Shown here: positions 1-35,394 of the stretch, in pieces
Position numbering within the stretch: the stretch's first letter is position 1
How the letters are laid out: each line of letters starts with the position of its first letter
DNA from: an uncultured Erysipelotrichaceae bacterium
Lineage (GTDB): Bacteria; Bacillota_I; Bacilli_A; RF39; UBA660
Length of the DNA: 35,394 bases
Assembly (NCBI GenBank): GCA_902793315.1
Contig: CADBCT010000004.1
Location: 36,573 to 71,966, forward strand
Direction: 5' to 3'
Program-made: the position numbers and the translations under genes
Notes under the pieces: generated by a model
What the model was told of the DNA's origin: nothing
The model's database searches: none
The model's input: only the letters and a program-made list of their open reading frames with translations

Positions 1-2
1 TA

Positions 3-2528
3 GATAAAAAATATAATCATTTAGAAGTAGAAAAAGATAAGTATAATAAGTGGAAAGAAAAAGGTTATTTTAAATGTGATAATCAGTCTGATAAGACTCC
101 ATATTGTATAGTAATACCTCCTCCAAATGTAACTGGTAAATTACATTTAGGACATGCTTATAATACTGCTATTCAAGATGCAATTATCAGATATAAGAGA
201 ATGCAAGGATTTGATACTTTATGGTTACCAGGAATGGATCATGCTGCTATCGCAACAGAAGCTAAAGTTGTTAAGAAGTTAAAGGACATGGGTATCGATA
301 AATACGAATATGGTAGAGAAAAGTTCTTAAAGGCTTGTTGGGATTGGACTCATGAATACGGAGATAGTATTAGAGATCAATGGGGAGCTTTAGGAGTATC
401 TGTTGATTATACTAGAGAAAGATTTACTTTAGATGATGATTTAAATAAAGCAGTAAGAAAGGTATTTGTAGATTACTATAATAAAGGATTAATTTATCGT
501 GGAGAAAAGATAATTAACTGGGATCCTGTTGCTCAAACAGCATTATCTAATGAAGAAGTTATTTATAAATCAGAGAAGAGTGCATTTTATCATATTAAAT
601 ATATTATAGAAGGAACTAATGAATACTTGGATATCGCAACTACTCGTCCTGAAACATTATTTGGTGATACTGCAGTTGCTGTTAATGAAAAAGATAAGAG
701 ATATAAAAAGTATGTTGGTAAGAATGTTATTTTACCTCTTGTAAATAAACCTATTCCTGTAATTACTGATGATCATGCTGATATGGAAAAAGGTACTGGT
801 TGTGTTAAAATTACTCCTGCTCATGATCCTAATGACTTTGAAGTAGGTAATAGACATAATTTAGAGAGAATTGTCATTATGAATGATGATGCTACTATGA
901 ATGAAAATGTTCCTGAAAAATATCAAGGAATGACTAGAGAAGAATGTCGAGAAGCTTGCATCGAAGATTTAAAAGAGTTAGGATTATTACTTGAAATAGA
1001 ACCATTAACACATGAGGTTGGTCATAGTGAAAGAACTGGTGTTATGGTAGAGCCAATGATTAAAGAACAATGGTTTGTAAAAATGGAAAATCTTGCTAAA
1101 AGAGTATTAGAATTCCAAGATGATAAAGACAATAAGATTAATTTTGTACCACGTAGATTTGAAAAAGTATTAAGACATTGGATGAATATTTCTTATGACT
1201 GGTGTATATCTCGTCAATTATGGTGGGGTCATAGAATACCTGCTTGGTATAAAGATGGAGAAGTATATGTTGGAATGGAAGCTCCTAAAGGAAAAGGTTG
1301 GGTACAAGATGAAGATGTATTAGATACCTGGTTTAGTAGTGCTTTATGGCCATTTAGTACTTTAGGTTGGCCAGATAAAACAAAAGATTTAGAAAGATAT
1401 TTTCCAACAGACTGTTTAGTAACAGGATATGACATTATCTTCTTCTGGGTAGCACGTATGGCTTTTCAAACTGAATATATTACTGGAAAACGTCCATTTA
1501 AAGACTGTGTAATACATGGACTTATTAGAGATAAAATGGGCCGTAAGATGTCTAAATCACTTGGTAACGGTGTAGATCCATTTGATATGGTAGATAAGTA
1601 TGGAGCAGATTCATTAAGATATTATTTAACTACTGATGGTTCAATGGGTATGGATTTAAGATTTGATGAGGTTAAATTAACATCTACATGGAATTTTATT
1701 AATAAGATTTGGAATGCTTCTAGATTTACATTAATGAATATTGAAGACTTAAAGGAAATAAAACTTGATGATTTAAAACCAGAAGATAAATGGATTTTAA
1801 CTAAATATATGAAAGTAGTAAAATCTGTTACTAAGCATATGGATAAGTATGAATTTAATCTAGCAGGTGCTGAAATATATGATTTTGCTTGGAATTGTTT
1901 CTGTGATTATTACATAGAAATGGCTAAATATTCTTTGGATAAAGAAAATACTAAGAGTGTATTATGTTATGTACTTACTGGTATATTGAAGATGCTACAT
2001 CCATTTATGCCTTTTGTAACAGAAGAAATATATATGATGTTGCCAGTTAAGGATAATGAATCTATTATGATTTCCGAATATCCAAAATATACTAAAAAAT
2101 TAGTATTTGAAGATGCTGAAAAAGCAGTAGATGATCAAATAGAGTTTATTAAGAATTTTAGAAATATAAAAGCAGAAAATAATATTACTAAAGATATGAA
2201 AGTAATGTTTGATACTACTGATGATAATGATTTAATAGTTAAAATGTTAAAACTAGAAGATAATTTAGTAAAAGAACCATTAGGAATAAAAGCCTATAAA
2301 GTATTTTCTACTAGAGTAAAAGCTCAAATATTCTTTGAAAGAATAGAAACAGAAGCAGAAAAAGCTGCTAAAGAAGGACAAATAAAATTACTTGAAGCCT
2401 CAATTGCAAGAAGAGAAAAACTATTAGCTAATGAAAACTATGTTAAAAAAGCACCAGAAAAAATAGTAGAAATGGATAGAAATAAATTAGCTGAAGAGAA
2501 AAAGAAATTAGAAGAGTTATTAAAATAA
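3..2528 (+). CDS. valS: Valine--tRNA ligase, 5' end cut by window
   Basis: Class I aminoacyl-tRNA synthetase that charges tRNA-Val in the cytoplasm. The frame is open to the left edge, so the true start lies upstream; the ATG at 201 is internal because the HIGH signature (HLGHA) is encoded at 144-158, before it. The second class I signature KMSKS is at 1545-1559. The CP1 editing domain (TTRPETLFGDTAVAV) and the valyl-type C-terminal coiled coil (residues rich in K/E after about 2340) are both present, which separates ValRS from IleRS and LeuRS. Only a few N-terminal residues should be missing. In Bacillus valS lies upstream of folC-comC-spoIIB-maf-radC, matching the order downstream here apart from missing genes. 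It ends in a hairpin terminator overlapping the stop codon. Confidence 0.97.
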   Translation, partial: DKKYNHLEVEKDKYNKWKEKGYFKCDNQSDKTPYCIVIPPPNVTGKLHLGHAYNTAIQDAIIRYKRMQGFDTLWLPGMDHAAIATEAKVVKKLKDMGIDKYEYGREKFLKACWDWTHEYGDSIRDQWGALGVSVDYTRERFTLDDDLNKAVRKVFVDYYNKGLIYRGEKIINWDPVAQTALSNEEVIYKSEKSAFYHIKYIIEGTNEYLDIATTRPETLFGDTAVAVNEKDKRYKKYVGKNVILPLVNKPIPVITDDHADMEKGTGCVKITPAHDPNDFEVGNRHNLERIVIMNDDATMNENVPEKYQGMTREECREACIEDLKELGLLLEIEPLTHEVGHSERTGVMVEPMIKEQWFVKMENLAKRVLEFQDDKDNKINFVPRRFEKVLRHWMNISYDWCISRQLWWGHRIPAWYKDGEVYVGMEAPKGKGWVQDEDVLDTWFSSALWPFSTLGWPDKTKDLERYFPTDCLVTGYDIIFFWVARMAFQTEYITGKRPFKDCVIHGLIRDKMGRKMSKSLGNGVDPFDMVDKYGADSLRYYLTTDGSMGMDLRFDEVKLTSTWNFINKIWNASRFTLMNIEDLKEIKLDDLKPEDKWILTKYMKVVKSVTKHMDKYEFNLAGAEIYDFAWNCFCDYYIEMAKYSLDKENTKSVLCYVLTGILKMLHPFMPFVTEEIYMMLPVKDNESIMISEYPKYTKKLVFEDAEKAVDDQIEFIKNFRNIKAENNITKDMKVMFDTTDDNDLIVKMLKLEDNLVKEPLGIKAYKVFSTRVKAQIFFERIETEAEKAAKEGQIKLLEASIARREKLLANENYVKKAPEKIVEMDRNKLAEEKKKLEELLK

Positions 2529-2542
2529 TGACTCTTTTTTTT
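2513..2542 (+). terminator. Terminator after valS
   Basis: AGAGT (2513-2517) pairs with ACTCT (2531-2535), with weaker inner TATT/AATA pairing, and is followed by an eight-T run. It overlaps the valS stop codon. Confidence 0.7.
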
Positions 2543-2577
2543 ATTTATGATAAAATTAATTTAGACTGGAGGTTAAT

Positions 2578-2838
2578 ATGGATAAGTTAGATATGCAAAA
2601 AATTGAAGAAGGTTGTAGTATGCTAAAAGAGGCATCAAACATATTACTAGATCTTAATAAAGATATATTTAAATTAAAAGATTATTGTTCTAAAGATTAT
2701 TTAATGTTAAAAGATTTAAATGTTGAAGATAATATTGATTTATGTGCTAGTCATATTCAAAGTACTGGTGGTTGTTTAGATGATTATATTGAAGATCTTT
2801 TGACCGCAATAAGACAATTAGGTGATGGGGGAGAATAA
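2578..2838 (+). CDS. Small acidic helical protein, unknown function
   Basis: Not recognised. It encodes 86 residues, predicted almost entirely helical, acidic, soluble, with four Cys (near residues 13, 38, 52 and 62) and no signal or membrane segment. The start is ATG 2578 behind CTGGAGG (2566-2572). The stop codon precedes the next gene's ATG by one base, so the two are co-translated, and a GNAT enzyme follows. Size and helical content recall WXG100-type or LXG-accessory partners of type VII secretion, but there is no WXG motif and no secretion gene nearby, so this is only a shape resemblance. A weak -10 (TAAAAT near 2550) lies between the valS terminator and this gene. Confidence 0.75.
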   Translation: MDKLDMQKIEEGCSMLKEASNILLDLNKDIFKLKDYCSKDYLMLKDLNVEDNIDLCASHIQSTGGCLDDYIEDLLTAIRQLGDGGE

Positions 2839-2839
2839 T

Positions 2840-3316
2840 ATGAATGATGGTATTAGTTACGATTCAAGTAAAGTCGTTGAAGGTGTAAAAGTTATTAATG
2901 ATGATCTTGAGAATTTAGAGAAAGCTAAAAACTTAATTACTAAGGGTTTTGAAACTATAAAAAAAGCTAAAGGTTATGCTGAAGTTGAAAGTAAATTAAT
3001 GATTAAAGATGAAACAATTATTAAAATGTTAGATGATTGTTCTAAGGAATTTATTACACTTTCTACTGATGTATCTTCGCTTGTTAATTCTTTAGAAAAG
3101 TTTGATGAAGTAGATAATAAAAGCACTAATAATTTGAATATGCCTGATAATAATAAAAGTATTACTCAAGATCAAGTAAAAGAAGCTATTAAAGAGAATT
3201 TTACTCATAATGAAGATTTAACTAATATGTTTAATCAAAGTTTATATACTAAACTTAATGAAGAATTAAATAATATGGTTATTGCTGAAGAGGGACTTAA
3301 TAATGGATCTAAATGA
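2840..3316 (+). CDS. Helical protein, unknown function, partner of preceding gene
   Basis: Not recognised. It has 158 residues from ATG 2840, chosen because GGGGGAG (2827-2833) sits six bases upstream; the GTG at 2822 would lie too far inside the preceding gene. The first ~100 residues look like two or three amphipathic helices, followed by an Asn-rich linker (NKSTNNLNMPDNNKS) and a further helical tail. There is no signal peptide or membrane span. Its 3' end overlaps the GNAT gene by 14 bases. Together with the 86-residue protein it could form a helical heterodimer; this is inference from size, adjacency and composition only. Confidence 0.75.
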   Translation: MNDGISYDSSKVVEGVKVINDDLENLEKAKNLITKGFETIKKAKGYAEVESKLMIKDETIIKMLDDCSKEFITLSTDVSSLVNSLEKFDEVDNKSTNNLNMPDNNKSITQDQVKEAIKENFTHNEDLTNMFNQSLYTKLNEELNNMVIAEEGLNNGSK

Positions 3317-3914
3317 GTTAATAATTAGAAAACCAACTTCTGATGATGATTTAGAAAAGATAGCTGAATTACTATATAATACTGATCCATATATTTATCC
3401 ATATTGGTTTGAAACTCTAGATAAATGTAAAAAAGAATTAACTCCATTATTATTAGAAAAGAATTTCTTTTTTGCATTAGATCATTTATATATTACAATT
3501 GATTCTAATAATAATGATATTATTGGAGTAATTTGTATTCTAGATAAGAATGATGATTTAAGTTATGATTATAGTGAATTAAAGAAAAAGAATGAACGTT
3601 ATAAATTTACAATTGAAAATTACATTGAAGGATTAATTGAAGAAGTAGATAATGCTGATTTTGCATACATTTCTAATGTTTGTGTTGATGCTAATTATCG
3701 AGGAAAACATATTGGAAAAACAATGTTAAATTATGTAATAGATATTTATAAAAAGAAATTATATGATTATATTGTCTTAGATGTTTTAGCAGAGAATCCA
3801 GGAGCTATTAAGTTATATCAAAACTTAGGTTTTGAACAATTTACAGAAGTTTTTCAAGGATTCAATGATCCTACAAAAAAACGACCGGATGTTTTTTCAA
3901 TGAAAACAAAGTAA
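3303..3914 (+). CDS. GNAT-family N-acetyltransferase
   Basis: Acetyl-CoA-dependent N-acetyltransferase of 203 residues; substrate unknown. The GNAT fold is seen in the beta4/motif A region (ISNVCVDANYRGKHIGKTML, with the R-G-x-x-I-G acetyl-CoA pyrophosphate loop) and in motif B (ENPGAIKLYQNLGFEQ). The start ATG 3303 lies eight bases after GAGGG (3290-3294); the upstream in-frame TTG lacks a ribosome binding site. The N-terminal half contains an unusually long, charged segment between beta2 and motif A. It is the last gene of a three-gene unit, closed by a perfect 12-bp terminator. Protein versus small-molecule acetylation cannot be decided. Confidence 0.9.
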   Translation: MDLNELIIRKPTSDDDLEKIAELLYNTDPYIYPYWFETLDKCKKELTPLLLEKNFFFALDHLYITIDSNNNDIIGVICILDKNDDLSYDYSELKKKNERYKFTIENYIEGLIEEVDNADFAYISNVCVDANYRGKHIGKTMLNYVIDIYKKKLYDYIVLDVLAENPGAIKLYQNLGFEQFTEVFQGFNDPTKKRPDVFSMKTK

Positions 3915-3943
3915 AAAAGAATTAGATTATAATTCTTTTTTTT
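3913..3943 (+). terminator. Strong terminator after GNAT gene
   Basis: A perfect 12-bp stem (3913-3924 with 3930-3941) with loop GATTA, running into a T tract. It overlaps the GNAT stop codon and abuts the following Spo0A box. Confidence 0.9.
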
Positions 3944-3975
3944 CGACATAAAAATAAATGTTAATTTGTTACATT
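3940..3975 (+). promoter_or_regulatory. Spo0A box and -10 ahead of SpoIIB-like gene
   Basis: TTTTCGACATA (3940-3950) contains TTCGACA, the complement of the Spo0A core TGTCGAA. A -10-like TACATT lies at 3970-3975. The 19-base gap between box and -10 equals that of the second Spo0A box, at 17378, which fits Spo0A binding over the -35 region. The match is seen in the sequence; control by Spo0A is inferred. Confidence 0.6.
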
Positions 3976-3990
3976 AAACTTGGTGATTAA

Positions 3991-4359
3991 ATGAAGAAAC
4001 TATTTTTAACAGGTTTAACATTTATTGTTATAGGATATTTTCTAGGTAATTATATTTTTAGTATTAAAGTCAATTTATTTGATACAGGTAATGACAAGTA
4101 TTATTTTATTAAAAATAAAACAACTAATGAATATTTAGCTATAACAAAAGATTTAGAAATAGTAGAAAGATTACAAATAATTTATAAATCTCAAGGAATT
4201 AAATCATTAGTATTAGAAAAAGAAATTAATTCTACAATATTAGCTTCTAATATTAAGCAATTTGATAGTCTAGTAAAGACAGCTACTAAAGAACAAGATA
4301 TCATAACTATCGAGGAAGTAGTTTTAGCAAATTATCAAAAAATTAGTAGTAGAACTTAA
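3991..4359 (+). CDS. SpoIIB-like membrane-anchored protein (by position and layout)
   Basis: It encodes 122 residues: an N-terminal membrane anchor (about residues 4-24) followed by an ~85-residue extracytoplasmic domain containing YYFIKNKTTNEYLAITKDLE and a second helix-strand half. The layout, an aromatic strand then a helix that counts turns and then a Gly-containing loop (YKSQGIKS), resembles a SPOR-type peptidoglycan-binding fold. The gene sits immediately before radC, where Bacillus has spoIIB (spoIIB-maf-radC), and SpoIIB is a membrane protein with a SPOR domain acting at the sporulation septum. A Spo0A-type box lies upstream. No direct sequence match is claimed, and the protein is much shorter than Bacillus SpoIIB. 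The start is ATG 3991 behind GGTG. Confidence 0.55.
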   Translation: MKKLFLTGLTFIVIGYFLGNYIFSIKVNLFDTGNDKYYFIKNKTTNEYLAITKDLEIVERLQIIYKSQGIKSLVLEKEINSTILASNIKQFDSLVKTATKEQDIITIEEVVLANYQKISSRT

Positions 4360-4389
4360 ATATTTGCGAATAATAATAATGGGGTGTTT

Positions 4390-5076
4390 ATGAATTATCG
4401 AATTAAAGATTTGCCTATTTCTGAAAGACCTCGAGAGCGATTAAAAAATATTGGTATTGATAATTTGAGTGATAAAGAATTATTAGCTATTATTTTAAAA
4501 GTAGGTACTAAAGAGCGAAATGTTAATTTATTAGCTATAGATATTTTGAATAAATATAGTTTAAGTAAATTTAAGAATTTAACTATTAAAGACTTAACAG
4601 ATATTAAGGGAATAGGAGAAGTAAAAGCTATTGAATTATTAGCGGCAATTGAATTAGGGAAAAGAATTTTTTTAAAAGAAACACATAAATTAGAAAAACT
4701 AGATAATCCAAAATTAATTTGGGAATCAGCAAAGTATTTATATAATGGTTTAAAACAAGAATGTTTTTATTGTTATTATTTTAATAATAAACAGGAATTA
4801 ATTACTAAAAAACTGATATTTAAAGGAACAATTAATTGTTCTATTACTCATACTAGAGAAATATTTAAAGAAGCTTATTTAGTAAGTGCTTCATCCATTG
4901 TCTGTCTCCATAATCATCCTTCAAATGATGTAACTCCTTCTAAAGAAGATATATTATTTACTGAAAAATTAATGAAGACAGGTACTATTCAAGGTATACC
5001 AGTAATTGATCATATAATTGTTGGTGAAAGTAACTATTATAGTTTTTATGAACATAAAGATATATTAAATATATAA
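4390..5076 (+). CDS. radC: RadC family JAB-domain protein (UPF0758)
   Basis: The RadC family combines an N-terminal helix-hairpin-helix region with a C-terminal JAB/MPN metalloprotease-like domain. The HhH segment (ITDIKGIGEVKAIELLAAIE-type) is near residues 70-90. The JAMM zinc residues are intact: HNHPSNDVTPSKED near residues 176-190, with an upstream Glu. Despite its name the family's role in DNA repair is unsupported in several bacteria, so the function remains open. ATG 4390 is preferred over GTG 4384 because the latter lies inside the GGGGTG ribosome binding site. In Bacillus radC is followed by mreB; here mreC follows directly. Confidence 0.93.
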   Translation: MNYRIKDLPISERPRERLKNIGIDNLSDKELLAIILKVGTKERNVNLLAIDILNKYSLSKFKNLTIKDLTDIKGIGEVKAIELLAAIELGKRIFLKETHKLEKLDNPKLIWESAKYLYNGLKQECFYCYYFNNKQELITKKLIFKGTINCSITHTREIFKEAYLVSASSIVCLHNHPSNDVTPSKEDILFTEKLMKTGTIQGIPVIDHIIVGESNYYSFYEHKDILNI

Positions 5077-5105
5077 TTGTAAGTACTAGGAATTTATAAT
5101 ATAAT
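5077..5105 (+). promoter_or_regulatory. Promoter of mreCD
   Basis: TTGTAA (5077-5082), a 17-base spacer, then TATAAT (5100-5105). A second overlapping TATAAT lies at 5095-5100. The mreC ATG is at 5125, giving a very short leader. Confidence 0.75.
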
Positions 5106-5124
5106 AAATGAGTGAGATGATATT

Positions 5125-5907
5125 ATGTATAAAAAGAAAAAAGATAAGAAAAAGGATAATCTTTTCATTGAATTAGGTATATTATTAGTAGTTGTTTTAT
5201 TAATAATATCGGTTTCTTTTACAGGTAAAGATGGGTTTATTTTAAAAGATAGCGCTATGTTTATTGAAAAGATAATTATGTATCCTTTTACTGCTTTAAG
5301 AAAAGATACAAGGGATGCTACTGAAAGTTATCTTATTCAAAAGAATGTTAATTCATCTTTAGAAAATGAAATAAAAGAATTAAAAGATGTTTTAGAATTA
5401 AATAAAACTTTAACTGAATATACACCAATTAATGCAACTATTCTATCTCGAAATAAAAGTTATTGGTTTAATACTTTAACAATTGATAAGGGGAAATCAG
5501 CAGGTATTAAAAAAGGTATGGCAGTTATTACTAAAAAAGGTTTAATTGGTAAAATATCAAGAGTATCAGATAATTCCAGTGAAATTAAATTAATTACTTC
5601 TGATGATGTTAATTTTAAAGTAAGTGTAGCTGTTAGAACAGAAGGCAATGATAATTATGCTATTTTAAATGGCTATGATAAAGAGACTGGATTAATTAAG
5701 GTTACAGGTATTGATAAGACTACTAATGTTAATAAAGGTGATTTGGTTGTTACTAGTGGCTTGGGAGAAATGTTTCCAGCAGGTATTTATATAGGAACTG
5801 TTGAGAAAAGTGAAAGTGATAAATATAATTTAAGTAAAATGTTATATATAAAAACATACCAAGATTTTAATGATGTTCATTATGTAACAGTGTTGAAGGT
5901 AAAATAA
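5125..5907 (+). CDS. mreC: Rod shape-determining protein MreC
   Basis: Bitopic membrane protein of the elongasome that links cytoplasmic MreB and MreD to wall synthases. It has 260 residues: a basic N-terminus (KKKKDKKKDN), a transmembrane helix at about 12-32, a coiled coil at about 70-95 (NSSLENEIKELKDVLELNK), then the paired beta-barrel domain with the family hallmarks KGMAVITKKGLIGKI and GDLVVTSGLGEMFPAGI. The product is complete. It is preceded by its own TTGTAA/TATAAT promoter and followed one base later by mreD. mreB is not adjacent and must be elsewhere if MreC acts in the usual complex. Confidence 0.95.
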   Translation: MYKKKKDKKKDNLFIELGILLVVVLLIISVSFTGKDGFILKDSAMFIEKIIMYPFTALRKDTRDATESYLIQKNVNSSLENEIKELKDVLELNKTLTEYTPINATILSRNKSYWFNTLTIDKGKSAGIKKGMAVITKKGLIGKISRVSDNSSEIKLITSDDVNFKVSVAVRTEGNDNYAILNGYDKETGLIKVTGIDKTTNVNKGDLVVTSGLGEMFPAGIYIGTVEKSESDKYNLSKMLYIKTYQDFNDVHYVTVLKVK

Positions 5908-5908
5908 A

Positions 5909-6415
5909 ATGTTAGGAATAGTTATTATAATTATATCTTTAATATTAGATGGACTCTTAACTAATTACTTGCCATATTTAGTAAATGATTTATCACTTTT
6001 TACACCATTATTCACATTAATAAGTATTTCTCTTTTATATCCATACTATCGTAAAAAAGAAAAATATTTCTTTATTATGATTTTTATTACTGGTATAGTT
6101 TATGATTTGTTTTATACTAATTTATTATTTATTAATGGTTTATTATTTTTATTAATTGCTTACATTTCAAAAATAATTTATCGTAATTATGAAATGGACT
6201 ATTTAAAACTAATTATTTATATTATTTTAATGATAGTAATATATGAATCAGTAACTGTTTTAATAATTTTAGTATTTAGGTTAGTTCCTATTACTTTTAC
6301 AAAATTATTATATAAGATTAGTCATAGTTTAATTTTAAATATTATTTATGGAGAAATATTATATTATATTTTAAACAATCTACCTAAGAAGTATAAAAAG
6401 ATAAGTATTAATTAA
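5909..6415 (+). CDS. mreD: Rod shape-determining protein MreD
   Basis: An integral membrane protein of 168 residues made of about five hydrophobic helices with few charged residues, starting one base after the mreC stop. The length, hydrophobicity pattern (N-terminal helix, PYYRKKEKYF loop, GIVYDLFYTN segment) and adjacency to mreC identify MreD, a partner of MreC in lateral wall synthesis. The family is poorly conserved in sequence, so position carries much of the call. The unit ends with a strong terminator overlapping the last codons. Confidence 0.88.
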   Translation: MLGIVIIIISLILDGLLTNYLPYLVNDLSLFTPLFTLISISLLYPYYRKKEKYFFIMIFITGIVYDLFYTNLLFINGLLFLLIAYISKIIYRNYEMDYLKLIIYIILMIVIYESVTVLIILVFRLVPITFTKLLYKISHSLILNIIYGEILYYILNNLPKKYKKISIN

Positions 6416-6432
6416 CATACTTATTTTTTTTT
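6401..6432 (+). terminator. Terminator after mreD
   Basis: ATAAGTAT (6401-6408) pairs perfectly with ATACTTAT (6417-6424), followed by a nine-T run. It overlaps the mreD 3' end. A weak sigma-E-like pair (ACATACT 6415, CATATCTT 6435, 13 bases apart) overlaps it and could drive spoIVFA. Confidence 0.85.
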
Positions 6433-6457
6433 CGCATATCTTTTAATAGGTGATTAA

Positions 6458-7000
6458 ATGATAGAAAAAAGATATGTTCTAAAAAAGAGTATTAGACGAT
6501 TTATTAGTAAAATAATGATCTTAATAATTATTGTTTTAATTGGAATGATTGCAGTAAAAACCAATCCTAATTTAAAAGAAAAATTAAAAGAGCTAATTTA
6601 TGAAAATAATTTTAAAATTATTGATAATAGAAAACTTTATAAAAAGTATATTGGTAATATTTTAGCTAATAATTATTCTTCTGAAGCAAAAATGGTATCT
6701 GATGAAAAATTAGCTTATAAAAAATTAAAGAAGAATAAGAGTGGTGTTAAATTAATAGTAGATAATAATTATGCTGTACCTAGCTTAGAAAGTGGAGTAG
6801 TTACTTATTTAAAAGATAAAACTATTGTCATAGAACAAGTAAATGGCATTCAAGTTTATTATCATAATATTATCCCTAATCAGATTAAATTATATGATTA
6901 TCTAGAAAAAGGTAGTATTTTAGGAGAAGTAGATGGTAATGAATTAGATATAGAATTGAAAAAAGATGGGAAATATTTAGATTATCAAAAATATCTTTAA
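6458..7000 (+). CDS. spoIVFA: Stage IV sporulation protein SpoIVFA-like, degenerate M23 domain
   Basis: In Bacillus SpoIVFA scaffolds and inhibits the intramembrane protease SpoIVFB in the outer forespore membrane during sigma-K activation. Here it is 180 residues: a cytoplasmic N-terminus, one transmembrane helix (about 19-34), a linker, and a C-terminal LytM/M23-like fold (from VPSLESGVVTYL to LEKGSILGEVDG and LDIELKKDGKYLDYQKYL). The metal ligands are degenerate; the usual HxE/HxH position reads LDIEL, so no peptidase activity is expected, as in the Bacillus protein. It lies directly upstream of, and overlaps, the SpoIVFB frame. ATG 6458 follows GGTGATTAA. Confidence 0.85.
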   Translation: MIEKRYVLKKSIRRFISKIMILIIIVLIGMIAVKTNPNLKEKLKELIYENNFKIIDNRKLYKKYIGNILANNYSSEAKMVSDEKLAYKKLKKNKSGVKLIVDNNYAVPSLESGVVTYLKDKTIVIEQVNGIQVYYHNIIPNQIKLYDYLEKGSILGEVDGNELDIELKKDGKYLDYQKYL

Positions 7001-7715
7001 AATAAATTTCTCAGTTTATTTATTAGCTCTTATAGCTATTTTAACAGCTTCTTATAAAGAATTCATTGTTATTAATATAATAGTTATTATTCATGAATTA
7101 GGACATGTTTTAGTAGCTAATTTATTTAAAATAGAAGTTAATAGTATTAATCTTTATCCACTAGGAGGAATTACTAGATTAAATATTGATTTAAATGTTA
7201 ATCTTTATAAAGAATTATTAATTCTATTAGGAGGACCGATCTTTCAATTTAATTCTTTAATATTACTAAAATATTTATTTCCTATGGAATTAGAAATGAT
7301 TAATTATTATTTCTATGGTATTTTATTATTTAATTTATTACCTATCTATCCATTAGATGGAGGTAGAATATTAAATTTATTAGTTGAATTATTTACTCCA
7401 TATAAATTGAGTATAAAAATAAGTATTTTAATTAGTTATTTTAGTTTATTAATAATCTTCTTAATAAATAGTAGTAACAATATTATTTTAATGATTATGT
7501 TTTTATTAGTATTAATTATCAAAGAAGAGAAAAAAATTAATTATATTTATCATAAATTTATTCTAGAAAGATATTTAAATAATTATCAATTTAAAAAAAC
7601 AAAAATTATTTCCAATAAAGATAATTTCTATCGTAATAAAAAACACATAATTAGGAATAAAAATAGGTATTATTATGAAAAAGAATATCTATCTAAAATA
7701 TTAAAAAAATATTGA
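6981..7715 (+). CDS. spoIVFB: Site-2 protease SpoIVFB (M50), no canonical start codon
   Basis: Intramembrane zinc metalloprotease that in Bacillus cleaves pro-sigma-K. The zinc motif HELGH is encoded at 7092-7106 and the second motif is NLLPIYPLDGGR with the metal-binding Asp; multiple membrane spans follow, then a basic C-terminal tail. After the in-frame TAG at 6978 there is no ATG, GTG or TTG until ATG 7284, which lies after HELGH and cannot be the start. The codons ATT 6981 and ATC 6984 give an N-terminus (KNIFKINF...) that lines up with Bacillus SpoIVFB (LILKIHVHP) from memory. I therefore place the start at ATT 6981, coupled to spoIVFA with a 20-base overlap; the exact start is uncertain. 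Confidence 0.85.
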   Translation: MIKNIFKINFSVYLLALIAILTASYKEFIVINIIVIIHELGHVLVANLFKIEVNSINLYPLGGITRLNIDLNVNLYKELLILLGGPIFQFNSLILLKYLFPMELEMINYYFYGILLFNLLPIYPLDGGRILNLLVELFTPYKLSIKISILISYFSLLIIFLINSSNNIILMIMFLLVLIIKEEKKINYIYHKFILERYLNNYQFKKTKIISNKDNFYRNKKHIIRNKNRYYYEKEYLSKILKKY

Positions 7716-7741
7716 CATATAAGGCGTTGATTTGCTATAAT
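7712..7741 (+). promoter_or_regulatory. Consensus promoter for tRNA genes
   Basis: TTGACA (7712-7717), an 18-base spacer, then TATAAT (7736-7741): a perfect sigma-A pair. The spoIVFB stop codon TGA lies within the -35 hexamer. Confidence 0.93.
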
Positions 7742-7764
7742 TCTATTACCGGCTGTGAAAAGAT

Positions 7765-7840
7765 GGGGCATTAGCTCAGCTGGGAGAGCGCCACGTTTGC
7801 ACCGTGGAGGTCAGCGGTTCGATCCCGCTATGCTCCACCA
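7765..7840 (+). tRNA. tRNA-Ala (anticodon TGC)
   Basis: A 76-nt cloverleaf: acceptor GGGGCAT/ATGCTCC with one G-T pair, D stem GCTC/GAGC, anticodon stem CCACG/CGTGG with loop TTTGCAC (anticodon TGC), T stem AGCGG/CCGCT with loop TTCGATC, and an encoded CCA. It sits 24 nt downstream of a consensus promoter. Confidence 0.98.
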
Positions 7841-7850
7841 TATGAATATT

Positions 7851-7870
7851 ACCCAGTTTTGGGTTTTTTT
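7851..7870 (+). terminator. Hairpin between the two tRNAs
   Basis: ACCCA (7851-7855) pairs with TGGGT around a GTTT loop and is followed by seven or more T. It looks like a terminator for tRNA-Ala, yet the next tRNA has no obvious promoter of its own, so it may be leaky or act in processing. Confidence 0.75.
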
Positions 7871-7873
7871 TAT

Positions 7874-7947
7874 GCCGATATAGTTTAGTGGTAGAACAGG
7901 TCCTTGGTAAGGATCAGAGGTAAGTTCAATTCTTACTTTCGGCGCCA
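7874..7947 (+). tRNA. tRNA-Thr (anticodon GGT)
   Basis: A 74-nt cloverleaf: acceptor GCCGATA/TTTCGGC (one T-T mismatch at the sixth pair), D stem GTTT/GAAC, anticodon stem GGTCC/GGATC with loop TTGGTAA (anticodon GGT), four-base variable loop, T stem GTAAG/CTTAC with loop TTCAATT, discriminator G and encoded CCA. The acceptor mismatch, weak D stem and short variable loop make it less canonical than the neighbouring tRNA-Ala. Confidence 0.88.
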
Positions 7948-7954
7948 GTTTTAA

Positions 7955-7977
7955 GCAACACAATGTGTTGTTTTTTT
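7955..7977 (+). terminator. Terminator after tRNA-Thr
   Basis: CAACAC (7956-7961) pairs with GTGTTG (7965-7970) around loop AAT, followed by seven T. Confidence 0.88.
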
Positions 7978-8053
7978 GTAAAAACAATGTAAATTGGCAA
8001 CAAATCACTTCAATGATTATCAAAATAGTATTGCAAATGTATTAGTCAACATA

Positions 8054-8082
8054 TTGTTTACTAGTTTAAAGTGTGATAAAAT
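8054..8082 (+). promoter_or_regulatory. Promoter of leader RNA/sRNA
   Basis: TTGTTT (8054-8059), a 17-base spacer, then TAAAAT (8077-8082). This predicts transcription starting at about 8089, the first G of the GGGATAA arm that closes the downstream structure. Confidence 0.65.
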
Positions 8083-8088
8083 GATTAT

Positions 8089-8192
8089 GGGATAATTATT
8101 AAGAATTACTTGTTTTTTCTTATATCTAATCAATTATCACGCGTTTGGTTTAGAAAATTTATCCCGAGAAGAGAAATTTCTCTTCTTTTTTT
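8089..8192 (+). ncRNA. Putative ~100-nt structured RNA (sRNA or attenuator)
   Basis: A promoter at 8054-8082 and a perfect terminator at 8167-8192 define a transcript with no start-codon ORF of note. Its first bases, GGGATAA (8089-8095), pair with TTATCCC (8159-8165) just before the terminator. They could instead pair, as GATAATT (8091-8097), with AATTATC (8132-8138). A U-rich stretch (8114-8121) is complementary, with one G-U pair, to the terminator's 5' arm (8169-8176). It matches none of the 6S, SRP, tmRNA or common riboswitch cores I know. It lies 54 nt before a bacteriocin exporter gene, so it may be its leader or an independent sRNA. Confidence 0.55.
8167..8192 (+). terminator. Terminator upstream of bacteriocin exporter
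   Basis: AGAAGAGA (8167-8174) pairs with TCTCTTCT (8179-8186) around AATT, then a run of T to 8192. Confidence 0.9.
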
Positions 8193-8245
8193 GTACAAAA
8201 AAATATTTTTTGCGAAATATATAATAGGAGGTGAAAGTAATATAA

Positions 8246-10318
8246 GTGAAAGTAGTTCTTCAGGACGGAATTAAAGATTGCGGTATTTGTTCTCTTTTAT
8301 CTATTGTTAGATTTTATGGTGGAGAAGTATCTAAAGAATATTTAAGGGAGATAACTAATACTACTAAGGATGGTGTTTCTTTTTATAATCTAATTGAAGG
8401 CGCGAAGAAAATAGGATTTGATGCAATTGGGCTATCTGGAAATATTGAAGATATTGATGTAAATAACTTACCTTGTATAGCTCATTTCATTATTAATAAA
8501 AGCTATAAACACTTTGTAGTTTTGTATGATTTTGATAAAAAGAAAAAACAAGTTACTTTAATGGATCCTGCTAAAGGCAAAAAAATAATCTCTATTTCAG
8601 AGTTTAACCTATTATCCAGCAATAATTATATATTCTTAAAACCAATAAAAAAACTACCAATAATGCAGAAGAAAAATATAATTTATAAAAATATTATCGA
8701 ATTATTTAAAATGAATAAAAAATTGTTGCTTTCTATAGTTATACTAACATTCTCATACTTTACTTTTAATGTACTTACCTCATTTCATTTTAAATACTTA
8801 TTAGAATATTCAATAAATTATAACTTAACTAAGAATATATATTATCTAAGTATTATTATGATAGTATTCTATTTTTTTAAAAATAGTAGTAATTTATTAA
8901 GAAATATTTTACTTAGTAAATGGACTATCTTCTTTGATAATGAAATAACTACTAATACTTATAGACAATTACTTTTACTTCCATATTTATATTATAAAAA
9001 TAGAACTACTGGTGAAGTTATTTCAAGATTCAAAGATTTAAATACTATAAGAAGCTTTATCAATAGATTCTTCTGCATTATTTCTACTGATTTAATTAGT
9101 ATTATTATATTCTTTATTATAATGTTTTCTTATAATAAAAAACTTACATTATATTTAATAATTCCTACTATTTGTCTAATACTATATCATTTCTTAATTA
9201 GTCCTAAAAAGAAAAAATATATTAAGAATATTAGTACCAAACAAGATATTATTAATTCATATCTCATTCAAGGTATAAGCAATGTTGATACTGTAAAGGG
9301 AAGTCATTTAGAAAAAAGATTAATTGATAAGTTTACTATTAATTATAAAGCTTTTTTAGAAAATATTTATTCTTATAACATGTTATTAGAAAGATATAGT
9401 TTTAATAAAAACCTTCTCAATGACTTTTCTTTATTAATTATCTTCGGTTTAGGATCTTATTATGTTATAAAAGGCAATTTATCTCTAAATAATCTTATCG
9501 TGTATCAACTCTTTTTTTCATATTTTAATTCTAACTTTCATAATTTAATAAGCATCTTAGAAGAATATAATTCTTATAAAGTAGCTCTCAATAGAGTTGA
9601 AGAAATATTTATGATTAATAAAGATAATTTTACTAATAATTATTTTTATCTGGCTTTTACTTTGAACGGAAGTATTATTTATAAAAATTTGACTTATAAA
9701 GTAGGAAGTAAGTTTTTGTTTAAAGATTTGAATTTAAGCATTAAGCAGGGTGAGAAAATTTTACTTAGTGGCGAAAGTGGTAGTGGTAAAAGCACTCTCA
9801 TGAAAATGCTTTTAAGATATGTTGAAGTTGATTTTGATAAGATTAAAATTGCTGATATTGATATTAATCATTATCATCTGGAAAATATTAGATCAAATAT
9901 TACTTATGTAACAAGTAATGAGTATTTGTTTACGGATACTATTAAAAATAATATTGTTCTATATAAGGATTATTCAGATGAAGAAGTTAATGAAGTTTGT
10001 AGAATCTGCTCCGTAGATGATATTGTTAAAAACAATGAAAATAGTTATGAAGCTTTAATTGAAGAAAATGGCTTTAATTTTAGTAATGGAGAAAGACAAA
10101 GAATTATTCTTGCTAGAAGTATTATTAAAAAGAGTAATATTTACATTTTTGATGAAGCTTTAGCTGGAATAGATGTTAATAGAGAAAAAAAGATTTTAGA
10201 GAATATTTTTAAATACTTGGATGATAAAACAATTATTGTAATATCACATCGATTTAATAATAAAAAACTATTTGATCGAGTATTAAAATTGGAAAAGGCA
10301 AAGATTTATGAAAACTAG
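8246..10318 (+). CDS. C39-peptidase ABC exporter for double-glycine peptides
   Basis: A PCAT-type exporter of 690 residues that cleaves the leader of bacteriocin precursors after GG and exports the peptide. Order: C39 peptidase (about 1-140; Gln6, Cys12 in DCGICSL, His89 in KHFVVLYD, Asp107 in MDPAKG), a six-helix membrane domain (about 155-435), and a nucleotide-binding domain with Walker A GESGSGKST (from residue 509), signature FSNGERQR, Walker B IYIFDEA and switch His in VISHRF. The Q-loop position reads YVTSNEYLF, with Ser or Thr where Gln is usual. The start is GTG 8246, the first codon after a stop, with GGAGGTG 12 bases upstream, a longish spacing. It overlaps the next gene and heads the peptide cluster. 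Confidence 0.95.
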   Translation: MKVVLQDGIKDCGICSLLSIVRFYGGEVSKEYLREITNTTKDGVSFYNLIEGAKKIGFDAIGLSGNIEDIDVNNLPCIAHFIINKSYKHFVVLYDFDKKKKQVTLMDPAKGKKIISISEFNLLSSNNYIFLKPIKKLPIMQKKNIIYKNIIELFKMNKKLLLSIVILTFSYFTFNVLTSFHFKYLLEYSINYNLTKNIYYLSIIMIVFYFFKNSSNLLRNILLSKWTIFFDNEITTNTYRQLLLLPYLYYKNRTTGEVISRFKDLNTIRSFINRFFCIISTDLISIIIFFIIMFSYNKKLTLYLIIPTICLILYHFLISPKKKKYIKNISTKQDIINSYLIQGISNVDTVKGSHLEKRLIDKFTINYKAFLENIYSYNMLLERYSFNKNLLNDFSLLIIFGLGSYYVIKGNLSLNNLIVYQLFFSYFNSNFHNLISILEEYNSYKVALNRVEEIFMINKDNFTNNYFYLAFTLNGSIIYKNLTYKVGSKFLFKDLNLSIKQGEKILLSGESGSGKSTLMKMLLRYVEVDFDKIKIADIDINHYHLENIRSNITYVTSNEYLFTDTIKNNIVLYKDYSDEEVNEVCRICSVDDIVKNNENSYEALIEENGFNFSNGERQRIILARSIIKKSNIYIFDEALAGIDVNREKKILENIFKYLDDKTIIVISHRFNNKKLFDRVLKLEKAKIYEN

Positions 10319-10715
10319 AAATTATGAAAGAAAAGATTTAATTATCTTTTTAATTATTTTACTTTTGGGATTTGAATTAATATCAATAATTGTATTATTA
10401 ACAATTAAAACTAATAAATATTTTAAAATATCGGGTATAGTAATAAAAGATAATTTGATATTTGTAATAGTAAATAAAGATGAGAGAAGAATAATTTATA
10501 GTGATAAAGTTTTATACTATGATAATAAACGTTATAAATATAATATTGTTGAAGATAGAGGAATTGTCATGAAAAAAAATAATGAAAACTATTATCAATT
10601 AGTATTAGAATTCAAATTAAAAAATATGAAAGCGAATGATGTAGTAGAAATAGTTTTTACTAAGGAAAGAATGCGTTTAATAGAAATATTTAAAATAATT
10701 TGGGAAGGTGGTTAA
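10308..10715 (+). CDS. Small membrane accessory protein of bacteriocin export or immunity
   Basis: It has 135 residues with one N-terminal transmembrane helix (about 11-32) and a ~100-residue beta-rich, Lys-rich domain (NKYFKISGIVIKDN..., ending FKIIWEGG). Its start overlaps the exporter gene by 11 bases and its end overlaps the first precursor gene, so all four genes are one transcript. The layout resembles a miniature HlyD/LcnD-type membrane fusion protein lacking the coiled coil, which would pair with the C39 exporter. Immunity protein is the alternative, as no other candidate is present in the cluster. The assignment rests on context and architecture, not on a recognised motif. Confidence 0.7.
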   Translation: MKTRNYERKDLIIFLIILLLGFELISIIVLLTIKTNKYFKISGIVIKDNLIFVIVNKDERRIIYSDKVLYYDNKRYKYNIVEDRGIVMKKNNENYYQLVLEFKLKNMKANDVVEIVFTKERMRLIEIFKIIWEGG

Positions 10716-10863
10716 AATTAGTAAAATAAGTGATGAGAAATTAGAAAAAATAAAAGGAGGAACAACTATATCAGTTTGGACTGGTATTGCTATCGCAGGA
10801 ATTGTGATTTTTTTATCAGGAGTAATTGATGGATTGATTAATCCGAAGGGGTGTGGTGAATGA
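10708..10863 (+). CDS. Double-glycine-leader bacteriocin precursor, peptide 1
   Basis: A 51-residue precursor. The leader ends ISDEKLEKIKGG, the classic double-glycine pattern with hydrophobic residues at -4, -7 and -12, and the predicted mature peptide has 33 residues (TTISVWTGIAIAGIV...NPKGCGE). The core is hydrophobic, with a GxxxG motif (GVIDG) and a single Cys third from the C-terminus. Start options are GTG 10708, which has no room for a ribosome binding site, and ATT 10717, which lies five bases after AAGGTGG, the spacing seen at other starts here. The leader is 18 or 15 residues accordingly. It overlaps the following precursor by four bases (ATGA). Confidence 0.88.
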   Translation: MVKISKISDEKLEKIKGGTTISVWTGIAIAGIVIFLSGVIDGLINPKGCGE

Positions 10864-11033
10864 TAAAGATGAGTAATGAAAATCTAGATAATACAACTGG
10901 TGGAAACACAACAATAAATGGTCCAATTATTAACGCAGTTATTAGTATAATTGATTTATTAAGAGAAGCTGGATATAGTTTGGGATCAGGTATTAGAAGA
11001 TTTAGTGAGAACAAGGTGTGTCCTTTAGAATAA
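10860..11033 (+). CDS. Double-glycine-leader bacteriocin precursor, peptide 2
   Basis: A 57-residue precursor. The leader MIKMSNENLDNTTGG is 15 residues (12 if ATG 10869 is used) and the predicted mature peptide has 42 residues: an N-terminal NTTINGP, an amphipathic segment (AVISIIDLLREAG), a GxxxG motif (GYSLG), a basic IRRF stretch and a C-terminal KVCPLE with one Cys. ATG 10860 overlaps the peptide 1 stop and has GGGGTG six bases upstream. Two adjacent DG precursors, each with GxxxG, next to one dedicated exporter fit a class IIb two-peptide bacteriocin. Activity is inferred; a signalling-peptide role is the alternative. Confidence 0.87.
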   Translation: MIKMSNENLDNTTGGNTTINGPIINAVISIIDLLREAGYSLGSGIRRFSENKVCPLE

Positions 11034-11096
11034 TAAATTTAATTTGATGAATTTTGTGTTTTTTTCTTGATATTTCACAAAAAAACTGGAAAATAG

Positions 11097-11125
11097 TTGA
11101 AAATTGAGCAATCTTTTGTTATAAT
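11097..11125 (+). promoter_or_regulatory. Promoter of rpsU
   Basis: TTGAAA (11097-11102), a 17-base spacer, then TATAAT (11120-11125) with an extended TG at 11117-11118. Confidence 0.92.
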
Positions 11126-11159
11126 TCTTTTTAGTTGAAAGCGAAGGGAGGGAAAAACA

Positions 11160-11363
11160 GTGGCAACTAAAGTAACTGTAAGAGGTAATCTTGATCAAGC
11201 ATTAAGAAAATTTAAACAAAAAGTCGCAAGAGATGGTGTCCCTTCTGAATGGAAGAAAAGAGAAGCTTATGATAAGCCTGGAGTAAGAAGAAGAGCAGCT
11301 AAAAAAGAAGGAATAAAAAATTCTAGAAAAAGAGAACGCTCAAATCGTAGTAGAGATTATTAA
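11160..11363 (+). CDS. rpsU: 30S ribosomal protein bS21
   Basis: Small-subunit ribosomal protein that in Bacteria lies near the 16S 3' end and anti-Shine-Dalgarno region. It has 67 residues, very basic, with the family core TVRGNLDQALRKFKQKVAR and KKREAYDKPGVRRR. It is slightly longer than the usual 57-60 residues because of the basic tail (KNSRKRERSNRSRDY). The start is GTG 11160, eight bases after GGGAGGG. It is monocistronic, with a consensus promoter before and a perfect 10-bp terminator after. rpsU-yqeY-yqfC order matches Bacillus. Confidence 0.97.
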   Translation: MATKVTVRGNLDQALRKFKQKVARDGVPSEWKKREAYDKPGVRRRAAKKEGIKNSRKRERSNRSRDY

Positions 11364-11365
11364 TT

Positions 11366-11391
11366 AAGTAGTATCTTTTGATACTACTTTT
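11366..11391 (+). terminator. Terminator after rpsU
   Basis: AAGTAGTATC (11366-11375) pairs perfectly with GATACTACTT (11380-11389) around loop TTTT, followed by T residues. Confidence 0.92.
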
Positions 11392-11406
11392 AATTTAATA
11401 AAAAAG

Positions 11407-11415
11407 TGTTATAAT
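11407..11415 (+). promoter_or_regulatory. Extended -10 promoter of yqeY
   Basis: TGTTATAAT (11407-11415) is a perfect TGnTATAAT; no good -35 lies upstream because the rpsU terminator occupies the space. Confidence 0.8.
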
Positions 11416-11434
11416 TTTAATAGGAGATGATAAT

Positions 11435-11872
11435 ATGGTAGAACAATTAGAAAAAGATTTAATTGAAGCTATGAAAGCAAAAGAAAAAGAAAGATTAGCT
11501 GTTATAAGAGCAGTAAAAGCTGGTTTAAAACAAGAACAAATTGATCATAAAAAAGAAATTAATGATGAATTATTAATTGATGTTGTTAATAGACAAGTAA
11601 AAATGAGAAAAGAATCTATTGTTGAATTTGAAAAAGGTAATAGACAAGATTTAATTGATCAAACAAAAGCTGAAATAGATATTTTAATGAAATATTTACC
11701 TGAACAATTATCAGAAGAAGAAGTATTAAAGGTAATTGATGAAATCTTTGCTGAAGTAAAACCAGAAAGTCAAAAAGATATGGGTAGAGTAATGAAAGAA
11801 GCTAATGCTAAATTAAAAGGTAAAGCTGATATGAAAACTGTATCTAATATTATTAAAGAAAAATTACAATAA
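11435..11872 (+). CDS. yqeY: YqeY / GatB_Yqey-domain protein
   Basis: It has 145 residues with the all-helical YqeY domain found at the C-terminus of the GatB amidotransferase subunit, where it contacts tRNA. Family segments are LIEAMKAKEKERLAVIRAVK near the N-terminus, KQVKMRKESIVEFEKGNRQD in the middle, and a conserved C-terminal KDMGRVMKEANAKLKGKADM. The stand-alone protein's job is unclear, though a tRNA-related role is usually suggested. The start ATG 11435 has AGGAGATG upstream. It stands alone between its own extended -10 promoter and a terminator, following rpsU as in many Firmicutes. Confidence 0.95.
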   Translation: MVEQLEKDLIEAMKAKEKERLAVIRAVKAGLKQEQIDHKKEINDELLIDVVNRQVKMRKESIVEFEKGNRQDLIDQTKAEIDILMKYLPEQLSEEEVLKVIDEIFAEVKPESQKDMGRVMKEANAKLKGKADMKTVSNIIKEKLQ

Positions 11873-11892
11873 GCATCAAAAGATGCTTTTTT
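11871..11892 (+). terminator. Terminator after yqeY
   Basis: AAGCATC (11871-11877) pairs with GATGCTT (11882-11888) around AAAA, followed by T residues. It overlaps the stop codon. Confidence 0.9.
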
Positions 11893-11893
11893 G

Positions 11894-11911
11894 ATTTGCT
11901 GAAAAGCAAAT
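11894..11911 (+). other. GNRA-type hairpin before yqfC
   Basis: ATTTGCT (11894-11900) and AGCAAAT (11905-11911) form a perfect 7-bp stem closed by GAAA. It directly follows the yqeY terminator and has no T-run. A weak sigma-E-like pair (GATATT at 11923, CATATATT at 11945) lies beyond it. Confidence 0.45.
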
Positions 11912-11967
11912 TTATAGTATGCGATATTTTTTGCTGTAATAATTCATATATTTAGATAGGTGATATG

Positions 11968-12207
11968 ATGTTAGAAAAGATATCTAATTATGTGAATGAT
12001 AAAGAGTTTAGATTAACTTTATATAATGATAAAATTCATATTATTAATTATAAAAAGATTATTTCTTTAGAAAGTAATTATCTATCCATACTATGCCTAG
12101 ATAAAAAAGTATTAGTAACTGGAAATAGTTTAGTATTAAATAAAATACTAGATAATGAATTATTAATAAAAGGGACTATTAATAATATCGAGGTTATTGA
12201 TGTATAG
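11968..12207 (+). CDS. yqfC: Sporulation protein YqfC (YabP/YqfC family)
   Basis: A small sporulation protein of 79 residues, beta-rich, with the family core (FRLTLYNDKIHIINYKKI, then ILCLDKKVLVTGNSL and LLIKGTINNIEVI). In Bacillus yqfC is a sigma-E gene next to yqfD and needed for efficient sporulation; its biochemical role is unknown. ATG 11968 is chosen because GGTG (11959-11962) lies five bases before it; ATG 11965 would leave only two. It overlaps yqfD by eight bases. Confidence 0.92.
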   Translation: MLEKISNYVNDKEFRLTLYNDKIHIINYKKIISLESNYLSILCLDKKVLVTGNSLVLNKILDNELLIKGTINNIEVIDV

Positions 12208-13363
12208 TAGATTAAAAATAGAAATATTAGGTAATAATCCCGATTATTTTCTAAAGAAATTAATTAATAAGAAAATAAATATTTATCATTTAGAAAGAGA
12301 ATTTAAAAGATTAGTATTAGTAATTGATTATACAGATTATAAGAAAATAAAAGATATTAAAACTACTTATAAAATTAATATAATTAATAGATATGGTCTT
12401 AATAAAATAGAATATTATTTTAAAGAATTTTATTTATTAATTATCTTTTTATTCTTAGGTATTATAATGAATATTGTTTTATCACAAATGATTTTTAAAA
12501 TAGAAATAATTCATCCTAATAAAGAAATAAGAGATATTGTTTTAAAAGATTTAAATGAATTAGGAATTAAGAAGTATCATTTTAAAGTTAATTATCAGAA
12601 GAAAGAATTAATTAAAGATAAAATAAAAGCTAAAGAAAAAATAATTGATTGGATTGAGATAGATGAATCTGGTACTAAATATATTGTTAGAGTAGAAGAA
12701 AAGAAATTTAATAGGAAGGAAGACAAATGTTTACCTAGAAATATTATTGCGAAAAAAAATGCTTTAATACTTGATATTGATGCATATAGTGGAGAAGTTA
12801 AGAAAAGTATTAATAATTATGTTTCTAAAGGTGAAGTAATAATTAGTGGCTTTATTTATAATAAAGAAGATGTTGTTTCTAAAAGATGTGCTATAGGCAA
12901 AGTTTATGGAGAAGTTTGGTATCAAGTTAAAGTTGAAATTCCTAAATATAAAAAACAAGAAAAATTATTAAATGATAGTAGTTTAGGAATTGAAATAGAT
13001 TTTCTTAATAAAAAATATAATATACATAAAAACTATGATTCTTATAAAAAGCATTCTTATAGTATAATAGATAGTGATTTTATTCCAATAAGTTATAGTA
13101 TAAGTAAATATCAAAAGACAAATATTATTTATAATAAGATGACTGATACGCAAGTTGAAAAAAAGGCTTTTCAAGAAGTAGAAAAAGAAATGAAAAGAAG
13201 ACTTAATAATGATGAGATAGTTCTAAAGAAAAAAATTTTGAAAAAGAGAGAAAAAAATAGTAAAATAGAAGTAGATATTTTTGTTAGTGTAAAAGAAAAT
13301 ATTACTACTTATCAAGATATATCTAAAATAGACATTAATGAAATGAATAAAAAAGAGGAGTGA
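12200..13363 (+). CDS. yqfD: Sporulation protein YqfD
   Basis: Membrane-associated sporulation protein, 387 residues. It has an N-terminal cytoplasmic domain (about 1-80), one transmembrane helix (about 86-105, YLLIIFLFLGIIMNIVL) and a large extracytoplasmic part with the FKIEIIHPN...LKDLNELGI and ENKINxF-like regions typical of YqfD. In Bacillus it is produced with YqfC under sigma-E; the mechanism is not established. ATG 12200 follows GAGGT by five bases and overlaps the yqfC stop. Very rich in Lys and Ile, with a highly charged C-terminus. VanZ follows five bases after the stop. Confidence 0.9.
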   Translation: MYSRLKIEILGNNPDYFLKKLINKKINIYHLEREFKRLVLVIDYTDYKKIKDIKTTYKINIINRYGLNKIEYYFKEFYLLIIFLFLGIIMNIVLSQMIFKIEIIHPNKEIRDIVLKDLNELGIKKYHFKVNYQKKELIKDKIKAKEKIIDWIEIDESGTKYIVRVEEKKFNRKEDKCLPRNIIAKKNALILDIDAYSGEVKKSINNYVSKGEVIISGFIYNKEDVVSKRCAIGKVYGEVWYQVKVEIPKYKKQEKLLNDSSLGIEIDFLNKKYNIHKNYDSYKKHSYSIIDSDFIPISYSISKYQKTNIIYNKMTDTQVEKKAFQEVEKEMKRRLNNDEIVLKKKILKKREKNSKIEVDIFVSVKENITTYQDISKIDINEMNKKEE

Positions 13364-13368
13364 TTTAA

Positions 13369-13980
13369 ATGATGAAGCCATTATCTAGTACAATTCAACA
13401 AGTTATTAATTTTACTTGGCCAATGGTAATTATATCAGTTGTTATTATGGTATCATTTAGAATTGCTTATCTTATTAGGAATAAAGAGAAATTTGTTTTA
13501 TATAAAGAATTATTAATGTTAATTTTTGGAGTATACATACTATGTCTCTTCCAAGTTGTTACTTTTCAAGATGATGCATCTTGGGCAAGTAATAATTTTA
13601 TTCCATTTAGAGAAATATTAAGATATAAGATTACTAGTCGATTATTTATTAAAAATGTTCTAGGTAATATGATTATGTTCTTACCTTTTGGATTCTTTGT
13701 TAGTTATTATTTAAAAACAGAGAAAATTCATTTGACATTAGCTTTAACATATATTGCCTCTGTTTCTATTGAATTAGTTCAGTTAGCAATTGGTAGAGTA
13801 TTTGATGTTGATGACATTATCTTGAATTTATTAGGTGGAACGATAGGCTACTTTATTTATTATATTTTAAGAATAATAGGAGAAGGATTACCTAGTTTTT
13901 GTAAGAAAGAGTGGTTTTTAAATATATTATCAATTATATTATTTGTTGGTTTAATTGGAATGATTGTGTTAGTTTTATAG
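13369..13980 (+). CDS. VanZ-like membrane protein
   Basis: It has 203 residues with about five transmembrane helices. The VanZ-family signature is visible: NNFIPFREILRY, then KNVLGNMIMFLPFGFFVSYY, then a Glu in SIELVQLAIGRVFDVDDIILNLLGGTIGY. VanZ was named for low-level teicoplanin resistance in Tn1546, but most homologues lack a defined role. It sits between yqfD and ybeY, exactly where Bacillus has phoH and pgpH (yqfF), and its stop overlaps the ybeY ribosome binding site, so it is part of the operon. ATG 13369 follows AGGAGTGA by six bases. Confidence 0.92.
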   Translation: MMKPLSSTIQQVINFTWPMVIISVVIMVSFRIAYLIRNKEKFVLYKELLMLIFGVYILCLFQVVTFQDDASWASNNFIPFREILRYKITSRLFIKNVLGNMIMFLPFGFFVSYYLKTEKIHLTLALTYIASVSIELVQLAIGRVFDVDDIILNLLGGTIGYFIYYILRIIGEGLPSFCKKEWFLNILSIILFVGLIGMIVLVL

Positions 13981-13987
13981 GAGGATT

Positions 13988-14437
13988 ATGAACAAAGTAG
14001 AAGTATTTATTCAAGTAGGAGAAGAAGTACCTGAATTAGAAACAGTTGAGAAAGTACTTAATAAAGCAATTGAAAAAGAAAAATTAGATAATGTATCATT
14101 TAATTTGATTATTGTTGATAATGATTATATACATGAGTTAAATAAGACTTATCGTAATATTGATAGAGAAACTGATGTAATAACTTTTGCTTTAGAAGAT
14201 GATGAAACAGTAATTAATGGTAGTGATGAAAGATTATTAGGAGATATTTATATTTCTCTTGATAAAGCTAAAAATCAAGCAGAGGAGTATGGTCATTCAC
14301 TGCTTAGAGAACTATCTTTTTTAGCAGTCCATGGTTTTTATCATTTATTAGGTTATGATCATCAAACAAAAGAAGAAGAAGAGGTTATGTTTGGAAAACA
14401 AAAGGAGGTACTAGAGGAATATGGGATTACTAGATAG
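13988..14437 (+). CDS. ybeY: Endoribonuclease YbeY
   Basis: Zinc-dependent single-strand endoribonuclease involved in 16S rRNA 3' maturation and ribosome quality control. It has 149 residues and carries the family motif HGFYHLLGYDH with its three metal His residues, preceded by TDVITFALEDD and LGDIYISLDKA. The start ATG 13988 follows TAGGAGG, which overlaps the vanZ stop. The last 17 bases overlap dgkA. Order ybeY-dgkA-cdd-era matches Bacillus. Confidence 0.97.
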   Translation: MNKVEVFIQVGEEVPELETVEKVLNKAIEKEKLDNVSFNLIIVDNDYIHELNKTYRNIDRETDVITFALEDDETVINGSDERLLGDIYISLDKAKNQAEEYGHSLLRELSFLAVHGFYHLLGYDHQTKEEEEVMFGKQKEVLEEYGITR

Positions 14438-14846
14438 ATTTAGAAATAAATCACCTAAGAGAAATAAAGATGAAGGAACAGCAATTGAACGTTATGAAAA
14501 AAGTTTTATGCATGCAATAGATGGTATTATTTATTGTATTAAATATGAACATAATATTTTAATTATTATGGCTGCAACAGTCTTAGTAGTTTTATTAGGT
14601 TTTATTTATGAAATAAGTATTTATGAATGGTTATTTGTTTTAACAATGATTGGAACAATTAGTGCATCAGAGATGATTAATTCTTCAATCGAAGCAACTA
14701 TTGATTTGTATACTACTGAGGTTCATCCTTTAGCAAAAATAGCAAAAGACACTGCTAGTAGTGCTACTTTAGTATTATGTATAACGGCTTTAATAGGTGG
14801 AATTATTATATTTTTACCTAAAATATTAATGGTATTCGGAGGTTAA
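14421..14846 (+). CDS. dgkA: Undecaprenol / diacylglycerol kinase family protein
   Basis: A small membrane kinase; in Gram-positives this family phosphorylates undecaprenol to recycle the wall-lipid carrier. It has 141 residues: an N-terminal cytoplasmic extension of about 25 residues, three membrane helices and the catalytic EMINSSIEATIDL segment (usual EMINTAIE.VVDL), followed by AKIAKDTASSATLV. ATG 14421 lies inside ybeY with GGAGG upstream in that gene. cdd begins one base after the stop. Confidence 0.95.
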   Translation: MGLLDRFRNKSPKRNKDEGTAIERYEKSFMHAIDGIIYCIKYEHNILIIMAATVLVVLLGFIYEISIYEWLFVLTMIGTISASEMINSSIEATIDLYTTEVHPLAKIAKDTASSATLVLCITALIGGIIIFLPKILMVFGG

Positions 14847-14847
14847 T

Positions 14848-15234
14848 ATGTTTGATAAATTATTAGAATTACATATAAATAGTTATGTTCCAATTTCAAA
14901 TTTTCCAGTTTCTGCTTGTGTTATCACTAAAGATGGTCAAGAGTATTATGGTGTAAATGTAGAAGATGCATCTACAAGAGCTGGAACTTGTGCAGAAAGA
15001 GCAGCTATCTTTGCTGCAATTACCGATGGTTGTAAACCTGGAGATTTTAAAGAATTGAATGTTATGGTATCTTCTGGAAAGGTTGGAACACCTTGCTTTG
15101 TATGTCGTCAAATGATTTCAGAATTATTTGATGAAGATGCTATCGTTCGTTGCCATAGTATTAATGGTGATTGTAAAGAATATAAAGTTAGAGAATTATG
15201 TCCATATCCTTTTGGAGAGGAAGATTTAAAATGA
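14848..15234 (+). CDS. cdd: Cytidine deaminase
   Basis: Zinc enzyme of pyrimidine salvage that converts cytidine and deoxycytidine to uridine forms. It has 128 residues with the catalytic CAERAAIFAAI (Cys ligand, Glu proton shuttle) and PCFVCRQMISEL (two Cys ligands), typical of the tetrameric all-Cys type. The N-terminal YVPISNFPVSACV matches the family. The ribosome binding site GGAGG overlaps the end of dgkA, and the TGA stop overlaps the era start as ATGA. Complete. Confidence 0.97.
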   Translation: MFDKLLELHINSYVPISNFPVSACVITKDGQEYYGVNVEDASTRAGTCAERAAIFAAITDGCKPGDFKELNVMVSSGKVGTPCFVCRQMISELFDEDAIVRCHSINGDCKEYKVRELCPYPFGEEDLK

Positions 15235-16121
15235 AATGTGGATTTGTTAGTTTAGTAGGAAGACCAAACGTTGGTAAGAGTACTTTACTTAATAGTATTT
15301 TAGGAATGAAATTAGCTATTACTTCTGATGTTAGTGGAACAACTAGGAATGTAATTAGAGGTATTTATAATGATGCTGATTCTCAAATAGTTTTTGTTGA
15401 TACTCCTGGAGTTCATAAACCTAAGAATAAATTAGGTAATATTATGAATAGAAAAGCTTATAATAATACTGAAGGTGTCGATGTTATTTTATTTTTAATC
15501 GATATTTCTAAGGGTTTTGGTAAAGGAGATGAATTTGTTCTTAATAAGATTAAAGACAAAGGAATACCAATTTTCTTACTATTAAATAAAGTTGATTTAG
15601 TAAAAAATAAAGAATCATTATTGGAAGAAATATCTAAATTAAAAGAATTATATGATTTTGCTGAAATAATACCTATCTCTGCTACTAAGAGTGATAATGT
15701 AGAAGTTTTAATTAGCTGTATTAAAGAAAGATTAGAAGAACAGGATAGAATCTTTTCAGAAGAAGAGTTAACTAATGTTTCAACTAGGTTTATTATGGCT
15801 GAATTTGTAAGAGAAAAATTATTAGAATTAACGCATGATGAAATACCACATACTGTAACTTGTTATGTTGAAAACTATGAAGAGAAAAAAGATAGTGTTC
15901 ATATTCAGGTTTTAATAGTAGTTGATAGAGAAAATCTAAAGGGTATGATTATTGGTAAGAATGGATCATTACTTAAAGAAGTTGGTATTAGAGCTAGACA
16001 AGATATGGAAAAATTCTTAGGTAAAAAAGTTTTTTTAGAAACTTATGTAAAGACGATTAAAAATTGGCGTGATCAAGAAAAAATAATTCTAGATTTAGGA
16101 TTAAATGATGAAGATGAATAA
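15231..16121 (+). CDS. era: GTPase Era
   Basis: Essential GTPase that binds 16S rRNA and assists 30S assembly. It has 296 residues: a GTPase domain with G1 GRPNVGKST, G3 DTPG and G4 NKVD, then a C-terminal KH domain (VLIVVDRENLKGMIIGKNGS, with the GKNG loop). ATG 15231 is chosen since GAGAGGAAG is upstream and it overlaps the cdd stop by four bases; upstream in-frame codons fall inside cdd. It is followed by an unusual hairpin ahead of yqzL. Confidence 0.97.
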   Translation: MKCGFVSLVGRPNVGKSTLLNSILGMKLAITSDVSGTTRNVIRGIYNDADSQIVFVDTPGVHKPKNKLGNIMNRKAYNNTEGVDVILFLIDISKGFGKGDEFVLNKIKDKGIPIFLLLNKVDLVKNKESLLEEISKLKELYDFAEIIPISATKSDNVEVLISCIKERLEEQDRIFSEEELTNVSTRFIMAEFVREKLLELTHDEIPHTVTCYVENYEEKKDSVHIQVLIVVDRENLKGMIIGKNGSLLKEVGIRARQDMEKFLGKKVFLETYVKTIKNWRDQEKIILDLGLNDEDE

Positions 16122-16130
16122 AAAGTCATA

Positions 16131-16162
16131 AAAATCACCACTATATTAATAGAGGTGATTTT
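16131..16162 (+). promoter_or_regulatory. Hairpin sequestering the yqzL ribosome binding site
   Basis: AAAATCACC (16131-16139) pairs with GGTGATTTT (16154-16162) and CTAT (16141-16144) with ATAG (16149-16152), separated by one A-A mismatch, loop ATTA. The 3' arm holds the Shine-Dalgarno AGAGGTGA, and the yqzL ATG is the very next base. Few T residues follow, so it is a poor terminator but a plausible translational switch. Confidence 0.65.
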
Positions 16163-16249
16163 ATGATAGATTTATTATGGAAATTATTTATTAAAACTGG
16201 TGATATTAAATATTACAATTTATTAATGAGTATAAAAAGAAGTGATTAA
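16163..16249 (+). CDS. yqzL: YqzL-like micro-protein (28 residues)
   Basis: It encodes 28 residues, starting MIDLLWKLFIKTGDIKYYNL. The pattern of an N-terminal short helix with Trp, then F-x-x-TG-(D/N)-I-x-x-Y, matches the YqzL family found between era and recO in Bacillus, and the gene occupies exactly that position. Function is unknown in the family. ATG 16163 follows AGAGGTGA, which lies in a stable hairpin. The TAA is immediately followed by the recO ATG, indicating coupled translation. Shorter than typical YqzL (about 45), lacking the charged tail. Confidence 0.8.
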   Translation: MIDLLWKLFIKTGDIKYYNLLMSIKRSD

Positions 16250-16993
16250 ATGAAAATAGAAAGTGTAGAAGGCTTAATTTTAACAGAAACTAATTATTCT
16301 GAATCTAGTAAGATTTTAAATGTATTAACTAAAGAACATGGCTTAATTGGAATTATGTCTAAGGGATGTCGTAATCCTAAAAATAAGCTTCATGGTGTAA
16401 GTAGAAAATTAATTTATGGTACATTTAACATTTATTATAAGGAAAAAGGATTATCTACTTTAATTAGTATTGATATTATTAATTCCTTTTCAAAGACAGT
16501 AATGGATTTAGAAAAGATATCTTATGCTTCCCTAATACTAGATTTAACTAATCAAGTAGTGAAACAAACTGATAGTGATGAAATACTTGAATTAGTAATA
16601 GATACTTTAACAAAAATAGATGAGGGGCTAAATCCTATTGCTTTAACTAATATTTTAGAATTAAAGTTGTTGGATTATTTAGGAGTAGCTCCTAGTATTG
16701 ATGCTTGTAGTCATTGTGGTAGTACTAAAGATATTGTTACTTTAGCTAGCGATAGTGGTGGTTATATTTGTAAAGACTGTTACAATAATGAACCATTAGT
16801 TAGTGAAAAGACAATTAAAATGATTAGAATGTACTATTATGTGGATATTAAAAATATAACTAAATTGGATGTAAGTGATCAAGTAACTAATGAAATCAAT
16901 AATTTTTTAGATGATTATTATGATCGTTATACTGGTCTTTATATGAAGAGTAAGAATTTTATTAGAAAGCTAAATCAGATAAATAAAAATTAG
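16250..16993 (+). CDS. recO: DNA repair protein RecO
   Basis: Recombination mediator that loads RecA on SSB-coated DNA in the RecFOR pathway. It has 247 residues: an N-terminal OB fold (VEGLILTETNYSESSKILNV, LTKEHGLIGIMSKGCRNP), a helical middle, and a four-Cys zinc module (CSHCGSTKD ... GGYICKDC). ATG 16250 directly follows the yqzL stop and shares the GAAGTGAT ribosome binding site. The C-terminus overlaps a terminator stem, with the stop codon in its 3' arm. Confidence 0.95.
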   Translation: MKIESVEGLILTETNYSESSKILNVLTKEHGLIGIMSKGCRNPKNKLHGVSRKLIYGTFNIYYKEKGLSTLISIDIINSFSKTVMDLEKISYASLILDLTNQVVKQTDSDEILELVIDTLTKIDEGLNPIALTNILELKLLDYLGVAPSIDACSHCGSTKDIVTLASDSGGYICKDCYNNEPLVSEKTIKMIRMYYYVDIKNITKLDVSDQVTNEINNFLDDYYDRYTGLYMKSKNFIRKLNQINKN

Positions 16994-17001
16994 CTTTCTT
17001 T
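16964..17001 (+). terminator. Terminator after recO
   Basis: AGAAAGCTAA (16964-16973) pairs perfectly with TTAGCTTTCT (16990-16999) across a 16-base loop, followed by T residues. It overlaps the recO 3' end. Confidence 0.8.
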
Positions 17002-17038
17002 TTCTTTGAAAATAATATATAATGTAGTTGGTGATAGT

Positions 17039-17356
17039 ATGATGGATTATATACAATATATAATAATAGTAATAGTATTAGTAATTATGTTACTAGCTAT
17101 TTTAAAGGCAACCAAGAAAGATGCAGGATTAGACTTTAACAAATTAGTTGAATTATTAGGTGGTAAAGATAATATTATTAGTACTGAAACTAATATGTCG
17201 AGATTTAAAGTAACTTTAAAAGATGTGTCTAAAGCCAATAAAGAAGGTATTCAGAAACTAGGAGCTAAAGGTATTGTTGAAATAGATAATCAATTAAAGA
17301 TTATTTTAGGTAATGAATCTAAACATTTAAAAAAGTATATTGATGAAATAAAATGA
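17039..17356 (+). CDS. Membrane-anchored degenerate PTS EIIB-like protein
   Basis: It has 105 residues: one transmembrane helix (about 6-23) and a ~70-residue domain with the fold pattern of glucose-type EIIB (LVELLGGKDNIISTETNMSR, FKVTLKDVSK, IQKLGAKGIVEIDNQLKIIL). In active EIIB the phosphorylated Cys lies in the (D/A)xCxTRL loop; here that loop reads TETNMSRF, with Asn52 at the Cys position, so phosphotransfer is not expected. No EIIC or EIIA is nearby. It is probably a structural or sensory derivative. ATG 17039 lies five bases after GGTG. It is monocistronic, with a terminator on its stop codon. Confidence 0.8.
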   Translation: MMDYIQYIIIVIVLVIMLLAILKATKKDAGLDFNKLVELLGGKDNIISTETNMSRFKVTLKDVSKANKEGIQKLGAKGIVEIDNQLKIILGNESKHLKKYIDEIK

Positions 17357-17374
17357 CAATTAATGTCATTTTTT
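17350..17374 (+). terminator. Terminator after EIIB-like gene
   Basis: AAAATGACA (17350-17358) pairs perfectly with TGTCATTTT (17364-17372) around ATTAA, followed by T residues. Confidence 0.9.
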
Positions 17375-17377
17375 CTT

Positions 17378-17413
17378 TTTTCGACAAATTTCTACAAGTA
17401 GGTTAAATATACT
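17378..17413 (+). promoter_or_regulatory. Spo0A box and -10 ahead of histidine kinase
   Basis: TTTTCGACAAA (17378-17388) is the exact complement of the 0A-box consensus TTTGTCGAAAA as I know it. TATACT (17408-17413) is a fair -10, 19 bases after the box, the same spacing as at 3940-3975. An inverted repeat ACAAGTAG (17394-17401) / CTACTTGT (17412-17419) straddles the -10 and ends at the ribosome binding site GGTGAT, so it could act as operator or mRNA hairpin. Confidence 0.7.
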
Positions 17414-17428
17414 ACTTGTGGTGATAAA

Positions 17429-18118
17429 ATGAATACATTAGTAAAAGATAATATTTCTTTATTAGCTCATGAAATAAAAAATCCTTTAACTATTTGTAAT
17501 GGATATTTAAGTATGTTAAATGATAAAGATATTCAAACTAGAAATAATTATATTGAGATTATTAAAGAAGAGATAAATAGGAGTTTAGTAATTTTAAGTG
17601 AGTTTTCTAAAAATAATAGTATTAATAAAGAAATAATAGATTTAGTTTGCTTATTTAATGATATTAAAAGAACTTTAAATGATTTATTTATTGAAAATAA
17701 TGGGGAATTAATTATTTTAGATGATGATGAATTATTAGTTGAGGCTGATTACAATAAATTAAAACAAGTATTTATTAATATCTTAAAGAATGCAATTGAA
17801 GCTAGGGGAGAAGGTAAATTATTAGTTGTAATTAAAACTTTAGAAGGAAAAGATTATTATATTATTACTGTTATCGATAATGGAATAGGAATGACTACTG
17901 AAGAATTAAATAATATTAGTAATAAATATTATACAACTAAAGTTAATGGTACAGGTTTGGGAATACCATATATTAAAGATATTATTGAAAGACATCAAGG
18001 TAGTATAGAATATAGTTCTAAAAAAAATATTGGTACTCAAGTAAAAATAATTATTCCAAAAGAAAAAAGTCAAAAGACTTTTAATAATAGTAGTTATAAC
18101 TTGAATATGTTGGAATAA
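17429..18118 (+). CDS. Sensorless soluble histidine kinase, probably sporulation-linked
   Basis: It has 229 residues and no transmembrane or PAS region. It begins almost at the dimerisation helix: the H-box is LLAHEIKNPLTICNGYLSML with phospho-acceptor His14, then N-box NILKNAIEA, G1 VIDNGIGM, an F-box-like KYYTTK and G2 GTGLGIPYIKDIIERHQGSI. The H-box and G2 resemble the kinase cores of the KinA-E/sporulation type. No response regulator adjoins it. An exact Spo0A box upstream suggests positive or negative feedback with Spo0A. Input must come from a partner protein. The 3' end overlaps the antisense coat-like gene by 38 bases. Confidence 0.88.
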   Translation: MNTLVKDNISLLAHEIKNPLTICNGYLSMLNDKDIQTRNNYIEIIKEEINRSLVILSEFSKNNSINKEIIDLVCLFNDIKRTLNDLFIENNGELIILDDDELLVEADYNKLKQVFINILKNAIEARGEGKLLVVIKTLEGKDYYIITVIDNGIGMTTEELNNISNKYYTTKVNGTGLGIPYIKDIIERHQGSIEYSSKKNIGTQVKIIIPKEKSQKTFNNSSYNLNMLE

Positions 18119-18299
18119 TAGGAGCAGTAGGATAAACTGGGTACATTGGATAAATTGGATAAGTATTTTGATGATTATTATTAGCTATTCCATACCCTAA
18201 AGCAGTACCAGCTAATCCTCCAAAAAGAAAAGGTGCTAGAAAAAAACGTTCATCATTTCCTGAATATTCACTATAAACAACTTGGTTATTAGGATACAT
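18081..18299 (-). CDS. Small Tyr/Pro-rich coat-like protein
   Basis: It has 72 residues: MYPNNQVVYSEYSGNDERFF, a Gly-rich hydrophobic centre (FGGLAGTALGYGIAN) and a low-complexity tail of YPxYP repeats ending in a run of Tyr. This composition is typical of spore-coat or surface structural proteins, but I cannot name a family. It is a real gene: AGGAGG lies five bases before the ATG on the minus strand and a sigma-K-like promoter lies at the expected distance. It is convergent with the kinase gene and overlaps its last 38 bases. Confidence 0.8.
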   Translation of the reverse strand: MYPNNQVVYSEYSGNDERFFLAPFLFGGLAGTALGYGIANNNHQNTYPIYPMYPVYPTAPIIPTYSSYNYYY

Positions 18300-18316
18300 A
18301 AAAACCTCCTTTATTA

Positions 18317-18344
18317 TATTTTATGAATAAGTTATAAAATCGTT
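18317..18344 (-). promoter_or_regulatory. Sigma-K-like promoter of coat-like gene
   Basis: On the minus strand AAC (18344-18342), a 16-base spacer, then CATAAAATA (18325-18317) fits the sigma-K pattern AC-N16/17-CATAnnnTA recalled from Bacillus. The ribosome binding site begins seven bases downstream of the -10, so the leader would be very short. Confidence 0.55.
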
Positions 18345-18370
18345 ATTATCTAGAAAAAAAATATTAAATG

Positions 18371-18379
18371 TGATATAAT
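18371..18379 (+). promoter_or_regulatory. Extended -10 promoter of rluB
   Basis: TGATATAAT (18371-18379) is a perfect TGnTATAAT 23 bases before the rluB ATG; no clear -35. Confidence 0.75.
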
Positions 18380-18401
18380 GAGCTTCGTTAGAGGTGATTA
18401 G

Positions 18402-19118
18402 ATGGAAAGATTACAAAAAGTAATAGCTGAAGCAGGTATTGCATCTAGAAGAAAAGCCGAAGAATTAATAGTTTCTGGCAAAGTAAAAGTAAATAATAAA
18501 GTAGTAACAAAATTAGGTACTAAAGTAAATCCTAGTGATCAAATAGAAGTTGATAACAAAATTATTGAAAAAGAAAACAAAGAATATTATTTATTAAATA
18601 AACCTCGTGGAGTAATTACTTCTACTAGTGATGATAAGAATAGAAAAACAGTAACAGAATTAATTGAAACTAATTGTCGAATTTATCCAGTAGGAAGACT
18701 AGACTATGATACAACAGGAGCCTTATTGCTAACTAATGATGGAGATTTTGCTAATATTGTTATGCATCCTTCTAATAATATGGAAAAAGTATATTTAGCT
18801 AAATTAGAGGGTGTTATTAAAGGTGAACAGATTAATAAATTAAAAAATGGAGTAACTTTAGATGGTAAAGTAATAAAAGCTAGTCGTGTAAAATTAAAAA
18901 AAGTTGATAATAATACCAATAAGTCTTTAGTTGAAATAACTATTCATGAAGGATTAAATCATCAAGTTAAAAGAATGTTTGAAAGTGTTGGTTTTAGAGT
19001 AGATAAATTAACTAGAAAAAAGATTGGTTTCTTTGATGTTACTGATTTGAAATCAGGAGAGTATCGTCGTTTAACACCAAAAGAAATTCAAAAAGTTTAT
19101 AGTTATAAAGAAAAATAA
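18402..19118 (+). CDS. rluB: Large-subunit rRNA pseudouridine synthase (RluB type)
   Basis: It modifies uridine in helix 89 of 23S rRNA in the RluB/RsuA family. It has 238 residues: an N-terminal S4 RNA-binding domain (LQKVIAEAGIASRRKAEELI) and the RsuA-type catalytic domain with GRLDYDTTGALLLTNDGD, Asp of GRLDYDT being catalytic, then HEGLNHQVKRMFESVG. RluB and RsuA are hard to separate by eye; synteny and S4 sequence favour RluB. ATG 18402 follows GAGGTGAT. Own extended -10 promoter and a bidirectional terminator shared with the ferredoxin gene. Confidence 0.93.
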   Translation: MERLQKVIAEAGIASRRKAEELIVSGKVKVNNKVVTKLGTKVNPSDQIEVDNKIIEKENKEYYLLNKPRGVITSTSDDKNRKTVTELIETNCRIYPVGRLDYDTTGALLLTNDGDFANIVMHPSNNMEKVYLAKLEGVIKGEQINKLKNGVTLDGKVIKASRVKLKKVDNNTNKSLVEITIHEGLNHQVKRMFESVGFRVDKLTRKKIGFFDVTDLKSGEYRRLTPKEIQKVYSYKEK

Positions 19119-19146
19119 AAAGAACTATTTTAGTTCTTTTTTTTAC
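19117..19146. terminator. Bidirectional terminator between rluB and ferredoxin
   Basis: AAAAAGAACTA (19117-19127) pairs perfectly with TAGTTCTTTTT (19131-19141) around TTT. A T-run follows on the + strand and, read from the - strand, A/T-rich sequence beyond the stem gives the T tract for the ferredoxin gene. Confidence 0.9.
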
Positions 19147-19331
19147 TCTTCTTCAATAGCTCCTGTTGGGCAGCTTTCTAAAGCTTCTTTTGCTTGGTCA
19201 ACAGAACCTTCAGGTACTTCAGAAACTTTTACTGAAGATAATCCTTGATCATCCATTTCAAATACATCATCTGCAATAGACATACATGCTCCGCAACCAA
19301 TGCAAGCGTCTTGATTAACTTTTACTTTCAT
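19143..19331 (-). CDS. fer: Monocluster [4Fe-4S] ferredoxin
   Basis: A small electron carrier of 62 residues with one iron-sulfur cluster site: CIGCGAC near residues 10-16 and CPTGAI near the C-terminus supply four Cys. It is acidic and soluble, of the Bacillus Fer type, without the second cluster of clostridial 2[4Fe-4S] ferredoxins. ATG 19331 follows GGGAG. Promoter elements (TTTACC, 17 bases, TATAAT) lie upstream on the minus strand. It stands alone, so its redox partners are not shown here. Confidence 0.95.
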   Translation of the reverse strand: MKVKVNQDACIGCGACMSIADDVFEMDDQGLSSVKVSEVPEGSVDQAKEALESCPTGAIEEE

Positions 19332-19354
19332 GACTTCATCTCCCTTTCAATATT

Positions 19355-19383
19355 ATTATAACTAAAAACATGTTTAAGGTAAA
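19355..19383 (-). promoter_or_regulatory. Promoter of ferredoxin gene
   Basis: Read on the minus strand: TTTACC (19383-19378), 17 bases, TATAAT (19360-19355). Confidence 0.7.
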
Positions 19384-19397
19384 GATATATTTAATTT

Positions 19398-19415
19398 CTT
19401 TACATTTACGTAAAG
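19398..19415. promoter_or_regulatory. Inverted repeat in divergent intergenic region
   Basis: CTTTAC (19398-19403) and GTAAAG (19410-19415) flank six bases. It lies just upstream of the ferredoxin -35 and about 60 bases before the divergent gene at 19479, so it could be a shared operator. No regulator is implied by the sequence. Confidence 0.35.
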
Positions 19416-19478
19416 CAAATATTAAAGCTTTTGTTTTACTATGTATTATGTTAGAATTATTATAGGTAGGTGTATAGT

Positions 19479-20447
19479 ATGAAACGTATGGATCGCTATA
19501 AAGAGAAAGAAGATAATACTAGTAAAAGCAGTCGCTTGGGTATGAATCAAGAGTTATATCATAACTTATCAAGTAATGCTATATACACTAATATTACTGA
19601 TGTAACTAATGCTAATGCTTTTGAAATAAATAGTAATCAAATTAATGAAGCACATACTACAAGAGAAGCTTACCAACAAATGCAGAAGTATCAACCAATG
19701 GAGCCAATGCCTAAGGAAAAGAAAGAATTAGAAGATTATAATTTTTTATCACAAAAGAAAGAAAATAAGACTTATGATATTAATAGTTTCTTAGAAGAAG
19801 CTCGTAAAAATCGTACTGATAAAGATGATTTGGAAGGTAAAAGAAAGTTAAAAAATAATGCATATAATATTTTAGCTAGTATTAATAAAGAACAATTAGA
19901 AAAATATCGTGAAGAAAAGAAAAATAGAATTAGGACTCCAGAAGAGGAAGAATTACATGATTTAACAGAAGACTTACTTTCTAAAACTATGGCTGGAGAA
20001 ATAGATAAAGAAACTACTGTTGATTTACTTAGTGATTTAATGGCTACTAATTTATTAGATACAGTTTCAGGTATTACTGCTGATACTGAGGAAGTAGAAG
20101 AAATAAAAGAAATAACTGATACTTTACCAGATGGTTTAGAAGTAAATAATGAGGAAACTATTAAAGAAGAAACTGAAGATTTATCTGAAACAAAAGAAGA
20201 GGAAGTAGTTCCAGAAGAAGCTTCTAAAACTAAGAGAATAGATAGAACAGAAATGATTGAATCTGACGCTTTTGCTGCAAAAGATCCAGATTTCTATACT
20301 CGAAGCATGGATTTATCTGATAAAGACTTTGATATGGATTCGGATTTTGACGATAAGAAATTACCTATAATTGTAAAACTATTAATAGCTATCTTAATAA
20401 TTGCTATACTTGTAGTAGCTAGTTATTTTATTTATCAAAGATTATAG
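19479..20447 (+). CDS. Acidic tail-anchored protein of unknown function
   Basis: Not recognised. It has 322 residues. A polar, Asn/Ser-rich N-terminus is followed by helical, Glu-rich segments (EEELHDLTEDLLSKTMAGEI), an acidic low-complexity stretch (about 205-250) and one C-terminal transmembrane helix (about 300-318, IVKLLIAILIIAILVVASYF), leaving a few residues outside: a tail-anchored, mostly cytoplasmic protein. It looks like a membrane-tethered scaffold with a possible coiled coil. ATG 19479 is preferred to GTG 19470 because TAGGTAGGTG overlaps the latter. It is monocistronic, with a terminator at 20449. Confidence 0.85.
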   Translation: MKRMDRYKEKEDNTSKSSRLGMNQELYHNLSSNAIYTNITDVTNANAFEINSNQINEAHTTREAYQQMQKYQPMEPMPKEKKELEDYNFLSQKKENKTYDINSFLEEARKNRTDKDDLEGKRKLKNNAYNILASINKEQLEKYREEKKNRIRTPEEEELHDLTEDLLSKTMAGEIDKETTVDLLSDLMATNLLDTVSGITADTEEVEEIKEITDTLPDGLEVNNEETIKEETEDLSETKEEEVVPEEASKTKRIDRTEMIESDAFAAKDPDFYTRSMDLSDKDFDMDSDFDDKKLPIIVKLLIAILIIAILVVASYFIYQRL

Positions 20448-20448
20448 T

Positions 20449-20487
20449 AAAAAGATAAAGTTATTGTTCAACTTTTTCTTTTTTTTT
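20449..20487 (+). terminator. Terminator after tail-anchored protein gene
   Basis: A 14-base arm (20449-20462) pairs with the segment from 20470 with one mismatch, followed by a long T-run. Confidence 0.8.
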
Positions 20488-20517
20488 GATATCATATACA
20501 TATGGTGGTGATAGTTT

Positions 20518-21351
20518 ATGAATACTAATTTTATTGTAAATGATTATGTGTTAATTTGGAACTTATTATTTCAAGCTTCTATTTCTGAAAGTATTTATAA
20601 ATTAAAACAACGAATTTGGGATACATATAAAACTGAATATAACGCTTTGTATCAAGATAAGAATAATATTCTAGTTGATTATAAAAACTTTATTCCTAAT
20701 GATGATACTATTTATAATATTCTATTAGAGAATAAAGATTATGATAAATTAAGAAAACAAGCAGATAAATATCGTATTGAAATAATGCGTATTTGGGATA
20801 AAAATAAGAAAGAAACAGATTACTTTTTTAAGAATATTGTTCGTTTAAAAGTATCTAATCATACTATTTTTGTAGTTAATAAAGAATTAAATATTATTGA
20901 TTATCCTACTCATAATTGTATGATCGTTGGAAAAGAGATTGATCGTAAGAATACTTTATTGATTCTTTTAGATATTAATAAGAAAGTATTGTTTAATAAT
21001 ATAAAGAAGTATCATGAAGGACAACAGAGATTTAAAAATGCAATTATAGAATTAGCTTTGAATGAATATGCTACTAGGCTTACAGGAATGAGCTTTTATC
21101 AAAGTGGAAAACCAGAACTATCTTCTTTAAAAAGATGGCTATATCCGTATTGGTTAATGTATTTAGGAATTCCTAAAGAAGAACTAGGTACATATATGAT
21201 GCGTGATAAAATAGTTTTTGAACTTGACAAATATGCTTATGAGAAAGAGCTTAAGAAGATGAATATTGAAGAATTTATTGATTTTTGTATTCGCAATCAA
21301 AGATATATAGTTAGAGAAAAGAAAGAAGATAAAAAGGCAGAAATTCTATAA
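20518..21351 (+). CDS. Protein of unknown function upstream of polC
   Basis: Not recognised. It has 277 residues, soluble, with aromatic and Lys-rich helices and a central beta region (VRLKVSNHTIFVVNKELNII). The most conserved-looking block is ELALNEYATRLTGMSFYQSG followed by SLKRWLYPYWLMYLGIP, a mixture of aromatic and polar residues that might be an active or binding site. No signal peptide. ATG 20518 follows GGTGGTGAT. It lies 17 bases before polC with the polC ribosome binding site in the gap, so the two are probably co-transcribed. In Bacillus the gene before polC is proS, which this is not. Confidence 0.82.
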   Translation: MNTNFIVNDYVLIWNLLFQASISESIYKLKQRIWDTYKTEYNALYQDKNNILVDYKNFIPNDDTIYNILLENKDYDKLRKQADKYRIEIMRIWDKNKKETDYFFKNIVRLKVSNHTIFVVNKELNIIDYPTHNCMIVGKEIDRKNTLLILLDINKKVLFNNIKKYHEGQQRFKNAIIELALNEYATRLTGMSFYQSGKPELSSLKRWLYPYWLMYLGIPKEELGTYMMRDKIVFELDKYAYEKELKKMNIEEFIDFCIRNQRYIVREKKEDKKAEIL

Positions 21352-21368
21352 TTTACAGGAGGGTTAAT

Positions 21369-24300
21369 ATGAACGATAAAATGCAGATATTACTTGATAG
21401 AATAAATATTGATGAGTCATCTTATCAATATTTTTCTGGTGCTGCTTTAACTAAAATTAAAATTAACCCTAAAAAAGACAGTTGGATTATTTATATTGAT
21501 ATTGATAATTTATTACCAGTTGAAGTATATGAGGAAATAGAAAGTAAAAAGAATTTGTTGGACAAGAATGCTAGTAGTATTGATTTTATTTATAATGTTA
21601 AGTATAAGAAGAATTCTTTATATAAAGATTATTATCCATATTTATTAAGTACTTTAAAGAAAGACTTAAAAGTTATTGAAATATTTGAAGATTGTATGGA
21701 AGTTCAAGATGATAGATTAGTCTTAGTAGTTTCTAATTCTCAAGAACAAGCTAAATTAGAAAGAGTACTTAATAAGATGCATAAGTTTTATAAAAAATTA
21801 GGTTATGAAGAAGAAATAAATATTATTATTAATCATAAAGAAGATATTCAAGATGCTATTCAAAAAGAATTAGAAGATACTTTAAAAGATCTTAAGATAG
21901 TTGAAGATAAAGAACCACCTAAAGAAAAAGAAAAAAAGTTATTTCGTAGGGAAAAGAAAGATGAAAATAGTATCTTTGGAGGAAAAGTTATTAAAGATAA
22001 GCCAATTAAGATTAAAACTATTATTGGTGAAGATGGAGATGTTACTGTAGAAGCTAAAGTCTTTGGTACTGATTTCTTTGAATCTAGTAAAACTGATTTT
22101 AAGATTATTACTTTAAAAATTACTGATTATTCTGATAGTATGTATTGTAAATTATTTGTTAGAGATGATGAAGAATACAGTAAATTAAAAAAAGAGTTAA
22201 AGGAAGGTAATTGGTATTTAATAAAGGGTTATACTAAGAATGATCCATATTCTAAAGAAATAGTTTTGAATGCTAGAGATATAGTTAAAATAGAAAAAGA
22301 TGAAGAAGAAATAAAAGATACTGCTTTAATTAAAAGAGTAGAATTGCATGCTCATAGTAAAATGAGTCAAATGGATGGAGTAGCTGATGAAACTGATTTA
22401 GTTAGTACTGCTATGAAGTTTGGTATGAAGGCAGTTGCTATTACTGATCATAATGGAGTACAAGGATTCCCTCATGTCTTTAATATGGTTACTTCTCATA
22501 ATAAAAAGTTAAAAGAAGGAGAAGAACCTTTTAAAGCTATTTATGGGGCGGAACTTACAATGATTGATGATTCAGTTAATATTGTACTTAGACCTACTGA
22601 TAAAGTAATGTTAGATGAAACATATGTGGTGTTTGACTTTGAAACTACTGGATTTAATGCTGGTGGAGAAGATTCTATTATTGAAATAGGTGCTGTTAAG
22701 ATTAAAGATGGGGTTATATTAGAAAGATATGATGAATTAATTAATCCTGGAAGACCTTTACCAGATAAGATAGTAGAATTAACTAATATTACTGATGAAA
22801 TGTTAAAAGATAAAGATAATGAAGAGGATGCAGTCAAGAGATTCATCGAATGGTTTGGAGATTTACCAATGGTTGCTCATAATGCTAAGTTTGATGTATC
22901 TTTCTTAGAAATGGCCTATAAAAAATATGATTTAGGAGAATTTAAAAATCCAGTTATTGATACTTTAGAATTATCAAGAACTTTGGATACAGCTTATGCT
23001 AGACATAGTTTAAGTGCTTTAGTAAAAAGATATGAGGTTCCTTGGGATGAAGAAGCTCATCATAGAGGAGATTATGATGCTGAAGGAACAGCTTTAGTCT
23101 TCCATAAGATGTTAAAGAAATTATCCAATCGTAATATTGAAAAAATGAATGAATTAGATAAATTAGTATCTAAAGAAGATATTCATAAATACGGTCGTGC
23201 TCATCATATTAATTTATTAGTAAAGAATAAAACTGGTTTAAAGAATTTATTTAAATTAGTTAGTTTAGCTAATACTACTTATTTATATAAAACGCCTAGA
23301 ATACTTAGAAGTGTTGTTGAGGAACATAGAGAAGGTTTATTAATAGGTAGCGGTTGCTATGAGGGAGAAGTCTTCAATGAAGCTAAGTCAAAGAGTGATG
23401 AAGATTTATCTAATATTATTAGATTCTATGATTATGTAGAAGTACAACCAATAGAATGTTATGATCATTTAATTCAAACAAGTGATTTTGCTACTAAAGT
23501 TGAAGTTGCTGCTAATATTGAAAAGATTGTTAGGGTTACTGAAGAAGCTGGTAAAATTATTGTTGCTACTGGTGATGTTCATCATATAAAACGTGATGAT
23601 AAAATTTATCGTGAAATAATAGTTAATCAAAAAGTTCCTGGTGGAGGTAGACATCCTCTGGCTAAGAGTAATATTACAAGTATACCTTCAAATCATTTTA
23701 GAACTACTAATGAAATGTTAGAAGACTTTAGTTTCTTAGGACCAGATAAAGCTTATGAAATAGTAGTTGAAAATACTAATAAAATAGCTGATATGTGTGA
23801 AATAGTAGAAGTTATTATTGATACTGGAGGTATTCCATTCTCTCCAAGAGTTAAATCAGATGATGGAAAAGAATACTTAGATTGTCCTGTTGTAGTAACT
23901 GATCTTGTTTATACAAAAGCAGCAGATTGGTATGGAGATCCTCTTCCATATGCAATAGAAGAGAGAATTGCTACTGAATTATATGGAGATATTGTCTTTA
24001 AGATGTTAAGTTCTGAATTAAAAGATAAAGGACTTGAAGGAGAAGACTTTGATATAGAAGTTCATAAAAGATTACATGAAGAAATATTAAAGGGTTCAGA
24101 TAATATTAAATCCTTAGTAAAAGAATATGTTAAGAAAACTAGTGAAGAAGAATTAGATGAAAAAGGATTAGAAAAAGCAACTAAGAAAGCTCTAGGTGGA
24201 GTTATTGGTGGAGGATTTGATCCAATCTATTTGATTTCACAGAGATTAGTTAAACATTCTAATGATGAAGGATATTTAGTTGGATCACGTGGTTCTGTTG

Positions 24301-25985
24301 GATCAAGCTTTGTTGCTACTATGATGGGTATTACTGAAGTTAATCCTTTATCACCACATTATCGTTGTGAAAAATGCAAATTAAGTATTTTTGAAGATGA
24401 AGATGGTAATTCATTCGGAGAAAACTATTCTTCAGGATTTGATTTACCTGATAAAGAATGTCCAAAATGTCATATTCCAATGATTAAAGACGGACAAGAT
24501 ATGCCATTTGCTACTTTCTTAGGATTTAATGCCGATAAAGTACCGGATATTGATTTAAATTTCTCAGATTTAAATCAAGCATCTGCTCATGCTTATACAA
24601 AAGTATTATTTGGAGAGAATAACGTTTATAGGGCAGGTACAATTGGTACTGTAGCTGATAAAACAGCTTATGGGTTTGTAAAAGGCTATCTAGAAGAAAA
24701 AGGCATTGATGATATGCGTAGTGCTGAAATAGAAAGATTAGCTATGGGATGTACAGGAGTAAAAAGAACTACTGGACAACATCCGGGAGGAATAGTAGTT
24801 ATTCCAGATTATATGGAAGTATCTGACTTTACTCCATATCAATATCCAGCAGATGATGCAACAGCTGAATGGAAGACAACTCACTTTGATTACCATTCAA
24901 TTGATCAATGTTTGTTAAAATTAGATATACTAGGTCATTCTGATCCGACACAATTAAGATTAATTCAAAATCAATCAGGAACAGATGTTTTAAAAGTACC
25001 ATTAGATGATAAAGACACAATGAGTATATTTACTTCTACTGATATTTTAGGAGTTACTAAAGAACAAATTATGTGTAATACTGGTACATTAGGTATACCT
25101 GAGTTTGGTACTCCATTTACAATAAAACTAGTTGAAGATACTAAACCAACTACTTTTGGAGAATTAGTTAAAATATCAGGATTATCTCATGGTACTGATG
25201 TTTGGTTAGGAAATGCTCAAGAATTAATTCAAAAGAATGTTGTACCATTTAAAGATACAATTGGTTGTCGTGATGATATTATGGTTTATTTAATGTATAA
25301 TGGAGTAGCTCCAATAAAAGCTTTTAAGATTATGGAGTTTGTTCGTAAAGGAAAAGCTTCTAAAGATCCAGATGCTTGGAAAGAACATGTAAAAACAATG
25401 CAAGATGCTAAGATACCAGAATGGTTTATTGAGTCTTGTAGGAAGATTAAATATATGTTCCCGAAAGCACATGCTGCTGCCTATGTAATAAGTGCCTTTA
25501 GAATAGCTTGGTATAAAGTACATATGCCTGTATATTTCTATTCATCATGGTATTCATGTAAGGCAACTGATGTAGATGTTGAAAATATGATTAAAGGTTA
25601 TAAAGCGATTAAAGCTAGACTAGAGGATATTGAAGAAAAAGGTTATGAAGCTACTAATAAAGAAAATGGTCAGGCTGAATCGTTAAAGGTAGCTTTAGAA
25701 GCTACTGCTAGAGGAATAAAATTCTTAAATGTTAATTTATATGAATCTGAAGCAACTACTTGGAAAACTAAAAATGATAAAGAGATTTATCCACCGTTTA
25801 GTGCAATAGATGGTTTAGGTGATACAGTTGCTAAAAAGATTGTTGAAGAAAGAGAAAAGGGAAAATTCTTAAGTATTGAAGATGTTCAAAAAAGAGCTAA
25901 AGTATCTCAGACTTTAATAGATAAAATGAAAGAAATGGGCATTTTAGAAGGATTACCTGATTCAAATCAATTATCATTATTTTAG
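21369..25985 (+). CDS. polC: DNA polymerase III alpha subunit, PolC type
   Basis: Replicative DNA polymerase of low-GC Gram-positives, complete at 1538 residues (usual 1430-1470; the excess lies in the N-terminal and inter-domain loops). Order: N-terminal domain (1-220), OB fold (about 225-315), PHP part 1 (RVELHAHSKMSQMDG, from about 324), DEDD proofreading exonuclease (FDFETTG about 421; HNAKFDVSF; HRGDYDAE), PHP part 2 (TGDVHHIKRDD), zinc site (CEKC and CPKCH), palm with catalytic PDIDLNFS (about 1060) and C-terminal helix-hairpin-helix. It ends NQLSLF, a match to the beta-clamp-binding QxxLF motif. ATG 21369 follows AGGAGGG. It heads the polC...rimP-nusA region. Confidence 0.98.
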   Translation: MNDKMQILLDRINIDESSYQYFSGAALTKIKINPKKDSWIIYIDIDNLLPVEVYEEIESKKNLLDKNASSIDFIYNVKYKKNSLYKDYYPYLLSTLKKDLKVIEIFEDCMEVQDDRLVLVVSNSQEQAKLERVLNKMHKFYKKLGYEEEINIIINHKEDIQDAIQKELEDTLKDLKIVEDKEPPKEKEKKLFRREKKDENSIFGGKVIKDKPIKIKTIIGEDGDVTVEAKVFGTDFFESSKTDFKIITLKITDYSDSMYCKLFVRDDEEYSKLKKELKEGNWYLIKGYTKNDPYSKEIVLNARDIVKIEKDEEEIKDTALIKRVELHAHSKMSQMDGVADETDLVSTAMKFGMKAVAITDHNGVQGFPHVFNMVTSHNKKLKEGEEPFKAIYGAELTMIDDSVNIVLRPTDKVMLDETYVVFDFETTGFNAGGEDSIIEIGAVKIKDGVILERYDELINPGRPLPDKIVELTNITDEMLKDKDNEEDAVKRFIEWFGDLPMVAHNAKFDVSFLEMAYKKYDLGEFKNPVIDTLELSRTLDTAYARHSLSALVKRYEVPWDEEAHHRGDYDAEGTALVFHKMLKKLSNRNIEKMNELDKLVSKEDIHKYGRAHHINLLVKNKTGLKNLFKLVSLANTTYLYKTPRILRSVVEEHREGLLIGSGCYEGEVFNEAKSKSDEDLSNIIRFYDYVEVQPIECYDHLIQTSDFATKVEVAANIEKIVRVTEEAGKIIVATGDVHHIKRDDKIYREIIVNQKVPGGGRHPLAKSNITSIPSNHFRTTNEMLEDFSFLGPDKAYEIVVENTNKIADMCEIVEVIIDTGGIPFSPRVKSDDGKEYLDCPVVVTDLVYTKAADWYGDPLPYAIEERIATELYGDIVFKMLSSELKDKGLEGEDFDIEVHKRLHEEILKGSDNIKSLVKEYVKKTSEEELDEKGLEKATKKALGGVIGGGFDPIYLISQRLVKHSNDEGYLVGSRGSVGSSFVATMMGITEVNPLSPHYRCEKCKLSIFEDEDGNSFGENYSSGFDLPDKECPKCHIPMIKDGQDMPFATFLGFNADKVPDIDLNFSDLNQASAHAYTKVLFGENNVYRAGTIGTVADKTAYGFVKGYLEEKGIDDMRSAEIERLAMGCTGVKRTTGQHPGGIVVIPDYMEVSDFTPYQYPADDATAEWKTTHFDYHSIDQCLLKLDILGHSDPTQLRLIQNQSGTDVLKVPLDDKDTMSIFTSTDILGVTKEQIMCNTGTLGIPEFGTPFTIKLVEDTKPTTFGELVKISGLSHGTDVWLGNAQELIQKNVVPFKDTIGCRDDIMVYLMYNGVAPIKAFKIMEFVRKGKASKDPDAWKEHVKTMQDAKIPEWFIESCRKIKYMFPKAHAAAYVISAFRIAWYKVHMPVYFYSSWYSCKATDVDVENMIKGYKAIKARLEDIEEKGYEATNKENGQAESLKVALEATARGIKFLNVNLYESEATTWKTKNDKEIYPPFSAIDGLGDTVAKKIVEEREKGKFLSIEDVQKRAKVSQTLIDKMKEMGILEGLPDSNQLSLF

Positions 25986-26020
25986 TTTGTAAAAGTTGTA
26001 ATAGGAAAGGAATGTTATCT

Positions 26021-26512
26021 ATGGAAGATAAAACAGTTTTAGAAAAAGATACTGAAAAAATGGCTTATAATAATAAACAGTCTGTAATGAAAGGAATAGA
26101 AATTGCAGGGTTTGATTATTTAAGAGATGTAGATGAAAGAGTATCTACTATGATTTATAATTATTTGATGGGAAAGAGCGATGTTCTACCCACTTATGAA
26201 GAAGTAAATGCTTTAGTAGAATCATCTGGAGAAAGAAATATTATTTCTGCTAACTGTGGGGTTTTTCTAACAAAAAATTTTGATATTAGTATTTATTTAC
26301 CAATTGCAACGGAAGTTGAAAGAGTTGACTATATTAGTAAAGATGAACATGTGGTAGATGTTGTTAAAAATACAAAATATAGTATAGGTAAAGAAAAAAT
26401 CAAACAGGCTAAAGAAACTGTTAGATTTCCTGAAGAAAGAGTAATGCAACTACAAGAGTGTTTAAGAAATTATGTAGAAAAAAAAGAAGAATCTAAAACC
26501 AAGATGTTTTAG
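26021..26512 (+). CDS. Hypothetical soluble protein
   Basis: Not recognised. It has 163 residues, soluble, mixed alpha/beta: an N-terminal helical part (KGIEIAGFDYLRDVDERVST), a YLMGKSDVLPTYEEVNALVE segment and a beta portion (NCGVFLTKNFDISIYLPI), then a charged C-terminal helix. ATG 26021 is chosen over ATG 26012 because AGGAAAGG lies ten bases before it and directly abuts the latter. It follows polC by 35 bases and is closed by a terminator that contains its stop codon. Confidence 0.8.
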   Translation: MEDKTVLEKDTEKMAYNNKQSVMKGIEIAGFDYLRDVDERVSTMIYNYLMGKSDVLPTYEEVNALVESSGERNIISANCGVFLTKNFDISIYLPIATEVERVDYISKDEHVVDVVKNTKYSIGKEKIKQAKETVRFPEERVMQLQECLRNYVEKKEESKTKMF

Positions 26513-26522
26513 TTCTTTTTTT
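26488..26522 (+). terminator. Terminator after hypothetical gene
   Basis: CTAAAAC (26493-26499) pairs with GTTTTAG (26506-26512), extended by AGAA/TTCT past a bulged T, then T-run. Confidence 0.88.
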
Positions 26523-26559
26523 ATTTTATGTATGATAAAATAAAAATAGAGGTGATTGT

Positions 26560-27357
26560 ATGGAAGAAAAAAAGAAAAACAATACTGGTTTAAAAGTAAT
26601 TATTATAGTCTTAATTTTAGCTTTATTAGGAGCAGTTGGTTATATTTGTTATGATAAAGGACTTATAAAACTACCTAAGAAAGAGGCTAAGACAGAAGTG
26701 GTTGATGATACAAAGCATGATAAAGAATTAAGTCAAGGAGAAATAGATGACTTAACAGATTTTGCTAAAGAACTTAGTAATAACTTTGCTGAGTATTATC
26801 CACTAGATGATTTTTCAAAAATAGATAATCAAAAATTATTATTTTGGGCGCTTAGAAGAATAGGATTTAATGATTTAATTACTGAAAAAGAAATTGAAGA
26901 TCAAGTAACAAATTATTTCGGTAAAAGTTTAAAAGTAAAACATGAAGATATTGAGTGTCCTACTTCAGATGAAGAACCACTTTATCTACATGAAGATGGT
27001 GGATATGTACCTAATCCTAATCATTTTGGACATGGAATGGGTCAAGATCCTCAAGCAGCTTTATTTTATGTATCTGGAGAAAAAGATGGGAGTTTAATTA
27101 CGGTTAATTATAAAGTATTATATTCTAACACTTGTGGAGATGTTTGCTTCTTGAGCTCATATTATAAAAGTTATGAAGATAGTATTAAAAAAATTAATGC
27201 TATTTTAGAAGGTGATCCTGATTCAGAAGAAGGACCTGGTGTTAATTTAACCGAGGATTTATATAAAACTGTTGAAGTAAGAGTTCCTGTTACTACTTTT
27301 AAGGTAGAAAAAACTGATAAAGGTTATACATTAAAAAGTGTAGTCATTAATGAATAA
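26560..27357 (+). CDS. Membrane-anchored extracytoplasmic protein, unknown function
   Basis: Not recognised. It has 265 residues: a short basic N-terminus, one transmembrane helix (about 11-30), a Lys/Glu linker and an exported domain that contains WALRRIGFNDLITEKEIEDQ, a DGGYVPNPNHFGHGMGQD loop and three Cys, two of them close together in SNTCGDVCFLSS, possibly a disulfide. It has no lipobox. GGTGATTGT precedes the ATG. It is flanked by terminators on both sides, hence monocistronic. A similar architecture recurs in the gene at 30001, without clear sequence identity. Confidence 0.85.
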   Translation: MEEKKKNNTGLKVIIIVLILALLGAVGYICYDKGLIKLPKKEAKTEVVDDTKHDKELSQGEIDDLTDFAKELSNNFAEYYPLDDFSKIDNQKLLFWALRRIGFNDLITEKEIEDQVTNYFGKSLKVKHEDIECPTSDEEPLYLHEDGGYVPNPNHFGHGMGQDPQAALFYVSGEKDGSLITVNYKVLYSNTCGDVCFLSSYYKSYEDSIKKINAILEGDPDSEEGPGVNLTEDLYKTVEVRVPVTTFKVEKTDKGYTLKSVVINE

Positions 27358-27381
27358 AAAGAATAGTAATATTCTTTTTTT
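27356..27381 (+). terminator. Terminator after exported-protein gene
   Basis: AAAAAGAAT (27356-27364) pairs with ATTCTTTTT (27371-27379), loop AGTAAT, T-run. Confidence 0.88.
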
Positions 27382-27411
27382 AGTGCTAGAATATAGTAAA
27401 GGAGGAGAATT

Positions 27412-28464
27412 ATGAAAAAGAAAGTTGGTTTATTATTGGTATTAATGATAGCGTTATTAATCGTTCCAGTAGGAGCTAAATCATCTAATAATTTTATTGC
27501 TGATAATAGTATAAAATTAGCAGATAGTATTGAAGCAACAACTTTTGCAGCAGGTAATACTGTTAATATTGCTTCAAATATTGATGGGGCTTTATTTGTA
27601 GCTGGTAATGATGTAACACTAAATAGTAGTCAAGACCTTTTATTTGCAGCTGGTAATATGATTTTAATAGAAGGAGTAAATACTAAAGATGCATTTATTG
27701 CTGGATCAAGTATTGATGTTAAACCATCAATAATTAGAGATTTATATGCAACAGCTCAAACTATTAATATTGATTCTGAAATCTCAAGAAATGCTTATTT
27801 AGGAGGAGAAACAGTAGTCATTAATTCAAAGATTAATGGAGATGCTCAAATAGATGCAGAAACTATAAAAATAGGAAAAAATGCAGCTATTACTGGTACT
27901 TTAAATTATCCTGAAAACGCTAAAATTACTATTACAAATGGAGCAGTTATAAATAAAACAAAAACATACAAAAATAATATATCTACAGAAAAAACTATGG
28001 CTTCTAAATTATTAGATAGGTTATATGCTTTCTTAGGAATGTTATTAATAGGATTAATTTTAATGGCTTTAAATAAAAAGGTATTTACTAAGATTGAAAA
28101 GATTAATAAAGACTTAAGTACATTTGCTAAGAATTTAGGTATTGGATTTGTGTTCTTAGTAATAGTACCAGTTGCTGCTATTATAGCTATGTGTACAGTT
28201 ATTGGAGTACCTTTAGCTATTATTTCATTATTAATTTATGGAATTATGATTTATTTATCTGTTATTCCAACAGCTTACTATTTAGGAAATATTATTTTAA
28301 AAGATTATATCAAAAATAAATATGTATTATTCATAGTATCATTATTAATAATTTATGTATTAAAAATGATTCCAGGACTTGGTGGTTTAGTAACATTCAT
28401 CTCATTATGTTTTGGATTAGGTGTTTATACTGAATTGTTAAAAAGTAATATTAAAGCAAAATAG
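27412..28464 (+). CDS. Exported bactofilin-like beta-helix protein with C-terminal membrane domain
   Basis: It has 350 residues. A cleavable signal peptide (1-22, ending VGAKSS) is followed by a repetitive right-handed beta-helix-type region (about 30-185: TFAAGNTVNI, LFVAGNDVTL, LFAAGNMILI, AFIAGSSIDV; spacing about 17-20 residues) of the polymer-forming, bactofilin-like type. After a linker come four transmembrane helices (about 203-345). The repeats face the cell surface, unlike cytoplasmic bactofilins, so this may be an envelope shell or adhesive element. Function unknown. GGAGGAG precedes the ATG. Monocistronic, ending in a terminator that overlaps the stop. Confidence 0.88.
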   Translation: MKKKVGLLLVLMIALLIVPVGAKSSNNFIADNSIKLADSIEATTFAAGNTVNIASNIDGALFVAGNDVTLNSSQDLLFAAGNMILIEGVNTKDAFIAGSSIDVKPSIIRDLYATAQTINIDSEISRNAYLGGETVVINSKINGDAQIDAETIKIGKNAAITGTLNYPENAKITITNGAVINKTKTYKNNISTEKTMASKLLDRLYAFLGMLLIGLILMALNKKVFTKIEKINKDLSTFAKNLGIGFVFLVIVPVAAIIAMCTVIGVPLAIISLLIYGIMIYLSVIPTAYYLGNIILKDYIKNKYVLFIVSLLIIYVLKMIPGLGGLVTFISLCFGLGVYTELLKSNIKAK

Positions 28465-28484
28465 AGTCAAATGACTCTATTTTT
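28458..28484 (+). terminator. Terminator after bactofilin-like gene
   Basis: AAAATAGAGTCA (28458-28469) pairs with TGACTCTATTTT (28472-28483), T-run; stop codon in the 5' arm. Confidence 0.9.
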
Positions 28485-28492
28485 GTTATAAT
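28484..28492 (+). promoter_or_regulatory. Extended -10 promoter of vanY-truB
   Basis: TGTTATAAT (28484-28492) directly follows the preceding terminator and lies 15 bases before the ATG; any -35 would be inside the hairpin. Confidence 0.75.
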
Positions 28493-28507
28493 TAAAGTGG
28501 TGGTTGT

Positions 28508-29905
28508 ATGAAATATACAGTTTTAGTTAATAAGAATAATAGAATTAGTAATAATTATTTAAATAAAATAGATTTAGTTATGACTAAAAATGTTTTAGAA
28601 GAAGATATTTATATAGAGCAAGAGACATATAATAATTACTTAAAATTAAAAAAATTTATAAGTAATGAATTAAATATTGATATTGGTATAGATACTGCTT
28701 ATCGAGATAATAATCATCAAGAAAGGATTTATAACCATTATTTAGAAACTAAAGGAAAAGACTATTGTGATAAATATGTAGCTTTAGTAGGTTATTCTGA
28801 ACATCATACAGGTTTGGCTATAGATATTGATGTAAAAATAAATAATGATTATATGTATAGTGATGATAATTTTGATTTAGCTGAACCAGTTCTAAAGAAA
28901 ATTCATCCTTATCTTCATAATTTTGGTTTTATTTTAAGATATCCGGAGAATAAAGAAAATATTACAGGATATAATTATGAACCATGGCATATAAGATATG
29001 TTGGTAAAATACCAGCTACAATAATTTATGAGAATAATTTGACTTTAGAAGAATATTTAAATGACTTTGGATGCATACTTTATATTAATAAACCAAAAGA
29101 TATTACTTCTTTTGATGTAGTTAATAAGATAAGTAATATATTTGGAATAAAAAAAGTAGGTCATACTGGAACTCTTGATCCTTTAGCTACAGGAGTTATG
29201 CTAGTATGCGTTGGAAAAGCAACTAAAATAGTTGAATTATTAACCGCAGAAGATAAAGAGTATATTGCTGAAGTTAAATTAGGTATTAAAACTGATACAT
29301 TAGATATTACTGGAGAAGTTTTAGAAACTAGAGATGTTCCTAAAGATTTGAATATAATTGAGACATTAAATAGTTTTAAAAAAACTTATCTTCAAGAAGT
29401 ACCTATTTATTCAGCTGTTAAAGTAAATGGTAAAAAACTATATGAATATGCTCGAGAAGAAAAGAAAGTAGAGTTGCCTAAAAAAGAAGTAACTATCAAA
29501 GAAATAGAATTATTAAATATGAATAATAATACTTTTAAGTTTAGAACACTAGTTACTAAAGGCTGTTATATAAGAAGTTTAATTAATGATATCTGTATTA
29601 CCTTAAATACTATTGGTACTATGACTTCTTTAGTTAGAACTAAACAAGGTAAAATAGATATAAGTAATACTAATTGTCTAGAGGAAATAGAAAGTAATAA
29701 TTATAAGTATTATAAAATAGAAGAAGTTTTAGACTATAAAACTATTGAAGTTGATAGTAATTTGAATAAAAAAATAAGTAATGGAGTAAAACTATCTAAT
29801 GAATGGAATATTAAAGATAAAGTTATTTTTACATATAATAATAAACTGTTAGGTATTTATGAAAATAACAATAATGAGTTAAGAGTCTGGAAGAATTTTG
29901 TTTAG
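28508..29905 (+). CDS. truB: Fusion: VanY-type D,D-carboxypeptidase domain + TruB pseudouridine synthase
   Basis: A single open frame of 465 residues with two unrelated enzymes. Residues 1-187 are an M15B peptidase with the zinc motif SEHHTGLAIDID (from Ser97; His99, Asp106) and EPWH (His161), typical of D-Ala-D-Ala carboxypeptidases. Residues 188-465 are TruB, which makes psi55 in the tRNA T-loop: CILYINKPKDITSFDVV, catalytic Asp224 in GHTGTLDPLATGVML, KGCYIRSL and a C-terminal PUA-like region. There is no signal peptide, so the peptidase domain would be cytoplasmic. No ATG or GTG restarts TruB at the junction; TTG 29039 is in frame but lacks a clear ribosome binding site. Lies 5' of the rimP operon, unlike Bacillus where truB follows rbfA. 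Confidence 0.93.
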   Translation: MKYTVLVNKNNRISNNYLNKIDLVMTKNVLEEDIYIEQETYNNYLKLKKFISNELNIDIGIDTAYRDNNHQERIYNHYLETKGKDYCDKYVALVGYSEHHTGLAIDIDVKINNDYMYSDDNFDLAEPVLKKIHPYLHNFGFILRYPENKENITGYNYEPWHIRYVGKIPATIIYENNLTLEEYLNDFGCILYINKPKDITSFDVVNKISNIFGIKKVGHTGTLDPLATGVMLVCVGKATKIVELLTAEDKEYIAEVKLGIKTDTLDITGEVLETRDVPKDLNIIETLNSFKKTYLQEVPIYSAVKVNGKKLYEYAREEKKVELPKKEVTIKEIELLNMNNNTFKFRTLVTKGCYIRSLINDICITLNTIGTMTSLVRTKQGKIDISNTNCLEEIESNNYKYYKIEEVLDYKTIEVDSNLNKKISNGVKLSNEWNIKDKVIFTYNNKLLGIYENNNNELRVWKNFV

Positions 29906-29929
29906 AAATGTCTATAGTATACATTTTTT
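29906..29929 (+). terminator. Weak terminator after vanY-truB
   Basis: AAATGT (29906-29911) pairs with ACATTT (29921-29926), nine-base loop, then T residues. A 14-base palindrome, AAAAAGTACTTTTT (29957-29970), lies further down, near the next gene. Confidence 0.6.
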
Positions 29930-30000
29930 ACATAAATTAAAGTAAAAAAACTTTAAAAAAAGTACTTTTTATGATATTTTTAACATAGGAGTGTGTGTTT

Positions 30001-30831
30001 ATGAAAAAAAAGAAAAATAGTAAAAGAACGATAGTAATTATAATAATCATTATTGCAGTATTACTTACTTTAGTAGGAGCCTTTTTATCAACTAAGGGAG
30101 AAAATAAAAAACCAGATAATAAAGAAGAAGTAAAAGGTACTAAAATAGATAATGATGATAAGAGGTTTTTTAATACATATTCATTTATGAAAGATTTGAC
30201 ATATCAAGATGCTAGACCAGAAGGTTTTAGATCTTTTAGCGGAAAAGAACTTATGAGTATAATTTCTCCATTCTTTAATACAGCAGATTTTACTAAAGAG
30301 GGAGATAACTATACTATTACTGTACAAAGAGTTTTAATATATTTAACTTTGTATTTTCCAAAAGATGCGACTATAAGAGCAGATGAAGCAGTAGATCCTA
30401 ATTATGTATATGAAACTAATCTTGATTTTCCAGAAGGAAAAGGTATGATAATTACTAATTATGACGGAGAAAAATTCACAGTTAAATTTACTAGTCTTCC
30501 AGAAAAAGAAAAAGAGGGACCTATTAAAATATTCCCAAGAGAAATTGAATCTGCTATGATTACACCAGATGAGAAGACAATAATAGTAACTGAAAAAGCA
30601 ATTTATGTTGAAGAATTTGAATATGAAGGAAAAGTATACTATACTATTTATGCTGATGAAACTAGAAAAAATAAAATTGATACTAAACTATATGATCCAA
30701 CAGAAAAGGAAAAACTAGAAGCAATCAGTATAGTCAATTATAGAGAACAAGCTTCAACAATTACTCAGACATTCAAATATGATGAGAATAGTAAGAGATT
30801 TATATTTGCAGAAAGTAAAATAAGTGAATAA
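30001..30831 (+). CDS. Membrane-anchored extracytoplasmic protein, unknown function
   Basis: Not recognised. It has 276 residues: a very basic N-terminus (MKKKKNSKR), one transmembrane helix (about 10-30), a Lys-rich linker and an exported beta-rich domain (TFNTADFT-like strand pairs, NYVYETNLDFPEGKGMIITN, YEGKVYYTIYADETRK). There is no lipobox or sortase signal. ATG 30001 is preferred to GTG 29995, with AGGAGTG upstream. Possible promoter region contains a 14-base palindrome (29957-29970). The architecture parallels the gene at 26560. Confidence 0.84.
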   Translation: MKKKKNSKRTIVIIIIIIAVLLTLVGAFLSTKGENKKPDNKEEVKGTKIDNDDKRFFNTYSFMKDLTYQDARPEGFRSFSGKELMSIISPFFNTADFTKEGDNYTITVQRVLIYLTLYFPKDATIRADEAVDPNYVYETNLDFPEGKGMIITNYDGEKFTVKFTSLPEKEKEGPIKIFPREIESAMITPDEKTIIVTEKAIYVEEFEYEGKVYYTIYADETRKNKIDTKLYDPTEKEKLEAISIVNYREQASTITQTFKYDENSKRFIFAESKISE

Positions 30832-30834
30832 TAC

Positions 30835-30862
30835 TTGTAATATTTAAAATATATGTTATAAT
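30835..30862 (+). promoter_or_regulatory. Promoter of the rimP-nusA-infB operon
   Basis: TTGTAA (30835-30840), 16 bases, TATAAT (30857-30862), with the extended TG at 30854-30855. Confidence 0.85.
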
Positions 30863-30874
30863 ACAAACAGAAAG

Positions 30875-30898
30875 GAGTGGGAAAGAATAGTCCCACTC
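30875..30898 (+). promoter_or_regulatory. Leader hairpin of the rimP-nusA operon
   Basis: GAGTGGGA (30875-30882) pairs perfectly with TCCCACTC (30891-30898) with loop AAGAATAG, just after the promoter. There is no good T-run after it. GAGTGGG...CCCACTC hairpins before rimP are something I recall in other Firmicutes, but I cannot verify a named family. A role in autoregulation by NusA is speculation. Confidence 0.7.
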
Positions 30899-30923
30899 TT
30901 ATTATTTGATAGAGGGTGATAGA

Positions 30924-31175
30924 TTGAAGACAAAGATTAGTAAATTAGTAAATGATTCAATCAAAGAATTAAATGTATTTGTAGATGATGCATTTACTAG
31001 TGAAGAAGAAGGTCAAAAGATTCTTAATATTGTGCTTGATAGTGAAGAAGTAATTGATTTAAATAAAGTAACTGAAGCTTCAAGAATAATTAATAAGATA
31101 ATTGATCAGCATGAAGAATTATTAGATGATGTTGATGTGTTAGATATCTATTCTAAAGAGAAAGGAGATATGTAA
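30924..31175 (+). CDS. rimP: Ribosome maturation factor RimP, N-terminal domain only
   Basis: RimP assists 30S assembly. It encodes 83 residues from TTG 30924, five bases after GAGGGTG. The sequence covers only the N-terminal alpha/beta domain: LVNDSIKELNVFVDDAFTSE, then GQKILNIVLDSEEVIDLNKV, TEASRIINKIID and LDDVDVLDIYSKEKGDM. Usual RimP is about 150 residues with a C-terminal SH3-like domain that contacts S12. The stop comes one base before nusA, so no second domain is encoded here. Position before nusA, as in Bacillus, supports the call. Confidence 0.85.
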   Translation: MKTKISKLVNDSIKELNVFVDDAFTSEEEGQKILNIVLDSEEVIDLNKVTEASRIINKIIDQHEELLDDVDVLDIYSKEKGDM

Positions 31176-31176
31176 T

Positions 31177-32415
31177 TTGGCAAAGAAGAAAGAAGAAAAA
31201 GAATTTAAAATGAATGGTGCAGAATTTAAAAAAGCGCTTGATAATATTGTTGCAGAAAAAGATATTGATCCTGAAATAGTATATAGTGCTATGGAATTAG
31301 CTTTAACTTCTGCATATAAAAAGAATTTTAATTCTAAAACTAATGTAAAAGTAGTATTTGATCGTGATACAGGAGATATTAAAGTATATTCATTCTTAAC
31401 AGTAGTACCAGATGATAAGATGACTAAGGAAGAATATGAAGATGCTTTGTTTGAAAGTTATGCTGAAGATGATGAATTAGATACTAAACCTGATGTAGTA
31501 GAAGAAACTACTGAAGAAGGAGAAGAAGTAGAAGAGAAGAAAGAACTACCTTCATTCTTTAATAAAGAAACAGAAATAAAATTAAGTGATGCTAAAAAGA
31601 TTGATAAGACTTTAGAAATTGGAGATACTATTGATACTGAAGTAACTCCTAAAGATTTTGGTAGAGTTGCAACTTCTACAGCTAAACAAGTAGTAGTTCA
31701 AAAAATAAGAGAAGCTGAAAGAAATAGTATTATGGATGAATTTGGTGATAAACAAGATGAACTATTAGTTGGTACAGTAGCACTTGAAGATACAGATAAT
31801 TACTTTATTGATTTAGGTAGAACTAATGGTATTTTACCTAAGAAAGATTGTATTCCTGGAGAAAAGATTGAGATGGGATCACAAATAAAAGTATATGTAT
31901 CTAAAGTAGATAATAATGGTAAGAATTTATTAATATTACTTAGTAGAAGTCATTATGGTTTTGTTAAAAGACTATTTGAATTAGAAATACCAGAAATTAA
32001 TGATGGTACTGTAATGATTTATAGTGTTGCTAGAGATGCAGGTAACAGAAGTAAAGTGGCAGTTTATTCTGAAAATCCTAATGTAGATCCAATTGGAGCT
32101 TGTATTGGAGAAAAAGGTAGTAGAATTGCTAGAATAATTAATGAATTACATGGAGAAAAGTTAGATGTAATTAAATATGATGCAGATCCTGCAGTATTTA
32201 TTGAAAATGCTTTAAGTCCTGCTAAAGATTTAACAGTAGCTATTACTGATCCAAAGAAATTAGAAGCAATGGTTATTGCTGATGGAGATAACTTCTCACT
32301 AGCTATTGGTAAAAAAGGACAAAATGCACGTCTTGCTACACGTTTAACTAAGTTTAAGAAGATTGATATTAAGACAACAGAACAAGCAAGAGAAGCAGGA
32401 ATTAACTTTAGATAG
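31177..32415 (+). CDS. nusA: Transcription termination/antitermination factor NusA
   Basis: RNA polymerase-associated elongation factor acting in pausing, termination and antitermination. It has 412 residues: an N-terminal RNAP-binding domain (1-180) with a long acidic insert (about 88-128, rich in Glu and Asp), S1 domain (about 185-255), KH1 with GACIGEKGSR and KH2 with IGKKGQNARL. It lacks C-terminal acidic repeats, as usual in Firmicutes. The start is TTG 31177 with AAAGGAG upstream, overlapping rimP closely. The insert is longer than in Bacillus NusA. Confidence 0.97.
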   Translation: MAKKKEEKEFKMNGAEFKKALDNIVAEKDIDPEIVYSAMELALTSAYKKNFNSKTNVKVVFDRDTGDIKVYSFLTVVPDDKMTKEEYEDALFESYAEDDELDTKPDVVEETTEEGEEVEEKKELPSFFNKETEIKLSDAKKIDKTLEIGDTIDTEVTPKDFGRVATSTAKQVVVQKIREAERNSIMDEFGDKQDELLVGTVALEDTDNYFIDLGRTNGILPKKDCIPGEKIEMGSQIKVYVSKVDNNGKNLLILLSRSHYGFVKRLFELEIPEINDGTVMIYSVARDAGNRSKVAVYSENPNVDPIGACIGEKGSRIARIINELHGEKLDVIKYDADPAVFIENALSPAKDLTVAITDPKKLEAMVIADGDNFSLAIGKKGQNARLATRLTKFKKIDIKTTEQAREAGINFR

Positions 32416-32424
32416 GAGGTATTT

Positions 32425-32688
32425 ATGAAACAAAGAAAAATACCTTTAAGAACTTGTGTAGTAACTAAAGAATCTCTTCCTAAGAGTGAATTACTAAGAA
32501 TAGTAAGAACTCCATATGGAGAAGTATTACCTGATGAAACAGGAAAGTTAAATGGAAGAGGAGCATATATTAAAAAAGATATAGAAGTTCTAGAAAAAGC
32601 TCGTAAGAGTAAGATATTAGAAAAAAAATTAGAATGTGAAATAGAGGATAGTGTCTATGACGAAATAAAAGAAATTATAGAAAAGTGA
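32425..32688 (+). CDS. ylxR: YlxR family RNA-binding protein
   Basis: It has 87 residues with the DUF448/YlxR fold: PLRTCVVTKESLPKSELLRI near the N-terminus and the signature LNGRGAYIKKD. YlxR binds RNA and has been linked to RNase P regulation in Bacillus. AGGAGG precedes the ATG by seven bases. It lies between nusA and infB; ylxQ, the L7Ae-type gene usually next, is absent. Confidence 0.95.
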   Translation: MKQRKIPLRTCVVTKESLPKSELLRIVRTPYGEVLPDETGKLNGRGAYIKKDIEVLEKARKSKILEKKLECEIEDSVYDEIKEIIEK

Positions 32689-32699
32689 GGTGAGTCTTA

Positions 32700-34838
32700 A
32701 TGATGACTTTAGAAGATTATGCACAAGATGTAGGAAAAACAGTAGAAGAAATAAAAGCTTTGTGTGATAAAGTGGGTATTAACTATGAAGATGAAAACTC
32801 TTTATTAGATGATATTAGTATTACTTTACTAGATAATGAAATGCAAGATGAAGAAGATTATATTGGAGAAGATAGTGAAGATTTAGAAGAACAAAGAAAT
32901 TTAGAAGAAGTAGAAAATAAAGCAGAAGAGTTAGCTTCAAATACTAGAATTGATTTAGATGATACAACTTCATTTACTAAAGTTAAACAAACTAAAGAAG
33001 CTAAGAAGACTGATAATAAGAAAGACTTCTTAAAAGAAAGAAAGAAGCTATATAAACATCGTGAAAAATTACAGAGTAATGAAACAGAAGTAGCAGATAA
33101 TGTTATTCTTTATAAGAATGGAATGACTGTTACTGATTTAGCTACTATATTAGATATTAAACCTACTGATTTAATTAAAAAATTAATGGGATTAGGTGTA
33201 ATGGCTTCTCTAAATCAAGCACTTGATTATGATACTGTTGAAGTTATTGTTACAGATTACGATAAAGTATTAAAGAAAGAAGAAACAGCAGATATTTCTA
33301 ATTTTGAAAATTATGAAATTGAAGATAAAGAAGAGGACTTAGTAGAAAGACCTCCAGTTGTTACTATTATGGGTCATGTTGACCATGGTAAAACTACTTT
33401 ATTAGATTATATTAGAAATAGTGATGTAGTAAGTGGAGAAGCAGGTGGAATTACTCAAGCTATTGGTGCTTACTCTGTTAAGTGTAATGATAAGAGAATC
33501 ACTTTTATTGATACACCAGGACATGCTGCTTTTACTGAGATGAGAGCTAGAGGAGCTAGTATTACAGATATAGTAATTATTATAGTTGCTGCAGATGATG
33601 GTGTAATGCCTCAAACTAAGGAAGCAATTGATCATGCTAAAGCTGCAGGAGTACCTATTATTGTTGCTATTAATAAGATTGATAAGCCTGAAGCAAATGT
33701 TGATAGAATAATGACTGCTTTAGTAGAAAATGGTTTAACTCCTGAAGAATGGGGAGGAGAAACAATTGTTAATAAGATTTCTGCTAAATCAGGACAAGGG
33801 GTTGATGAATTATTAGAAAGTATTTTATTAGTTGCTGAAATGCATGAATATAAAGCTAATCCATCACGTTATGCAAGTGGTGCTGTAGTAGAAGCAAGAA
33901 AAGATTCAAAAGTTGGTTCTATCGCAACATTATTAGTACAAAATGGAACTATTAGATTAGGAGATCCAATTGTTATTGGTAATTTTGCAGGTAAAGTTAG
34001 GACATTAAAGAATGATAAAGGACAAAATATTACAGAAGCAGGTCCATCTACACCGGTAGAAGTAACCGGTATTTCGGAAGTACCAAGTGCTGGTGATAAA
34101 TTCATGGCTTTTGAAACAGAAAAACAAGCAAAAGAAATAGCTAGTGAAAGAACCCTTCGTTCAAAAGAAAAAGATACTAACTTTAGTGGTATGACTTTAG
34201 AAGATTTATTTGGAAGAATAAAAGAAGGTCAAAAAGAAATTAAAGTAGTATTAAAAGCAGATGTTAATGGTTCTTTAGAAGCAGTAAGAGGTGCTTTAGA
34301 AAAGATTGATGTAGAAGGTGTAAAAGTATCTGTAATAAGAGGTGGAGTAGGAGCTATTACTGAAAGTGATGTAGTATTAGCTAGTGCTTCAAATGCTATT
34401 ATTATTGGATTTAATGTTAGAGGTACAGGTTCTACTATTGATTATGCTAAACAATATGGTATTGAAATAAAAACATATGATATTATTTATAAAGTAGTAG
34501 AAGACATGGAAAAAGCTATGAAAGGTATGTTAGATCCAGAATTTGAAGAAAAAGTAGTAGGTACTGCTGAAATAAGACAAATCTTTAAATTCTCTAAAGT
34601 TGGTTTAATAGCTGGATGTCATGTTACTAGTGGTATTATTAGAAACAATTTAAAAGCTCGTATAATTAGAGATGATATAGTAGTATACAATGGTTCAGTA
34701 AAAACATTACAACATGAAAAAGATCAAGTAAAAGAAGTTAAAAAGGATATGGACTGTGGTATGACTCTAGAAAATTGTCAAGATTATAAAGAGGGAGATA
34801 TCATTGAAGTATACGAACTAGTAGAAATTAAGAGGTAA
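32700..34838 (+). CDS. infB: Translation initiation factor IF-2
   Basis: GTPase that recruits fMet-tRNA to the 30S subunit and promotes 50S joining. It has 712 residues: an N-terminal acidic, low-complexity region with a shortened IF2N module (VTDLATILDIKPTDLIKKLM about 140-165), G domain with GHVDHGKTT (from about 225), DTPGHAAF and NKID, then domains II-IV ending in the C-terminal beta-barrel that binds fMet (FKFSKVGLIAGCHVTSGIIR). ATG 32700 follows GAGGTGAG. The YlxP gene found next to infB in Bacillus is absent; rbfA follows directly. Confidence 0.98.
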   Translation: MMTLEDYAQDVGKTVEEIKALCDKVGINYEDENSLLDDISITLLDNEMQDEEDYIGEDSEDLEEQRNLEEVENKAEELASNTRIDLDDTTSFTKVKQTKEAKKTDNKKDFLKERKKLYKHREKLQSNETEVADNVILYKNGMTVTDLATILDIKPTDLIKKLMGLGVMASLNQALDYDTVEVIVTDYDKVLKKEETADISNFENYEIEDKEEDLVERPPVVTIMGHVDHGKTTLLDYIRNSDVVSGEAGGITQAIGAYSVKCNDKRITFIDTPGHAAFTEMRARGASITDIVIIIVAADDGVMPQTKEAIDHAKAAGVPIIVAINKIDKPEANVDRIMTALVENGLTPEEWGGETIVNKISAKSGQGVDELLESILLVAEMHEYKANPSRYASGAVVEARKDSKVGSIATLLVQNGTIRLGDPIVIGNFAGKVRTLKNDKGQNITEAGPSTPVEVTGISEVPSAGDKFMAFETEKQAKEIASERTLRSKEKDTNFSGMTLEDLFGRIKEGQKEIKVVLKADVNGSLEAVRGALEKIDVEGVKVSVIRGGVGAITESDVVLASASNAIIIGFNVRGTGSTIDYAKQYGIEIKTYDIIYKVVEDMEKAMKGMLDPEFEEKVVGTAEIRQIFKFSKVGLIAGCHVTSGIIRNNLKARIIRDDIVVYNGSVKTLQHEKDQVKEVKKDMDCGMTLENCQDYKEGDIIEVYELVEIKR

Positions 34839-34842
34839 TATT

Positions 34843-35193
34843 ATGGCAAGTATCAAAATAGAAAGATTAAATCATGCTTTTCAAGAAGAAATAAGTATGA
34901 TACTTATGAGAGAAGTAAAAGATGAAGATATTAAATTTGTAACTGTTACAGGAGTAGATACAACTAGTGATTTAAGTTTTGCAAAAGTATATTACACAGT
35001 CTTAGATGATTCTAAGAAAGAGAAAACTGCAGAAGCTTTAGAAAAAGCAGCATCTTTTATTAGAACAAAACTTGCTGAAAGAGTAGAAATAAGACATACT
35101 CCTGAATTAAAATTTATTTATGATACATCTATTGCTTATGGAGAACATATTGATAAATTAATTGATGAAATTAATGAAAAGAAGACCAATTAG
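34843..35193 (+). CDS. rbfA: Ribosome-binding factor A
   Basis: RbfA binds the 30S subunit near helix 1/helix 44 and assists 16S 5' maturation. It has 116 residues with the KH-like core: IKERLNHAFQEEISMIL-type N-terminus, VTGVDTTSDLSFAKVYYTVL and the C-terminal IRHTPELKFIYDTSIAYGEH. It is the last gene of the operon here; truB, which normally follows, is fused to VanY upstream. Stop codon within the terminator stem. Confidence 0.97.
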   Translation: MASIKIERLNHAFQEEISMILMREVKDEDIKFVTVTGVDTTSDLSFAKVYYTVLDDSKKEKTAEALEKAASFIRTKLAERVEIRHTPELKFIYDTSIAYGEHIDKLIDEINEKKTN

Positions 35194-35203
35194 GTCTTTT
35201 TTT
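35182..35203 (+). terminator. Terminator of the rimP-rbfA operon
   Basis: AAGACC (35182-35187) pairs with GGTCTT (35193-35198), loop AATTA, T-run to 35203. Confidence 0.88.
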
Positions 35204-35244
35204 GTTTACAAAAATATATTATAATAATCATAGAGGATAAGAAT

Positions 35245-35394
35245 ATGGCCTATAAGAGAAGATTAAGATTTGACAAAAGAATAAAATTTCAAAAGAAAAT
35301 GAATATTATCTATATTCTTCTTTTAATAGTGCTTGCAAGTATAGGAACAGGATATGCATATATAAAGAGTAATTTAAATATAAATGGAACAGCT
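35245..35394 (+). CDS. Cut surface-type protein, 3' end outside window
   Basis: Only the first 50 residues are visible: a basic N-terminus (MAYKRRLRFDKRIKFQKK), a hydrophobic export/anchor segment (NIIYILLLIVLASIGTGYAY) and then IKSNLNINGTA. The pattern of an export helix ending GYAY followed by a short strand with NINGT is one I associate with exported fibre-type or Ig-like surface proteins of low-GC gut Firmicutes, but no family can be fixed from so little. ATG 35245 follows AGAGGAT. A TATAAT lies at 35220-35225. Confidence 0.7.
   Translation, partial: MAYKRRLRFDKRIKFQKKMNIIYILLLIVLASIGTGYAYIKSNLNINGTA

What the first reader, a model, noticed from the sequence alone, without database searches (positions are those of the whole stretch)
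8246..11033. Candidate class IIb two-peptide bacteriocin cluster
Four overlapping genes: C39-peptidase exporter, small membrane protein, and two precursor peptides with double-glycine leaders. The predicted mature peptides (33 and 42 residues) each contain GxxxG (GVIDG; GYSLG), the helix-packing motif described for two-peptide bacteriocins such as lactococcin G and plantaricin EF. The peptides are not ones I recognise. A named immunity protein is missing, so the 135-residue membrane protein may serve immunity or export.
Basis: partly seen in the sequence, partly recalled or inferred. Interest (0 to 1): 0.82.

Follow-up and report, generated by a model that had tools for sequence, protein, structure and literature searches.

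The report
Family-wide two-peptide bacteriocin-like export cluster
A four-gene cluster that makes and exports a matched pair of small membrane-active peptides, probably a two-part bacterial toxin, turns out to be carried at the same chromosomal place by nearly every member of a large family of uncultured bacteria, which is unusual because such toxins are normally optional and patchy.

Summary
Window 8246-11033 encodes an intact C39-peptidase ABC exporter, a 135-aa membrane protein and two double-glycine precursors (mature 33 and 42 aa, each with GxxxG). The same four genes, in the same order and mostly just upstream of rpsU-yqeY, recur across the window's GTDB family: peptide B in 237 of 252 genomes (133 of 138 genera), peptide A in 137 of 146. 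Nothing comparable turned up in other Bacilli families, phages, viral contigs or plasmids. Exporter distances follow core-gene distances, and both mature peptides are under purifying selection (dN/dS about 0.2).

The 135-aa protein is best read as a minimal HlyD-type export accessory (AlphaFold pLDDT 92), not immunity. Size and position match CbnZ, the 42-aa immunity protein of carnobacteriocin XY. It is intact in 20 of 30 species of the window's genus and truncated or missing in 10, including the window.

Best reading: a vertically inherited, class-IIb-like two-peptide bacteriocin system. Killing is untested. Near-universality and repeated pepC loss leave room for a non-killing role.

The parts
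8246..10318 (+). C39-peptidase-containing ABC exporter (PCAT), 690 aa; removes double-glycine leaders and exports
   Evidence: Pfam Peptidase_C39 8.7e-29, ABC_membrane 6.7e-30, ABC_tran 1.6e-24; closest solved relative PCAT1 4ry2, 4e-86; catalytic and ABC motifs intact
10308..10715 (+). 135-aa single-TM protein with extracellular beta-barrel; minimal HlyD-type export accessory (inferred)
   Evidence: AlphaFold pLDDT 92; membrane fusion proteins among top structural matches, HlyD of HlyB/D aligned over 127 of 135 residues, Z 6.3; profile match to mycoplasma MAG1140 family, E 1e-8
10708..10863 (+). Precursor of peptide A; leader ...KIKGG, mature TTISVWTGIAIAGIVIFLSGVIDGLINPKGCGE (33 aa)
   Evidence: PF10439 E 0.0011 below cut-off; family alignment A2 with invariant G38, P46, C49 and near-invariant F35, G42; 137/146 genomes of the order
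10860..11033 (+). Precursor of peptide B; leader ...DNTTGG, mature NTTINGPIINAVISIIDLLREAGYSLGSGIRRFSENKVCPLE (42 aa)
   Evidence: family alignment A1 with invariant G38, G42, R47, C54; 237/252 genomes of the family
11018..11047 (+). Vestige of the fifth gene pepC (GTG, VSFRIINLI then stop); intact in 20 of 30 species of the genus
   Evidence: frame and position match intact pepC of congeners such as L010/L083; no pepC match in the window's genome (genome 70% complete)
8166..8187 (+). Terminator-like hairpin with T-run upstream of the exporter, probably ending upstream transcription
   Evidence: pattern scan; similar hairpins about 80-90 bases upstream in several relatives; no Rfam match

Best explanation
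The locus is a vertically inherited, near-universal two-peptide bacteriocin-type system of one GTDB family of small-genome Bacilli. Shown by sequence: a C39 ABC exporter, a TM-plus-barrel accessory and two overlapping double-glycine precursors with conserved GxxxG. Inferred: the exporter cuts both leaders and exports the peptides, with the accessory acting as a short HlyD-type adaptor. Peptide A, a hydrophobic helix, and peptide B, an amphipathic helix ending in RR...C, pair through their GxxxG faces in a target membrane and make it leak. In many relatives pepC, a membrane-anchored look-alike of peptide B's pairing half, protects the producer, perhaps by occupying peptide A or a shared receptor. 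In the window pepC has decayed, so the producer must be insensitive for another reason.
For: Intact C39 exporter. Same gene order in dozens of loci. Peptides in 237/252 and 137/146 genomes, one pair per genome as a rule; in one genome the pair is duplicated as a pair (L150). GxxxG kept in 69/70 and 70/70. Some relatives' peptide A exceed the TIGR03949 class IIb cut-off. pepC has the size, single TM and position of CbnZ, proven immunity for carnobacteriocin XY (PMC6957408). pepC resembles peptide B (hhalign E 1.2e-5) but not peptide A (prob 0.1). Selection on mature peptides is purifying. Genomes lacking peptide B mostly also lack a close C39 exporter match.
Against: Bacteriocin genes are usually patchy and mobile (general knowledge); this one is near-universal and syntenic. 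pepC was lost or truncated in 10 of 30 congeners while the peptides stay under constraint, odd if pepC is the required immunity. Net charges are -1 and 0, not cationic as is common for class IIb. The window's own peptides miss every curated bacteriocin cut-off. No activity data exist. The accessory's HlyD match has a middling Z and no Foldseek hit at E <= 0.001.
Confidence: 0.55

Rival explanations
1. The pair is exported to act on the producer's own envelope or colony (structural peptide pair, kin-recognition or envelope function), not to kill competitors; it is a core physiological system.
For: Near-universal, single copy, mostly at one chromosomal site, distances track core genes; purifying selection; pepC dispensable; no immunity gene in the window; mycoplasmas keep a related exporter plus accessory next to ybeY-cdd-era without adjacent peptides.
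Against: Peptide A of some relatives scores as class IIb bacteriocin; pepC looks like CbnZ-type immunity; no precedent known to me for this role.
Confidence: 0.28
2. One or both peptides are secreted signals (quorum or induction peptides) read by a receptor.
For: Weak matches to EntF induction factor and ComC models.
Against: The window's EntF match covers only the leader region (residues 4-21); no regulator gene was noticed in or next to the cluster; two paired GxxxG helices are not typical of signals.
Confidence: 0.08
3. The 135-aa protein is the immunity protein, as the first reader thought possible.
For: Small membrane protein in the operon; variable in sequence (dN/dS 0.55-0.7 in low-divergence pairs, a biased figure).
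Against: Whole-length fold match to HlyD of HlyB/D and matches to other membrane fusion proteins; homologue MAG1140 accompanies the exporter in mycoplasmas that have no adjacent peptides; canonical C39 exporters have full-length HlyD partners in the same relative place; relatives have a better immunity candidate, pepC.
Confidence: 0.07

Closest known systems
Class IIb two-peptide bacteriocins, lactobin A/cerein 7B family (NCBIfam TIGR03949)
   Same: GG leader and GxxxG-bearing hydrophobic mature peptide encoded with a C39 exporter; three of six relatives' peptide A tested pass the curated cut-off
   Different: Window peptide A does not; window peptide B matches no curated family; single Cys in the C-terminal region of both; near-universal chromosomal locus; short accessory
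Carnobacteriocin XY with immunity protein CbnZ (PMC6957408)
   Same: pepC of relatives is a short one-TM peptide encoded immediately downstream of the pair, like the 42-aa CbnZ
   Different: pepC overlaps the peptide B gene and resembles peptide B's GxxxGxxxR half; vestigial in the window; immunity untested
Lactococcin G / enterocin 1071 family (NF038034, NF038035)
   Same: Weak profile similarity of peptide A members (best 2e-6) and GxxxG
   Different: All hits whose scores were shown lie below the curated cut-off of 37 bits
Mycoplasma Mbov_0121 exporter (NF045998) plus MAG1140 family (NF045999)
   Same: C39 exporter followed by a short TM-barrel protein, upstream of ybeY-cdd-era; fold topology and profile match
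   Different: Window proteins are below curated cut-offs; no peptide pair next to the mycoplasma genes; exporter orthology not resolved by tree
Cdz contact-dependent two-protein bacteriocin of Caulobacter (PMC5380434)
   Same: Two small glycine-zipper proteins, type I exporter and a small membrane immunity protein
   Different: Outer-membrane organism, longer proteins (86 and 84 aa), extended glycine zippers and aggregates

Membership tests
Class IIb two-peptide bacteriocin | Two different precursors encoded side by side with double-glycine leaders and a C39 exporter | tested here: met
   conserved order in relatives
Class IIb two-peptide bacteriocin | GxxxG helix-packing motif in each mature peptide | tested here: met
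   GVIDG and GYSLG; kept in 69/70 (GxxxG/A) and 70/70 relatives
Class IIb two-peptide bacteriocin | Dedicated immunity gene in the cluster | tested here: inconclusive
   candidate pepC in 79/194 family genomes but only a truncated vestige in the window; function untested
Class IIb two-peptide bacteriocin | Both peptides needed together for full antibacterial activity | not testable with these tools
   needs synthetic or expressed peptides
TIGR03949 lactobin A/cerein 7B family | Score above the curated 21.5 bits | tested here: not met
   window peptide A gives no TIGR03949 match at E <= 1; three relatives score 29.5-32.0. So the window peptide is not filed in this family although some homologues qualify
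MAG1140 family (NF045999) | Score above the curated 35 bits | tested here: not met
   18.6 bits for the window protein; remote homologue by profile comparison only
HlyD-type membrane fusion protein | N-terminal TM helix followed by the adaptor beta-barrel | tested here: inconclusive
   predicted helix 6-32 and barrel 34-123; 127 residues aligned to HlyD 7sgr_C, Z 6.3, rmsd 3.9; unrelated barrels score alike, so support is moderate
HlyD-type membrane fusion protein | Coiled-coil hairpin and lipoyl domain | tested here: not met
   absent; 135 aa with no such segment. It is therefore described as HlyD-like, a minimal form, not as a member

The most novel reading that the evidence does not exclude
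A whole family of uncultured Bacilli carries, as a core and vertically inherited part of its chromosome, a two-peptide export system whose main job is not optional competition but a conserved envelope or kin-recognition role. It would be built on an exporter-plus-minimal-HlyD module shared with mycoplasmas, with pepC, a leaderless membrane-anchored mimic of one peptide, as a dispensable self-protection or tuning partner.
Probability: 0.25. Interest if true: 0.85.

Novelty: new variant of a known kind. Interest (0 to 1): 0.62.

Why it matters
Bacteriocins are thought of as patchy, horizontally moving weapons. A two-peptide system kept at mostly one chromosomal site across more than 130 genera of uncultured Bacilli, under purifying selection, would make these peptides a defining trait of that lineage and a large untapped peptide set. 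The pepC look-alike of peptide B suggests a simple, testable immunity mechanism (a membrane-held decoy of one partner), and its repeated loss gives a natural experiment. The link to the mycoplasma exporter/MAG1140 pair offers a lead on what those uncharacterised exporters carry.

Tried and rejected
Rfam search of 7700-11450 found only the two tRNAs, so no known regulatory RNA upstream. The 8166-8187 hairpin was considered as an attenuator and judged an ordinary upstream terminator. Phage, plasmid and viral-contig searches with a consensus peptide B gave no relative. An interpeptide disulfide through the two conserved Cys was considered (a Cys in the C-terminal region of both peptides in 68 of 70 pairs), but no DsbA-like protein (PF13462) was found in the 19 genomes of the genus searched, so it stays unsupported. 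PDB sequence search with the 135-aa profile found nothing significant. Foldseek gave no match at E <= 0.001 for the 135-aa model. The exporter tree does not resolve whether mycoplasma and family exporters are sister groups. Apparent absences of the cluster were checked in 8 genomes: 2 end at the contig edge, 4 lack yqeY too, and only G066 and G153 look truly empty. Searches for published descriptions found none in the held library. A search in Clostridia could not be run.

Full report
What is there. The window holds four overlapping genes on the + strand: a 690-aa exporter (8246-10318), a 135-aa protein (10308-10715), peptide A (10708-10863) and peptide B (10860-11033). The exporter carries Peptidase_C39, ABC membrane and ATPase domains with intact motifs; its nearest solved relative is PCAT1. 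The mature peptides after GG are 33 and 42 residues, with GVIDG and GYSLG. Peptide A is hydrophobic (Kyte-Doolittle 2.3 over 19 residues) and peptide B amphipathic if helical (moment 0.64). Flanks are ordinary core genes: mreC, mreD, tRNA-Ala and tRNA-Thr upstream; rpsU, yqeY, yqfD, vanZ, ybeY, cdd and era downstream.

It is a conserved unit. Searching with the 135-aa protein brought up the same four-gene order in many genomes of the same GTDB family. A profile of peptide B (A1) finds it in 237 of 252 family genomes and 133 of 138 genera, almost always once per genome. A profile of peptide A (A2) finds it in 137 of 146 genomes of the order. In 395 genomes of the class, matches outside the family cover mainly the leader. 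Of eight genomes that seemed to lack the cluster, two end at a contig edge there, four lack yqeY as well, and two look truly empty, so true prevalence is probably above 94%. In most loci with enough sequence, the cluster sits just upstream of rpsU-yqeY and the rest of the block. Exporter distances correlate with those of six neighbouring core genes (r 0.885, no permutation of 5000 as high, 13 taxa). This points to vertical inheritance (inference).

The peptides are constrained. In 70 distinct pairs, GxxxG (or GxxxA) is kept in 69 A and 70 B sequences; 68 of 70 pairs have a Cys near the C-terminus of both peptides, and 65 of 70 of each peptide have exactly one Cys. Within the genus, dN/dS of mature A and B is about 0.2, of pepC about 0.35-0.4, and of the 135-aa protein higher, though that last figure is biased by choosing pairs on its own synonymous distance. 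Nearest relatives of the window give similar values for the peptides.

The 135-aa protein. AlphaFold predicts, with mean pLDDT 92, a TM helix, a beta-barrel and a short C-terminal helix. Foldseek gives nothing at E <= 0.001. In the VIA re-alignment the list is rich in membrane fusion proteins (CusB Z 8.1, MacA 7.8, BesA 7.8, ZneB 7.7, MexA 7.5), and HlyD of the HlyB/D complex aligns over 127 of 135 residues including the TM helix (Z 6.3). These Z values are middling and unrelated barrels score alike, so the fold alone is not proof. It is also a remote homologue of the mycoplasma MAG1140 family (hhalign E 1e-8), whose own model has the same topology. In mycoplasmas MAG1140 follows a C39 exporter and precedes ybeY-cdd-era. 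Canonical C39 exporters in this class sit next to longer HlyD-type proteins. I therefore read it as a minimal export accessory.

A fifth gene. In 29 of 71 distinct loci an ORF of about 40-60 aa starts 12-16 bases inside the end of the peptide B gene (further in for a few). This pepC has no GG leader, one TM segment and a C-terminal GxxxGxxxR. Its profile aligns to peptide B (E 1.2e-5) and not to peptide A, and the pepC profile picks up peptide B itself in two genomes. It occurs in 79 of 194 family genomes, mostly beside peptide B, and was not found in the window's genome, which is 70% complete. In the window's genus it is intact in 20 of 30 species and truncated or gone in 10; the window keeps GTG 11018-11047, VSFRIINLI-stop. 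In L247 an out-of-frame remnant of the motif is still readable. CbnZ, the 42-residue one-TM immunity protein of carnobacteriocin XY, is encoded immediately downstream of its pair (PMC6957408), so pepC is a good immunity candidate in relatives. It is untested, and its loss without loss of the peptides is unexplained.

What it is called. Three of six relatives' peptide A tested exceed the class IIb lactobin A/cerein 7B cut-off; the window's own peptide A does not and gives only sub-threshold hits. Peptide B of the window matches no curated family, and its homologues only weakly. So it works like a class IIb system, and some homologues would be named so, but membership of the window pair rests on activity tests that cannot be done here.

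Judgement. What is new is its distribution (near-universal, mostly one site, vertical), the short accessory shared with mycoplasmas, and pepC. Whether it kills is open: class-IIb-like killing is favoured at 0.55, and a core envelope or recognition role stands at 0.28.

Noticed in passing
L111, L114, L115, L116, L117, L122: In Mollicutes family f3 a GG-leader protein (about 60-110 aa) sits at a fixed site between an rsmI-like gene and rplU; candidate cargo of their exporters.
   Followed up: partly
L118, L121, L119, L120: Other GG-leader proteins with one hydrophobic segment and a GF-x-W-D-like C-terminal part in f4 genus g151 and in f7/f12.
   Followed up: no
L213:1047-1439 and L215:1047-1439 (strand of the exporter): A 130-aa TM plus barrel-like protein sits directly beside a C39 exporter and near a possible radical-SAM-like ORF; perhaps another minimal membrane fusion protein.
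   Followed up: no
L150 (G045:C2, about 22883-23444): Tandem duplication of the pair, peptide A-B-A-B, with the C-terminal Cys missing from peptide B in one pair.
   Followed up: partly
L126: A RelB/DinJ-like antitoxin ORF lies between peptide B and rpsU in G004.
   Followed up: no
L247, downstream of peptide B: Frameshifted pepC remnant with the GKYIGKFIKN motif still readable in another frame, which suggests recent decay.
   Followed up: partly

Follow-up and report, generated by a model that had tools for sequence, protein, structure and literature searches.

A predicted cytosolic VanXY-like peptidase fused in frame to TruB, inherited in one family of uncultured Bacilli and hollowed or lost in some relatives

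The gene analyzed here joins two kinds of enzymes that are each known from described systems, M15B peptidases and TruB pseudouridine-55 synthases (2ab4, 1k8w). Among the former, VanXYC from Enterococcus gallinarum (4mur, 4oak) is a D,D-dipeptidase/D,D-carboxypeptidase that has no signal peptide, and the L,D-carboxypeptidases LdcB/DacB and YodJ (4ox3, 4ox5, 4mph) share the M15B fold and act on the cell wall. The motifs SxHxxGxAxD and ExxH are given as those of M15B/VanY peptidases in passages of two papers (PMC3610138, PMC4790382), and the roles of residues R120, Q125, S151, H153, D160, E204 and H207 of SpLdcB are described in part of a third (PMC4087270), which also presents this enzyme as devoid of the bisubstrate loop. 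No published description of a peptidase-TruB fusion was found in the open-licence PMC literature, as covered by titles and abstracts and partly at that, and a term search of the available part of a paper on domain architectures (PMC7955657) did not retrieve VanY.

The window, i.e. the whole stretch of DNA that was analyzed (35,394 nucleotides of contig CADBCT010000004.1), carries a single ATG-started frame that remains open over 28508..29905 (+ strand, as for all features of the window given below) and encodes 465 amino acids. Residues 1-185 (28508..29062) constitute a VanXY-like M15B peptidase domain and residues 186-465 (29063..29902) a TruB domain. The Pfam VanY domain (PF02557) matches residues 34-167 (E 4.9e-29, 101.2 bits for a gathering cut-off of 25), TruB_N matches residues 210-355 (E 4.9e-51) and the NCBIfam TruB model TIGR00431 scores 211 bits, above its equivalog cut-off of 151.45. 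The structure predicted from the window protein and 43 fused relatives has a pLDDT of 94.1 and a pTM of 0.88. The N-terminal part of this model matches VanXYc (4oak, Z 25.4, 188 residues aligned) and VanYB (5zhf, Z 25.4), and residues 184-465 match TruB 2ab4 (Z 30.6, 280 residues aligned), indicating that the TruB half is full-length, C-terminal domain included. In the same model, a short helix at the junction (residues 180-186, LEEYLND, 29045..29065) leads into the first TruB strand (188-195). The TruB half contains the GHTGTLDP stretch and, within it, the catalytic Asp D224 (29177-29179), invariant in the 44 distinct intact fusions. A search of viral structures gave no match to both domains among the matches listed.

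Both M15B motifs were found in the window protein, SxHxxGxAxD at residues 97-106 (S97, H99 and D106; 28796..28825) and ExxH at residues 158-161 (E158 and H161; 28979..28990). Matching of spacing maps R66, Q71, S97, H99, D106, E158 and H161, but not W160, to the SpLdcB residues; R66 and Q71 (28703..28720) are thus the equivalents of the substrate-recognition residues R120 and Q125. R66, Q71, S97, H99, D106, W160 and H161 are invariant in 44/44 fusions and E158 is present in 43/44. The exception, L020 (genome G035), is an otherwise intact fusion in which Thr takes the place of the catalytic Glu158, which may mark the onset of hollowing. In the region of the bisubstrate beta4-alpha5 loop, the aligned stretch of the window is nine residues longer than that of SpLdcB (122 versus 113), as compared by length. 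The window protein has no hydrophobic N-terminus ahead of the peptidase domain; this domain begins at the start codon, which leaves no room for a signal peptide. The in-frame fusion, the intact zinc residues, the complete TruB with its catalytic Asp and the lack of a signal peptide, all put forward by the sequence-only reading, are thus corroborated by the open frame, the domain matches, the predicted folds and the zinc ligands kept in every intact fusion. Its VanY-type label holds for membership in the M15B/VanY family, but the NCBIfam scores put the domain nearer to VanXY than to the VanY enzymes that are secreted.

Estimates of omega (NG86) on 14 pairs range from 0.10 to 0.55 for the peptidase half and from 0.12 to 0.32 for TruB, indicating that both halves are under purifying selection. 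Furthermore, the identities of the two halves correlate (r 0.69, 946 pairs), with exceptions such as L018/L022 and L015 versus L011/L013. In these fusions, the peptidase halves are 49-52% identical where the TruB halves are 79% identical, which suggests possible domain replacement.

The 39 genomes of the window's genus include 23 with an intact fusion, three with a hollowed one (G021, G025, G029), nine with an unfused TruB and four without detected TruB. The genome from which the window comes, of 1.07 Mb and about 70% complete, contains a single TruB gene along with two more VanY-type genes with long hydrophobic N-terminal parts. The sample of the order (146 genomes, evenly drawn) is made up of one family and 75 genera and includes three genomes of the window's genus; the 143 others comprise 11 intact fusions (genera g28, g32, g62, g74 and g91) and two hollowed ones (g75). 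In the class sample (296 genomes), no VanY-TruB fusion was seen outside the family among the matches listed. A scan of 84,980 species genomes, from which 80 loci were kept, found fusions labelled as uncultured Bacilli, Bacillales, Erysipelotrichaceae or Firmicutes, among others, several of them from the rumen or other ruminant gut. All fetched loci together gave 85 non-duplicate TruB frames, and merging the two pieces of the broken L113 (5466-6317 +, the truB of G014, interrupted by one in-frame stop) left 84 rows: 44 fused, six hollowed and 34 unfused. The search of related genomes for the same junction was therefore positive, and the 43 other distinct intact fusions, 47-78% identical to that of the window, exclude chance or an assembly error. 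The 28508-29905 fusion is genuine, long-standing and passed on by descent, and represents a lineage-wide domain architecture.

Many members of the genus have lost the peptidase domain: no intact fusion was seen in 16 genomes (including the four without detected TruB) and only two of these 16 have a standalone cytosolic substitute. The domain is thus dispensable; the junction helix is not essential either, since nine members have an unfused TruB (in one of them, truB is interrupted by a stop). Short standalone genes for cytosolic VanXY-like proteins were found in none of the 34 genomes with an intact fusion versus at least 29 of the 148 others (Fisher p 0.003, kinship ignored; p 0.13 within the order only and 0.16 within the genus only). 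These tallies were made by hand (frames of at most 211 amino acids, with a match starting at query residue 1-5); the counts in unfused genomes are lower bounds, the fused genomes outside the genus having been rechecked in full, and among the 29 are counted G101, with a cytosolic domain attached to a HAD, and G162, with a frame that could derive from an exported form by truncation. The data are therefore no more than suggestive of the intact fusion and the standalone gene excluding each other.

In the TruB tree (a quick tree), fused, hollowed and unfused members of the genus are intermixed, and a clade of fused and hollowed forms without unfused TruBs was rejected (p-AU 0.019). A single clade of fused peptidase domains was not rejected (p-AU 0.49); the peptidase tree is poorly resolved, with standalone cytosolic forms near or among the fused ones at weak support. 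The simplest account would be a single fusion event, then loss on several occasions and hollowing on a few; more than one fusion is possible.

The gene truB usually lies after rbfA, as it does, for instance, in the unfused relatives L043 and L044. In the window, the fusion gene lies between polC (21369..25985, Pfam DNA_pol3_alpha) and the rimP-nusA-ylxR-infB-rbfA cluster (30906..35193, Pfam). The RimP of the window (30906-31175) is only 89 amino acids long, and only the N-terminal RimP domain was matched. In the window's genus, fused and unfused truB genes alike are located between polC and rimP wherever the contig shows it. It had been proposed that truB moved from after rbfA to before rimP, which is right for the window but not as a part of the fusion: since seven fusions (genus g74 and three BRZ genomes; L130-L133, L037, L039, L040) still follow rbfA and truB precedes rimP in unfused species of the genus, the fusion and the relocation are two distinct events. 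An intrinsic terminator of the upstream gene with an 11-bp stem (28458..28483) lies just 5' of the fusion gene; the terminator scan gave two sites, this stem on both strands, versus a mean of 0.1 in shuffled sequences. It is followed by a candidate extended -10 of the fusion gene (TGTTATAAT, 28484..28492), read from the sequence, which the promoter scan did not report for lack of a matching -35; the string TTATAAT recurs 5' of several fused relatives.

Six relatives (L104, L105=L034, L106, L038, L134 and L135) carry hollowed fusions. In all six, deletion or degeneration affects the stretch around R66-A92 and the loop that follows D106, and in four the EPWH loop as well. The first strand, the helix after it, strand 140-142 and the C-terminal YVG..A..LEEY segment are still recognizable; at the junction, L180, E181 and Y183 are kept in 6/6 and E182 in 5/6 (Asp in one). 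None of the six retains R66 or S97, and the zinc-ligand positions H99, D106 and H161 persist only in the g75 pair, where E158 is replaced by Cys in L134 and W160 by Gly in L135. Four of the six forms thus clearly have no zinc site, and the g75 pair may be altered rather than dead. The model of the hollowed L034 has a pLDDT of 90.8 and a pTM of 0.85, with block means of 58-91 over the first 70 residues, and its structure comparison lists only pseudouridine-synthase matches. The remnant of L104/L105, which has no zinc ligands, has an omega of 0.34 (95% 0.15-0.66), or 0.43 (0.16-0.82) without its last 32 residues, and that of L134/L135 an omega of 0.32 (0.17-0.55), compared to 0.15 and 0.19 for the TruB halves of the two pairs; these estimates come from two pairs with dS of 1.0-1.4 and one method (NG86). 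They point to purifying selection on the hollowed remnant, the case without a zinc site being that of one species pair, L104/L105.

The nearest standalone relatives of the peptidase half are mostly short cytosolic proteins, from the same family and beyond, and also include exported lipoprotein-like ones. The neighborhoods of 16 of them were listed; they contain Pfam-supported peptidases C26 (L172, L186), M19 (L173) and S51 (L049, L170), a beta-lactamase-like neighbor (L174) and other genes, several of them unrelated, only part of these neighborhoods having been Pfam-scanned. In L186 (3663-6218 +), genes for a C26 peptidase, a VanXY-like peptidase and an F420 gamma-glutamyl-ligase-like protein lie in a row. 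A MurF-like gene, named by eye, precedes Ddl in the five loci read. The window also encodes an ABC transporter with a C39 peptidase domain, of the peptide-exporter type (8246-10318 +). Considering the ligase type (see below), the peptidase neighbors and the lack of export signal, the peptidase half probably serves cytosolic peptidoglycan-peptide turnover rather than resistance. That it would be a cytosolic L,D-carboxypeptidase and the sole enzyme of its kind is weakened by the presence of an S66 (LdcA-type) peptidase in 34 of the 39 genomes of the genus.

Several other explanations were weighed. As a glycopeptide-resistance VanXY, the domain would clear D-Ala-D-Ala in favor of precursors with a terminal D-Ser or D-Lac. 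The best NCBIfam peptidase model is indeed VanXY (NF000380) and VanXYc is a top fold match, but the score of 137.4 bits is under the equivalog cut-off of 250, no van ligase or racemase adjoins the fusion in the window, and the single ligase of the genome scores above two cut-offs for D-Ala-D-Ala ligases and far short of those for D-Ser and D-Lac ligases; resistance is thus highly improbable and was rejected on ligase type and gene context. It is scarcely credible that the fusion is an artefact or yields two proteins in vivo. The sequence-only reading had named as refutations a base error that removed a stop codon and efficient internal initiation of TruB near 29039. The former fails as the junction is common to many genomes. 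For the latter, the window does have an in-frame TTG at 29039..29041, but no Shine-Dalgarno-like tetramer precedes it, only one other relative has TTG at the equivalent residue and 30 of the 44 fusions have no ATG, GTG or TTG anywhere in the 18-codon junction stretch; moreover, a loose Shine-Dalgarno-like tetramer lies ahead of the peptidase start in all 28 upstream regions examined (28 of the 44 fusions, no chance control). Finally, the peptidase could be a sensor whose binding of D-Ala-D-Ala or stem peptides would alter tRNA folding or the activity of TruB and so couple tRNA maturation to the supply of wall precursors. The invariant recognition residues of intact fusions and the fixed domain arrangement suggested by the pTM of the window model would agree with this, but the ligand site is gone from hollowed and unfused species, which keep TruB, making this role very unlikely. 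More generally, because the peptidase half is degenerate or lost in some relatives, the data do not establish the durable functional connection of wall trimming with tRNA modification that was first envisaged.

We favor, with moderate confidence, the view that a VanXY-like zinc D-Ala peptidase of the cytosol and TruB form a two-enzyme fusion that is stably inherited and whose peptidase was repeatedly lost or hollowed. This reading is based on the intact fusions of the genus (23/39) and of the rest of the family (11/143), the invariant residues, the omega values, the p-AU results, the pTM and the peptidase neighbors. In-frame joining of the peptidase gene to truB, in the simplest case a single event, would have been followed by inheritance of the pair in one family of uncultured Bacilli. 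In most lineages, including that of the window, the N-terminal half would be an active cytosolic enzyme trimming D-Ala from D-Ala-D-Ala or soluble stem peptides, and the C-terminal half would make pseudouridine-55 in tRNA. The short helical junction may have made the peptidase scaffold contribute to the way TruB folds or packs; in lineages where the peptidase became dispensable, in-frame deletions would then have taken active-site elements and the remnant would have stayed under selection. The peptidase half would therefore still be an enzyme in most lineages and, in some, perhaps only a TruB appendage. Neutral hitch-hiking, in which adjacent genes fused by stop loss, the enzymes remain independent and hollowed forms are unfinished deletions, is possible but doubtful. 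The nesting of unfused members of the genus among fused ones, which makes repeated complete loss probable, speaks for it, as do the unrelated N-terminal HAD domain on TruB in another family of Bacilli (L210, L211) and the fusions of VanXY-like domains to other enzymes (C26 in L070, HAD in L170), which imply that such fusions arise easily; the purifying selection on the remnants of two pairs and the fact that all six hollowed forms spare the junction helix and similar parts of the scaffold speak against it. We regard as unlikely the wider proposal that a wall peptidase was captured as a TruB accessory domain, its catalytic site then being deleted independently in several lineages and a pseudoenzyme remnant kept under selection, possibly aiding tRNA binding or stability.

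In uncultured gut bacteria with small genomes, cell-wall peptide chemistry and tRNA modification are thus physically joined in a conserved manner. The unexpected part is a peptidase remnant that lacks its zinc site and still appears under selection, in one species pair so far. The series of unfused, fused and intact, fused and hollowed, and lost forms offers a natural experiment on the capture of an enzyme domain, perhaps into a structural appendage. It should also be emphasized that VanY or VanXY matches in such genomes need not signal vancomycin resistance.

Compared to known systems, the peptidase half resembles VanXYC in fold, zinc and catalytic motifs and lack of signal peptide, but it remains under the VanXY equivalog cut-off, is fused to TruB and occurs without a van cluster and with an ordinary D-Ala-D-Ala ligase. 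It shares the recognition residues of LdcB/DacB and YodJ but, unlike them, would be cytosolic. The TruB half has the complete fold, catalytic Asp and TIGR00431 score of ordinary TruB proteins, from which it differs by its N-terminal peptidase and by starting on the helix of that domain. In L170 (3744-4958 +), a cytosolic VanXY-like domain has a C-terminal HAD hydrolase and an S51 peptidase adjoins. Two other fusions come close. The HAD-TruB fusion of two genomes, L210 (G207, 2026-3582 -) and L211 (G396, 1792-3348 -), a 519-aa frame whose HAD was assigned by eye and not by Pfam scan, also places an unrelated cytosolic enzyme on the TruB N-terminus, a HAD hydrolase instead of a peptidase. The C26-VanXY fusion (L070, 6260-7555 +; L071, 7260-8555 +; 432-aa frame) includes, as in the window, a VanXY-like domain in a fusion free of export signal, but it is joined to a C26 peptidase, in keeping with a role in peptide turnover.
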